A stretch of DNA of 64,000 nucleotides, from positions 55,673,416 to 55,737,415 of the forward strand of contig OX421966.1 of assembly GCA_949128115.1 (NCBI GenBank). The letters are read 5' to 3'. Below are positions 1 to 64,000 of the stretch, in pieces; the first letter of the stretch is position 1; each line of letters starts with the position of its first letter. Origin of the DNA: Anaspis maculata. Its lineage: Eukaryota > Arthropoda > Insecta > Coleoptera > Scraptiidae. The translations under genes and the position numbers were made by a program. A model generated the notes under the pieces. It did no database searches. It was not told the DNA's origin and saw nothing but the letters and a program-made list of their open reading frames with translations.

Positions 1-262
1 CAGTTCTAATTTGACTTTTCAAGTCATATTGATACATGAGCTTCGAGTGTCGGCTGGCAGAGAGCACCGGCAGTTCCTTCAGCATAGAGAGACCTGAATA
101 AGGGTACCTAGAGAGACGAAGCTATGAAAGGGATATATCGGTATTCTTTGTCAGTATCTCGGCATTTCCTGGCCTCGTCAAAATTTGAAACATAGTTAGC
201 TGGGGTGGGCGTGGTTGCTATTGACATTTGTCATTTCCACGATTTGTTTACAAATTTGAATT

Positions 263-1075
263 GAGGTCTCCAATTTTCCGTTGTCTCTCTTTACTGTGAC
301 GTCATGCGTATAAGATACGGTTAATCGAGGTCATTGGGCGCTTCCCAATAAGGCGTATAAGGACACAATTCGACACATATGGACACAATTTGACACAGCT
401 AGCGTTCCAATAGCAGTAATAGCACCACATGTCGACACAATCGAAACATTGGCGAGGCTGAGTTTAGAATTGAGCTGGCAAGTGCACTTTGACATTGTGT
501 ATCCGTCTTGTCGCAGTTATTGGAAAGCGTCCTATGTTTCTTGAGATATGACATTTCGTTTCTGACAATGGGAAATTTTTCGAATCTGACAAGCGCTCTG
601 TCGTGTATTTATTTGATTTCAGCATGGATTTCATGATTTCACTTGTTCTTACCCTCGTTCTTACCAATAAGTGTGTTATATGTAGTGGAAAACTGAGAAG
701 ACTTACAGAAATGGTTCAAGGGTGTTGTGTCGCTCTATGCGAGTGCGAGAATAAGACGAATACACCCGGCATCACCATGCTCCGGTTCAGGAAAGACCCA
801 AACTTGATGGAAGTGTGGCTGCACCAGCACCACCAGGGATCACGCTGCACCAGACACGTGCATCTTACTACGAAAAAACTCTATTACTTCGTCCATTAAA
901 AACTCCCTTATGGGCTCTACTGACTTTCCCCACATGATAATGGGAACAGTATAGCTAACCGATTCAAAATTCCCGCAAAAGTCAGAAACGAAACGTCCAA
1001 ACGTCATAAACGTCAAAACGTCAAAGGTGACCTCGAAAAACCATGTACTTTCTATCTCCTAAAATTGGAAAGGTC
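263..1075 (+). mobile_element. Non-autonomous DNA transposon with THAP relic, copy 1
   Basis: The left end GAGGTCTCCAATTTT and the right end AAAATTGGAAAGGTC are imperfect inverted repeats of about 15 bp. AATT flanks both sides (259-262 and 1076-1079). A second copy lies inverted at 24433-25252 with the same ends and the same AATT flanks. That copy has a matching empty site in the opposite arm of the large foldback, which supports these boundaries. The interior holds a truncated THAP-domain frame. THAP domains are the DNA-binding part of P-element-like transposases, so an origin from a P-like or other THAP-bearing transposon is inferred. No catalytic domain is visible. Confidence 0.75.
711..899 (+). 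pseudogene. THAP-type zinc finger fragment
   Basis: The frame from ATG 711 to TAA 899 encodes 62 residues. Visible THAP-like features are Cys5/Cys6 and Cys10 near the start, the run ITMLRFRKDP at residues 21-30, and Trp36. The THAP family pattern is C-x(2-4)-C, then a hydrophobic-F-P/R-K-DP block, then a conserved Trp, and finally C-x2-H. The second zinc pair is missing: after WLHQ the sequence becomes low-complexity (His/Gln) and runs to a stop. Copy 2 at 24609-24802 has the same frame with one base lost. This is a broken DNA-binding domain, not a functional gene. Confidence 0.65.
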
Positions 1076-1079
1076 AATT

Positions 1080-1900
1080 GTCATTATTTTGCTTGCCGAA
1101 ATCGCCGAAATCCGGGCTAAAAGTGCCAAAACGGAAAAGGTGCACCGTGAAGCAGTACAAGAGTCGGGAAGATGTGATGTTTTCCTTGCCGAAGAAACCA
1201 TCAGGTATAGAATCTTGCAAAATTGATGCACTTCTATTATTGTACTTTTTGGGTTTTCCAGCTGTTCGGGACCAGTACCCACTGAAATACATAATATACC
1301 TACTGCGCGTACGGCAATTACAAATATATCTTCACGATGGGGTCACCACGTCGACGGTTACTGCATTCAACGATCAACGGAATTTGCGTTCGACGGAATG
1401 AGTTGGATGATGAAACCTACGTTCGACGACATACCAGCAGTACTTGAAATACGGTGATCGAAAGCATCTGCTATGTATGGAACACAATATACATGACTAG
1501 AACAGTTTTTAAGAGTTTCTGTTGAATTTAGTGGAGAAATCTGTGTTGAAAGATGAAACAGTCGACTTAACCTAAACAAAACTATTGACAGCTCATGTCA
1601 TGCATTTTGACTGTGACGCAGGGTGGTTTAGTAACAAGCAATGGCACCACACCCTGACGCGCAAATACCCTAGTGCTCTAGCTTTCTCTCTCTCTATACC
1701 CTCTCGCTCAATGACTTGGCTTTCGTCACTCTCTGGGTGACCAGATCTAGGTCTCTCTACTAGGTCTCTCTACTTCAGCAAGCAGATTGCATACTCTTGA
1801 ATTGACGTTTCAGACAAAAACAATAGTCTAGTCAAATTAAGCAAAAATCGGTCAAAACCTGAAATAAAATCAAATTAAATAACATATTAAAACTCCTTCG
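1080..1900. other. No recognisable gene
   Basis: Short frames of 70-107 codons overlap on both strands, and none resembles a family I know. A short hairpin is visible near 1612-1665 (ACGCAGGGTGGT against ACCACACCCTGACG, imperfect). A pyrimidine-rich CTCTCT stretch occurs at about 1685-1765. Confidence 0.4.
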
Positions 1901-1904
1901 ACAG

Positions 1905-2208
1905 TCACCTTAGGCGTCGTGGGCTCGAGTCCCACTGTGGGCGCTCAAATTCTCGTCCCTTAAACAAGCTCTTTGATTCAGTTGGAATGCTTGCTCAATG
2001 CAAGTGTGTCGCATAGCACGTAAAATACGAACTATGGTGCCGACCCCATGTGATGTTGGAAGTCGTTAAAAATCTCTACCTTGTGTTGGAACACACAGGG
2101 GTTCGGCAAAATTTCCGGTATAGTGGAAGAAAGCACTCACCGGCGTCGGTGTTCGGCCTCGTTGCGGAAATAGGCCGACGTTAAATAAACGAATTAAAAG
2201 AAATCTCG
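1905..2208 (+). repeat. tRNA-related SINE, 5' truncated
   Basis: GGGCTCGAGTCCC at 1921-1933 matches a Pol III B box (T-arm) of a tRNA head. No good A box is visible upstream, so the head looks truncated. A roughly 270-bp non-tRNA body follows and ends in an A-rich tail (TTAAATAAACGAATTAAAAG). B-box head, body and A-rich tail are the SINE layout. The family name is unknown to me. Confidence 0.6.
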
Positions 2209-2848
2209 AAAATTCCAAGGCTTAGTATTTTTTTAGGACCAATCAAAGAGCGCCATCCTTCAAAATTTCCTGACTATTATTGGTCAGGTTATCCAAAATG
2301 CGCGGGAAATTCAAAACCAACCGATGCAATAGCTCGTTCTCTCGCTGGACAGAGTAATACAGCTAGCGGTGTGCTGCATTACATTTATCTGCCGCTCGCC
2401 GAAAGGCATCAATTGTTTATTAGGGTGCAATGCGACTTCGATGTGTCATGAGTTGTTGCATGCTATTGTTTTATTGATTTCGCGTGTAGAAGAGGCAGAA
2501 GCAAAGAAAAAATTGCATGCATCGTACTTTCGTACTTTGTAACACGTGAGATTCAGATATTAGTGGCGTGCGTATGGAAGAATTAGGTCAAACAGTCCAG
2601 TATGATAAAGCTGTACCCTGTATAGTATTCATAAAAATGTTCATAAATCTAGCTAGCTATTGACAACCCAAATCTTTTGAAAGTCACTTGCCTACTTGGC
2701 ACACAAATAACATCCGACAACTAGAGACAATTTTATCAATTCGACGAAAGAGTTAAATAATTAACTTATTGCGATGTTGTCTTATAGTAAGGGAGACGGA
2801 CGCGATTTTAGTACCCCTATCGAGTTATGTGTAGAGACTATCATCTAT

Positions 2849-3013
2849 AGGTGCGTTCAGTCAGCTTATTTAGCCGCAAGTTTTAATTTTAGTCGCAAGC
2901 GCAGCGACGCCCATTGGCTCTTATGAACCAGCCTCCTCGGAACAGCCAATAAGTGATGCAGCACTTACGGCTAAAATTAAAATTGCGGCTAAATAAGCTG
3001 ACTAAACGCACCT
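2849..3013. mobile_element. Short MITE, about 165 bp
   Basis: The left terminus AGGTGCGTTCAGTCAGCTTA is repeated inverted at the right end with one mismatch (TAAGCTGACTAAACGCACCT). Inverted pairing extends about 30 bp, through TTTAGCCGCAA. Flanks are TAT and TTA, so no clean target duplication can be called. It sits directly beside the foldback at 3021. Confidence 0.7.
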
Positions 3014-3020
3014 TTAGTAT

Positions 3021-3432
3021 CGAGAAAATACGTGTAACCATGGAATGGCAATCCTGCCTAAGTAAGTCCTGCCGGAAATGCAATTAATTGAATAATTTAA
3101 AAATTGTAGATCACAACCTTCAAAATTCTTTGTCAACAAATGTCAGTCACATTGTTGATGGCACACAACAATCACCCCTTTCACGGGCCACTGTCAAAAA
3201 CTCATCTAGTTTTGCGTATGCTTAACGATAGTTGCTTAGCAGCACCATGTAAGTTCTGACAGTGGCGCGTCAAAGGGGTGATTGTTGTGTGCCATCAAAA
3301 ATGTGACTGACTTTTGTTGACAAGAATTTTGAAGGTTGTAATCTACAATTTTCAAATTATTTAATTAATTGCATTTCCGGCAGGATTTACTTAAGCAGGA
3401 TTGCCATTCCATGGTTGCACATATTTTCTCGA
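3021..3432. mobile_element. Foldback element, 180-bp arms
   Basis: Left arm 3021-3202 is the inverted copy of right arm 3252-3432, with a spacer of about 50 bp. Both arms contain CATGGAATGGCAATCCTGC, TGCAATTAATTGAA-like runs, and the conserved pieces GGCACACAACAATCACCCCTT and CCTTCAAAATTCTT. Identity is high by eye with a few substitutions. No coding capacity. Confidence 0.75.
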
Positions 3433-3776
3433 TGCACTCAGCTTCCTCAAAGGTGCGAAGTGATGTCAATATGGACAAGATGTCACTATGTCAGTTTTCC
3501 TTCCCGTCTATCAATTGATAGCGTGCAACTTGGTGCAGGTTACAGGTCGAACTTGAAACTTAGCCTTAGGTAGCTAAGCCCATTTGATCACTTTATGAAA
3601 AGGAAATCTACCTGATTTCTACACTGTCGCCAAACTAGAAGGTTCCTGTGGCAGTCAAATGATAAATTTGCGTGAGGTAGGCAACCGTTTGTCAAGGTGA
3701 CATCTTAAATTAAAGATAGTTTTATGACATTTAAAAGGTATGTTTCGATATTTATTTTGGCTTACCAAAACTTGCG

Positions 3777-3850
3777 TTCACCTGAAAAACGTAAATATCG
3801 GAACTGTCAGCTGTCAGAAAATGGTCAACCAACTGTCAGCCGAAAGTACC
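3777..3850 (+). repeat. Dispersed repeat family R1, left fragment
   Basis: GTTCACCTGAAAAACGT and AACTGTCAGCTGTCAGAAAA recur at 9433-9500 with small differences. Here the repeat is cut off by the CAGGGGTGGGAC-family MITE beginning at about 3850. Confidence 0.55.
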
Positions 3851-4906
3851 AGTGGGGTGGGACTCTGTGTTGTCGCTATCGACAGTCGCTTCCAAGCGAT
3901 AGTCGCTAAGCATAGAGAACTTACATGTACCTGCTCAAGGGGTGGGACTCTGTGTTGTTCCGGCGACAGTCGCTTCGAAGCGATAGTCGATAACCATAGG
4001 CGATAGCAATAGTCGCTAACTCGCTAGAGCTTGCACTCTGTGCACCTATCGCGTACGCTTCGGAACAGTTCGGCTTTGTATTAGCCATTCTGCGAAAGTA
4101 GGCATTTATCACAGTAACTTTGTAGAGAGGTTGTTGGCCTAATGTTGGCAGTTCTGGTTAAAACGTCATATTTTGAAACTTGGGTGGGCACGGTGGGCAT
4201 GACAAACAAAATTTTCTCATTTTTAGAATTTCAACTTTCATTCAAGATGGTGCATAAAGTGTTTATGAATCCTTTAAAATTGTTTAGCGTGGTTTAAGGT
4301 TGCCTAGAAATAATTACGTATGTATCTTCGTTAAAATATAATGATAGGTACCTCAATGATAATGTAACAAACCGACACCAAATATATAAGCGTAGGTAAT
4401 TGCACGAAAATAATAAATAATCAAATTTGTTATTATTGAAAACCAAATCAAAAGTGAAAATCCGTAAAAACAAATAAATGAATTAAATCTGAGAATATTA
4501 TGTAATATTCAACACAAAAACAAAATATAGCTTTTAAACGTTATAATCTGGGCTAATTTTTACCACAGTAGGTACCTATACATATGATAATCATAATAAT
4601 GATAATGCTAGCTGAATAGTGGTAGTGGTGTTTGTCGACTTGTGATGACAAAATTGATGATGTAAAACAACAACAACAACAAAACAACCCCACAAGCGAC
4701 CGTAAACACCGTTCTCTACACGTCTCGAGGTGTCGCTTTCTGGCGACTTTCTTAGCGATGATGAGGTGTGGTGGGAGGTCGCTTACTACTGCGCGTAGTA
4801 CGAAACTATCGCTTCGTGGCGATAAGTAGCTAGCGACACTAACACAGAGTCCCACCCCTGGTCAGGTAGAAAGCGACTGTTGACAAAGAACACAGAGTCC
4901 CACTCC
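3850..4906. mobile_element. CAGGGGTGGGAC-family MITE, interrupted
   Basis: The outer MITE has ends near 3850 (GTGGGGTGGGACTCTGTGTT) and 4906 (complement of GGAGTGGGACTCTGTGTT). Its two halves, 3850-3937 and 4861-4906, together match the reverse complement of the uninterrupted 137-bp copy at 19811-19947. In that copy CTCAAG is directly followed by GTCAGG. Here those two sequences are separated by a 920-bp insert that carries the same termini. The CAGGGGTG start resembles hAT termini, but I see no 8-bp duplication. Confidence 0.7.
3938..4860. mobile_element. Longer member of the same family, inserted in the MITE
   Basis: GGGGTGGGACTCTGTGTT at 3939 is mirrored by AACACAGAGTCCCACCCC at 4841-4858. 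Subterminal regions are dense in GTCGCT/AGCGAC and GCGATAGTCG motifs, at 3962-4030 and 4730-4840. Such repeats often serve as transposase-binding sites, which is inference here. The interior (4100-4700) is AT-rich, holds a CAA microsatellite at 4667-4689, and encodes no recognisable protein. Confidence 0.65.
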
Positions 4907-5206
4907 AAGGTGTCTTATTTTGAGATGTGTGATGCGAAGTCCCATTACATTTTTTTACTATTGATCGAGGGATACAGATCACATCCATAAATTAAAAATG
5001 CTCTTTTTGAATAATCACATCTCACTCTCATTTTACCGTCAAATTGCTAATTTTCGGACGTGTTCTTCCTCGACAGGTTTGACAGTATGAGCGCCGAGCG
5101 TGATAGTTTGAGCTTGATGTGTACATTAGTAAAGTAGCAATAACGAGAACAGGAACGATTTTCCCTTTTTTTTTTCTTTCATGTAAGTTGAAAAAATTCA
5201 CTATTC

Positions 5207-5223
5207 ATAATAATAATAATAAT
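5207..5223. repeat. ATA microsatellite
   Basis: About five to six units of a simple AAT/ATA trinucleotide repeat. Confidence 0.8.
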
Positions 5224-5594
5224 TTATAAGACTGAAGTTTCAATAATTGTTCAGCGGTTAAAACTGTACCTGTGGTTCTTAATTTGCCTCTAATTTCCTT
5301 CGTATTCCGCCTCTTCAAGGTCTTCCTTGTTGGATAAGAAGGTGATCCATTATTATGGATACAATAAATAATATACTCCTTAATACCTTGATGAATATTA
5401 CAATTGAAGAAAACTTCAAAGCAGAAGCGACAGAACGCTAGAGCTAGTAGTTTTCGTTTGTTCCTAAAATTCGCAGTCCACCACTTTGGCAGCACTGCGA
5501 GGATGTGATCGATCTCTGCCATCTAGGAGGAGAAAAGCGCCATGACACTTTTTTTTTTATTAATCATCAAAGATCCCATCACTGATTCAAAGTT

Positions 5595-5706
5595 AGACCC
5601 CCAGGGGTCTTATTTCTAGAGGGGAGCGATTACTGGGCGATTGCGGTGCAGCCAATCATAACCCTGGTTGCCTAGCAACCCCATTCTAGAAATGGGGTCC
5701 CAGTCT
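5595..5706. mobile_element. Short MITE, about 110 bp
   Basis: The left end AGACCCCCAGGGG followed by TTTCTAGA pairs imperfectly with the right end TCTAGAAATGGGGTCCCAGT. The interior contains the direct pairing GGTTGCCTAGCAACC. The flank 5714-5795 (GTAAGCAAACGTCAGCTGTC) resembles part of repeat family R1 at 9493-9575. Confidence 0.5.
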
Positions 5707-5799
5707 CGGCGGCCGGTAAGCAAACGTCAGCTGTCATTCACATCTCACTTCTAGTTCTAGGCGCTGAAGCGCAAAACTATAACGTACTATTGCGGACTT

Positions 5800-8130
5800 T
5801 TTAAAGTGGACGACAGTTGACAGATTCTCCAGGATTCTGGCCTGAACGTCGCATGACAGCACGCCAACTCGTTGACATTATCGTCCACTTTATTTTGGCC
5901 GCAACCGTACAAAGCATCAGTCGACGATGTGAACCGATAAATGCAAAAAAGGTCCAACTTTCGTTTTCGAGGATTTTCGTTAGCTTAATTTGACATTTTG
6001 ACAGTGGTCGTGACATTCGCGCACCGAAACCATTCAGAAATGAGGAGTAATGACTAATGACATTACTTGAATGTCAGCGGACCGTTCGACCGATTTTAAA
6101 ATCGAAACATATCTTTGGTCAGGTAGGTACACGGTTCGCTCATCTACCTATTAGTCTAGAAGCTATAGCGACGGATTTCTCATATCATTTCAACAAGGAA
6201 ACAAAATGATTTTCAAGAGTCCCCTACACTGGGGATGACCAAAAGGGACCTTTCCCGGCAAAAGAAAGAAAGAAATTATATGTCATTTATGAGCGACAGT
6301 TTTGGCCCGGGGAAGGGAGTACCTTGGTGTCTTGATGAGAAAAGACGCGAGGTCCGACTGCATCCACTGCAACAGGCGCAAGGCGTGTGTCGACCGGGGC
6401 GAAGGCAAATTCGAACTTGCAAAATCTCCTTGTTTTTTTTTTAAGCAATCTAAGTTTAAAATACTTCCTAATGGGATTCCTGACTTTTTCCGATAATTTG
6501 GCGTAGTGCTCACTTGTAAGAATAAGGAAAAAGGGCGTTCCTATTTTAATGTAGGTAAATGTCGCTGCGCACTTACAATTGATTATATTAATGTGTTTCT
6601 TTTTGTTTCAGGTTCGGGTTTTCTACCAAGAGGTAAGTCTTCGTGTGATATCTGTCTTAGATTTGAGAGTGGATGGTTCGATTTGGAAAAGTTGTCTAAT
6701 CTAACCTCTCTCTCATGTTTGAAACAAAAACTCAAGTTTTAATCGATCAAAATACGGGATGACTGATTTACATTTAATCAGTTGTACTTGTAGTGTTTTG
6801 ATGTACCACATTCACTGTATATTATTTCCACCTTGCTCTTAACTTTTCAAGACTTCAGACTTGCCTGCAAAGCTACCTATGTAGTTGCCAGACTAAGATC
6901 GTATGATGCAGGAAGCCAACTGAAGCGTGAATAGGGCTAGAAAGTCCGTGAAGCTTGAATTAACCAACTATTCATCGACAGCTACATTCAGATAATAATT
7001 GAAATAGCTTAAAAGAAACAAACTGCAATTCTGATTCAACCTCGGTCCTGCATAACATAGGTACCTTAGCAGAGTTTACCTCTTTCGTTTGCCGTGTTAA
7101 ATTCATTACGTCAAAAGGCACATAAGGAGCATATACCCATTCGTGACTGTAAAATGAAGTTTCTCACGAATAACGATTGTGAGTTGAAAAGAACATCGGA
7201 AAAAACCATCAGGTTCCTGCAGGATTTGCAGGGGCGCCCCAACCATAAAAATGTTTTATGGGCCTGAGAAAGAGAAAAATGAATTGTTGATTTAATGAAC
7301 TGGTGCATAAAAAATTATACGATTTCATATCACAATACAGCTCAGGTGCCAGAGCTTAATGACAGTCCATCATTACTTGACGGATGTCGGCACTGTTGCC
7401 AATTTCACACGTAAATTGGCTTATTTGTCTGCTATTATTTGTTCACTCCTACCGTGATTCTAGTCGGCTGGGCAAATTTTATAGTTTGGCATTGTAGACT
7501 TGACGTCCAACTGCCAAGTGTGCGTCTGGGTTGAGTCTCGAAAAATTGGTTATTCACTTTACCGGAAATTAGTTTGCGCTACGTCGCCTTCTCAAGAAAT
7601 TCCGGATAAGAGGTGACATTTAGGTACTTTTCTTATTATCAGTTCCGCACATTGTAGCTCCGACCAAGCTCCGAAGGTGTTCCAAGGTACGAAACACCTT
7701 GTGTGAATGATATTGTGATGATGATAGAGTGATATTGGTAATCGATAGGTCGTCGACGAATTTTGTCGCGAGTCTTGTTGGCTGCCCTGCTTGGCCGTCT
7801 ATCCGTCTTCAGATCTGGTGTGCAGAACCTGTCAGGTTGGCAGCCATTGCGCGCATGCGCTCAAAACTTTTATTTTCATGACGCTTTTTGAAAGTTCTCA
7901 ACTCGGTTAACGGTTTTCGAATTTCGAAGAAAGAAAAAAGTGAACAAACTCTTCAATATACTAGCAAGATTGCCGAAAAGCTGAAGTGACAAGACGCTGT
8001 GCGCTGTGACCGAGGCTGTGACAAATGACAAGTGTTTGGCCTTCCAAACGTCAAAACTCTCCAGGTCCGTCGACGACCTATTGGTTGCTAAAAGTAAGCT
8101 TACGTTGTTCCTCATACTATGTTTTGAAAA
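5800..8130. other. Mostly single-copy sequence, no recognised gene
   Basis: A short inverted pair AAAGTGGACGA/TCGTCCACTTT lies near 5802-5892. A GC-rich island at 6300-6420 encodes a stretch with DCIHCNRRKAC, which I cannot assign. A consensus 3' splice site followed 21 nt later by a consensus 5' splice site occurs at 6600-6640. Nothing in 6740-8130 resembles a known family. Confidence 0.35.
6613..6633 (+). other. Possible 21-nt microexon
   Basis: A pyrimidine tract TTTCTTTTTGTTTCAG ends at 6612. Twenty-one bases follow, then GTAAGTC at 6634, a strong 5' splice site. The exon-like piece is in multiples of three. Neither neighbouring exon can be identified, so this could be chance. Confidence 0.2.
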
Positions 8131-8134
8131 ATGT

Positions 8135-8970
8135 TCTTGTTACAGACCCTCAAAAGTACAAAGTAAGACGGAGTTTTTCATTTTTTGCCCAAGAACTATC
8201 CAAGCAGGTAGGAACTTCAATTTGGCGCAGGGAAGTTTCTCCACAGTGCACATCTACATGCACAGTTTTGAAGAAATCAGACAAGTGATGGGAGAGTTAG
8301 AAGAGGATTCGTTTCGTGAACATCTTACGAAATGATTGCAAGAGGCATGAAAGTTCAACTTTGAAAAAGTCTGTTCAAATGTGCAAACAGCAAAGAAATA
8401 TGACCGGACTGCAGACAACTGTTTTCTGACAGCTCAATCTAGCTCAACCCCGTCAAACTCCCTCCAACTCCGCCGCCACTGGCAGATTTGTTTGACATCC
8501 TGCGCGTAAATGCATTTTCACTGTGACACTTTTCTGCGTAAAATTTGAAATTCTTACCGTCTGTAGTTCTTGGACAAACAATTGAAAGCTCAGTTTTACT
8601 TGAAATCTTTGAAGGTCTGTCACTTACTTACCGTGGGTTCCACCAGAATATTTAACCAGCTGATAGCTAACTCGAGATTTATTTTGATGGATTCTGGCCA
8701 AATGATCAATGTAAATTCAGGTTTCACGCTGAGTAATTAACCAAAGGGTGGTATACTTGCGATTTAACGTATTTTCTAAAATGAATCTACCAACATTGAC
8801 CAGAAAAAAATCCGTTTAATCTCGGTTTAGCTTAAACCGCTCTTAAATTTTTTGGTGGAACCCGTGGTTAGGGATTAATTTAAATAATGTTACACTTTTA
8901 AACTTATTTTTTTGATAGGTATCACCTCCCGAAGTTTCAGGTTACCGAAACACCCATATGTATGAAAACC
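8135..8970. mobile_element. Relic of the 37947 foldback family
   Basis: 8140-8300 matches 38225-38385: CCCTCAAA-GTACAAAGTAA, GGTAGGAACTTCAA and GAAGTTTCTC appear in the same order. 8905-8965 matches the right end of that element (TATTTTTTTGATAGG, ATCACCTCCCGAAGT, GAAACACCC). This is therefore a diverged copy, interrupted by the TTA-flanked MITE at 8631-8867. Short frames at 8006-8335 lie inside it and are not considered genes. Confidence 0.6.
8631..8867. mobile_element. TTA-flanked MITE, 237 bp
   Basis: Left end CCGTGGGTTCCACCA and right end TGGTGGAACCCGTGG are inverted repeats with two mismatches. TTA is present immediately outside both ends (8628-8630 and 8868-8870). A three-base TTA duplication is the PIF/Harbinger signature. 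A second, partial, inverted copy ends at about 22113. The insertion splits the repeat relic at 8135-8970. Confidence 0.7.
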
Positions 8971-9179
8971 GTAAGGTAAGCTAGCTTACAGAAGACTAGA
9001 AAATTTTTGTGCTTCCTATACAGCATCAAATAATTTTGAAGAATAAAAGTTATACGTTCTGATATTAGTTTTGGCTAACCAGAATTTTTTTTTTCTTGAT
9101 GTTTCACGACGCATCAACTACGAGGTTATTAGCGTCAACGGGACATTCAGTGGGTTTTTGATACACGTTTCTATTACTT

Positions 9180-9431
9180 AAATTGCCTACTGTTAACTAT
9201 GTGAGGCCTCAGTGCTCTGATAGCATCAACTCTGTAATCAGAAATCCATTTTTTTTTTGTATCCGCTGTAGTCAGACAGGTGCAGATATGGCAAAGTAAG
9301 GTCGGAACAATTTTCGGAACGATCAGACAACACAAATTATCCATGGACGATTGGACGAGGCGGAATTCTAACCCGCGCAGTATAGCACGGCTGGTTTGGC
9401 GCGCCAACACCTAAATCACTCGGCTACCGCC
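9180..9431 (-). repeat. tRNA-like SINE (Leu/Ser-type head)
   Basis: Read on the minus strand, the element starts GGCGGTAGCCGAGTGATTTA, which resembles the A-box arm of Leu/Ser tRNAs (GTAGCCGAGTGG). GGGTTAGAATTCCGCC then follows at the position of the B box, with one changed base. A body of about 150 bp follows toward lower coordinates and includes an A-run (complement of TTTTTTTTTT near 9250). This is a head-plus-body SINE rather than a tRNA gene. Confidence 0.6.
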
Positions 9432-9432
9432 T

Positions 9433-9895
9433 TGGTTCACCTGAAAACCGTGATTATTGGAACTGTCAGCTGTCAGAAAATGATCGGCTGCCTGTCAACC
9501 GAAACGCTGTGAGCAAACGTCAGCTGTCCTTTCTATGTTACTTCTAAGGGCTGAAACGTAAATCCATAACCTACAAACGGGCTTACAAAGCATAAAGGCC
9601 AAGAAGTGAACTTGGAAATAACACAGAAAAAATATATAATGGTTTTGACAAGGTATTCGCTTGCTGCGACCCACATAGTGAGATGAGAACTGCGCCATTA
9701 AATTCTGAAGAATTTTTCACAAATAAAAAGCAAAATATCGGTAGATCGAAGCACTTCTACTACCTACTTGACTATTTATATTAGAAAACGATCCGCTGGT
9801 GAACCTGGTATCAATACTGTGGCACCATCTACTGGCTAATACCAAAAAGTTACGTTGACGCCTCCTCGTATATTTTCACTCGACGGTTCAGGCAT
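9433..9895 (+). repeat. Dispersed repeat family R1, longest copy
   Basis: This is the most complete of several related copies. 9433-9500 matches 3777-3850, 9493-9575 matches 5714-5795, and 9645-9720 (GACCCACATAGTGAGATGAGAACTGCG-like) matches 19590-19660 and 49075-49130. 9790-9895 (GGCACCATCTACTGGC, then TATATTTTCACTC) matches 49210-49295. No terminal repeats or coding frame are obvious, so its class is unresolved. Confidence 0.55.
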
Positions 9896-9899
9896 GAAA

Positions 9900-11235
9900 A
9901 GAAGGTTAATTACGCAAGGAATAAATGATGAGAAGCGTGAAAAGAAGGAATAAATTAAAAAATAAATAAATAAATATGTCGCAAAAAGAACAGCGAGAAC
10001 AGTAGAAGCCATGGCAACGGATAAAAATCCTACGCGTAAAACGGTGATGTTTTTTTTACTGCCGAAGTGGAATGTTTCATGTGAGTAAATCGCATTTTTC
10101 CGTACCTAAATCGACTTACAGTTGCATAAGGAAGAGAATGGTGGTAGAATGGTTACTGTAAAATATGCGGTTACAATCGACCTTTATCGCATCGCCAAGT
10201 ACCGATTTTAATATCGGAATATATTATACACGTACATTAACAAAACGTGTGAAGTTGGCAACCATACCCCGATACAATGAACTAATGGCATCCAAGACTG
10301 AATTTGATGAATCGAGTTGTTGATAAAAACTCATCATGAGCTTCGTGCCTCTCACCAAATAATCACTTGATACTTTCAAAAGGGAATATACTTAATTGGA
10401 ACTGACTCGATAAAAGGTTTAGTTGAGTGCTACCCAAAAACCGAGCTTTTAGGCTTTTAATACCTGCCTGCTCCTGAGCGCGTTATATCGCTTCGAGTTC
10501 TCAAATCTTCCCCGTTTCAAAACTTGGAAAATGCGATTACTAAAAATACCTTTTTGCGGTGGAATTCTGATTGATTAGGTATGACTTTATAGTCATAGGT
10601 ACTAGGTAGCACCTGTTTGTTGCACAAGCTTGCGAACATCACCATCAGCTGAAAAACACCGGCTAGCAGGGAAAATCGAAAAGAAGCACACGAGCTCATG
10701 CCAATAACCCTTGATCTTTTCAATTCGTGTCTATCAAACTGTGATTACTCGTCCTGTGCCAATCTGATGAACGTTTTCATTCCATCACGCGCCTTATTGC
10801 CCCGACCTCCTCTGCCATAATACACAACCGAGCAGAGGGCAGATGATTCGTGTAATTGCTTATTAAATGCCAAAAACAGAAACTCCGAAGGTCGTTTCCA
10901 CGTTTCCTGTCGCGAATTCGTCATTAGTTTCCCATTTCCCAGTCTGATAATCGTTTTCGATTTCGTATGTCGTGATACACCGTGCGGCATACCACAGTAA
11001 GGCCGACTAATTCAAATTGATGACAAATAATGACAAATAAACTGCTGAATTCGCCATATTAAACTTCCTCAGAGACGATATCCGATTCTAGCGAAGTTTG
11101 AAAGCTATATGCGTCTAATGTGATCGTGTTCTACTTCCCGCCACATCAAGCTTTGAATTTATTCAGTTTTTCACACGTAATATCATTTTGAAGTTTCTCA
11201 CACTGGACATGGTATTCTCAGTAATAATATAACAA
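9900..11235. other. Single-copy sequence, no gene seen
   Basis: An AAAT simple repeat lies at about 9958-9976. The frames on both strands around 10517-10990 are below 85 codons and match nothing I know. Confidence 0.35.
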
Positions 11236-11383
11236 GTGGTATGATTATCATCGATGATAATTTCGAATGGAATCGTGCCTGCAGATTCAACGACTGCGGA
11301 GCACTGCGGTAGCAGTGCGTAGCTGGAGTTGAATGTCCAGCATCGATTCCATGAGAAAATATCGAATAATAATCATACTACGA
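11236..11383. mobile_element. Hairpin MITE, about 148 bp
   Basis: Left arm TGGTATGATTATCATC... GGAATCG...ATTCAAC pairs with right arm GTTGAAT...CGATTCC...AATAATCATACTACG. Arms are about 55 bp, imperfect, with a GC-rich centre (CTGCGGAGCACTGCGGTAGC). Confidence 0.65.
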
Positions 11384-12904
11384 GTTGAATTTAACATGTA
11401 CCTAAATCCACCCAATGTGACATTTCTCTGATCTGAATGCCTGTGTCAATTAACGTCAACACCACAGACGAATGCTGTATCTGTATACTTATATTCTGTA
11501 CAAGAACCCCCTTTTGGGGTAAGTAATCACGTTTTAAACTCTTTCATTAGTATCCCATTAGTCATTTTGATGTATTTTCAACAGTTTACATTCAAAATAA
11601 AAGTTAACCTCAAACTGAAATCAATCTGACAAGAGGTAAACAAGCCGAAATTGGTGATAAATTCAATTGTTCTTCATCATCCCTGTGATATCCTCTTGGT
11701 TCCCCGAATCCGTGCATCTCATTGGCTGAAACACAGTCTAGTTACCTATGCGTTATATAGTCAGTGCAGTAGGGCTCCAGCAGCAAGATATGCAGATGTA
11801 GTTGCTGCGAATATGTCTAATGTCTGTATCGTCAACCTTCGAAGTTCATAACATACCGCCGGAACCAAATCTTTTTTCATAAATAATACGCTTTTTTCAT
11901 GTGAAATGAACTTTGCATCCAGGGTGGTTCTAATTGATGACTTGAACTGAATGTGGTGGTTTTAAGGCGATTTCCGATCGACACACCTTGGTACTAATTA
12001 CTGACCGATGGCTTCGTCAATCAAGGTTCAATCTCAAATTAGCGTGGATTGATTGATTGGGGGCAGCCAGCTGGCCAAAGCATTCCTTCTAGTTCAAGGA
12101 ACCGAAAAAAACGCACAAAGTTACGTAATCTCATCTCTTGTTTCATCTTTAGTCTTTATTTTTTACCTGATTTTTTTCATAACTGGGAAATACCCAAAGT
12201 ACGAACCTCTTTAAACATCACAAGAACAATAATAATAATTGCTGGCTTTATCAAACTCTTCTTCGCATAATTTATTAGCACTCGTATAGGTGAATGCCTC
12301 ATACCAAATTTCGCGTTCTCAGATTCACAGATCACAAAAAGATAATCAAGATGCCTGGCAGTTCTGACCCTGTAAAAAATAATTTCAGTTGATTTTCCAT
12401 CGTAACCACGGTTGCCATCTTGACACGTAGATCTGTCATTTGATATTCAGGCTATATTTGGTATTCATATACCGGTGTCCGCGCGAAAACTTACAGTTGT
12501 GATAATTTTCGCAATTTTCACGATACAGATCTCAAATTTCACAGTGTCAATTATTAGTAACATCGGTAGGCACAAGTAAGAACGGAGCGGACCAATTCGT
12601 TCCACCCTCTAGCAGCACTAATTTTTTTCAAAGGGCACCCTCCATTCTTAATTTTTTTTTCTCCGAAAAAAAAAGTCATTCTTGATACATCTGTGTAAAA
12701 TTAAAGAAAAAAGTTCACAATTTTTTGAGAAATCAATTTTTCAATGATCTAAAATTGCAACACATTTAATTTGGATGTTTCTTGTCGAAACAACAGGCTA
12801 TTACAACCAAACTACTTGGAACTTCACAGTGGATGTTACTAAACAAATTGTACCTGTCAGCAACTCATCCCCACCCCCATACAAGCCCCGCTATTGCTTT
12901 TGTT
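11384..12904. other. Single-copy AT-rich sequence, no gene seen
   Basis: No inverted repeat, known domain or RNA gene was recognised. A TTTTTT/AAAAAA-rich pairing occurs at about 12645-12675. Confidence 0.3.
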
Positions 12905-13143
12905 TTTCAGCGCATTTTCCATCTTAATGAGAATCGCTATCGCAGCCGCTTTGTCCGTCCGTCCGTTCTTTGAATTCCTCACAAACTAGACGCCCTAGCT
13001 TTCTGATGTTTTCGCTGTTACATAGCTGCCACTTCCATAGCTGGGCTAGGCTATATTGAATGTCTATATTGCGCCGCCAACATAGAGAAAACCGCCCCCG
13101 ATCAACTTGAAATAACATGATATTGCAATTTCTCCCAGACTTA
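12905..13143 (+). repeat. Satellite-related repeat R2, left part
   Basis: This part matches 26028-26265 in direct orientation: GCGCATTTTCCATCTT, the GTCC run, CTAGCTTTCT, TTTTCGCTGTTACATAGCTG, and GCGCCGCCAACATAGAGAAA. Its continuation is found at 14337-14720, after the transposon at 13144-14336. Confidence 0.75.
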
Positions 13144-13700
13144 TGGGGTGATTCTGTAACTTTATGCGTAACATTATGTTATTCTAACATATGTTGATAA
13201 CATAGCTCTGTTAGCAGAGACATAACATTATGTTAATAAACTTGAATTCTGTAACTCAAAATGTTACTTGCACAATAACATTGTTCTCATTAGACCAAAA
13301 ATGTAAAGTTTCGAAGTAATGGTGCAACAGAGCCAAGAAACATGCGCGCTGGAAGTCAATTCTTCGATTTATTTTACCTCCGATTATGATTATACATAAT
13401 ATCCTGATGTAAATCATATAGGTAGTACGATTAGTAGGTATGGCGAGTGTAGGTATTCGAAGACTCGAAGTTTGAAGTTAGTACCTACTTTATTTCGAGG
13501 TTTGTTTATAAACAACCATGTGCTCTTGTGATTTGTTTAATTAGGTACTGCGACCCGAGGAAGTGTTCGATATCTATTTTTTTTTGGAACTCGTATTGTG
13601 GCACTTATTCAACATGTCAAAAGCATACATCCTTGTGACACGTACTACTTAGTATAACGCGTGGAAATTGAAATATAAACCTTCAAATTTTTTTACCTGT

Positions 13701-13795
13701 GATACCTCGATACCTGCGATACTTTGATACTTGCGATACTTCGATACCTGCGATACGTCGATACCTACGATACCCTTGATACCTTTGATACTTTC
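13701..13795 (+). repeat. GATAC minisatellite
   Basis: GATACCT/GATACTT cores recur about ten times at 8-10 bp spacing, giving an approximate 17-18 bp higher unit (GATACCTGCGATACTTC). It is followed by palindromic TATCGATACTTTATTA-like sequence at 13815-13865. Confidence 0.75.
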
Positions 13796-13979
13796 ATCGA
13801 TCCTAGGTCAGGTATCGATACTTTATTAAATATCGATGCCCATCAGGTAAAAAGTATCGATCCGGAATTCTGGTACCACCCAGCCCTAATCATAACCTAG
13901 TAAAATTATTAGTAAATTTTGGTGTTTTCTTGTGTTTATAAGTATACTCTGTTTTGAGAAGTAATACCAATAATACGAA

Positions 13980-14258
13980 ATGGCAATTCCTCAAAAAAAA
14001 AAGAAACGGGGCATGCGAACCAGCAGTTTTCAGTATGAATCGTATTTAAATTTTATGGAAGGTAGCTACATTTTTCGGTCGGGAACAATCGACCCCACAC
14101 TGCCGTCGAACTACATTCAAGAAAAATGGGAAGAACTGACCAAAATAATTAATACGTGCTATGTTAACGCTTTACATTGGGGGGAGCCGGCACTGTTAGC
14201 TACATACCATGTTATGTTAGCAACAGCGTTGCATTGCACTTGGAGAATCGCAATTTGA
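13980..14258 (+). pseudogene. Myb/SANT-like DNA-binding domain relic
   Basis: The frame encodes 92 residues. It starts with a basic run (KKKKR at 6-10). Then come FQYESYLNFME (17-27) and EKWEELTKIIN (48-58), with Trp50 in the position of the conserved tryptophan of zeste/MADF-Myb-SANT-like domains. Such a protein is the usual partner of Harbinger transposases, which fits the surrounding element. From about residue 60 the frame runs into terminal-repeat sequence (TATHV-like), so the protein is truncated and fused to TIR-derived residues. Confidence 0.5.
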
Positions 14259-14336
14259 TAACATTATGCTAAAGCTAACATAACATGGCATCTAGCATAA
14301 TGTTAAGCCTTACATTTCGTTACCGAATCGCACCAC

Positions 14337-14720
14337 TAATGCTTTGGTGTTCTCATTTTATGAATAATACTCAGTTGCCACTTATAAACGTAAGCCCAGA
14401 AACATTCCATTTCCAATATGCCGACATGAAAAAATTGCTAAAAACCGCCCCCAATCACTTTAAAATGAAAAACATAAACCTGAAGACATAGCGATCTAAT
14501 TCTTCCGCTATATGAATAGCTGACTAAAAATGGGAGAGGATAGGCTACTTTGGGTTAGTCGCCGCCCCCCAGATTCCGCCCCCAAACGACAAAAAGTGCA
14601 ACTTTTACTATTGTTACTGATTGAGATGTTTTCTCAAACATTTAGAAACTGCCAACTCAAACTGTGCAATATTTGCTTAGCCGAACGCTGCCGCCAAAGT
14701 AAGAAATAATGAAACTTTTA
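14337..14720 (+). repeat. Satellite-related repeat R2, right part
   Basis: Direct match to 26268-26650: TTGGTGTTCTCATTTT, GCCACTTATAAACGTAAGCC, AACCGCCCCCAATCACTTT, GACATAGCGATCT and CCGCCCCCAAACGA. It corresponds to roughly one unit of the satellite that is tandemly repeated at 26380-27830. Confidence 0.7.
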
Positions 14721-14815
14721 CAATTAGAGAATTGTCAGTTTAGATTTTGGTAGAAATTGTAGTGACAAATAAAAAAGTGATTCAAATTGAGTTTTTATTT
14801 GAGAAGACGTTGTAT

Positions 14816-15339
14816 TGTTGACATTTCAATATAGTGCTACGAGCGACGATACCCGTGCATTCTGGTAAACACGCGATATTTCTAGGCTCTTCCACGGCCG
14901 CAGTGTACAAATGCGCGGAGCTCTGGACATTTCTAGAGTGTGCGAGGTTAGCATTGAAATGCATGCATGGAGACTCAAACGCCTGATCAAGACACATCTG
15001 TCCATTTGGCGGCGGCGCCGGCCCTAGAGCACGGCAGAACTATGCGCGAGGTGTGTGGGATTGTTCGGGAGTCGCCTAGAAAATCGTTTGCCGGGTCACT
15101 GTCGAGTTTGCTGGAAGATGATGGAAAGTTCGGGAACACTAATCGGAGGCCTATGTATATAAGGCATCAACCGTCAGCTCACGAGCAGTATTGAATTGGA
15201 ATGTGAAGTGGTAGCACCTGCGATATTTTCAAGTAGATAATTGTTGGCGTGTATTCATTGTAGTACGCAGTAATAAACAGTGTGTGTTTTAAAACGATCG
15301 TCTCAATCATATTCGAACCCGTACGCGAAATACGTAACA
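14816..15339 (+). mobile_element. Probable solo LTR
   Basis: The 524-bp segment begins TGTTGACATTTC and ends ACGTAACA, giving the TG...CA ends of an LTR. A TATA box TATATAA at 15156-15162 is followed about 110 bp later by AATAAA at 15272-15277 and a GT-rich stretch. That is the expected U3-R-U5 order. Flanks are GTAT and ATAT, a near but not exact 4-bp duplication. No reverse transcriptase, primer-binding site or second LTR is seen. The 75-codon frame at 14967-15194 lies in the presumed U3. Confidence 0.5.
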
Positions 15340-17276
15340 ATATCAATAGGTTCATTTTTGTCGTTCAGAAGAGAATATTGCCCTCGTAAGAGATAAGTTC
15401 CAAAGCAACCAAAAACGTCGATCTATCGTTGAACCGAGCGTTGAACACAACAATTAGGGCTGTCGTACTCCATCAGACAGCGAATTTTGAAAAAATACAT
15501 GCATCTTCATCCTCACAAGATCCAAATACCGCAAGGTTTAAGCCTAGGGCTCGCCAAGGACCATTAGCAGCGCTGTGTATTTTATGTGGAGACTCAATTT
15601 GAATCACCCTTTTATTAAAGAGGCATTATTAAAGAAACTTCAGAAACGCCTAATGGCGGCACACGGCGGGCTACTTTCTGGAGCTCCATTGGCAAGTCAT
15701 CCTCATTGTAACTACATTAGCAGTCCAGTTTGTTTAGAAGTTTGTGACCTAGATGTACAACCACACTCTGGGAGATTATGCAATTGCTATTTTCCTATAT
15801 GGCGGGCTTAAAAGGTCATTCAAATATCACATTGGTCAAATTTACATTTCAATCGTAGCAGAAGCAGGAGTGGTTTTATTTAATTTTTTTAAATTACCCG
15901 ACCTTTGCCTTGACCGTTAATAATCAATAATCGTATTTTTTTACTATAATAGGTACTTAAAATTATATTCGATTCACAGATAGACAGAAACACTAACCTA
16001 ATTGATAAAGTTTACGAGTTTATCTCGGCTCTTAACAACTTATTTGTACCTAGCTATACCTAGGCAGGTACTTATGTACAAAAAGACGCTTCCAGTGAAT
16101 TGAATGAATCCCTGTGAAATCTGAGCGCACCTGGAAATTAACCGCAACCACATTCCCGAAGGCTACAGTGCAGCGCAAGAAAAACGAAAAAAAAACACTC
16201 AGAAGTTGGAAAAGACACGAACTCTCGGGAATACTTGGAAAAGTGGGTGAGAAGGACTCTCTGGCGTTGCGGTGGTCGGCTATAAAGTAAGTAGGTGCGG
16301 TTTCGAGTTTCACAGTTACACCTCCAGTATTTTCTTCCGGGCTTGCTAAAAGTCTTTGCTAAAAACCGGACCAAAAACTTATACGAGTAAAAGTAGGTGC
16401 ACTCTCTGAAAATGAATAAAAAATTAGCTTTTCGGCTGCGTTTTCGCATTTTGCCTCCTCGTATGTGCTCCTTATTCCAGGTTGTATCGACCCCATTTGC
16501 TTTTTATGCGAGAAAAGCGCTATAAGCGAAAGAGAGGGCCCGGAAAAAAATTGGAACAACACACTGACTCGGCCGTACGGCATGGCCTGGCGCGCGATGT
16601 CGCCATTTATTTCCGTTGATTTCCTTCCCTGTTTTTCTTTCAAGAGATGAAACGACAAAAAAGGCCGCATTATTCAAGGCGTGTGCTGTGCCGAACAAAA
16701 AGGACTAATCATTCCGGCAAGATGCAGACATTTTTCACTGCTTTACAAGCATTTCAAAGACATACGAGATTCGGTGCTTTTTATTGTTGCGCCATTATAA
16801 TAGTTTAGTTACAATATTTCTCCGAATTCTCGGCTCGCCTGCATTTAAAGTCCAGTTGGTATCGCGCATACTTACTTGTCACTTGTCAACTTGTCACGTC
16901 AAACGCGATGTCTCCAAGTTAAGTACGTTACGTAGGTACCTACCTAACGGAAAACATGTCAAGGAAACAACATAATTCCAATCGGGGTAAACTTGAGAAC
17001 GTGAAGCATAAGCCATAGAACAATGATCGCATTGCATTATTAGTAGCTGTCAGTTTCCTGTCAGATAAAGTATGCATCAATGCGCTGGGCTTATTACTAG
17101 CGCCATAAAATCTAGCGCCACACACTTGAGAGCATCAGTCCTCGCATCATACAGTCGCTGGGAAACGTAGTTACACCAGAAACTGTACAGCTCGATTGCC
17201 TACTGGTGAATGGTGAGCGCCCTTAAGTCTTTATTAATCAAGTTGTAACTCATTTAAGTTAGTTAAGCTAGCTATA
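15340..17276. other. Single-copy sequence, no assigned gene
   Basis: A 78-codon frame at 15575-15811 and overlapping frames at 16050-16700 match no family I know. 16430-16700 is GC-richer, with alternating open frames on both strands and no repeats seen elsewhere in the window. It could be a conserved noncoding or untranslated segment. Confidence 0.3.
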
Positions 17277-18304
17277 CGCGATATTAGTGGTGACGTCAGA
17301 GTCGCCATTTTTGAATGCCGGATCCAACAATAGTCTGAGAACAAAGGAAATTTCAGAAATTGGTTTTTTGTTGCATTAACTCACATATTCAACTATATTG
17401 GGGTACGAAGTGACAAACTACAGAACCTAGAGGTCATTTTGGAGCATATTCCAATTTTTTATCTTTTTTCTAAAAGATTTTATCAGCAAAAGAATTTTGA
17501 AAGTGACAGCGATGACATAACCTCAAAGTGCAAACAACTGCACCTGCACCAGACAACAACAAGAAACAGTCATCCAGTCAACCACACGGCAAAGTGCAGA
17601 GCTGCGGACGTGTTGGAGAAGCTTTTTTGTGATTTTTAGTTGATCGGTTGATCATTTTGTACTGTAGTAAAATTGGTAGGTAAGTAATGTGTTGGGCATC
17701 AGATAATAAACACTACAATGAGCGGCGAACATGTAAATTTTTCTCATGCCCAAAAGACGAAAATGAAAGAAAACAAATCGAAGAATCTTTTGCATACCTA
17801 GGTATGCTGGTAAATTCCAACTTAACAATAATTTGCCTTGAACTGTTGTGATTAGGCACGAAAATACAAAATGTACGTCTGGTGAATTATTTGTTGTTCT
17901 AATGAAGTAATCATAGGTACCTACTGTTGCCGCTAAAGGCGAAATGTGGGACACGGACCCGGTGCATGTTTATGCATTTGCCATTTCTTCACAAGCCCTG
18001 ATAAGAAGAAGCGCAAAACCACGCTTCCGCTCTACAAGTTGTTTATGCATTGAGGTTTGAGGTTATGTCGCGCTGTCACATTCAAACTTCTTTTGCTAAT
18101 ATAATGTTTATGAAAAAAGATGAAAAATCGAAATATGCTCCAAAATGACCTCTAGGTTCTGTAGTCTCTCATTTTGTACCCCAATATAGTTGAATAGGAA
18201 AGGTAATGCTGCCAAAAAATAATTTCTTAAATTTCCTTTGTTCTCAGACTATTGTTGGATCCGGCATTTGAAAATGGCGATCCTGACGTCACACTAATAT
18301 CGCG
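17277..18304. mobile_element. Foldback element, 175-bp arms, 1.03 kb
   Basis: Left arm 17277-17455 starts CGCGATATTAGTGGTGACGTCA. Right arm 18133-18304 ends TGACGTCACACTAATATCGCG. Other paired blocks are GGATCCAACAATAGTCTGAG, CCCCAATATAGTTGAATA, and the CAGAACCTAGAGGTCATTTT block. The palindrome TGACGTCA (CRE-like) sits in both ends. The right arm carries a short extra stretch (GGAAAGGTAATGCTGCC). The 680-bp spacer encodes nothing recognised. Confidence 0.8.
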
Positions 18305-18366
18305 TATTTAGCTCATACACGTCATAGGCTAGTTCTTGCTACAGTTATGAATGTTCTAAAAACGTT

Positions 18367-19108
18367 CAGGGTGTTCACGATAAAATTCACCCCCCTCTAG
18401 GAGAGTCCCCTTTGAGATATTTTGAAAAACTAAAAACTTTTTCGCAACGATTTTACCCAGGGATTTTGAATCGATCGTATAAAAGTTTTCAATTGGTACC
18501 GTATACAGGGTGTGACATGTAACTTTTTTATTTCAAATGCAACACCCTATATTTTATTACGTCATTTGATGAAGCCTTTCTTTCTGATAACAAAGATATA
18601 TAACATTTATGATTCATTTTGACAAGGAAACTGTCAAAAAAATAATAAAATAGGTAGTCATATAAATTGAAAATTGAAAATTACGCGACACCCTGTATTA
18701 GGAACGAATTAGACCATTTATCCATGCAAAGTTGAATTCTGCAGACAAAATGCTACGAGAATAACTTTATTTCAAGTGAACTGTAGAAGCCAAAGCCATC
18801 TTGCCGCGAAACAAAATTATTTGACTACCTATTTTACTATTTTTTCGACAACTTACTTGTCAAGATGAATCACAAGTGTCATATATATTTGTAATCAGAA
18901 AAAAAAGCGTCACCAAATAACGGAATAAAATATAGGGCGTTGCATTTGAAATAAAAAAAGTCACACCCTGTATACGGTACCAATTAGAAACTTTTAGAGG
19001 ATCGATTTAAGGTCCCTGGGAAAAATCGTGACGAAAAAGTTTTTAGTTCTTCGAAAAATCTCAAAGGGGAATCTACTGGAGGGGGTGAATTTTATCGTGA
19101 ACACCCTG
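18367..19108. mobile_element. Foldback with CAGGGTG ends, outer shell
   Basis: Left end CAGGGTGTTCACGATAAAAT and right end ATTTTATCGTGAACACCCTG are exact complements. The arms continue about 140 bp through GGGGGTGAATT, CTCAAAGGGG, AAACTAAAAACTTTTTCG and TTGGTACCGTATA. At the centre of these arms sits a second CAGGGTG foldback (18506-18970). No coding frame. Confidence 0.85.
18506..18970. mobile_element. Inner foldback with CAGGGTG ends
   Basis: Left CAGGGTGTGACATGTAACTT and right complement share about 160 bp of pairing: TTTCAAATGCAACACCCTAT, AATAAAATA and TTTTGACAAGGA-type blocks. TA flanks both ends (GTATA / TATAC), continuous with the outer palindrome. A third CACCCTGTA occurrence at about 18688 lies in its loop. 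Confidence 0.75.
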
Positions 19109-19540
19109 TACTTAGCTAAACTGTCTCATGCTAGCTCCAACTTGCTCTCGTAGACACAGCTTAACGTAGACCATGTTTGTTTAGCTGAACTTGTAGCGAA
19201 GTCTTGCTAAGGTCAGGTCAGTTTAGCTAAATTAATTTTTAGAATGTTTGAAGTTGGCTACTTTTGGTCTTCGGTTACCAAGTTTGGCTAAACTGCAGGC
19301 TGCATCTTTCGAGTCATAGGTAAGGTAACGTAGATTTAGTATTCAGCTTCAACTAATCTTAGCGGTATTTATTTAGACTGTAGCTCGTCTTGACTCAAGC
19401 TACAGATAGGCTGCGTAGTAGGTGCTGCTTTGGCGTATATTTAGTTCATTTAAGTCGGTTCGATCTTAGCCTAATAAAAACCTTATTACCCAAATCAGCT
19501 CTGTTTGGCTTGATTCTAGCGTTGATTGGAAGATTATAAG
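19109..19540. other. No gene; TAGCTNA-rich sequence
   Basis: The sequence is rich in short TTTAGCTAA/TTGGCTA motifs, and so is 20270-20600. These look like degenerate tandem or scattered short repeats. No coding or structural signal is recognised. Confidence 0.3.
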
Positions 19541-19549
19541 AACCACCAC

Positions 19550-20010
19550 CGGTGACATTTCTGACAGTGATGGTGGTTTTGAGAAGACATTAGCTTGCTG
19601 TGAGCCACATGGTGAGGTAAGAACTGCGGCTTTATCTTGAAGAATTTTTTAGTAATGTAACCGTATGCCCCCTCCTCCTCCTCCCCTTGGAAAAATATAA
19701 GTTTTCCCATCTCGAAGAAGATGAAGATCGCCTTAGGTTGAAAGTATGAGAATGGCCTTATTTGATCGTCTAGCAGTGATTGGTAGAACGGTTGTTGCGC
19801 CGAAGCACCCCAGGGGTGAGACTCCGTGTTTCTTTGTCAACAGTCGCTTTCCACCTGACCTTGAGAAGGTACATGTAAATTCCCTATGCTTAGCGACTAT
19901 CGCTTAGAAGCGACTGTCGATAGGGACAACACGGAGCCCCACCTTAGGCAGCACAGGTAAGTAAAGGCTTGGAAATGAAAACTAGAAAATTTGCATATTT
20001 TCACTCAGCG
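19550..20010 (+). repeat. Dispersed repeat family R1, second copy
   Basis: GGTGACATTTCTGACAGTGA, GAGCCACATGGTGAGGTAAG and AACTGCGGCTTTATC match 49030-49125 and, more weakly, 9640-9720. GCATATTTTCACTCA near 19991 matches the end of the other copies. The copy is split by the MITE at 19811-19947. Confidence 0.6.
19811..19947. mobile_element. CAGGGGTGGGAC-family MITE, intact copy
   Basis: The left end CAGGGGTGAGACTCCGTGTT pairs with the complement of the right end (TAAGGTGGGGCTCCGTGTT). The interior contains AACAGTCGCTTTCCACCTGA and AGCGACTATCGCT. In reverse complement it is collinear with both halves of the interrupted copy at 3850-4906. This gives the empty-site structure. Confidence 0.75.
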
Positions 20011-20034
20011 ATTCTAGCTGAATGTAGTCGGAAC

Positions 20035-20201
20035 CAGTGGTGGAACCACGAACACTCGACGGTTGTCGATTTCGATAATTTCCCCTTCCCTAAAGGGTGA
20101 AAGGTGTCAAGGGGAAGGGAGAAATTAGGATGAAGGGTGTTAAGGGGAAAGGGGAAATCGTCGAGCTCGACAACTGTCGAGTGTTCATGGTTCCACCCCT
20201 G
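20035..20201. mobile_element. hAT-like MITE, 167 bp
   Basis: Left CAGTGGTGGAACCACGAACA and right TGTTCATGGTTCCACCCCTG are imperfect inverted repeats of about 35 bp, continuing through CTCGACGGTTGTCGA. CAGNGGTGG ends are typical of hAT. An 8-bp duplication is not visible. The interior has short GGGGAAGGG/AAGGGTG repeats. Confidence 0.65.
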
Positions 20202-20639
20202 TTCACTTTTGCTAATCTGCAACTCCCACTATTTTATATTAACCCAGTTTTTCTCATATTTATCTCAATTCAAGTTAGTTTACTGCTTGAACTTAAGATT
20301 GAGCTAATGGATATCAACTCAATTGAGCAGTAAGTCATTTAGCTCTTGTTGGACGGTCAAGATTAAATAGGTATGTAACAGGCGTTTTTTGTTCAGCTGA
20401 GCTCAGCTTAGTTTAGCATACCTCTAGTCTCTAGTTGAAGACTTTGGTTAACTGAATTTAGCCTAGCTTTAGGCCTGCATTATCTGAATTCCAGTCCATA
20501 CTATAGCTAAATTTGAAGCTTAGTTTGGCTGAGCTAAGCTCATATTAGCTAAGCTGTCTTACATGAAACACAGGCAGTCCCTAAGTTAGCCTGCCAAACT
20601 GCAGCCGCAGATTTTATGACCGAAAAGAAAAAGGCAAAA

Positions 20640-21420
20640 GACAAGCTATATCTCACGGATTTTAACTTGCGATATGCCGTTTGAAAACTCAGTTAAGAGT
20701 ATTGCCCTATCTGTCATCTGTCAAATAATAAAAAATGTCAAAGTTCAAAACTTTTACCATTCAATTATTCAAAATCTATCCGATGGAATGGGACCAAGTT
20801 TGGCAGGAAGCAACACAACAAAAGAGTCAAATTAAGTCTGCAGTTGCAATTTTCCACCATTTTCCAGTCGAGCGTGGATGAATTTTAAAAATTACTCCTA
20901 GCCGTTGCCACCCGAGAGAGCCTCTCGCCCGTATTTTGACCAGGACACTCGCTGTTGATGCAGGACTCCACTTGAAAATTCATTCTAGCTCGGGGATCGA
21001 CTTTTTTCGAAAAATTCCAACTGATATCGAAAGTAGATTACATTGGGCGTCGTGTAGATCCATTTCCAAAATCGGCACGGTTCCGGTTTTCCGACGATAT
21101 TTTTTTCAAAATGAAATTATTTTAGGTGCAGACATGCTGAGAATGAATGTTGGAGAAAAGATTGAAATCATTTTTGGAGGGAAAAATTTTCAAATCGGAC
21201 CCACGGTTTCCGAATTTTCATCTCTGGCAAAACTGCAAATTTTCCAACTTTTTATCCCGTGAACAGATTTTCATAAATTTTATTTTAAACAAGAGGTAAC
21301 TGGCTCCTGAACATTTTCCAACAAGTTTCTTTTCAATTTTCCGGGAGTTTTCCCGTTAAAAAAAGTAAAACAGACCTGGGTTAACGAAACCGGACTTAAA
21401 TGACGGAGCTTAAAGTGAAG
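20640..21420 (+). repeat. Long-range repeat R3, copy 1
   Basis: This is the inverted counterpart of 50020-50905. Shared blocks in order: GCTATATCTCAC, CTGTCATCTGTC, ATTCAATTATTCAAAATCTA, GGCAGGAAGCAACACAACAA, CCCGAGAGAGCCTCTCGCCC-like, GGGGATCGACTTTTTTCGAA, GGAGAAAAGATTGAAAT, and CCTGGGTTAACG-like. A further fragment (GGCAGGAAGCAACACAACAA) is at 51918. No known protein is encoded. Confidence 0.7.
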
Positions 21421-21439
21421 CCGTAATTGACGATCTGAA

Positions 21440-21985
21440 CAGTAAGATAAGATAAGATCAGATAATGTTTATTCCAATGACCATCTCTACAACAGTGTCG
21501 ACAGTAAGACGATTTGGAAAAAAATTTGAGGTTTTCCCGGAAAATTCGAATTTTCAAAATTTTCAATTTCCTGACAATTATTTTCAATCTTTTTGTAATG
21601 CCAGTTTCAGATCGTTGACCTTCATCCATGTACCAATGCGTCTGACTGCCTGAGTCGCTTTTCTTTTTACATAATTTGGTTCCTTGTGAAAAACAGCAAA
21701 TTCTCAGCTTTTTAACTTGTGAACAAATTTGTTACAACTTTTCTTAATCAAAGGGTAAGTGATTCTTGAACATTTTCAGGCAAAATTCTCCAAGATTTCC
21801 GAGAGTTTTCCACTTTAAAATGAGTAACCAGCCTGGCTTATCGAGACCGGGCTCAAATGTTGAAGCCCTTATTAGAGAAAATATCTCACTTCTTCAATCT
21901 TTTTCTCAAATTCTAACTTCCCACCCAAAAGGACGCCGGACGTCTCAAAATAAAATTTCCATCCGTTCTTTGCTACTCGTCGGGG
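21440..21985 (+). repeat. Partial second unit related to R3
   Basis: 21705-21880 resembles 21250-21440: both contain GTGAACA, AAAGGGTAA/AAGAGGTAA, CTTGAACATTTTC/CCTGAACATTTTC, then GAGAGTTTTCC and CCTGG-TTA-CGA-ACCGG. This suggests an internal tandem duplication. No protein is recognised. Confidence 0.45.
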
Positions 21986-22113
21986 GAGTACACCACCCTT
22001 TCGCTGGTTACTCAGCGTGAAACCTGAAATTATATTGATCATTTGCCCAGAATATATCAAAAGAAATCTTGAGTTAGCTATCAACTGGTTGAATATTTTG
22101 GTGGAACCCACGG
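21985..22113 (-). mobile_element. Partial copy of the TTA-flanked MITE
   Basis: CACCCTTT, ACTCAGCGTGAAACCTGAA, TTGATCATTTG, GAGTTAGCTATCA and GGTGGAACCCACGG match the 8631-8760 half of the MITE in reverse orientation. The end CCACGG is followed by TAA. The other terminus is missing or diverged. Confidence 0.6.
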
Positions 22114-22679
22114 TAAGTTTCTTTCGTATCGGATTATTCTTATACAGTCTATCATGAGGTCTAGAGACCAGAGGCGCAGGGCTTTAGAGGATGCAAGAGT
22201 TGACTACGGTTTTTTTCTCGTTTGGCCCTTCAACGCATAAATTTTCCCGAAATCAATCAGGAAACGTCGCATTTTTTGCACTTGGACGATGCCGCCTTCT
22301 TGAATTTGCCACCCCGTTCCTGATCATAACCGACCATACCATGTAGTGTTGATTACAAGCATTTTTAAATAATCAAGGTAGGTATACTGTTTCTTCTTCC
22401 TTGACATGCAGTTATAATAAATAGTATTCTATCATGCCAGTTCAATAAGACGTAATATTGTCACACGACTGGTTAATTATGATGAGAAAAGATGAAAAGT
22501 TCAACAGTTTCGCCGAGTCAGATTCTCAATCATTTTAAAAAGATGCCGCGAATTTTCTTCCCCTTGGTAGCCAAAGGCACAAACTCACCACAGGGACCTA
22601 CCTTCTTGCTGCTTATGGACGCAACTGAAATGTATATAGCGTGTTACATAATTAATCGCAACACAAAGTATGAGTAATG

Positions 22680-23110
22680 CGTTTATTATTTAATAATTCC
22701 TCGCGGCTTCCTCCTGCCGGTGCCGACCGCCCCCGGGCGGCGGCGGCGACTCGTGGGCTAAAAGGGAAGTTATTATTTTCTCAGCGTCCAACAGAGTTTT
22801 CCACTCTCCCACGACGGTCCTTCGGCAGCAGGAGCATCGGGGCAGAGGTTATAACATTCTAATTGAATTTTCCAATCTTTCCGCGCGGAAAAATGCAAAC
22901 ATTGCCCTTCTTTGCCTTCTTTGCCATCGTCGTGCGATGGCCGCCTCGCCTTTTTCTTCCTGCGGTGCTTTGTGCAATTAAAAAGGACCGTTTCCGCCTT
23001 CTAAACGTCCGCAGGAGGAAATAAGAGTAATTATGCTCCTGCCGCCGTCACGGCCAGGACTGCAGAGGGATAATGGAGGGTAACGTGACCACTGGATATA
23101 CCGCAAGAAC
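22680..23110. other. GC-rich single-copy island
   Basis: This stretch differs from its surroundings in base composition: a GC-rich core CGACCGCCCCCGGGCGGCGG near 22728-22747, many CpG, and no repeat copies elsewhere in the window. The 61-codon frame at 22677-22862 is not recognised. Candidate regulatory or conserved noncoding sequence, inferred from composition only. Confidence 0.3.
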
Positions 23111-23663
23111 TGTTTATTTGTGCAATAAAGGATGACTAGCTGCCACTTCTGAGCGCATATACAGGAAGTGAAATATGATGTTGGTAACTACGACCCGGTG
23201 CTACTCAGTACTCACACTGGATTGCCATATTCACGTAGTAGTATGGTTTTTAATAAAATGAAATGCAGGAAGCATTCCATGTAACATTTTGCTAGCGAGA
23301 TTTTTGGTAAATATTTCGAGAACCGCTTTTAGCCCAGTCATCCTAGCATTTGAGGTCGGAATCTCTCCCATAAAGCTGGATTTTTGCATACATGTCCAAA
23401 AAACAGCTCTCTTTCTATTAGTGATAAAAAAAATTTCTGAGACCCGGAGCGCGTTTTTCGCCATTTTGAAAAACTGTCAATTTTTTCAGTTTTTCTTGAA
23501 TAACTCTGTAAATATTCAACTTATTGGCATGGAAGTTTTTGCAGTGATTAGAGCTTGAAATTCTCCATCCAATGCTGCCAAAAATAGTTTTTTAGGATCC
23601 ATGGTTTGTGAGAAATGTCAAATGAGTTAAGCGACTTTATTCACTTTCATCATTCCATTTGAC

Positions 23664-23951
23664 CAATTGAAATAGCTATTTACGATACGAGTGTTAAAAG
23701 TGACAGGTATTATTTTGTGAGCGGGGACGCTTGCGAAACGAGCATTAGCGAGTAGAGCAACCCCGCGAACAAAATAAGACACTTTTAACGCGTGTATCGT
23801 ACAGGATTTTATCTACAATGGTCTTTGAAATGTTTGGTAAATGTCAGAATTTATTGAAAATATGACAGGAATGCGCAGAATCATCATTTTTTCACGTCGC
23901 CCATGACGACGTGCTAAAAGTGACGGGTATTATTTAACGCTTGTAGATAAA
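23664..23951. mobile_element. MITE in the left arm only, about 290 bp
   Basis: In the right arm CATTTGACC (complement) runs almost directly into TATCGGGCTTTCAACAG, while here about 290 bp intervene. The insert has a hairpin, GAGTGTTAAAAGTGACAGGT/ACACTTTTAACGCGTGTATC, around GAGCGGGG...CCCCGCG. Near the right end it has a direct echo, AAAAGTGACGGGTATTATTT. Its right end TTGTAGATAAA resembles internal TTTTATCTACAATGG. Confidence 0.55.
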
Positions 23952-24432
23952 GAAACTTATCGAGCTTTCAACAGATCTGCACTCTTTTGCATTCGAGTAT
24001 ACATGAAAGAGGCTTCCAAACAATACTCATATATCGGTCGGTCTGCAGGTCTAACGGTCAGTCTGGTGGTCGGTCTGTTGAATTTTGTGCCCAGATTTAT
24101 TCCTGAGCCGTTGAACCAATCCCGACCAAATCTGGTAGATTCATAAGTGACAAGTTTTGAACGACAAAATCTAATTGTCATCCTGATCTGTTACTTGAAA
24201 ATGACACTACAAAAAAATGACAGAAGGTCTATCTCACCGAATGCAACTTGTGAAACATCATTTTAAAGCCCTTGAAAAAATGCATACGAAATAGCCAATG
24301 AAAACCTCCAATGTTGCGTTTGTCAAAAAATCACAAGCTGTCAAACTTTAAATTTAAACTTTTCATAACTCTTGAAATACGGAACGGAATTGAACCAAAT
24401 TCTGTTCCCAACAATAGTGCCTCACAGTAATT

Positions 24433-25252
24433 GACCTTTCCAATTTTAGGAGATAGAAAATACTTGGATTTTCGAGGTCACCTTTGACGTTTTGACGTTT
24501 ATGACGTTTGGACGTTTCGTTTCTGACTTTTGCGGGAATTTTGAACCGGATAGCTATACTGTTCCCATTATCATGTGGGGAAAGTCACTAGAGCCCATAA
24601 GGGAGTTTTTAATGGACGAAGTTATAGAGTTTTTTCGTAGTAAGATGCAAGTGTCTGGTGCAGCGTGATCCCTGCTGGTGCTGGTGCTGGTGCAGCCACA
24701 CTTCCATCAAGTTTGGGTCTTTCGTGAACCGGTGCATGGTTATGCTGGGTGTATTCGTCTTATTCTCGACTCGCATAGAGCGACACAACACCCTTGAACC
24801 ATTTCTGTAAGTATCTTCTCAGTTTTCCACTACAAATAACACAATTATTGGCAAGAACGAGGGTAAGAACAAGTGAAATAATGAAATCCATGCTGAAATC
24901 AAATAAATACACGACAGAGCGCTTGTCAGATTCGAAAAATTTCCCATTGTCAGAAACGAAATGTCATATCTCAAGAAACATAGGGCGCTTTCCAATAACT
25001 GCGACAAGACGGATACACAATGTCAAAGTGCACTTGCCAGCTCAATTCTAAACTCAGCCTCGCCAATGTTTCGATTGTGTCGACATGTGGTGCTATTACT
25101 GCTATTGGAACGCTAGCTGTGTCAAATTGTGTCCAAATGTGTCGAATTGTGTCCTTATACGCCTTATTGGGAAGCGCCCAATGACCTCGATTAACCATAT
25201 CTTATACGCATGACGTCACAGTAAAGAGAGACAACAGAAAATTGGAGACCTC
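24433..25252 (-). mobile_element. Non-autonomous transposon with THAP relic, copy 2
   Basis: Inverted copy of 263-1075, 820 bp. The ends GACCTTTCCAATTTT and AAAATTGGAGACCTC are flanked by AATT at 24429-24432 and 25253-25256. The opposite foldback arm (32188-32220) has the uninterrupted sequence with a single AATT, so insertion happened after the arms were duplicated and duplicated AATT. Confidence 0.8.
24609..24802 (-). pseudogene. THAP fragment, frameshifted
   Basis: Same fragment as 711-899, read on the minus strand from ATG at 24802. A single base is missing near 24768 (GAGTCGAG instead of GAGTGCGAG). This shifts the frame after the cysteine pair, so the intact part of the frame starts downstream at 24791. 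The His/Gln-coding CTGGTG run is one to two units longer than in copy 1. Confidence 0.65.
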
Positions 25253-25574
25253 AATTTGATGGATCATGAAATGTACCGGCAGCAGACAGGGATGCAACCT
25301 GAGAAAGAAAATTTGCCTAGTCATCCGAGCCTGTAGTGTACCTACCTGAAATAGTCAAAAAATCATCTCTTGCTCGAAGGAAGTAGTTTCCAAACGGTTT
25401 TCTTGCTATATGGTTAGCTCTTCCCCACCTCTTCAACATGGTAAAAGCAGACATCCCTGTGACGTGTACTACTTAGTATACAGGGTGAAGATTGAAAAAT
25501 GAATATTTAAAAATGTTTATTCCGTTGAAATAATTCTCGAGAAAAACAGGCTTTCATTATTTAGCAACTTTATA

Positions 25575-25870
25575 GTCTCCTGTTGAACATGTGAAAAATG
25601 TACCACTCCATAGCCGCTGGTATTCTACGTACAGGGTGCAATCAATTTTTTCCAATATTTTTTATCTTTATCGAATAAATCAAGACAAAAACCATTTCCA
25701 GCTCTGTTACAAGCCATTAGTTTCTCATGCAAGATACAACAATGTCAGATTCCTCAAACTGCAAAAACACAACGTACAGGGTGAAACAGAAAATTGATTT
25801 CACATTCACCCTGTACGTAGAATACCAGCGTCTATTAGAGGGGTACATTTTTCACATGTTTGATGTTTGA
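25575..25870. repeat. Hairpin with CAGGGTG motifs in the left arm
   Basis: GAACATGTGAAAAATGTACC and TGGTATTCTACGTACAGGGT pair with ACCCTGTACGTAGAATACCA and GGTACATTTTTCACATGTTT about 170 bp later. The right foldback arm carries one counterpart of this (31790-31860), so the hairpin here was built by an additional inverted duplication. Confidence 0.6.
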
Positions 25871-26027
25871 TAGGATACCATAAAGTATAGACTATAATAC
25901 TAAGTATAAGTAAGTATATATCTACTTATACAAAAAAATATAAGACTGGAAGCTTTATCAGTAGATAAGAGAACGTACCGGGTGGGCCATAAAAAACCGT
26001 ACTGTTTTATTTTCCTCGCCGATTTTT

Positions 26028-26380
26028 AGCGCATTTTCCATCTTGATGAAAATCGCTATTGCAACCGCTTTGTCCGTCCGTCCGTCCGTCCGTTCCTCGA
26101 ACTCCTCCCAAACTAGACGACCTAGCTTTCTAATTTTTTCGCTGTTACATAGCTGCCACTCCCAAAGGAGGGCTAGGCTATATTGGATGTCTACATTGCG
26201 CCGCCAACATAGAGAAAACCGCCCCCGATAAACTTGAAATAACATAATATTGCAGTTTCTACCAGACCTGATGCTCTGGTGTTCTCATTTTTTGAATAAT
26301 ACATAGTTGCCACTTATAAACGTAAGCCAAGAAACATTCCGTCATCAATATGCGCCGCCGACATAAAAAAACTGCTAAAA
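26028..26380 (+). repeat. Repeat R2, non-tandem head
   Basis: Uninterrupted copy of 12905-13143 joined directly to 14337-14400. It gives the empty-site reference for the Harbinger-like insertion at 13144-14336. It contains four to five GTCC units at about 26068-26085. Confidence 0.7.
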
Positions 26381-27830
26381 ACCGCCCCCAATCACTTTAA
26401 AGTGGAAAACATAAACCCGAAGACATAGCGATCTGATTCTTCCAATATATAAATAGCTGACTAAAAATGGGAAAGGATAGGCTACTTTTGGTTAGTCGCC
26501 GCCCCCAGATTCCGCCCCCAAACGATAAAAAGTGCAACTTCCACAAATGTTACTGATTGAGATGTTCCCTTAAACATTTAGAAACTGCCAACTCAAATTG
26601 TGCAACATTTGCTCAGCCGAACGCTGCCGCTCTCACACGCCGCCCCCAAAGTAAGAGATAAATGAGAAAACATGAACCCGAAGACATAGCGATCTAAGTT
26701 TTTCGCTATATGGATAGCTGACTGGAAATGGTAAAGGATAGGCTACTTTTGATATGGCGCCGCCTCCAGCTTCCGCCCCCAAAAGAAAAAAAGTGCGACT
26801 TTCAACAAATTTCACTGATTTAGCTGATAATGTTACCTCGAACATTCAGAAACTCTTGATTCAAACTGTGCAAAAATTTCTTAGCCAAACTCTGCCGCTC
26901 CCACACGCCGCCCCCAAAGTGAGAGATAGATGTAAAACATGAGCCTGAAGACATATCGATCTAACTCTTTCACTATATTGATAGCTGACTAAAATTGGAA
27001 AAAGATAGGCCACTTTTAATTAGCCGCCGCCTCCAGCTGCCGCCTCCAAACAAAAAAAAATGCAACTTTCACAGTTTTCACCGATTGTCATATTTCCCTC
27101 ACATTTAAAAACTCCCAACTCAAACTGTGCAACAGTTACTTAGCCGAATGCTGCCGCCCCCACACACTGCCCTCAAAGTGAGACATGAATGAAAAACATA
27201 AACCCGAAGACATAACGATCTAATTCTTTCGCTATATGGATATCTAACTAAAATTGGGAAAGAATAGGCTACCTTTGGCATGGCGCCGCCTCCAACTTCT
27301 ACCCCCAAAAGAAAAAAAGTGCAACTTTCAATAATTTCCACCGAATTACATTTTAATGTTACCTCAAACATTCAGAAACTCCCAACTCAAACTGTGCAAG
27401 AATTTCTTTGCCAAACTCTGCCGCTCCCACACGCCGCCCCCAAAGTAAGAGATGAATGTAAAACATAACCCTGAAGACATAGCGATCAAATTGTTCCGCT
27501 ATATAGATAGCTGACAAAAAATGGGAAGAGATAGGCCACTTTTGATTAGTCGCTGCCTCCAGCTCCCGCCCCCAAACAAAAAAAATGCAACTCTCACAAT
27601 TTTCACTGATTGTCATATTTCCTTAAACATTTAGAAACTCTTGACTCAAACTGTGCAACAGTTACTTTGCCGAATGCTGCTACCCCCACACGCTGCCCTC
27701 AAAGTAAGAGATAAATGGAAAACATAAACCCGAAGACATGGCGATCTAATTCTTTCGCTATATGGATAGCCGACCAAAAATGGGAAAGAATAGACTACTG
27801 TTGATTAGTCGCCGCTCCCAACAAAAAAAT
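26380..27830 (+). repeat. Satellite, about 263-bp units in alternating pairs
   Basis: The marker AGACATA-CGATC occurs at 26421, 26682, 26949, 27209, 27475 and 27734. Spacings are 261, 267, 260, 266 and 259, so pairs are about 526 bp. Alternate units share private features: units ending at 26949 and 27475 have CACACGCCGCCCCCAAAGT and ATTTCTTAGCC/ATTTCTTTGCC. Those at 27209 and 27734 have CTGCCCTCAAAGT and GCAACAGTTACTT. This is a two-monomer higher-order repeat. The frames of 60-85 codons inside it are repeat products. Confidence 0.8.
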
Positions 27831-28034
27831 ATATTGATAAGTGAAAGAATTTTCATTCAAATCTATTTCATTGGCAAGTACCCCATTCTGATAACACAAT
27901 ATCACAATGAGTTTCGAATGAAGAAAGTGGGCAAGGAATGGTGTTTCTCCTTCAACCAAATTTCTTTACGTTCACAATATGCCTCTTTGAGAAAATGCGC
28001 TACTGAGACTCACGCACGTGAAGGCATACTCACT

Positions 28035-28915
28035 TGTTTGTTTCTTGACCGATTTTGACAAGCTTGGTATCATTGTGTAGCTAATTGAAGAGGCTACCAG
28101 ATCCATATACAAATGATTCCTAAGTGTCAAAATTCAAAATGGCGGAAACAACTGAAAGTAGGCCTTCTTTTGCAGTCGTTTTTTTAAATTGAAATTTCAC
28201 AAAATAATCGAACTAGAGACGTTTTCTGAAAGAATGAACTATTTTCTACATTTTGAGACCACAATCAGCTCGATTGGTTTATTCGTTGGAAAGATGTGGC
28301 AAATTCGGAAGAAGCTTATTTTCCATTGTTTTAATCCAAAATTAATAATAAAAAATATTGTTTTGCCTGCCAAATTTTTGTTTCTGGAGCGATTTTGACA
28401 GGTTTAGTATCATTATGTAACCAATTAAATAAGCTTGAAGTGTCATATACCAATATGATTGAAATGTCAGAATTCAAAATGGCCGACACAACTAAAAATG
28501 AGCCATCTTTCGCGGTCGTTTTTTTAAATTGAAATTCGACAAAATGACAGAACCAGAAGCGTTTTTTGAATAATGAACTATTTTTTACATTTTGACACCA
28601 CAACTAGCTCAATTGGTTCATTCGTTGAGGAGATGTGGCAAATTAAGAAAAAGCTTATTTGCCATTGTTTCAATCCAAAACGAATAATAAAAAATATTAT
28701 TTTGTCTGTAAAATTTTTGCTTCTGAAGCGATTATGATAGATTTGATGTTATTATGTAGCCGATTAACTAGGCTACAAGTGTCATATACGAATATGATCG
28801 AAATGTCCAAATTCCAAATAGCGGACACAACTGAAAACAATCCTTCTTTTGCAGTCTTTTTTTTCATTGAAATTTGACAGAATTAAAGGGGCTTTTTGAA
28901 AAAAACTATGTGCAA
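28035..28915 (+). repeat. Tandem 340-bp repeats, left side of the loop
   Basis: Units begin with CGATTTTGACAGG/AAG, followed by TAGTATCATTATGTA-CCAATTA and end in the TGTGGCAAATT-GAA-AAGCTTATTT block. Starts are near 28051, 28392 and 28731. They are mirrored on the other side of the loop at 29190-31370. Confidence 0.7.
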
Positions 28916-29704
28916 ATGTTCTGGAAAAGACTATCAGAATATGTTCCTACCATCAGTGAAATTAAAACCTATCTTACATGTCTATTTTGAGGTTAACAAT
29001 GGATTCAAGTAATCAACAACAACTTTGACCAACACAATTACAAAAACTAGGATAGTCCTCAAATGTTTGCATCCAGAGAGTCCGCGTCCATAGATAGGAA
29101 CCTACCAAGTGAAACTCACCCTGTAAAATAATTTTGAATTATATTTTGAAAAAACGGTGATTATATCTCAGGCAGCCACCCCTTGAATAAGTTTTACAGA
29201 CAAAATAATATTTTTTACTACTATTCGTTTTGGATTGGAACAATGGCAAACAAGCTTTTTTTTTAATTTGCCACATCTCCTCAACGAATGAACCAATTGA
29301 GTTAGTTGTGGTGTCAAAATCTAAAAAACAGTTCGTTCTTCAAAAAACGTGTCTAGTTCTGTCATTTTGTCAAATTTCAATTTAAAAAAACGACTGCGAA
29401 AGAAGGCTTATTTTCAGTTGTGTCCGCATTTTTGAATTTTGACATTTCAATCATAATCGTATATGACACTTGGAGCCTATTTAATTGGTTACATAATGAT
29501 ACTAAACCTGTCAAAATCGTTCCAAAAATAAAAATTTGACAGGCAAAACAATATTTTTTATCATTCATTTTGGATTGAAACAATAGCAAATGAGCTGGTT
29601 TTCAATTTGCCACATCTCCCCAACGAATGAACCAATTGAGCTAGTTGTGGTCTTAAAATGTAGAAAATAGTCCATTCTTTCAGAAAACGTCTTTAGTTGG
29701 GTTA

Positions 29705-30862
29705 CAGCTACTATAAAAGGGTAGCTGACTCGTCAGCCATTTTGGTGCAGATGTCAGTCCGACGTTCCGATGTCAAGCGTCTTTTTGCGTCATTTTTGCG
29801 TTTAGTAAACCTAGTTTTTCGAAGACAACGTTAGCTATGGACGTCAAGTTGCCGTAAATGCGTCGTTGTTGACGTTCCAGAGAAAAACTGACAGATATGG
29901 TAAGTGTGCACAAAGCAACTGCTCTTATCGTGATTTTTCTGGTAATTTAGTTAGTATACATGAAAAACAGAATAATTTAGGACATGTAGTTCCTCATCCG
30001 TCGTGGGAGGTACGATACCTACACGTACACCGTGGTGGTGAACTGGTGGAGAGGATATCAACGACGTCGTGAACGCCGTACCAAAGAGCCCCTACAACCA
30101 AGATGAGTTATTCACCTGGATCGACTCGCACAATACTGGGGGAATAATGAAGTGCCTGATGCCTTTGCCTGATGCCTGCATGCTCGCGAGCTCGCGATGA
30201 AGAACAAATAGTGCAATACTTACCTCATACGACAATTCATGTGACTAGTAAATTAGCAGTACCTATATGCAGCAATAAAACAGTGAAACAATATGTGTTT
30301 GGATGTTCCTCCCAATTCTTAAAGTAGGTAGGTACCTAGGTACCCAAAGCTAATTCCTCTTCCTCAAATTTGAATCCTCTTCAGCCAGTGTGGTGTACCA
30401 AGGGAAGGGCGGGGAGTGCGGTTCGCTCCGGGTACCAGCAGTAAGAGGGGGTGTCAGTGTTGTTGGATTATTCGAGGTATCGGGGTGCAAAAAGGATATA
30501 CAGATCAGGGGCGCAAACTGGAAAAGCTCAGTTTTCTGGGGCGTGATTTTTTATCCCAGAATTCCCGGGGCGCAAAACTACCGAATCCGACACGGGTTTG
30601 GGGGGGTTTCACTACAGTCTGCAGTTCATTCTCTAGGTAGGTGGAATTAGGTGAGGGGTCACGCCGCTGTCGGCATTCATTCATGGACAAGGCGAAGCTC
30701 ATCATAGTTGAAAACTGTTACCTCGTACGACGAGGTTGACGATTCATTTTCAAATTTCCCGCTATTAATTATCCACGCATCACAACGCGTGACAGAGTGC
30801 GCAAATGTGACATCTGCACCAAAATGGCTGACGAGTCAGCTGTCCTATATAGAGTAGCTATA
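29705..30862. mobile_element. hAT-like element with 8-10 bp duplication
   Basis: AGTTGGGTTA occurs directly outside both ends (29695-29704 and 30863-30872). The related uninterrupted 340-bp unit at about 31200 has it once. The ends CAGCTACTATAAAAGG and the complement of CTATATAGAGTAGCTATAA are similar. The next 35 bp (AGCTGACTCGTCAGCCATTT, ...ATTTTGGTGCAGATGTCA) are near-perfect inverted repeats. A duplication of at least 8 bp fits hAT. No transposase frame. A second, GC-rich element-like block (30386-30669) lies inside. Confidence 0.75.
30386..30669. mobile_element. GC-rich hAT-like block, copy 1
   Basis: Starts CAGTGTGGTGTACCAAGGG and ends GGGGTCACGCCGCTG, whose complement CAGCGGCGTGACCCC is a hAT-style start. 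A second copy at 42918-43328 shares GGGTACCA-CAGTAA, GGGGCGCAAA, GTGTCAGTGT, TTGGATTATTC/TCGGATTATTC, CTACAGTCTGCAG and CATTCT-TAGGTAGGT. The host elements of the two copies are otherwise unrelated. No duplication is visible. Confidence 0.5.
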
Positions 30863-32996
30863 AGTTGGGTTATTCTGTCAAATTTTAATTTAAAAAAAGA
30901 CTGCAAAAGAAGGCCTATTTTCAGTTGTGTCCGCATTTTTGAATTTTGACATTTCAATCATAATCGTATATGACACTTGGAGCCTATTTAATTGGTTACA
31001 TAATGATACTAAACCTGTCAAAATCGTTCCAAAAATAAAAATTTGACAGGCAAAACAATATTTTTCATCATTCATTTTGGATTGAAACAATAGCAAATAA
31101 GCTTGTTTTCAATTTGCCACATCTCCCCAACGAATGAACCAATTGAGCTAGTTGTGGTCTTAAAATGTAGAAAATAGTCCATTCTTTCAGAAAACGTCTT
31201 TAGTTGGGTTATTCTGTCAAATTTTAATTTAAAAAAACGACTGCAAAAGAAGGCCTATTTTCAGTTGTTTCCGCCATTTTGAATTTTGACACTTGAGAAT
31301 CATTCGTATATGGTTCTGGTAGCCTCTTCAATTAGCTACACAATGATATCAAGCTTGTCAAAATCGGTCAAGAAACAAAAAATCGGCGAGAAAAATAAAA
31401 CAGTACGGTTTTTTATGGCCCACCCGGTATAAGAAGTACGGCTGAGATCATCGACTTCACAATCTGGCTCATTTCTGGCGTAGAAACGGCTTCCAGATAG
31501 AGAAAGGCATTTTCTGCAGTTTTTTGACGGCAAATAATAACCATAAAAAGTTCATATCCAAGGTGACATGCAGAAGCAAAAATAAATCATTCAGAACAAC
31601 CGCCCTGATAGCAAGCGACTTCAACTATTGATGGTGGTTTGATATTTATTATTGATTAACCCTGTATGTTGTGTTTTTGCAGTTTGAGGAATCTGACATT
31701 TTTGTATCTTGAATAAGAGATTATAGGCTTGTAACAGGGCTGGAAATGGTTTTTGTCTTGATTTATTCGATAACAATAGAAATATTGGAAAAAATCGATC
31801 GCACCCTGTACGTAGAATACCAGCGGCTATGGAGTGGTACATTTTTCACATGTTCAGCAGGAGACTATAAAGTTGCTTAATGATGAAAGACTGTTTTTCA
31901 CGAGGATTATTTCAACAGAAAAAACATTTTCAAATATTCATTTTTCAATGTTCACCCTGTATACTAAATACTACACGTCACAGGGATGTCTGCTTTTACC
32001 ATGTTGAAGAGGTGGGGAAAAGCTAACCATATAGCAAAAACAACCGTTTGAGAACTACTTTCTTCAAGCAAGGGATGATTTTTTGACTATTTCAAATAGG
32101 TACACTACAGGCTCGGATGACTAAGCAATTTTTTTTCCAGGTTGCATCCCTGTCTGCTGCTGGTACATTTCATGACCCATCAAATTATTGCGAGGTACTC
32201 TTGTTGAGAACAAAATTTGGTTCAATTCCGTTCCGTACTTCATGAGTTATGAAAAGTTAAAATTTAAAGTTTGACAGCTTGTGATTTTTTGACAGACGCA
32301 ACATTGAAGGTTCTCACTGACCATTTTGTATGCATTTTTTCGAGAGCTTTAAAATGATGTATCACAAGTTGCATTCGGTGAGATAGACATTCTGTCATTC
32401 TTTTGTAGTGACACTCCTGAGTGACAGATCAAAATGACATTTGGATTTTGTCGTTGAAACCTTGTCACTTACGAATCTACCAAATTTGGTCGGAATTGGT
32501 TCAACGTCTTGGGAATAAATCTGGGCACAAAATTCAACAGACCGACCACCAGACTGACCGTTAGACCTGCAGACTGACCGACATATGAATATTTTTTGGA
32601 AGCCTTTTTTATGGATACTCGAATGCAAAAGAGGGCAGATCTGTTGAAAGCCCGATAATTTTTTTCGGTCAAATGAAATGATGAAAGTGAATGAAGTCGC
32701 TTAACTCATTTGACATTTGTCAGAAACCATGGAATCTAGAAAAATGTTTTTGGCAAAATTGGTTGCAGAAGCTCAAGCTCTAATCACTGCAAAAACTTTT
32801 ATGTCAATAAGTTGAATATTTACAGAGTTATTCAAGAAAAACTGAAAACATTGACAGATTTTTCAAAATGGCGGAAAACGCTCTGGGTCTCAGAAATTTT
32901 TTTTATCACTAATAGAAAGAGGGCTGTTTTCTGGACATGTATGCAAAAATCCAGCTTTATGGGAGAGATTCCGACCTCAAGCCCTGAAATGAGCTA

Positions 32997-34467
32997 GTAG
33001 TGCGGCGGTTAGTAAGAATCACCTTGCATTTTGTGATAAAAGCATGAAATTTGGCACATACGCTCTACAGACTGTCCTTTACTAATTACGAGGCGGACCC
33101 ACGATGGAACCGCCGTGCAGCTGTCAGAATTGTCATTTGCCTACCTTCAAGGGGCAAAAACTGAAGTCGGTTATCGAGCTGATTCAAAAGTGACGTCTAT
33201 CAATGCAGTAGACCTTCACAGTATAACTTCACCAAAACAGATGTCAATATTACAGAAAGAGGGGGAATGGGAGGGGGTAGCTCTAGCCGCGGCACAAATT
33301 TTTTTATTTGTCAATTTCGGACCAAATTGACAAGTTTGGTGTCGTTTTCGACTAAATTACATCTTCTGAGTTCAAATTGAATGTTGTAATTGCAGTTTGA
33401 AGAAAATTTTCTTTTGTTTTGTTGGAAAAAAATATATTTCAGAAAAAAATCTTAGCCTTTTTTCATTTTGACTTTTATCTTAATTCCGGGCATTCAAAGT
33501 GAAAATCCTTATTTGGTTCACTTCTTCAAAGCTTCCTGTACATAAAAACCATGTACAAGACCTAATTTTCGCTCTGACAAGATCGTGAGCCTCATTTGTT
33601 CCTAATGTCGTAGAAGTATTATCCAATAATTTTATTAATTTTCATGTACGAATGGAGGTGTTCGTGCAAAGCCTTGCAGTTTGTGATAAGAACCTGAAAC
33701 TTGGCATACATGGTCTATGGACTGTCCTTTACGATACAAGAGGTGCACCCATGACGGAACCGCCGTTCAGCTGTCAGAATCGCCGCGATACCTTTGCACA
33801 CACTTCCATTCGTACATGAAAATGATTGCATATTACTTTCACGACTTTAGGAACAAATGAGGCTCACGAACTTGTCAAAGTAAAAATCAGGTCTCGTACA
33901 TGGTTTTCATGTGCAGGAAGCTTTGAAGAAGTGAACTAAACAACGATTCCCACTTCGAATGTCTTGAATTAGGATAAAAGTCAAAATGAAAAAAGCCTAA
34001 AAATTTTTCCCGAAATATGTTTTTTTGTTAACAAAACAAAATATTTTTCTTTCAAACTGCGATTACAACATTCGATTTGAATTCAGAAGATGTAATTTAG
34101 TCGGAAACGACACCAAACTTATCAATTTGGTCCGATATTAACAAATAAAAAAAAATCTGTGCCGCGGCTTGAACTATCCCCTCCCATTCCCCCGCCTTTT
34201 GTAATATTGACATCTGTTTTGGTGAAGTCATACTGTGAAGGTCTACTGCATTGATAGACGTCACTTTTGAATCAGCTGGATAACCGACTTCAGTTTTTGC
34301 GCCTGGAAGGTAGGCAAATGACAATTCTGACAGCTGCACGGCGGTTCCATCGTGGGTCCGCCTCGTAAATCGTAAAGGAGAGTCTGTAGAGCGTATATGC
34401 CAAATTTCATGCTTTTATCACAAAATGCAAGGTTTCCCTGAAAAGTGGTCGTTAACCGCCGCACTAC
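32997..34467. mobile_element. Foldback with GTAGTGCGG ends, in the right arm only
   Basis: Arms 32997-33720 and about 33765-34467 are near-perfect complements. They pair through GTAGTGCGGCGGTTA, GAAATTTGGCACATACG-like sequence, GGAACCGCCGTGCAGCTGTC and AAACTGAAGTCGGTTATC, with a short centre. The left arm of the large foldback has the joined sequence CAAATGCTAGGATGACTGGG, so this 1.47-kb unit inserted later, with a single A on each side. The ends and the following CACCTTGCATTTT block are shared with the foldback at 55946-57966. Confidence 0.8.
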
Positions 34468-34480
34468 AGGATGACTGGGC

Positions 34481-35890
34481 TATTTGGAGATCGGGTGTGT
34501 GCACCTTATTCATGGAAATCAGTAGACGTCAGTGTTTACATTTTTTCTGCTGTTTACCCCTTTAAGTATTTGGTCCTCATTGAATACGAAAATCGCTGCT
34601 AACAACTCTAAATCTTAACAGGAAGTGCAAAATTCAAGATGGCGCTCAAGGTTCCAACCGTTCAAGAAGCTTTTTGAAAAGTTTCTCAAATAAATTGTTG
34701 ACGGTTCTCATTGCATTTCAACGGGACAGTAGTTAAGCACTTCTTGTTGGTGGAAGAAGGCATAATAATAATGGTCTGTATTCTGCAGCAAATTTGCATA
34801 TTTCGCATGCGTGAGGATTGGAGGAAGACGGAGTAGCACCAGTGGCGCCATCACTCTGTAATCGAAATCACGAATGACACAAAGTCGATTGAACATTGAC
34901 AGTCAACGCTTTGACCTAGCTTATGCAGCTTCACATGAGTAAGCAAAGTGCAAGACCAAATAGAAGGAATTTCAGTTAAGCATTAGTTGATGTGAATCGA
35001 AATTGGACGGAAGCATTCCGCAAGAGAATTTATTGTGGGTCGAGTGACATGTTGTGGGTATTGTAGGTACATCCTGAAGTAATTGAAAAGGGTCGTAACA
35101 TTTCGCAATCATGATTCATGGCACATTATGACATGTTTTCTGTTTTCATATGAATTTTTAACGGCAATTGTCACCCGCTGGGTCTATAAGCGAGATGACG
35201 ATACGTGACCACACAAAGTTGCTAGATACAAAAATAACGGCGCATTATCCTCCCGAAATTACACCATAAAGCATTTTTACGAGGGCGCGAGAATTTTCCG
35301 ACACCAGTCTTGTGTTTATTCTGTCGCATAAATAAAGCAAATTCCATTCATTATCTTGCCCTCGCGATGGTCCAGAAACAACTTTTTTGAACTTTAGGGT
35401 TTGGTAACTACAGGGTATGTCTCAAAAATTTGCGTCTTCGCAGAGCAGAATTAAGAGGGGTGTTCCAGGAATGGAGGGGTGAGACTTCAACAACTCAGTA
35501 CTCCGTATCTCGTAATGAGCTTGTTACAATTATATGCATGCTATCTTTGCCTGTATCTATATAAATAAATACCCTATACCTCCTTCTCTGTCTGTTTGCG
35601 TTAACAAGCCGTTGCGAAATATAGAATAACCCTAATTATTTTTTTTAGAAAGCGTTTTCGATGAAAAATTGACTTTTAAAAAAATCTTGCTTTAAACTTG
35701 AATAATTCAAGAATTATTCTTGCCCGTTTGCTAATAAGAAATTTACTTACCTTTTTCCGGGCAAAAAAAATCGCAACAAAAACCCCACCCTTCGACCTCC
35801 ACTCATATCTTTTCCAACATTCTTATGACATTTTTTTTAACAAATCCGTAACCTGCTCTGGATCCAAAAAGCAACAATTTTGAAGATCGT
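34481..35890. other. Single-copy sequence, no gene seen
   Basis: No inverted repeats or recognisable domains. TACAGGGT-ATGTCTCAAAAAT at about 35411 resembles an isolated CAGGGTG-type end without a partner that I could find. ATAAATAAATA lies at 35563-35573. Confidence 0.3.
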
Positions 35891-35892
35891 TC

Positions 35893-36035
35893 AATAGTTA
35901 TTTACATAATAAGGCAGGAAAGTGAATCTTTACAGGGCTAGCAGGTATATTCAAGAACGAGCGTAAGCGAGGCCTGGAAGCCTACGTGCGTGCCCTGTAA
36001 AGATACTTTCCTGGCGTATTGTGTATATCGTTTTA
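35893..36035. repeat. Hairpin around CGAGCGTAAGCGAG
   Basis: GGCAGGAAAGTGAATCTTTA with CAGGGC pairs with GCCCTGTAAAGATACTTTCC about 60 bp later. The pairing continues weakly into TACATAATAAGG against CGTATTGTGTA. The centre ACGAGCGTAAGCGAGGC resembles the centre of the 23664-23951 MITE. Confidence 0.5.
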
Positions 36036-36172
36036 CCCGTAACTACCTAATAAACAACAAAGAAAGAAATTGGTACCAGAACTCTGAAATATCATTCTGG
36101 CGCAATTTGGCAAATACTCGGGCAAATATCACGTTGCTGGGTACGGTTTCCAACGGTTTCCAGCAAATAGAA

Positions 36173-36294
36173 CGTTTTTGACGCAGGAAAGTGAGATGTT
36201 CCTGCCTAGGCAGGTGAAGACTTTACCTGCCTAGACAGGGAAGATTTTTTCGTGCCTAAGGCAGGGACATCTCACTTTCCTGCGTCAAAAGACG
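36173..36294. mobile_element. Hairpin MITE, 122 bp
   Basis: Left CGTTTTTGACGCAGGAAAGT and right ACTTTCCTGCGTCAAAAGACG form a strong inverted pair, extended by GAGATGTTCCTGCC/GGCAGGGACATCTC. The interior contains two palindromic CCTGCCTAGGCAGG-like motifs. Confidence 0.7.
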
Positions 36295-36299
36295 CTTGT

Positions 36300-37940
36300 A
36301 ATGGACACTTTACCTGTCATATCGTGGTTTCGGGTAAATTCTTTTGAGATTTTTTCGGGTTTTTTTTCTAGTGGTTGATGGGTGAAGCCATCCTGACGTC
36401 ATGAAACGTTTAGTTATGAAATTACTATACTTCCATACCACATCGATTACCATTTCACTCACAAAGGAGGTCCAATGTCATTTTAGCCTAGGAAGTTTGT
36501 AGGTCTCCACATAAAACTGCCAGGAAAACCTGACCGATTTTGACGTGAAAAAAGACCTGGCCTCGAGATTTGACATTACCCGAGAGCAGACTGTCAACTC
36601 TGGAAGTGTCATTCTAAACATCACCCTGACAATTCGTGGACGGGAACAGAAGTGACATTCGTAAGCCCGACAGTGCTCATTGACTTTATTGGGAAAAATG
36701 ACCGTTTCGTAGAGGAAGTTTTAGGGAATTAATTGTCAGAAGAGGTGTAAGTTGTCGCAGGCAACGTCGGCTGTTACGTCAATTGGTGGCATGTCAAAAC
36801 TGTCACTTTGCTGTCTTGTGCAGTCCACTACAAGTAAACTTTTGTTTCTGTGAACCCTTGGGACCCCGTAGGCTCTTTTTTGGGCCCCATGTTGATGACC
36901 AGCGTCGTCGCAGATATTTCTCTAATCATCCATAGCTTCCGCCCAAGGAAGAGCAACAGACTCTGTCACATCCGCACGGAGGGAAACACAAGCCTGTCGA
37001 CCAGCCTTGCAACAAAACCAGCCTGCCAGCCAAGAAAAAATCACCTCGGGCTGGCCGTGCGAAGTCAACCACCACCTATCTTTTTTCCTCTCTTTTTTCT
37101 AAAGATTTTCTGCTTGGACTTCAGCTGGGGATCCGCATTTTTCATTCCAATAAGCTCGCCGTAGCTACCTTTGTGTTCGGGACGTAAACGTTGTCTTTTT
37201 TTTCCACAATGTAGTGCATTGCTGGGGGTGTAGTCTTTCAGCTGCGCACCTCTGGAGCTAGATCTACTACATGCCTGCTAAATACGCTAACCATAACATG
37301 AAATAAGAGACACAAATGCATGCAAACCCCTTTTCACATTATTTCTACTTGTCAAATTTCCATGTCAATAATGTGGGTATTGCAGGTATCCATTAGTGCC
37401 TACCTAGGCTACTAGACGTCGGAGTATGTATTCCTCTCAAAAAAGCCTCTACGATCAAGTACCGAGCTCTACACCAGGTGGCGTTTTTTAAATGTAAAAC
37501 ACATGAAAGGGTTTTCCAGCTTTGTTTGGCATTAACCTATTGACAGTTGAAACATAACTCGAATTAATCACCTTCTAGTCTTTCTACAGCATACAGTCAT
37601 CGATTACTAGGCAGGCCATTTGTCCAAAGAATGGTTCGATTCTCAACTTCGTCGAAATATCCTGGTATAATTTTGACGTTTACGGCATGACGTCGTCGAT
37701 TGGAGCGTCTGGATTGGGATGGCCCAATTTTTCGAGATCAAAGCCAACCCTAAATGTTTTTTTGTCGATCATATCGTCCATCTTCTTACGTAGTGTCGTA
37801 ACTGATTTTTTGGTATTTTAATGTCGTTTTTCAAAAATTTTGATTTTTAACTAATGATATTATCTGGCAAACGTCAAAAACGATGAAAATGACTTATCTT
37901 CTGCTGTTTTTCGATACAGCTTTGCTGAATAATATCGTCA
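36300..37940. other. Single-copy sequence, no assigned gene
   Basis: The 104-codon frame at 36850-37164 shows an N-terminal hydrophobic stretch but no family I know, and its surroundings lack splice or start context. TGACATT/AATGTCA motifs are frequent at 36560-36800. Confidence 0.3.
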
Positions 37941-37946
37941 TATATA

Positions 37947-38702
37947 CAGGGTGTTTCGGTGACCTTGCATAATATTTACTTCAGGAGGTGATTCCTCTCA
38001 AGAAAATAAGTCGAAAAGTGAGAGTAAAATTTTTCCCTGAAATGCTTTCTAATGCTGGCCTTACATTGAGCAGCAAATGCTGCAGCTTTCTTTGCAGCAG
38101 AGTTCTGATTGGAACTGACGCCTGTTATTGCTGTCAGTGACCAACATTTGACCAATGAGAGCTCGGCAGCAAAAAAAGCTGCAGCATTTGATGCTCAATG
38201 TAAGGTCACCATTAGCGAGTTACAGCCCCTCAAAGGTACAAAGTAAAACAAAGTTTTTAATTATTTGCTGAAAAACCGTTAAAGGTAGGAACTTCAAATT
38301 TGGTATAGAGAAGTTTCTCAACGGTGCAAATATACATGCAAAGTTCTAAACAAATCTGACCAGTGGCAGCGAAATTAGAGGGGATTGGGATTATGTTGAA
38401 AATTTTTTATGACACGTTCGTGTTTTTTTACTTTTACTTCAGAACGATGCCTCCTACAGAAAAAATGCAGGAGGAATAAAAGTTTTGGATTGAACAAATC
38501 TAGCGGAAACATCGAATATAAATCTCTTGCCTTTGACAGTTTTTGAGCAAATAATTGAAAACTTTGTTGCACTTTGTACCTTTGAGGAGCTGTAACGCCC
38601 TCGGGGAGCACTTGAGGAAAAAATTTCACTCCTACTTTCCGACTTATTTTTTTGATAGGAATCACCTCCCGAAGTATTATGCAAGGTCACTGAAACACCC
38701 TG
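37947..38702. mobile_element. TA-flanked CAGGGTG element with long inverted ends
   Basis: CAGGGTGTTTCGGTGACCTT at the left pairs with AAGGTCACTGAAACACCCTG at the right. TA lies on both sides. The arms extend about 110 bp through GGAGGTGATTCCT and AAGTCG-AAAGT-GGAGT-type blocks, then CCCTCAAAGGTACAAAGT-A on both sides of the interior. A diverged copy lies at 8135-8970. The MITE at 38051-38213 is inserted in the left arm. Confidence 0.8.
38051..38213. mobile_element. MITE, 163 bp, nested
   Basis: AATG-TGGCCTTACATTGAGC at the left pairs with GCTCAATGTAAGGTCACCATT at the right. The pairing continues through AAATGCTGCAGCTTT. The flanks are CTA/TTA and AGC, so a TA or TAA target is possible but not clear. 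It separates CTGAAATGCTTTCT from GCGAGTTACAGCCCC of the host element. Confidence 0.75.
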
Positions 38703-40050
38703 TATTGTAACATGCCAAAAATACTAAATTGTAGATTGTCAAACTGCTTGTCGTCCCATTGTAACCGACTGGGGGCGTAGCAACTCGCCTAGCTTTAATT
38801 TCCTGAAGGGATTGTTCAGGAGTACAAGAAAAACACTTTCCAACAAGTTGTGTGCACTTCCTACAACTCTAAACATTTCATCTTAAAAAAAATCCAAAAA
38901 ATGACTGAATATATCAAAAAAACGTCGTATATCGACAAGACGTATATCGAGGTCTTGTACAGAAAGTGCGACGTTGGCTAAGAGACTTTTAAATAAAAAG
39001 AGACAGTACCTAATCAGTTTCTCAGTCTATAAAATATTCTCATTAACCAGAATGAACATTGGAGAATCGTATCTATCAAACCGTTGTGTGACTGTCAAAC
39101 CACAAACCATGACAGATGGCCGGTCTGTAATCTGTCAAAAGTTACAAGTTACCAAGCTGTCAAGTTTGACAGTTAATAAGTCAAAAAGTAGGTACCTACA
39201 TAATAATAGATTCAACAAAATATGATCTGTAGCGAGAATACCTACCCCACGGGGGTTTGATGGACCATAAGTAGTTCCGGTCGGGTTCAAGACTGACATT
39301 GAATGAGAAATACCAGCGATGACACAACAGTCACAACACAGTCAATTGTTTGGTGTGCAAATGGGTGTTAATTAATTATTATTAGGTGAAACATTTGGCA
39401 TAATATACATGTGTATATTTTGAGGTTTGCTCCGGTTTTGATACGAAAAACACTTCAAGCTGCCTCCGTCGATGTTTTGGCGAACATCCAGAGGAAATAC
39501 GCACGCGGAATATCGCCCATAGAGGAGAATTCGCATTCATGCATAAGGGAACATTTCGAGCACCACTTGCCGCGATTAAATCGGTTCAAATCTGCATGTT
39601 TTAGAAGTAAACAAGTGGGATCACAGTGGTAACGGAGCGTAACAACCTCCATCGACAAATCGGATTGTCGGCAAGTTACGCCGGTCCTATAACTTAGGTA
39701 CGTCTCCTACTTGAAATTGATACGTATACCCCAAGTGCAAGAGTTTATTTTCCGAGCAGACGCTCAATTTTGGCTTCCCTTGTACCGCGTTGTAAAGTAA
39801 CTGTTCCACATTTTACCGTACGTTCATGCCGGCCACGGTCCCCAGAATTTTGTGGCCCGGTTTAAAAGTTTGTGTGTTCCTCTTAAGCCCTGTTCGCATA
39901 TAAAACTACCCCCAAGTGCTTATTCTCATAGATTCCCTCTACCCTCATTTTGGAGGATAATACTCCTTCCTCTTTCCACACCAAAGTGGCTTTAAAAGCA
40001 CCCGTTAAACGCGCTTTTCAACGCGCATTAACGCGCGACCGTAAGTCACG
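38703..40050. other. Single-copy sequence, no gene seen
   Basis: Short frames (83 codons at 38974-39225, 73 codons at 39411-39632) match nothing known to me. A GCGCG-rich run of CGCGCTTTTCAACGCGCATT lies at about 40010-40035. Confidence 0.3.
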
Positions 40051-40109
40051 CGAATTTTAAGCTGCTATACTTTTTATGATTCGAGAACAGTCGTGTTGCA
40101 TGAACCAAG

Positions 40110-40533
40110 TATTATAATAGTATATTACATACCGAGGTGAAAAGCGTCTCATCACAACCAAGGGATTCAATATGTTACCGAGACGTGCCGAGGTGAGATA
40201 TAATCCCGTAGGCTGTAATGACGCTTTACTCCGTGGTATGTATAGGACTTTATTCACAATGATCCAGTTTAAATGCAAATAATTGGCTTTATTTGAAGTT
40301 TTCCGCTGCAAACGTGTTTTTATCAGGAGGCATAGGCAACCTTTTCAAACAACGCATTCATCAACACTCCACGCTCCGCGACAGCTGTTTAGATCAGATT
40401 ACCTCTCTTCATACGTCACTTTCGGCCCGTGGTCCGAAAGTGACATTATTTTCCAACCTGTAAGGAATCATTCACTTCCCAACTTTTTAAAAGTTATGGA
40501 ATGTATCGATTGCTAACTCATTGTGAATAAATA
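40110..40533. mobile_element. Possible MITE with TTTATTCACAATGA ends
   Basis: TTTATTCACAATGA at 40249-40262 has an exact complement at 40518-40531. Just upstream, TACATACCGAGGTGAAAAGCG pairs imperfectly with CGCTTTACTCCGTGGTATGTA (40130-40242). Whether these are one nested unit or two neighbours is unclear. Confidence 0.45.
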
Positions 40534-41565
40534 TACGTACAATGTTCCTCAACCACAAATTAGTCTCGATTAAAAATAGTTCCTAGGCACATAGGTAGCA
40601 AATGTCGATAACAGGTAATTACTAATTCAAGGCTGTGAAAAAATGCTGCTTACAAAGGTATCAGTGTGAAGTCCTTGTGAAATTTGCCCCAATTAGACGG
40701 AAACGGAGGAGAGGAAAAAATAAAAAGGAAGTGTGCAGCTCATGTGCGGGGATTGGTCCATTATTTATGGGACGCCGTCGCCTATCGGAAATCGTTGATT
40801 TGGGGTGAGTGTTAAATTTTTCATAAGGCTCAAACTTGGGAGGAGGATACGACGAGGGTCAAGGGATTAATTTCAATATTTAGTGAATTCCATTCAGACG
40901 GTTTTAATAAATATTCTGCGTAGAATGTCTCCGCGGAGAATGGAATCATTATGATCATTTTATCGTTTATGCGATCTTGAAAAGTCTGCGCGTGGTGTTT
41001 TAGTTGGCACCGGAAGCCAGTCGGCCGCATTTTTGACGCATTTCCCCTTCGCACTTTTGTATATCAATCAATTATTACACTTAGCCAGTACTTATCTGCA
41101 TTTCGTCTATCTGTACGCCCGCTTAAACAGTAATTATTACCGAGCCACTCCTTGCAGGAAGAAGCAAGAAAATTTAGACTAAGATTTTATTTTTACAAGC
41201 CAATTAGTAACATAACATGTTTAGCATGCTACGTTTATATAATTCTTTGTTGATATTCAGACCTTTGCTTTGATCCGCTGCGCTATATTGAACTTCTTGG
41301 AAATCACTCCAAGAGAGGTCATGGGAATTTGGTTGGAAAAAACGGAGAATTTCGTCTATGTGGCTTATCCCGGAGCCGGAATTTCCGGGCTTATGGCTAA
41401 CCGTCGAGTCGGAGCTCCAGCAAATATCGTGACAAAATCTTCCGTATCTTCAAAAGGATTCACCAGTTTTTTTAATTGCTAATCGAATCTTACCTACTTC
41501 GGCTAGACACCTATTGCATTTTAGGACGATCGGTCAACTATAAACAATTTTCACTAATATGTACA
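40534..41565. other. Single-copy sequence, no gene seen
   Basis: The 70-74-codon frames at 40830-41054 and 41270-41482 lack recognisable motifs. No inverted repeats noticed. Confidence 0.3.
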
Positions 41566-41569
41566 CTTA

Positions 41570-41902
41570 CTGGCGGGCTCATAAATGGGAACACTTGAGA
41601 GTTCAAAATCGGCCAGAATATGGAAAATATAAGAATGACAAGTAGTAATGTCAAAGAATGAAAATGAGGAATCCTACACACCAGACCGACCGAGCACCAC
41701 CATCAAAACCGAACAGACACGTGTTTCGACCTATTTGGGTCTCATCAGTGTTGGGGCTTACGAGGCGATGGCTCGATGGTCTGGCGTCTCGGAATCCAAT
41801 ATATCAACTCTCCGCAGAGTACTCACGAGTGAGACCCCCGTGCAGCGCCATCTATGATCGGTATAATGTCAAATGTTTCCATTCCATTTATGAGCCCGCC
41901 AG
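41570..41902. mobile_element. TA-flanked mariner-like MITE, 333 bp
   Basis: CTGGCGGGCTCATAAATGG at the left is mirrored by CCATTTATGAGCCCGCCAG at the right. TA lies immediately outside both ends (41568-41569, 41903-41904). The interior has CACGTGTTTCGACCTATTTG followed by GGGTCTCATCAGTG, a motif I associate with arthropod repeats. The 69-92-codon frames inside are not genes. Confidence 0.75.
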
Positions 41903-42705
41903 TACAGCTCTCTACTTACTATACTCTATACACTAATAGAAAGGACCACCAGATTCCTCCGCTTGAAAATTAGTCCGCGAGCGTTACCCGCGAAATTCAA
42001 AATTACAGTTAGAAAGAGGTTCTTATTTCCGCTAATCACAGCTAAGTGCTATGGTAATTTTAAATGACACCAGTTTAATACCAATTTTAATGAATGAGAA
42101 AATAATTTTTTTGAATGAAGCTGATTTTATTATACAACACTCACAACAGCCAAGCCGACTAAAAATAACAAACATCATAGATAAATGGAGGTTAGAAATT
42201 GTACGTAAGTGTCAAACTTGCTGAATCTAATGCCATTGGCTTGGCGTAGGGATAATTTGCCCGGGTAAGACTACCAACCGAACAAAACCGATATTAGTTC
42301 CAAACGCGCCTGTAATTATGTTGTTACAGTCTTTGGTGCTTTTGTTTGCTATAGGTTACATCACTGAAATTCAAAAAGTCCGTTCTACCGGTGAACAGAC
42401 TATCAGGCCGATTCACTAATCACATTGCCAAGAGATAGCAAAGTTATTGCTTGCTTCAATCAAGGTCAGCTCTGTGACAAGCAAGTTGCTACGATTTTGT
42501 ATTCTCCAAAATACTTTTAAGCAAGAACAAATGTCATCGCAGCAATCTTGCTTACACTCTTGCTTGTGCAACCCTTGCTTCGAAATTGCTATTCACCAAC
42601 GTACTTCGTAACAATTCTTAATGTCATTTGAGCAATATCTTGCTTGCTTGTGCACTAAAGCTAACAAGCGAGTTTTGGTTGTTGCTGAAGTGTTTGAGCT
42701 TGAAG

Positions 42706-42770
42706 ATGGATGCTGTAGAACTGAATTTTCATGTAGATTTCTTACATGAGATGGATAATGCCTTAAACAG
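42706..42770 (+). pseudogene. Exon-like start inside the TAT-flanked element
   Basis: ATG at 42706 opens 65 bp encoding an acidic peptide (MDAVELNFHVDFLHEMDNAL), ending AAACAG with GTGAGTA directly after, a strong 5' splice site. It could be the first exon of the element's lost protein. The downstream exon has been replaced or lost, with the GC-rich block at 42918 as a possible cause. Confidence 0.35.
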
Positions 42771-42917
42771 GTGAGTATAATTCTGGTACAGAGTATACTA
42801 CTTTTGTCTGAAACTCAAATGGGTAGGTACCTGACTCCGGAGGACTAGTCCACGCAGCTTCAGCCTGTTTAACGAAGTCCATAATTTTAATTACCGAAAA
42901 GTTCAGTTACGTACCCA

Positions 42918-43328
42918 CAGTGGAGTACCAACAGGGGTGCGGGGGGTGTGGACTGCACCGGGTACCAACAGTAAAGGGGTCGTGTCAGTGTCGGATTATT
43001 CTCGGTGCAAAAGGGGTCTACAAAACTGGGGCGCAAGGCCTTGGAGGGTGCAAAACAAGCTGGTGAAGACGCGTCTTCCGAAAAAATATCGGCTGTGGCG
43101 CTTCTTTTTCACATTAAGTACCTACTCACTATTCATTGTATTATCCGCTTTGTCGAGAAATCGTTTTTCTATGTCCAAAAATACCATGTCACCAATTGAG
43201 CACGATTTTTCGATCCTAAAAATCTCAGGGCGCAAAATTGCCTAATTCGGCACAGGGGGGTGTCACTACGTAGTCTGCAGCTCATTCTATAGGTAGGTTT
43301 GGGGGCAAGGAGATGTCACAGGATAGTC
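42918..43328. mobile_element. GC-rich hAT-like block, copy 2
   Basis: Begins CAGTGGAGTACCAACAGGGG, a hAT-style terminus. It shares its order of motifs with 30386-30669. The right boundary is diffuse near GATGTCACAGGATAGTCC. Compared with copy 1 it contains an extra AT-rich segment at 43085-43210. Confidence 0.45.
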
Positions 43329-43949
43329 CGCCTCGGGTGCCTAATACGCTAGGTACGCCACAGCGTACCCACCTACTTTTTTCATTTCGAAAACATTGTT
43401 TTTCATTTCCCCATCTTCAAAGTCTCTAATTCTCACAGCATGCAGGTTTTTGACTACACTCAATTTTCCCAACACTATCATATCGGGGCCATCGAAAACA
43501 AAACAAGGAAAACTTTCAAGAGAAAAATCGCGGTTTATTCGAATGACATCTCTGTTGACATATAATTGGCGTTGACAGAATGACAATAATGACATTTCGC
43601 GCCTGTGCTCGGTTGCAAAGCCAAGCAAGATTGCTAGCGCCAAAACACAAGCAAACTTGCTTATCGTAAAGGTTACTGAATACGGATCGTGCAACATCTT
43701 TCAGCAATACTGCTCAGAGTTTCAGCTCTGGCAACTTGCTTGCTAGTCAGCTGAGCAAGCAATATAGTTAGTGAATCGGCCTGTATAGCTGATTATTTTT
43801 AACATTTCAAGTCTCTTCTTAGTGGAACGATTGTCTTTGGAGCTAACTTGTGCCTCGTATTATTATAGACATTCTAATTTTCGAGCTGAATTTCGTAGTT
43901 TCGCTGCCATCTTGTATATTGTATTGAAGTAACTTGGTGCGTTTTAGAG

Positions 43950-44240
43950 CTCAGATGTCGACTGCAGCAACGCTCAGTGCGGTCAAAAGCTGGATGGGTG
44001 ACCGCCGCCGGCGGGTGGTGCCAGTGGGCGAGCCGCTGACGGGTCCCATCTGACTCTAAGCCGGCTGAAACTCCTCGGGGAGGCTTGCACGGCAATGTGT
44101 AGAACAAAACCGACGGCGCAGTCAGGGAGACGGATGAAGTTGTAAATGTACCATCGCAGGGCGTGGACGTGTCGGACATCTATCGAGGGTTGAAGACAGA
44201 GTTCAGATGTCTTTTTAATCATGATCTTCATCGGTGTCAC
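43950..44240 (+). repeat. SINE with 5S rRNA-like head
   Basis: GCAGCAACG at 43964-43972 followed by GTGCGGTCAAAAGCTGGATG and GGTGACCGCC to 44007 aligns with the 3' half of 5S rRNA (TTAAGCAACG...GGTTAGTACTTGGATGGGTGACCGC). This includes the intermediate element and box C region used by TFIIIA. A GC-rich body of about 200 bp follows. A truncated 5S-derived SINE (SINE3-like) fits best; a 5S pseudogene is the alternative. Confidence 0.55.
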
Positions 44241-44244
44241 AGGA

Positions 44245-46625
44245 CGTAATAAATCTTAGAAATCATATGGGAAATTGTGCTTTCTGCTTGCGATACAACA
44301 TATTTTTTTGCCAAATTTTTTCATCAACTGCTTCATTTTATTTTCATAATATTTTTCCGGCGCGGCTGGGCATAAAAAACAAACGAAATTCAATATAAAA
44401 TTGGGTATAAGCTTAGCAGCGAAACATTTGACCTCTATAACACCACCTATCGCACTCTGCTACAATAATATCCTTTCCGTATCACACCTCACCTTCCAAG
44501 AGTTCCGAGACAATCACAATCAATGACAAACGTCTTTTCTTGCTCCACTCTGAACGATATACGACCGACGTCGATGCGACGTCCTTGTGCCACATTATCA
44601 AACATGCGAACTCCTCCAGTGTCTACCGGTGTTTCAAATAATTTTGTGCAAATGTGTTTTTTATTCCAACGCATGGAATTGCGTATCTGCCCATGAATTT
44701 ATATTTGATCTTGCATTTAGCATTATTTCAAATTTAAATCCTCCCGCGACATTGTTGTCTGTCTCTGCGATGAAAAAACAGAGCATGGAGTGACGGTGAT
44801 GGGAGCGCGCCCACTGGAATGTGGCTAATTTGTAAATTGAATTTTTCTCTTTGTTTCCCATGTTGATGATGTATTTTCCAATATATTTCCCAACAACGTC
44901 AGATCCACGGCGACCAGGGCATTCATTCATACGCCTCGGGAAAACCGTCATAATTTGCTCATATATCGATCTAGCCGGTGATGATGGTGCTGACAATGGG
45001 ATCATGTTCATGTATTATGTATGGGAGGATTGGGAGGGCAATGTATAGAGAGTTGCTGGTTACACATTGCCGATAAGTCGACCGACGTATGCATTTTACA
45101 CTTTTTCGAATTATAAAAGTTGGAGAAAATGCATTATTTATGATTGGGGTGGGGTATAATGTGCGGCTTCTAAATGCTTGTGCAATATGCTGTTCAAAAC
45201 CCTTTGTCCTTTTTGTGGCTGGATCCTTACTCCAAAGGTGTATAGGGAAAATTGTAGGTAGAGGTACCACCAACAACTTTGAATTCGGAATGTTTATCCC
45301 GGGATTTATCCGACGATCTATAGCTTTTCACAGCGAAGTGAAAACTTGTTTTCCGAAGGCATTATTGTATTGAGCCAGTTACGCCCGAGTCGCATACAAA
45401 ATTTCAAGAGCACCTAGAACTTTACACTGTTGCCAACACCACGTGAATGTCATTCAATTTTTGTCTACATCTGCTGTTATACAAGGGAACAGTTTTTTGG
45501 TCTAGTGTTGTAGGACGCTTTGGGTATTCATAGCAAAACTCACTGGAAGCCGAATATTCTTTATTCACCTCCACTGTACAAGCCGTAATCTCTCAATCCA
45601 TCTTCTAGAATTCTGCCGGCGCTGCTCTCAACACCCGTCAAAATCCCCCTTCCGCCTCCTTGTCCATCCCGTGCTGCCAACCGTCCCTGTCGCCGTGTTG
45701 GACACGTTCACTGGCGCCTTCCACTCCCAAGCGGCACCTCACACTAGACCGAGGTCCAGACATACTTTCTTCCAAAAATAACAGATGTAGCCTAAAATAT
45801 CAAAAATGACTAATTTGCCTGAAGTTGCTACTGTCAGTACTTGGGATCTGCCATCGATCAGGACTTACTGCCATTTACTGGCCAGCTTGAAAATTCCCAC
45901 CCTTCACGACAATCATGTCACACTGACAGATTTTTGATTGGAATAGAAACATTAGACCAAAGAAAAACCGAGGAAAGCCCTAGGTCGCTTTATATTCGCT
46001 TAAAACGATCCTTATTGGTACTAATATACTAGTGTTGTGTTTAAAGTGTGTAAATGGCAGACAACAGCTTATTACCTAATCACTGGACTAGAAAAAAAAA
46101 TGACCAGATATTATGGCAACAGAGCAAGACAAAAAAATCCATTCACTCTGGTTGTTTAGAAGGTCAAACGTCGAACGTTAGTAACGGATCATAATTTTTA
46201 TGTAACACGGGCAGGTACCTACCGAAAGTAATAAGCATCGATGCTCGAACAGGTATGTTTTTATTTTTTTTCTATGTATTTATTTTCATATCTGCTACAC
46301 ACAAGTGAGATTCACTGGTTTTATTTTCAAGACAATATCGCGACAGGTGAGCACTTCGACGTTTTCCTTGTTCCACGTGTTTCGTTCAGCAATACGGGCA
46401 CGGTGTGTAGACACGGAAGATTTTACGGGATTACTTTTCACTTAGACAAATTGAAAGCTTTCGATACACACTTCTTGCGGAGTTCGGGACCATCAAAGTG
46501 TAGGAGTTTGTGATTTTTTTATTTTTATACTCGCAGGGCTTTTAGAAAATAATAAGTTGGTTACACCCACCGCATGGTTTTAGGTTTTAGGTCCTACGGT
46601 TTAGGTGTACTCAAGCCAGTAACTG
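44245..46625. other. Single-copy sequence, no assigned gene
   Basis: Frames of 90-116 codons overlap on opposite strands at 44661-45373 without recognisable motifs. 44850-45010 looks non-repetitive and could be conserved noncoding. At 46253 a GTATGT donor, then at 46330 a TTTTATTTTCAAG acceptor, then 15 nt, then CAG-GTGAGC at 46347 form a microexon-like arrangement. This is weak evidence on its own. Confidence 0.3.
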
Positions 46626-46632
46626 ACACAAC

Positions 46633-46822
46633 TGAAAAATGGAATTTTTTCACAGGATAGCAAAAAAAACTGATTTAAAGTCCAATAGTACAAAAAATTA
46701 CGATACTTTGCAATGTAACTATAATTGTTCTTTGATAACATTGCAAAATATCTTGATTTTCTGTACTATCCCCCGACTTAAATTAGTTTTTTGCTCTCCT
46801 GTGAAAAGTTCCATTTTTCAGT
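46633..46822. mobile_element. Small foldback, about 190 bp
   Basis: AACTGAAAAATGGAATTTTT with TCACAGGA pairs with TCCTGTGAAAAGTTCCATTT and TTCAGTT. Pairing extends through TTTTTTT-ACTGATTTAAAGTC, the TAGTACA blocks and GATA-TTTGCAATGT against ACATTGCAAAATATC, leaving a loop of about 15 bp. Confidence 0.7.
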
Positions 46823-46874
46823 TAACGAGGCACTGCACAGTGGGACAAAATCAGTTGTCGGCGGCCAAAAGTCT

Positions 46875-47190
46875 GAAACTCACCAGATCGTCTTAGAATA
46901 TTGAAGTCATTATAGAAAAAATATTGAAAAAATTTCAATTGTGCTCGGGGGTGAAATTGGGGTTTGGGGTTGAAAAAAATAAAAGAACAACAGAAAAATT
47001 TCCAGTTCAGCAAATTTTCTCAGAATATCAAGGCGATTAAGGGAAAAATATTGAATAAAATTCATTGACTGAGATTCAAGGGTTGAAAAAAAAATAACGA
47101 GAAAAAAAATTGAAATTCATCAAATCGTTCTAAAATATTGAGGTGAATATGGGAAAAATATTGGAAAAAGTTCTGACTTCAAGTTCTTAG
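46875..47190 (+). repeat. Three degenerate tandem units
   Basis: TCAG/ACCAGATCGT-TTAGAATATTGA, GGGAAAAATATTGAA-AAA-TT and the A-rich GGTTGAAAAAAA block recur three times, starting near 46878, 47008 and 47105. Spacing is irregular (about 130 and 97 bp). Confidence 0.6.
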
Positions 47191-47395
47191 TGATAATAAA
47201 ATTCAAACTAGAAAACATGTTCGTAAGAAAAAACAGAACGTTTCACTTTTTATGTAAAACACCCCTGAAAACAACCCTGCTCTTCCAATATCATTGGAAT
47301 AATGTTTAGTTGAAAATCTTAACATGATTTCGTAGCAGTCCAGTGAAAATCAGCGTTCTCCAGAAATTTTGAATTTTTGTCTCTTCATACATATA

Positions 47396-48141
47396 CAGGG
47401 TGTCCCGAAAATACACCGACAACGTTCTAGGACAGCTTCCTCTCATCAAAATAAGAAGAAAATTTCCCATGAACATGGGTCCGGAAATGCTTCATAAGGG
47501 AGCTACAGCCCCCTGAAGGTGGGACCCTGAAGATGGTTGTTTATTTAATATTACCGAAACCGTTCAAGGAAAATTAATCAAACTTGACACATTTAATAAC
47601 CTTCTTATGCCTAACAAAATTTGAATGCCTAACAAAAATGAAATTGCTTTGAAATAGTTTTTCTCTCGCCTTGAATATCGTAATTAAAAATCAGCATTTC
47701 TGACCACGTTTTCTCACATTCAAACTCAAATATCTCGTAAACGGTGCATCTATCGAGGTTGAACAGAGGAACCTTCCTTTGGTAGAAAGCTCCAATATTC
47801 CAGAATATCTTGTTGAATTGAAAAACAATTCACATTCAAAAAAGTTAGGGTTATTTTTACCTCCCCACCTCCGCCTAACCCACCCCTGGTAAATTATTTT
47901 GGAATTAATATTGCCTCATTTTGCTGGGCCTAAGAAGGTTAGTGGATGTGTCAAAATTGATTGATTTTCCTTGAACGGCTTCGGAAATACTGAATAAAAA
48001 CCATCTTCGGGGTCCCACGTTTAGGGGCCTGTAGCTCCCTTAGAAAGCGTTTCCAGACCCATATTCATACGAACTTTTTTTCTTGTTTTGTTGAGAGGAA
48101 GCTGCCTTAGAACGTTGTCGGTATATTTTCGGGACACCCTG
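47396..48141. mobile_element. TA-flanked CAGGGTG foldback, 220-bp arms
   Basis: CAGGGTGTCCCGAAAATACA and TGTATTTTCGGGACACCCTG-like ends are flanked by TA. Pairing runs through GACAACGTTCTAGGACAGCT, CTCTCATCAAAA, GAAATGCTT, AGGGAGCTACAG, GGGACCC and CCTTGAACGG-type blocks to about 47610 and 47935. The loop contains no recognisable coding region. Confidence 0.85.
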
Positions 48142-48144
48142 TAT

Positions 48145-48985
48145 TTGAAGAAAAAATTGTTAATCACGGGGACGCACGTGGACGCATGCAATTTCTTTTG
48201 AAATCAACTTGAAAAAGGTGTAGCTTTTAGTGAAAGAAGTTGTAGGCTGGAGCAAGGTGGAACATTTTTTGTAAGCCACTGCAAAAATGGAACTCTTGGA
48301 AAACAAATGACCCGAACATCGCCATTCGAAATAATGTATAATTCTGAAACAAGTGGACATATATCATGTGTGAAGTATGATTAACTTTCAAAAAACTTCA
48401 AGTGAGCTATGGTAAAATTTATAGAATGATATCTGGCCTCTGAAAAGCACAGTCGGCAATACCACTTCAGTCACAAAATGCCATGAAAGTGTTATCAGTA
48501 GAGTTATTTTAAAGTCCTGTGTTTGAGGCATCACACAAAAGTTATGGATTGCTTTGGAATCTCAAGACTTTGGTAACTTATGAATCAACAATTTTTCTAA
48601 ATAATAGCAAAAATTTGGTCCGAAATATCAAAATGACCTTGCTCGACTTTTGGCCACTTTTTACGGCATTTGGCCCACTGTGCACTGCCGTAAAGTCATT
48701 TGACTTGATCCATTTTGATAGCTCGAAGTGTCTTTCACGCTTTAGGGCTCTTGACACTATGCAGCCACAAACCCAATATACAAGCTCATTTTTTTCGGGA
48801 AATGTAAAAAAAAAAATTGAGAAAACCTAACATAATGTTTGACTATAGCATCAATTAATTGTATTTTCTGAAAATAATGACGTTTGAATTTTCAAAATCG
48901 ATCAGTTGGGTGCATTTTAAGAACGTTAATAGTTTCCGCGCCATCTCGCGTCTCAGAAACACACTATTTTATCGTCCCCTTTCAC
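48145..48985. other. Single-copy sequence, no gene seen
   Basis: The 103-codon frame at 48519-48830 shows no known motif. A few blocks (TCATTTGACTTGATCCATTT, GACACTATGCAG) were not found elsewhere in the window. Confidence 0.3.
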
Positions 48986-48989
48986 CTTA

Positions 48990-49300
48990 AGGTCGTGGTG
49001 TTGGGTGAAAAATTGTCAAGAGCCGTCACCTGTGACATTTCTGACACTGATGATAGTTCTGACAAGGCATTCGCTATTTGTGACCCACATGGTGAGGTAA
49101 GAACTGCGGCTTTATCCTGAAGAAGAAATTTTTCAGGTAGAGTCTTTCCAGTACTCCACTATTTATATCAAAATATGCTCTGCTGTAAAGCTGGTTTCAG
49201 AAGTTGCTTGTAGCGTGGCGGCATCTACCGGCCTATGACGAAAGTCCTCCATGGTTGCCATGGCGTCTCTTTGTATATTTTCACTCACCGCTTGTAGTTT
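48990..49300 (+). repeat. Dispersed repeat family R1, third copy
   Basis: CACCTGTGACATTTCTGACA, GACCCACATGGTGAGGTAAG, AACTGCGGCTTTATCCTGAA, and GTATATTTTCACTCA at 49275 match the copies at 9433 and 19550 in the same order and spacing. Confidence 0.6.
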
Positions 49301-49495
49301 TCCAACCTAAAAATCAACGAGAATTTTATATCGACCCCTCAATAAAACCAATGAATGGAAAAAAACGGTTGTGTCACCCCAAAACTTTCCCGCCTAGTAT
49401 TCAGGAACCTATGTAAATTTTTGTTCGAAACGTCCGCGTCCCCTCGGGAGGGAAGTTGAAATCAGATAGAAAGATTGGAAATAATTTGTAGGAGA

Positions 49496-49952
49496 TGGGA
49501 AACTATAGGCAAAACGGATTGTAGAGGGCGACGTGTTCCATGCACCCATATTGACAGTTAACGTACATAACCTCAACGAAATGTAAACAAATGTACGGAA
49601 AGTGGAAAGTGCTCAAAGAAGAGTTGAGGCGGGGAGGGAGCCCCACTGAGAGCAGGGAATAAAAAAGAGCTGGTGCAAACTGCAAAGATATGGTCCTTTG
49701 GAACTGTTGCAGCCTTATACACAACACGTCACTACCAATTTTTTTACCAAGATTTTTGGCTTGTCGGCGTTTCTACTTTTCAACTCACGAAGTAACGCAA
49801 AACCACTGGTTCCTATGGAAAGTGCTGACAAATGAAAATAAGATGACAATTGCAAAGTTGAGGTTATGTACGCTTAAAATGACTCTGATGATAGCTGGGG
49901 TGCATGGAACACGAGCGCCATTACTTCAGGCGTTTGCCACTATAGTTCCCCA
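49496..49952. mobile_element. Element with 80-bp imperfect inverted ends
   Basis: ATGGGAAACTATAG at the left pairs with CTATAGTTCCCCAT at the right, then CGTGTTCCATGCACCC with GGGTGCATGGAACACG, then GTACATAACCTCAAC with GTTGAGGTTATGTAC. Outside this pairing the interior is single-copy, and no protein is recognised. Confidence 0.7.
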
Positions 49953-50019
49953 TTGAAAAACTTTTCAAGAACATTTAAATTTTCTGGGAAAACCTTCTTC
50001 CAAATCATCTTATCGTGAA

Positions 50020-50905
50020 AATCGTCAATTAAGGCTTCCTTTGAGCTCCATCATTCGAATCTGGTCCCGGAAACCTAAGCTAGTTTCACATTTTCAACCA
50101 GGAGATTTCCCGGGAAATTGGAAAAAAAATTGTTGGAAGATATCCAAGAACCCGTTACCTCTTGTTTAGGAAAAAAATGGCGGAAGTCTGTTCACGGGAT
50201 GAAAAGTCGGAAAATTTGCAGTTTTCCCAGAGAGGAAAACTCGAAAACCGTGGGTCCGATTTCAAAAGTTTTTCCCCCAAAAATTATTTCAATCTTTTCT
50301 CAAACTTTCATTACCAGCATGTCTACACCTGAAATGAATATTTCGTGGAGCTCACCCGCTAACCGCATGTCGAAGTTTGCACTGCAGTTTCTTCAAATTC
50401 ACGGGATGTGCAAATTTCATTTTGAAAAAACTCGGAAAATCGGAACCGTGTCGATTTCGAAAATGGGTCTACATGACGCCCAATCCAACCTACTTTCGAT
50501 ATCGGTTGGAATGATTCGAAAAAAGTCGATCCCCGAGAAGGAATTAATTTTTTAGTGGAGTCCTGCTTCAAAAGCGAGTCGTTCTGGTCAAAACACGGGT
50601 GAGAGGCCCTCTTGGGTGGCAACGGCTGGGAGCAAATTTGAAAATTCATAAAGCCCGACTGGAAAATGTTGAAAAAAACTGCAACTGCAGACTTGATTTG
50701 ACTCTTTTGTTGTGTTGCTTCCTGCCAAATTTTGTTCCAATCCATCGGATAGATTTTGAATAATTGAATAATAAAGTTTTGAACTTTGACATTTTTTATT
50801 ATTTGACAGATGACAGAGACAGGGCAATACTTCCAACTGTTCTGAATACAGTTTTTCAAGGGCTTTCAAATGACATACTGCAAGTCAAGTTCTGTGAGAT
50901 ATAGC
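50020..50905 (-). repeat. Long-range repeat R3, copy 2
   Basis: Inverted copy of 20640-21420, about 30 kb away. Long opposing frames occur (145 codons at 50118-50555; 166 codons on the other strand at 50359-50859). Neither matches a known family, and the other copy has lost both frames, so coding is not supported. Its outer segment (50860-50950) also resembles part of the large foldback arm near 32335-32445. Confidence 0.65.
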
Positions 50906-50909
50906 TTCT

Positions 50910-53900
50910 GACATTTGTTCATAGTGACACTTCTGTTTGGCAGATGACAGCCAAAGAGTAATGGGTTCGTTCCAGAGAAAAACCATGTCCGCATACTGAA
51001 GTCAATCGGATCAACGGTTTGGCAGTGGAAGTATCGTGGAAGATCACATACAGAAACACACCCAGACATATCATTCTGAAAATGGTCTTAATCGTCTTGG
51101 GGGACCTCAAAATGGATATACCCGTCGAAATCTCAAAACTTTTTTTCTGCACGATTATAACCTCGATTATAACACTTTCCCTGCCATGTTGGTGGGAGGC
51201 CGGGAAAGTAAAATGAGAGAAGTCGCATAAAGTCTCATGAACAGTCTCTTTATTATCTTTCTTTCAGTCCTTTTCTTAAAAATTATGAAGATACGGACGA
51301 GTCATCTATTGTAATCTATTTGATAATACATATTAATCGTCTTTGGGATAACTTTGAATGAAAATCCATGAACCGACCATATTTTCCCGCCCAAAAGCCT
51401 CTTTCGTAGCCTATTGAATTTATACCTACTGAATTCAAATTAAATTCGATCAAATCTGCATGGGAAATTTCACTTTTACCCCCCCAGTTTGCCGACTGGG
51501 TCGGTTGGCATGCCGCTTTGCGCCTCGGCCATCAAAAAGGAAATTGAGAAATGCCACTCTGTGATATAAATGCATCACGTGAATTTCCTTTTCTCTCTGC
51601 ACCATGTCGTCTCTGGTGCTGCGACTTTAAGCTATTAACGCGGAGGAAATTACATTTTCATCAATACTATGTGTAGGTTTCTTCTACCTAAGCAAATCAC
51701 CTGTACTTAATAAGGGCGGGCTTCATAAATTGGCATTTCGCGTGATGCCTTGGATTTTCTCGATCATTTTCTCGATCATTTTCCAGGAAGCAGGTGCATA
51801 TTAATTTATTCCTCGAAGTTGAATTAATTATGATTGGCACTTGCAGGCTTCTAGAAAGAAGTAATTACAGCCACGATTATTTTTATATGCCTATCCCATG
51901 GAGTGAAACCAAATTCGGCAGGAAGCAACACAACAAAACAATCAATCAACAGTTGTGGTTGTAGATTAGAGGTGGTCGTTTGGTCTCGGAGAATCCTCTC
52001 TGCACTGCGACCTATAAGATCTTTTGTGCGTTAGTCACCTGTATCATCTCTTTATCGTCGGTTTTCTTTGTGTATGTGGTTCAAGTGAAGCATTCCGTCC
52101 CGTTCGGAGAAGAAGATTCCAAAATCCAAGCGCCAGCAAACAACGAATAAATCTTTTGCCACCAAGCCGCGGAGTCATTTTCAAAAATTCGTAACTACTG
52201 ACCCGTGGGTCGTACCGATGTGGAATTTTTGTTAAAATAAAGTTCAAATCATCCTTTAAATATAACTCCCTGTATGTATTATTATTTTAATTTGATAAGA
52301 ACGGGTACTTGTGCGCATGTCCTAAGTTCAAAGATCTTCCGGTTTCTGAAATGCAGCATTCATCGCCGATGCCGCGCCACACTGAATTGTTATTATTGTA
52401 ATTGTTTATTATTATTCCGTCAAGATTTTTCATGGTTTGGGATACAGTTCATGAGCTACCCATTGAAGCAAAAAAATTTCGCAAAAATCTCTTCGTCTAG
52501 GACTAGACGCTGTGACGGACGGACAAACAGACAGACTGACTGACAAAGTGAGGACAGAAGCGCCTTCTTGTTTGGGGAAGTGCACTAAAAAGAGACTAAG
52601 AAATTTTTTAACATTCTTCTGGAAATTTTAATACATCTATATGTTTGGAACTCCAAAGATACGAATTTTTAAGACACCCATTATAGGTAGGTAGAGCCAA
52701 AAAGCTAGAACTTTGTGTTGCATTAATGATAATACGCCATTCCACAGAAGATACTTCGCATTCAGGTGTCCAATTACTAGATATCCAAGCAATTATTATT
52801 ATTGCTAATTTCTGGAATTGGTGGATAGGTACGTATTCCAGAGAATTCCGAAACATTCCGCATTAATTAATTACCTAATTAAATATAAATAGATCCCTGG
52901 GTTCTGGGTTCATGGAAATAAACACTGGTACATATTACATTATTTTCCAAGAAATTGTATGCTTACCTACTGGAAATAACGGGTGTGCATTATCAAGTCG
53001 ATTTGAGATTGGTTTTCTTCAGAACCCCGTGACTGTATTCTCTCTTACTGGTCAGACATAATTTGTAATTATAATTAAAATTACAATTTTCGCTCAAAAA
53101 TACTCAAACCGGTTCAAATTCCGAAGACTTCTACTTGAACGTACAAGGCTTTTAATTTTTGTCAGTGGAAATCTTGAAAACCATTTAGGCAAGATCACAA
53201 CCAGGCATGGCTATTCTAAGGAACATATTAGGTAGAATAACGGGCGGTCAAGTACTGACAATGACAAGTAGCTTTTTGACAACTCAACTGACATAAAAGT
53301 GACGGCCTGCAGGGGGATGTCATTGGGGTTGACCTTAGATCATAAATAATCATTCCAAAATTATGTTTTCGTAAAAAAATTATTATGTCAAGCGTTCAAA
53401 TGCGATGCGAGTGCCGCGGGAAAGTGTAGGCGAGCGGGTGTCGTCTAAGGATCAAAACTGGTAACTTTTTTGAAATTTGGATTTAAAGACAAAATTATCG
53501 AAATGCAGATGCGGCTGCGGCGGTGTCGGAACGTCCGTTGTTTTGCCACAAATTTAGCGAGACTCCAAGTGGCTTTTCGGTTAGAACAAGGAAAAGACTC
53601 GATGCTTTCTTCGCAGCACTTTCTTTAATCGTTTTTCGATGATTTGGACGTATTATTTAGTATTTACATTTTCAGGAATTTCTCCGCCATCTCTCAGTGG
53701 GACTGTACAATTATGTAAATTTTTGTTTTTTTCTTAACATGAACATAAACTTTTTCAACATAACATTATAACATTTATAACATTTCTCTTATAAACATCT
53801 TTACAAAAAACTTGTGAGAAGACAGAAAAAAACAGAAATTTACATATTATTTACCTAATTTTCCATTGTTGTTTTTGTCGTCGAATTCATTGTTTCTGAT

Positions 53901-54550
53901 CGAAAGCAATTTGATGACTTTCGATCAAAAAGAGTAAGAACAAAAAAAGATATCCAACGGGCCGGCGGCTGCCATTTTGGATTTTGGAATTTCTGTTATT
54001 TTGACCATTTAAATAGTCATATTATTCAAGTGGCTTTCTACTGGTACCTTTTGAGATCGTAGAAGAAAAATTCTATCTCTGTCTCATCCTCACTTATGGT
54101 TATGGTATTCCATGGCTTCTAATGTGAATCGCCAACCTCAATAATGATCGCCCGTTACGTCTCACATACCTACCTACAAGGCATGGTATACATGGAGCCA
54201 GCGCTAATATTTTATTTCACATTTTCCAGTTGGCCGGTTGTGCCATCTCTCTATTTTGTTTCCGGCCATGACCACTAATGGGCTTCCAGCTTCCACGCTC
54301 CCCTGGCCACCCCCAGCTTTCCTCCCTGACCCCCCAAGGGCGTTTTAGCGTAATTTAATTTGTTTTTCTCTCTGTTTTCGCCGAACGTTCAACGCCGCTG
54401 TGTTTTCCTATAGGGTTTTATAGGCAGACAGGTATATACGGCCCTTAAATGAGCACGTCTCTCCATTGTTCAACAATAAGAAAGGCAGAAATTATTGCTT
54501 TTCCATTCAAAAGCATAAAATCCCCCATCGTCGCTGGATGATAACGATGT
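50910..54550. other. Mostly single-copy sequence, no assigned gene
   Basis: A third R3 fragment lies at 51905-51960. 51470-51660 and 54230-54430 are GC-richer and non-repetitive, candidate conserved noncoding. 51990-52250 ends with AATAAA-containing TTAAAATAAAGTTC and might be a retroelement end, unproven. ACGGACGGAC/AGACAGACTGACTG simple repeats lie at 52513-52545. No exon with convincing homology was seen. Confidence 0.3.
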
Positions 54551-54554
54551 AACA

Positions 54555-55209
54555 AGTTCGAATTAAGAGTCCTCTGTACGCTCAGAGTGGCTCCAACTAA
54601 AATGCTTCTAAATCGAAGCCGGTGATTTTCTTTGAACTGGCATTTGGAGATTCCACTTCATATCTCTATATAAACATGTTACCGGAAAAAAATCCGAGAA
54701 AAACCGATCACAGCCGAAGATAGTCAAATCTTACGCGCGCCACCCTAGGGCCTTTATTTGACTTGAAACAATAATCATTTTTTTAGGGTAAACTCTCAAC
54801 AGTATTCTGCACAATCGTACCGGGTGGTTTTTCAGTAAAAAAATTTCAGCTGAAGATATGGGGCTCCAAATTTTTGAGCATTTTTTCAACAATTTTCACA
54901 GCCAAATAAGTTCGGCTCCAGATATTTTATCAAAAAATCACCCGGTACGTTGGTGCAGAATACTGTAGAGAGTCCACCTTGGAAAAAGAAATTTTCTTCC
55001 AAGTCAAATAAAGGCCCTAGGATGGCGCCCGTAAAATTTGACTATCTTCGGCTGTGATCGGCTTTTCTCGGATTTTTTTCCTTTCACATGTTTTTATGGA
55101 GATATGAAGTATAATCACCAAATACCAGTTGAAAGAGAATAACCGCCTTCGATTTAGAGGCCTTTTAGTCGGAGCTGCTTCAAGCGTACAGAGGACTCTT
55201 AATTCGTAC
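54555..55209. mobile_element. Foldback element, 250-bp arms
   Basis: GTTCGAATTAAGAGTCCTCT at the left pairs with AGAGGACTCTTAATTCGTAC at the right. Further pairs are CTGTGATCGG-GAAGATAGTCAAAT, CCCTAGGGCC-TTTATTTGACTT, and around the centre GTACCGGGTGGTTTTT with AAAAATCACCCGGTAC. The 105- and 135-codon frames at 55017-55446 read across an arm boundary and are not considered genes. Confidence 0.8.
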
Positions 55210-55945
55210 TCCTCCTTTCTAATTTGCTTTTGTCTCCGGCTACGGCTCTGTCCCTTGTTTTTCGATTCGCTCTTGCCCATTTCATCCAGTATCCGCACAT
55301 TTTCTTTCTCACGCACAGTAATACATACCTCCGCCAATGGGATCATCGTCATAAATAATGGCATCAGTCCGCTGACTAATTGGACGCTTATCTCCAAACT
55401 AGAACGAAATGTAGTCGTCTTCAACTCCTCGTCTTTAAAACCATAGATTCAGAAGCTGTGAGTCTGTGATGCCCGATTGCTCAAACCCACAAATATTTTG
55501 ATTCGGTTTGAGGCTTAGAACGTTTGAGGTGTAGGTACGTCAGCCTCATCTTCTGTCAATCCAGCCTGTAGATACGATACCTAACCTAACACATTTAGCC
55601 CAGAAATTTTAGGTTTTAACCTCAGAAAAAATTGAGAGGAGCTGAATTTTTGCATACAGGCTCACTAAGGTGTCCTGAACATCCCATGTGCACGTCATAT
55701 TTTTTAGGGGAAAAGGTCTAATGCCAATTTTTGCTGGAAACATCCAATATGGCTCGGGAAAAGTTGAAAATTGGCATGCACACGTAATGAGGCCTACTAA
55801 AGAACATATTACAATTTAAAAACTTTTCGATGTGCGTGTCATCGCACAAGGTCGTCGTCTGTTTAGGGAAAGGGGTAAAATACCTCTTTTCGCAGTGCAC
55901 ATCTAGTTGGCGCCGAAAAGGGCTGAAAATTTTGATACAGACCCA
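55210..55945. other. Single-copy sequence, no gene seen
   Basis: Weakly periodic phrases recur (GAAA-GGGCTGAAAATTT-GATACAGAC at 55915-55943, GAGCTGAATTTTTGCATACAGG at 55640, and similar at 58080-58240). These suggest an old dispersed repeat interrupted by the foldback at 55946. Confidence 0.35.
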
Positions 55946-57966
55946 GTAGTCCGGACGTTAAGCTACAAATATGGGACCCACCTTGCATTTTAGAGACAAG
56001 CGACGAAATTTGGCACACTTGTTCACTAGACCCTACTCTTCGATTTAAGAAATGTTGCCACCATCTGCGGAAATCGTGCGGACTTTTTATACAGGGTTCA
56101 GTGAAAAAAATTATTGAAAAATCGTAAATCGTAAACCATAACCGGTGGACGTATGTAAATCAGGATATTGATGACTGATTCCATGCCCATGAAGATGCTG
56201 CAAACAGTTTTGAAATATCTTGAGGCGCTTCCGAAATACGCTGGAAGAAGTGAAATTTCTTCACCTTTTTTCTTTTTTCAATAAATCAGTTGTTTCTGGA
56301 GATATTGAGCTGCAGCTTGATATTCCGGCAAACAAATATGTTTTTCATGGAACGCGATGTAAAGCCATCGACAAAACCTGCTAGATTCGAAACTAAGATC
56401 TTCAACTTTTTTTCCATCGTGAGCGCCATCTTCAAATTGCCCTTCGTGAAATTGTTGAAAAAACAACAGGTAACGACTTAATTGGACACACGCGTTCATT
56501 TTATTACGAAAAACCAGTTCCTGCATTGCGACAATGACCTCTTCGGTCAAGAAACGTTATTAAGTTAGTTTTTCTTGATTTCTCTCAACTTAGGTGATAA
56601 CCATCACCAAATGGAACTTTGGATCGATTAGATGTTGACGCCATTATAATCCACATTATTTTGTGCAGCCAGTCACTGAATTTCATCCTCATCAGCTAAG
56701 TGGTTTTCTTCTGGCAAACAGTTGAACAAAAAGTTTGCTTCGATTTTTGTGAAAAAAACAAAAACGGCAGGTCCACGTCGTCCCTTCAAACCAGATTAAA
56801 GAAAATCTGTTACCAAAAATGCTACCAATTGATACTGGAAAAGTTCGGAGGAATGTCTGCTGTAGTTTCAAGTTGAACCGAAATGGATTTTCCCATGCTA
56901 CTTCGGCAGGAGGGACGTCGAAAGTATTGCTACAGCTTAATATTTGGAACGTTTTTTTGTTGAATATTGCCAGAAACGCTTCAAATATAAGCTGTAGCAA
57001 CACTTTTCACGTCCCTCCTGCGAACTAAAATGTAACAATCAGTTTGAGCTTGGCTTTAAACTACGGAGCACACTCCTCCGAATCATTTCAGTATCAGTTG
57101 GTAGCACTTTTGGGTACATATTTTCTTCAATCGGGTTTGAGGGCAGAAGGTGACCCTGCATTTTTTGCCCTTTTCACAAATATTCAAGCAGACTTTTTGT
57201 TCAACTGTTTGCCAAAAGAACACCACTTAACTGATGATGATGAAATTTGTTGACTGACGTTGAAAAACAATGTTGATTGAAATATCGCAAACATTCGTTT
57301 GATCCAAAGTTTTATTTGGTCATGACTGTCACGTAAGTTGAGGAAAAACAGGAAAAACGAACTTGATAACGTTTCTTGGGCGAAGAGGTCATTGCCACAA
57401 TTGAGTACCTGGTTTTTCATGATGAAACATCGTGTGTGTCCAATAAAGTCGTTACCTGTTGTTTTTTCAACAATTTCACGAAGGGCAATTTGAAGATGGC
57501 GTTCATGATGGAAAAAAAAGTTGAAGATCTTAGTTTCGAATCTAGCAGGCTTTGTCGATGGCTCCACATCGCGTTTCATTGAAAATATATTTGTTTGCCG
57601 GAATATCAAGTTGCAGCTCAATATCTACAAAAACAACTGATTTATTGGAAAAAGAAAAAGTTGAAGAAATTTCACTTCTTCCAAAGTATTTCGGAAACGC
57701 CTCAAGATATTTCAAAACTGTTTGCAGCATCTTCATGGGCATGGAATCAGTCATCAATATCCTGATTTACATACGTCCACCGGTTATGGTTCACGATTTA
57801 CGATTTTTCAACAATTTTTTTCTATTGAACCCTGTATAAAGTGTCTACACGACCGCAGATGGCGGCAACATTTCTTAAATCGAAAAGTAGGGTCTAGTGA
57901 GCAAGTGTGCCAAATTTCGTCGCTTGTCTCTAAATGCAAGGTGGTTCCTCTTAACAGCCGGACTAC
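55946..57966. mobile_element. Near-complete 2-kb palindrome with GTAGTCCGG ends
   Basis: Ends GTAGTCCGG and CCGGACTAC, each flanked by A, match the foldback at 32997-34467, as does the subterminal ACCTTGCATTTT. Arms of roughly 950 bp pair almost throughout: GACAAGCGACGAAATTTGGC, ACCGGTGGACGTATGTAAAT, GATTCCATGCCCATGAAGAT and CAACAATTTCACGAAGGGCA. Pairing continues toward the centre at AGCTTAATATTTG/CAAATATAAGCT near 56935-56995. All frames of 60-145 codons inside are mirror products of the arms. Confidence 0.85.
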
Positions 57967-58299
57967 AGCAGAGTATGTCGATTAAAATCCTGATTTTTCC
58001 AAATTCGCCCATTCACATTTCATGTTTCTTAAGAGAGGGTGTAATGCACATTCTTGCTAAAATCGTTTGTTAGAAGCTGAGGAGAGCTGAAAATTTGTGC
58101 GAATTCTCTGGTACTTGTGCTGAACAATAGACTAGATTTCATTATTTCTCCTGTATGCGCTTCATGGTTTAATTAGGGAAAGGTGTTTATAACCTACTCT
58201 TTGCTGGAATCATCCAATTGAGGCTGAAATGAGCCAAAAATTTGCCTCAGTGGTTGACACTAACTTCATATAGGTGTATTTGGCGACGGCGGCTGTGAT

Positions 58300-58445
58300 C
58301 GCCGTAGCACAGTGGTTGACACGATTGGTATGGTAAATTGATAGTCGTTACAGGTAGGGGCTCGATTCCGCACTGGGGTGAAATTTTTGTAATAGATATC
58401 TTACCCATTCAGTTACATTCAAAGAGGACAGAAAAATCTGCTAAC
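58300..58445 (+). repeat. tRNA-like SINE
   Basis: GCCGTAGCACAGTGGTTGAC at 58301-58320 fits an A box. GGGGCTCGATTCCGC at 58367-58381 fits a B box at normal tRNA spacing with a long variable region. An unrelated body follows to about 58445. The head differs from those at 1905 and 9431, so three tRNA-type families may be present. Confidence 0.6.
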
Positions 58446-58449
58446 AGAC

Positions 58450-60845
58450 TCAGTTGAGTATTTCACGCTAAATTGCTGAACATGATACAAAAATTACCTC
58501 TCACATTATCCATTTCAGTTCATTGTTTCTTTGTTCTAGCTCTGAGGTTTGGTCGATTTTTCGTCTAAAATTCCTGGGCTAACTGCAAATTTGCACTGGT
58601 TTAAATGTACGAATAGTTCTGAACTAGTGTATGAGTAGGTACGCAGGATGTAAGTACCAAAGGAACCAACTGAGCTCCTCGAAAATCAGGCGTTACTCAT
58701 TTCTGTCTGGATAAAGCTCTCAGTAAGACCTTACTAATCCTGTGTGGTGTGCAAGGAGAGCTGAAAGAACAAAGACTAAAATGGAAAAATTTGTCGAACC
58801 TGGGAAAAATAGCGGAAATGTGGATCCTGCCCTGCCACGATGGCATACATACTCATGAGCACTGCAATTCGCTCCTTCCGACGACGAAACGAAATTTGTC
58901 AAAAACCAGATATACGTGCTCATCAGCACCAGCACCTACGCCTTCCACCCTCTTGCTCTCTTGCACAATGCAGCATTTGTAAAAACCTCACGTCTTGCAA
59001 ATTATTCCGAGTTTTCGGTTTTACCTCGTGTGCCGCTCGTGGCACCCGTCGACAATCTATCACATTACCAGCGTATTTTTTCAAAGACACCACCACCAGG
59101 CACGGCCAAAAAAAGGGGCAAAATCCCGAAATTACGGATTCCGCAAACGCAACATCGGTATATCTCCCCCGCTTATTTATTCATCGATCGGGTTGTTGGC
59201 GTAGTCCGTGTCTCTGCTGCTGCTGCTCCACTGTGCCCAGCCTCTCTCTACATACACTGCGGCATGTTCCAGCAGCAGAGCACAGCACACGACCAGTGCA
59301 GCAGGGAGAAATCGGCAATAGCGGGATTATATCCTCAAAGCGAAAAGGAAATCGTCGGGAACACACAAGGAACAATAAGAAAGGAGCGCTGATCTTGATA
59401 TTTTTCCGCATACACACCCAGAAACACATGAAATTGTTCGGGAAAAGTCTCTTCGAGAATAGGTTATTGGCCCGCAAATGAGTTCCGGCAAAAAGCCGTC
59501 GTCGCATAGTCTGCCGAGGGACATATCATCACGAGTGTCTGGACTGTCTGGTAACCTACAAATATGGCTTTCATCTATTTGCTTTCTAAGCACAGCTTTA
59601 TTACAATTTGCTTGTGAAGAAAGTATAGGCTCTTCACAGGAGCCATATTGCTGGAGTAGATCGTTGTAGAACTCATAAAACTCAATTTGTGTAAATAGTA
59701 GAGGGCTGAAGTAATAATACAGAACTAGGCCAATTTCTTTACGTTGCGTCGATGGCAATCAATAATCACTGTGAAAATAAGGGGGTACTCAACAAAGATC
59801 CGGCTGCGATGTTGAAGGGCCCGTTTCAGCTCCCATGTGCCTCCCAGGGAGCCTCCGGACCGTCGAATCCGAGCCACGTGGCCCTGCACGATGAAAGTCG
59901 TCCGGCTAGCTTTATCGGATCGGTGTCGATTTGGAGCGCCACTACGTGATGAATAGTGACATCCTGGCTTGCCGATATCGTCGACTTAGTCACGATGGTC
60001 TCGGTCTCGCGTCTAAGTTTCCCCTGCGAAACGAAGATTAGTCACTGAAGCGGTTTCATTTTTGCAACCATGAGGTACTAGCAAAGCAAGTAGTAGGTCC
60101 AGATCAACTCTACCTGACAGCGTCATAGTTGACAATTGTTTACTGCACTACATATATGCCGATCAGCTTTTAAATTCAGCACTAGAACGGTAATTTTCTT
60201 ACGCCAAGTTGGCAATTCTGCGATAATTGGGGATGCTCAAATTTGTAATGTTGGATCACTTTTTCCCTAGATGACCTTGAATTTTTATTGTCAATCGAGT
60301 ACAGCGCTGTTGCAAGATTGTATAAACGTTCAAGGCGTCTTGATTTTGGTAGATTTTCGCCAGAGTTAATGGGCGACTGGTGGAATGTTTTTTCCAAGGT
60401 TTTTTCAAATAAAATAATAAATTACGTTGAGGAAACTGTTCTAATTTTTGGTCAAAAATAAAGGTCAATAGCTGATATCTAAAATTAATCTGTGCCTTTT
60501 AAATTTAACACTGGGTGATAGATTTTACAAGCTCTCGAAGGTAATAATTGAAAATTTCACAATTTTTCTGAATTAATTGCTATGCCTGTACTAAGGATAC
60601 AATATTAGTGACAACGTAAATCAACTTATATAGTGCAATAGTACCTAGTATCACTATATGTAGGTATTTAAGATACATTGATGCTATAACTAAATATATA
60701 CAACAATTCTTGAAAACCTGTGAGATGAATTAACTTCAGCTACAGCATTCGCTCGAAGATCTATAGGCAAACCACAGAAAAACTGCTCGACGTAGCTTTA
60801 ATGCAAAATGGCCAAATGGCAAAATAGCCATCTTAGGGAACAGAG
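58450..60845. other. Single-copy sequence, no assigned gene
   Basis: The longest frame in the window (213 codons, plus strand, 58840-59481) overlaps a 158-codon frame in another phase and long minus-strand frames. It has low-complexity Cys/Ser stretches (CTG run at 59214-59228) and no recognisable domain. The overlap of several open phases points to GC-rich chance openness. 59790-60025 is also GC-rich, with a roughly 60-codon minus-strand open stretch ending at a TGA at 59826. Confidence 0.3.
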
Positions 60846-60849
60846 GGTA

Positions 60850-61655
60850 GAGTAGATGCAGCAAGTGGGCGAGTGCGAAGTTGACGATGGAGATGTTGAG
60901 GAACTACTGGTCTAGCTCAGATGCAGTTTTTGATAGCCATTGTCCGCGGACACCTACTCCGCGACGATGTGGTTCATGGTCTGGTTCTCAGTTCCACACT
61001 CAGAACTCGGATCTTCTACATATCCTCACTGATAGAACTGAAATCTGCATTTTCCCTGCCCTGTTCGTATCCTATTGAATCCATACTTTCCTTGGAAGGG
61101 AGAAGCTCTTTGGATCCTCTACAATCGCTCTGTTCTTGACGGCGGCTTCAGTATCCCATATATCCTTCCAGTGTCTTTTCATCTCGAAATCTGCAGCATG
61201 GATTTTTGGCTGCGATGTTCAAAATTGGCAGCCAGAAAGTCTGGGTAGATTTGACAACTCCAGCAATGATTCTCAATGCTTGGTTAAGAATGACGTCAAT
61301 GATGTTGTGTGTGTGTGTGCTATTCATCCAAACAGGAGCGTAGTATTCCGCTGTCGACTAGACCAAGACAATGGTGGATATCCGAAGAGTAGTGGCGTCG
61401 ACACTCCATGTAGTTCTCGCAAGTCTCTGAACCAGGTTCATTCGTGTCTTCGTCTTGGCAGTGAGTCTCTCCAAGTTGATCTTGAAGGATAATGTTTGGT
61501 CGAAGGTCCCACCGAGGTACTTGGAGTGGGACTGTGCTGCAGATGAAGTCCGGCCATCAAAGCTGACATTGAGGTGACGAACTGCTTCTGTCGTTCAGAT
61601 GAATGGCTTTAGTCTCTATCTCCAGAGAGTTCGGATTCAATCCTCATTTCTGAAA
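60850..61655 (-). pseudogene. Jockey-clade LINE reverse transcriptase, 3' fragment
   Basis: On the minus strand the translation runs LNPNSLEIETKAIHLNDR, then LNVSFDGR, KYLGGTFDQTLSFKINLERL, TAKTKTRMNLVQRLARTTW, STAEYYAPVWMNS, NQALRIIAGVVKSTQTFWLP and, after a frame change, RIRTGQGKC and ECGTENQTMNHIV. This is the thumb and C-terminal part of Jockey-type ORF2. Stops interrupt it (TAG replaces the Tyr codon of the usual LVYSTAEY; TGA before GLNPN), with at least one frameshift. The 5' part is absent, as is usual for truncated LINE insertions. A GT microsatellite lies at 61304-61319. Confidence 0.85.
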
Positions 61656-61659
61656 GATG

Positions 61660-62140
61660 ACAAAATTCTGTTGGAAAATCGTAATACATATTTATTATGT
61701 GCAGAAATATCATAGTGAAAAATTACAGAATCGGCGGGTTTTTATTTTGCACATCTGTGTTATTTGTCCAAAAAGTTCGTTTTCAGTTTTGACAAAAAAA
61801 TACAAGATAAAACTTTGGATCAAGTTTTCATTTTTGGCTGGTCATAATCTACTCACTGTTCGACTGAATTGGTTCAAATTCATTTCATGGCTTGTCTCTG
61901 TTGACAGAAGGGCTGGCTTAAAAAGCTAAAATTACAGAAGCCAACTTTTTTCAATCGAGTCACATCGCAGGTCAACCATTAAATTTGTCTCAATATGGCT
62001 CGAACCCGATAACAGTATTCCCAAAAATGTAAATTTGACCAAATAACACAGGGATACATTTTTCCGAATCTGCGGCCCTAGACTTTGATTTACCCAGTAA
62101 TTCTTGACAAGTTTTAACAGAGGAATATTGCTGGTAAATC
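61660..62140. repeat. Weak foldback beside the LINE
   Basis: TACAGAATCGGCGGG...ACATCTGTGTTATTTGTCC (61726-61772) pairs with GACCAAATAACACAGGGATA...TTCCGAATCTGCGG (62037-62076). The outer boundaries are not clear. Confidence 0.4.
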
Positions 62141-64000
62141 TAAACAAAATTGAAATCCCCTATCTGCCATTGGTCTATGTAACGTTAATGAATAACCTTA
62201 TAGCGTGGAGACCTCAGGTGATAATGAGCGCCGCAAAGCAAGAGAGCCTTTCTCTGGTGGTGATTCATGCGTGGCCCCAAGCCGTTGGTAATTTGTGGAA
62301 ATTCCCTGGAATCCCGTGGCTATCCATTTAATTTGAAGAAATCGTATCCGGTGGAAATCCCGTGGTAATCCCGTGGCAATCCATCACAATCCGTTGAACG
62401 TTCTGATGTCCCAGTAATTCACCCGAGGATTCACCCCATGATCATTTGCATCTGAAGTCAACTTTGAATGAAAGAAAAAATTTACATGAACTTAAGTAAG
62501 TACTCAGACAAGAGTGTTACTCGTACTTACCTTATAAATATACAGGCAGAACCATGAATATAGCAATAGCAGAACCGAGGGCAGAACACTTAATGAAATT
62601 TTCCCAGGAATGTAAACAACTATGACACTCACCTGACATCATGACAAACAACGGCCAAGGCAACAGGGCAGCGGATATGATGCAAGGAGACGCCAGAACT
62701 GGCATTTCTTGTCAAAATTTTCTAACCTCTTTGAGCTCAGCCCGTTTTCGCGCAACTTGGTCTATGAGCGTCCGTTACACTCTAGGCAACATGGCCAACC
62801 GCGTTTTATTTTCTGCTGAATTTAAAACGTGATCGGCATATACTGCTTGAACTTGACAGTTCGCAACCCAGAGCCGGATTTGGAAATTTTGCTTGAGAAA
62901 AGCAACGAAAAATCAGCAGTCTACGTCACCTAAAACAAAAATAAAAGAGCGATGATTCGCCACGATTACTTACAAACCAAGAAAATACGTTTTCATGCCA
63001 GGGCGAAGCGAAGCCAAAAACAGGATTAATCAAGTACAGCGACTACCAAGACAAACCTGGTCTTAAGGATCAAACTTGAATGCAAACATGACTTAGCTGC
63101 GAGCCGTTTTTAACTTTTACCCGCCCAACACCCCATTTTGCTCCCCGGTATTGATGTGAAATTACTTGTTTTTACTACTGGATAATTCCCGTTTTTTTAA
63201 TTCTCATTCTATACACGATTTGTTGAGCTAGTTTGACAGTTTATTTAAATTGATTTCCGGTGGCCGCCAAGTGTAATATGGACCCAACATTGTTGAGTAC
63301 CTACCAAGATTTTTAATACCTACCTACTTTTCTATGTATTTAGATGAGCGCCTAATCCAGAAAGAACGACAATAGAATTTAAAAATCTCCGATAAAATTA
63401 TGTTGGCGATGATGAGGAGCTCAAACCAATTACTTATCTCTGGAAAACTCCCATCGTATTGTTTACTATCGTGCCAGTATAAAATGGGGCGACCGTATAC
63501 AAGTAGTGTCTGGTCTGATTTTATTTAATGGCATGTTGTTGTCGGTTGATATGTCGATAATTCAATTACTATGCCTTTGCCATCATCATCATAGAACAAC
63601 GCTCCTGATTGCAAGGCGTAGGGTGTGACGAGGACTGGATGAGGACGGCGGAGGAGGACGAGGAAAGGAACCGCAAGCTATAGTAAACATTTCTTGGTAA
63701 AATGTATTAGGTAGGTAACTTGAGCAGGCTCCGGCGAGCATGATGGTGGAACGAAGTCTAACACTACTTACCACAATGTCGCAGGAGAAGGTAATTTTGT
63801 CGATGGAATTGCGGAGGAGTTGATGATTTTCATCAATGAACATCCCTGTTCATCCTTGTAGAATAATATCGAAGAGACTTATGAATATAATGTAAGGAAA
63901 TGTTTCATCTTAACTTGTTCGCTGGGAATCTAGTTGGAGCGTGGCTAGGGGCAGGCAATTTCCCATCTGATTTGAAAAACTACGTGTTTATTTTCGACCA
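62140..64000. other. Single-copy sequence, no gene seen
   Basis: A short degenerate tandem of ATCCCGTGG-AATCC lies at 62302-62390. GAGGACG-rich sequence lies at 63628-63665. The 84-codon minus frame at 63589-63843 ends in a proline/serine-rich stretch encoded by that run and is not recognised. Confidence 0.3.

What the first reader, a model, noticed from the sequence alone, without database searches (positions are those of the whole stretch)
23332..34480. 11-kb nested foldback whose arms act as before/after records
The termini GCCCAGTCATCC/GGATGACTGGGC are flanked by TA, and arms of several kilobases remain alignable. Each arm carries insertions the other lacks, so the element dates and bounds at least three later insertions internally. 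An 11-kb TA-flanked foldback with a satellite in its loop is not a class I can match to a named family.
Basis: partly seen in the sequence, partly recalled or inferred. Interest (0 to 1): 0.75.

Follow-up and report, generated by a model that had tools for sequence, protein, structure and literature searches.

The report
Old jumping gene packed with others
The 11-kb inverted structure is one copy of a common, non-coding fold-back jumping gene whose normal size is about 3 to 4 kb, swollen by at least six other jumping genes that later landed inside it; it is a tidy fossil record, but not a new class of giant element.

Summary
The inverted arms are real, and so are insertions carried by one arm only. 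The reading of the ends is wrong. The element is 23330-34482, with ends 5'-TAGCCCAGTCATCC...GGATGACTGGGCTA-3'. The flanking "TA" belongs to the element; the target-site duplication is 3 bp (TTT here): 21 of 21 copies examined, against 8 of 420 shuffled pairings. The 12-base end motif occurs 315 times in the 758-Mb host genome, control 8. The family is a non-coding fold-back transposon with 1.2-1.5-kb arms; 17 of 20 other copies read are 2.6-4.3 kb long. The window copy is 11.15 kb because other elements landed in it: C (5.45 kb, TA duplication) in the loop, holding a helentron-like element with the satellite (G) and a 10-bp-duplication element (D); E (820 bp) and F (~284 bp) in the left arm; B (1.47 kb) near the right end. 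Without C, E, F and B about 3121 bp remain, the length of un-nested sibling L018. Alpha and beta arms form two separate sets in the tree (100/100), so the ~9% arm difference predates the family's spread and does not date this copy. Two identical 3977-bp copies suggest recent mobility. No transposase was found; the superfamily is open.

The parts
23330..34482 (+). Element A: whole fold-back transposon with its later insertions, 11153 bp; termini 5'-TAGCCCAGTCATCC / GGATGACTGGGCTA-3'; 3-bp target-site duplication TTT on both sides
   Evidence: 21 of 21 copies have a 3-bp duplication
23330..25975 (+). A left (alpha-type) arm and left part of loop, interrupted by F and E
   Evidence: aligned to L018 element positions 1-342, 339-825 and 822-1536, 94-98% identity
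31428..32997 (-). A right (beta-type) arm and right part of loop
   Evidence: aligned to L018 element positions 1534-3108, 95.8%; the outermost 13 bp plus the 3-bp duplication lie beyond B, at 34467-34482
23665..23948 (.). Element F, insertion of about 284 bp in the left arm only; flanked by GAAA on both sides, exact ends uncertain
   Evidence: gap in right arm; absent in L016, L017, L018 at the aligned site; not found in any of 20 siblings
24433..25252 (.). Element E, 820-bp insertion in the left arm only, AATT duplication; sibling copy at 259-1079 (96.4%)
   Evidence: empty site in the right arm and in L009, L016, L017, L018, L025
25978..31427 (.). Element C, 5450 bp, terminal repeat CCGGGTGGGCCATAAAAAACCGTAC.., TA duplication; landed in the loop of A; arms carry ~339-bp tandem units
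   Evidence: empty site GAACG-TA-TAAGAAG in L018; inverted ends 98% over 52 bp; tandem unit; coordinates
26028..28033 (+). Element G inside the left arm of C: helentron-like (HINE/DINE-1-like) with a GTCC run, a 259-bp minisatellite of 5.4 units (26398-27815) and an inverted copy of its 5' end at 27991-28002; 3' end approximate
   Evidence: related, interrupted copy at 12909-14694 and a piece in L058:212-484
29705..30862 (.). Element D inside the right arm of C, 1158 bp, ~55-bp inverted ends, 10-bp duplication AGTTGGGTTA
32998..34466 (.). Element B, 1469-bp fold-back, terminal repeat TAGTGCGGCGGTTA, 3-bp duplication TAG (right copy reads CAG); landed 13 bp inside the right end of A
   Evidence: copies in L029, L041, L045, L055 all with exact 3-bp duplications; 858 genome hits of the 13-base core, control 13
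25315..25326 (+). Internal near-copy of the end motif (GCCTAGTCATCC), mirrored at 32115-32126 (-)

Best explanation
Element A is a non-autonomous, cut-and-paste-type fold-back DNA transposon. Shown: two 1.2-1.5-kb inverted arms, ends 5'-TAGCCCAGTCATCC, a 3-bp target-site duplication, no long reading frame, and many genomic copies. Supported by the arm tree: the palindrome existed and its arms had drifted apart before the family spread, and both arms then travelled together. Inferred: a transposase made elsewhere recognises the ~14-bp ends, cuts the unit out and pastes it in at 3-bp staggered breaks. The window copy landed in a TTT site; later C landed in its loop, E and F in the left arm and B near the right end, while G and D landed in C. 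Inferred: this copy is probably immobile now, because B separates the last 13 bp from the rest of the right arm.
For: 315 end motifs against 8 in the control. 37 facing pairs under 10 kb among the 100 places listed (recounted); 20 of these 37 were fetched. 3-bp duplication, never longer, in 21 of 21; cross-copy control 8 of 420. Arm tree: 21 alpha and 21 beta arms each on one side of a branch, 100/100, with the same sister copies in both halves, e.g. L017+L024, L012+L020, L019+L022 and L016/L018/window. L018 is an un-nested sibling; window length 11153 less C+TA, E+AATT, B+3 bp and F (about 284 bp) is about 3121 bp, the length of L018. L009 and L010 are identical over 3977 bp at two places with different duplications, GTA and TTG, and no flank similarity in 298 bp on each side. 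Longest stop-to-stop frame in the 21 elements 172 aa (L023), otherwise at most 135.
Against: No autonomous partner or transposase was found, so the moving enzyme is inferred; the family search meant to look for one did not complete. Copies were chosen by exact 12-base ends, so end conservation is partly by selection; the duplications were not selected. Seven of 20 unpaired motif hits show no family sequence next to the motif. The identity ranges overlap: alpha-alpha between copies 0.876-1.0, alpha-beta between copies 0.804-0.940, so the two-set result rests on the tree, which is unrooted, and L012/L020 have an unusually divergent alpha arm. Identity of L009 and L010 could also come from gene conversion, though different duplications and flanks make transposition simpler.
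Confidence: 0.92

Rival explanations
1. A is a single giant (11-kb) TA-inserting fold-back element (Tc1/mariner-like) that carries its own satellite in the loop.
For: TA stands beside the 12-base motif in all 20 fetched copies, and C inside it does have a TA duplication.
Against: The 3 bases outside TA are duplicated in 21 of 21 copies. L018 lacks the whole 5.45-kb loop insert at a clean TA empty site. Tested pieces of C (end, right unit, loop) and the satellite were found in none of 20 siblings, and the satellite occurs elsewhere without A, at 12909-14694 and in L058.
Confidence: 0.02
2. The palindrome is an assembly artefact or a recent local inverted duplication.
For: No reads were available to check the locus.
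Against: Arms are only ~91% identical, carry different inserts, and the same two arm types are found at 20 other loci with their own duplications.
Confidence: 0.01
3. A is mobilised by a Zator-type (ISAzo13-related) transposase.
For: 3-bp duplications without an evident sequence motif; Zator and ISAzo13 make 3-bp duplications (PMC10045372, passages).
Against: No transposase with these ends was found; the PF07592 search did not complete. Terminal sequences of Zator were not compared. That PF07592 is the matching family is recalled.
Confidence: 0.25
4. A is mobilised by a PIF/Harbinger-group (PHIS) or EnSpm/CACTA-group transposase.
For: Canonical Harbinger elements and some EnSpm elements also make 3-bp duplications (PMC12730594, passages).
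Against: CMCT (EnSpm-group) ends are in most cases 5'-CA..TG, here 5'-TA..TA. The Harbinger target TWA (recalled) fits 3 of 21 duplications (TTA twice, TAA once).
Confidence: 0.25

Closest known systems
Tc4 of Caenorhabditis elegans and its arthropod relatives (TcMar-Tc4)
   Same: Fold-back DNA transposon with a 3-bp duplication (PMC11071193 passages; fold-back structure from the title of the reference cited there)
   Different: Tc4 duplicates TNA inside CTNAG; only 3 of 21 duplications here fit TNA. The arms here are longer than my recollection of Tc4 arms. No Tc4 transposase was sought.
Tetris of Drosophila virilis
   Same: Non-autonomous fold-back, TIRs up to 1735 bp, no conserved ORFs, no autonomous copy found, linked to tandem repeats (PMC4079207 passages)
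   Different: 8-10-bp duplications (its authors suggest Mutator); its tandem repeats lie in its own arms, whereas the satellite here belongs to an unrelated insertion
HINE / DINE-1 (non-autonomous helentrons), for the satellite-bearing part G only
   Same: 5' motif with a nested inverted repeat, inverted copy of that motif ~31 bp from the 3' end, microsatellite and central tandem repeats, insertion in a T run (PMC4067079 passages)
   Different: The 3' stem-loop was not convincing (z -0.22) and the 5' fold only weakly so (z -1.79); no autonomous helentron was sought
Drosophila Foldback (FB) and Galileo
   Same: Long, internally repetitive inverted arms (Galileo: start of abstract in the listing; FB recalled)
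   Different: Other superfamilies (Galileo: P-element) and longer duplications (recalled)

Membership tests
Fold-back (long-TIR) non-autonomous DNA transposon | Long inverted arms making up most of the element | tested here: met
   one inverted match of 1.23-1.49 kb in 17 of 20 copies; in L019, L023 and L026 the match is broken into pieces
Fold-back (long-TIR) non-autonomous DNA transposon | Target-site duplication at each copy | tested here: met
   3 bp in 21 of 21
Fold-back (long-TIR) non-autonomous DNA transposon | No transposase gene | tested here: met
   longest stop-to-stop frame 172 aa, next 135 aa, in 21 elements; no profile search was made on them, so exon-sized remnants are not excluded
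Tc1/mariner with TA duplication | Duplication is TA | tested here: not met
Tc4 | Duplication TNA in CTNAG | tested here: not met
   3 of 21 fit TNA
Zator | 3-bp duplication | tested here: met
   literature
Zator | Zator/ISAzo13-related transposase with the same ends | not tested
   The genome search with PF07592 did not complete
Mutator-type fold-back (Tetris) | 8-10-bp duplication | tested here: not met
   for A; D inside C does have a 10-bp duplication
HINE/DINE-1 (for G) | Subterminal inverted repeats, tandem repeats, T-rich insertion site | tested here: met
   pre-insertion sequence read from the other arm of C
HINE/DINE-1 (for G) | Short stem-loop near the 3' end | tested here: inconclusive

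The most novel reading that the evidence does not exclude
A and B are two otherwise different fold-back families in one genome that share 5'-TAG...CTA-3' ends and 3-bp duplications of no evident sequence. They may be moved by one undescribed kind of transposase that tolerates, or prefers, long palindromic substrates.
Probability: 0.1. Interest if true: 0.55.

Novelty: new member of a known kind. Interest (0 to 1): 0.27.

Why it matters
It corrects a plausible misreading: TA next to an inverted end is not proof of a TA duplication. It shows how a ~3-kb fold-back reaches 11 kb by passengers alone. It also gives a clean case in which the arms of a palindromic transposon keep separate identities through the spread of a family, so arm-to-arm divergence measures the age of the palindrome and not of the insertion; that bears on dating fold-back elements generally.

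Tried and rejected
Rejected: TA duplication for A and for B (4 of 4 other copies with both ends in view have exact 3-bp duplications; the window copy has 2 of 3 bases).

Rejected: the inner GCCTAGTCATCC pair (25315, 32115) as a second nested element. The arms align straight through it, so it reads as an internal motif of the arm.

Tried without result: finding an autonomous partner. Of the 100 listed motif places 26 are not in a facing pair under 10 kb; 20 of these 26 were fetched. Of the 20, 13 are similar to the family element within the first 400 bases; of the other 7, L058 has one weak 153-base piece further in and 6 have none. Long frames in some of these 7 were not identified by any search. 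The pattern with a base other than T after the 14-base end gave 6 hits, control 1; three of the six lie in fetched loci (L055, L058, L064). Places of the motif beyond the 100 listed (of 315) were not seen.

Not answered: genome searches for the C terminal repeat, for PF07592 and for TAGCCCAGTCATCCTB. The copy number of C is therefore unknown. Paper searches touching fold-back families or 3-bp duplications showed no fold-back family with these ends in the titles and abstract starts listed; Tc4 came up through passages of PMC11071193. One search was spoiled by a term that matched "academic". Repbase and Dfam cannot be searched here.

Full report
What is there. The inverted arms are real. Within the window, left-arm pieces 23350-23664, 23950-24432 and 25253-25788 match the reverse strand of 32667-32980, 32183-32665 and 31653-32186 at 89-92%. 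The best inverted match in 30 dinucleotide shuffles of the whole element reaches 37 bits, against 447-752 bits for these blocks.

Copies elsewhere. The window lies in a 758-Mb genome of 50 contigs. GCCCAGTCATCC occurs 157 times forward and 158 times reverse, against 5 and 3 for the letters read backwards. Among the 100 places listed there are 37 facing pairs less than 10 kb apart. I fetched 20 of these 37, chosen before their flanks were read. All 20 show inverted matches within themselves and similarity to the window element; with TA included they are 2576 to 8205 bp long, 17 of 20 between 2576 and 4306 bp. A search with one un-nested copy scored 40 of 1846 candidate places and gave 216 matching pieces, so the family is larger than what I read.

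The ends. All 20 copies and the window copy have TA beside the motif, which looks like a mariner-type duplication. But the three bases outside TA are the same on both sides in 21 of 21 copies (window TTT), and pairing left flanks with right flanks of other copies gives 8 of 420. So the element starts with TAG and duplicates 3 bp of no evident fixed sequence. It spans 23330-34482.

Nested insertions. L018, at C1:65626801-65629921, is 3121 bp and matches the window arms at 94-98% on the left and 95.8% on the right. It has the empty site for C: GAACG-TA-TAAGAAG there, GAACG-TA-[5450 bp]-TA-TAAGAAG in the window. It also has the empty sites for E (one AATT there, AATT on both sides here), F and B. 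The window length of 11153, less C with one TA (5452), E with AATT (824), B with three bases (1472) and F (about 284, from the gap in the right arm), is about 3121, the length of L018. D, E, F, G and the three tested pieces of C (end, right unit, loop) were found in none of the 20 siblings; stretches similar to B lie in the flanks of L011 and L019, outside the element, and a whole B lies in L055, a diverged family member. In L011, L014, L019, L023 and L026 the arms are themselves split by gaps of about 0.5 kb or more relative to L018, which suggests inserts or losses of their own.

Inside C. C has 52-bp inverted ends at 98% and arms built of ~339-bp units in inverted orientation. D (29705-30862) sits in its right arm with a 10-bp duplication, AGTTGGGTTA. 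G (26028 to about 28033) sits in its left arm just inside the terminal repeat. G holds the satellite (26398-27815, 259-bp unit), a GTCC run at 26072-26087, and an inverted copy of its own first bases at 27991-28002. A relative of G starts at the same base at 12909 and runs, with an interruption, to 14694. This is close to the anatomy of HINE/DINE-1 elements, whose subterminal repeats, tandem repeats and T-rich insertion are described (PMC4067079, passages; PMC7492417, listing only). The 3' stem-loop was not convincing.

Element B. The 13-base core AGTGCGGCGGTTA occurs 858 times against 13 in the control. Four other copies with both ends in view (L029, L041, L045, L055) have exact 3-bp duplications, and the window copy has TAG/CAG. 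So two different fold-back families here share TAG ends and 3-bp duplications.

What the arms record. I aligned 21 left-type (alpha) and 21 right-type (beta) arms to one arm of L018. Within a copy the two arms are 0.87-0.93 identical, mean 0.913; alpha against alpha between copies averages 0.934 (0.876-1.0), beta against beta 0.949 (0.927-1.0), alpha against beta between copies 0.912 (0.804-0.940). In the unrooted tree, the alpha and the beta arms lie on the two sides of one branch, 100/100, and several sets of sister copies recur in both halves. The simplest reading is that the palindrome was formed and diverged before the family spread, and the arms of a copy have not been made alike since. 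For the window copy, arm-to-arm divergence is therefore not an age; its distance to the nearest siblings L016 and L018, 3-4%, is the better guide.

Mobility. L009 and L010 are identical over 3977 bp, with duplications GTA and TTG and no flank similarity in the 298 bp fetched on each side. That suggests recent movement of the whole unit with its diverged arms. None of the 21 elements has a stop-to-stop frame above 172 aa, so a transposase presumably comes from elsewhere. I found none; the searches that would test this did not complete.

Placement. Fold-back elements are a known kind. [quoted passage not shown] Tc4 has a 3-bp duplication but of TNA (PMC11071193, passages), which fits 3 of 21 here. 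Zator and ISAzo13 elements, canonical Harbinger and some EnSpm elements make 3-bp duplications (PMC10045372 and PMC12730594, passages). Without a transposase I leave the superfamily open.

Noticed in passing
window 41710-41754 (-): Type I hammerhead ribozyme match (Rfam RF00163, 44.7 bits, gathering 34); context not examined.
   Followed up: no
window 259-1079: Second copy of element E, 96.4% identical, also flanked by AATT; inverted ends GAGGTC/GACC.
   Followed up: partly
window 33640-33822: Inside B's loop is a further small inverted pair (CATGTACGAATGG) and a stretch 81% similar to B's own arm (33022-33130 against 33672-33780), as if a relative of B lies in B.
   Followed up: no
window 18364-19111, 37944-38705, 47390-48147: Short elements with CAGGGTG inverted ends, of the kind common to mariner-like MITEs (family name recalled); similar ACAGGGTG motifs lie inside the arms of A.
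   Followed up: no
L012 and L020: Two copies share a left arm that is much more divergent (0.89 to the window) while the right arm is ordinary (0.94), as if part of one arm was replaced.
   Followed up: no
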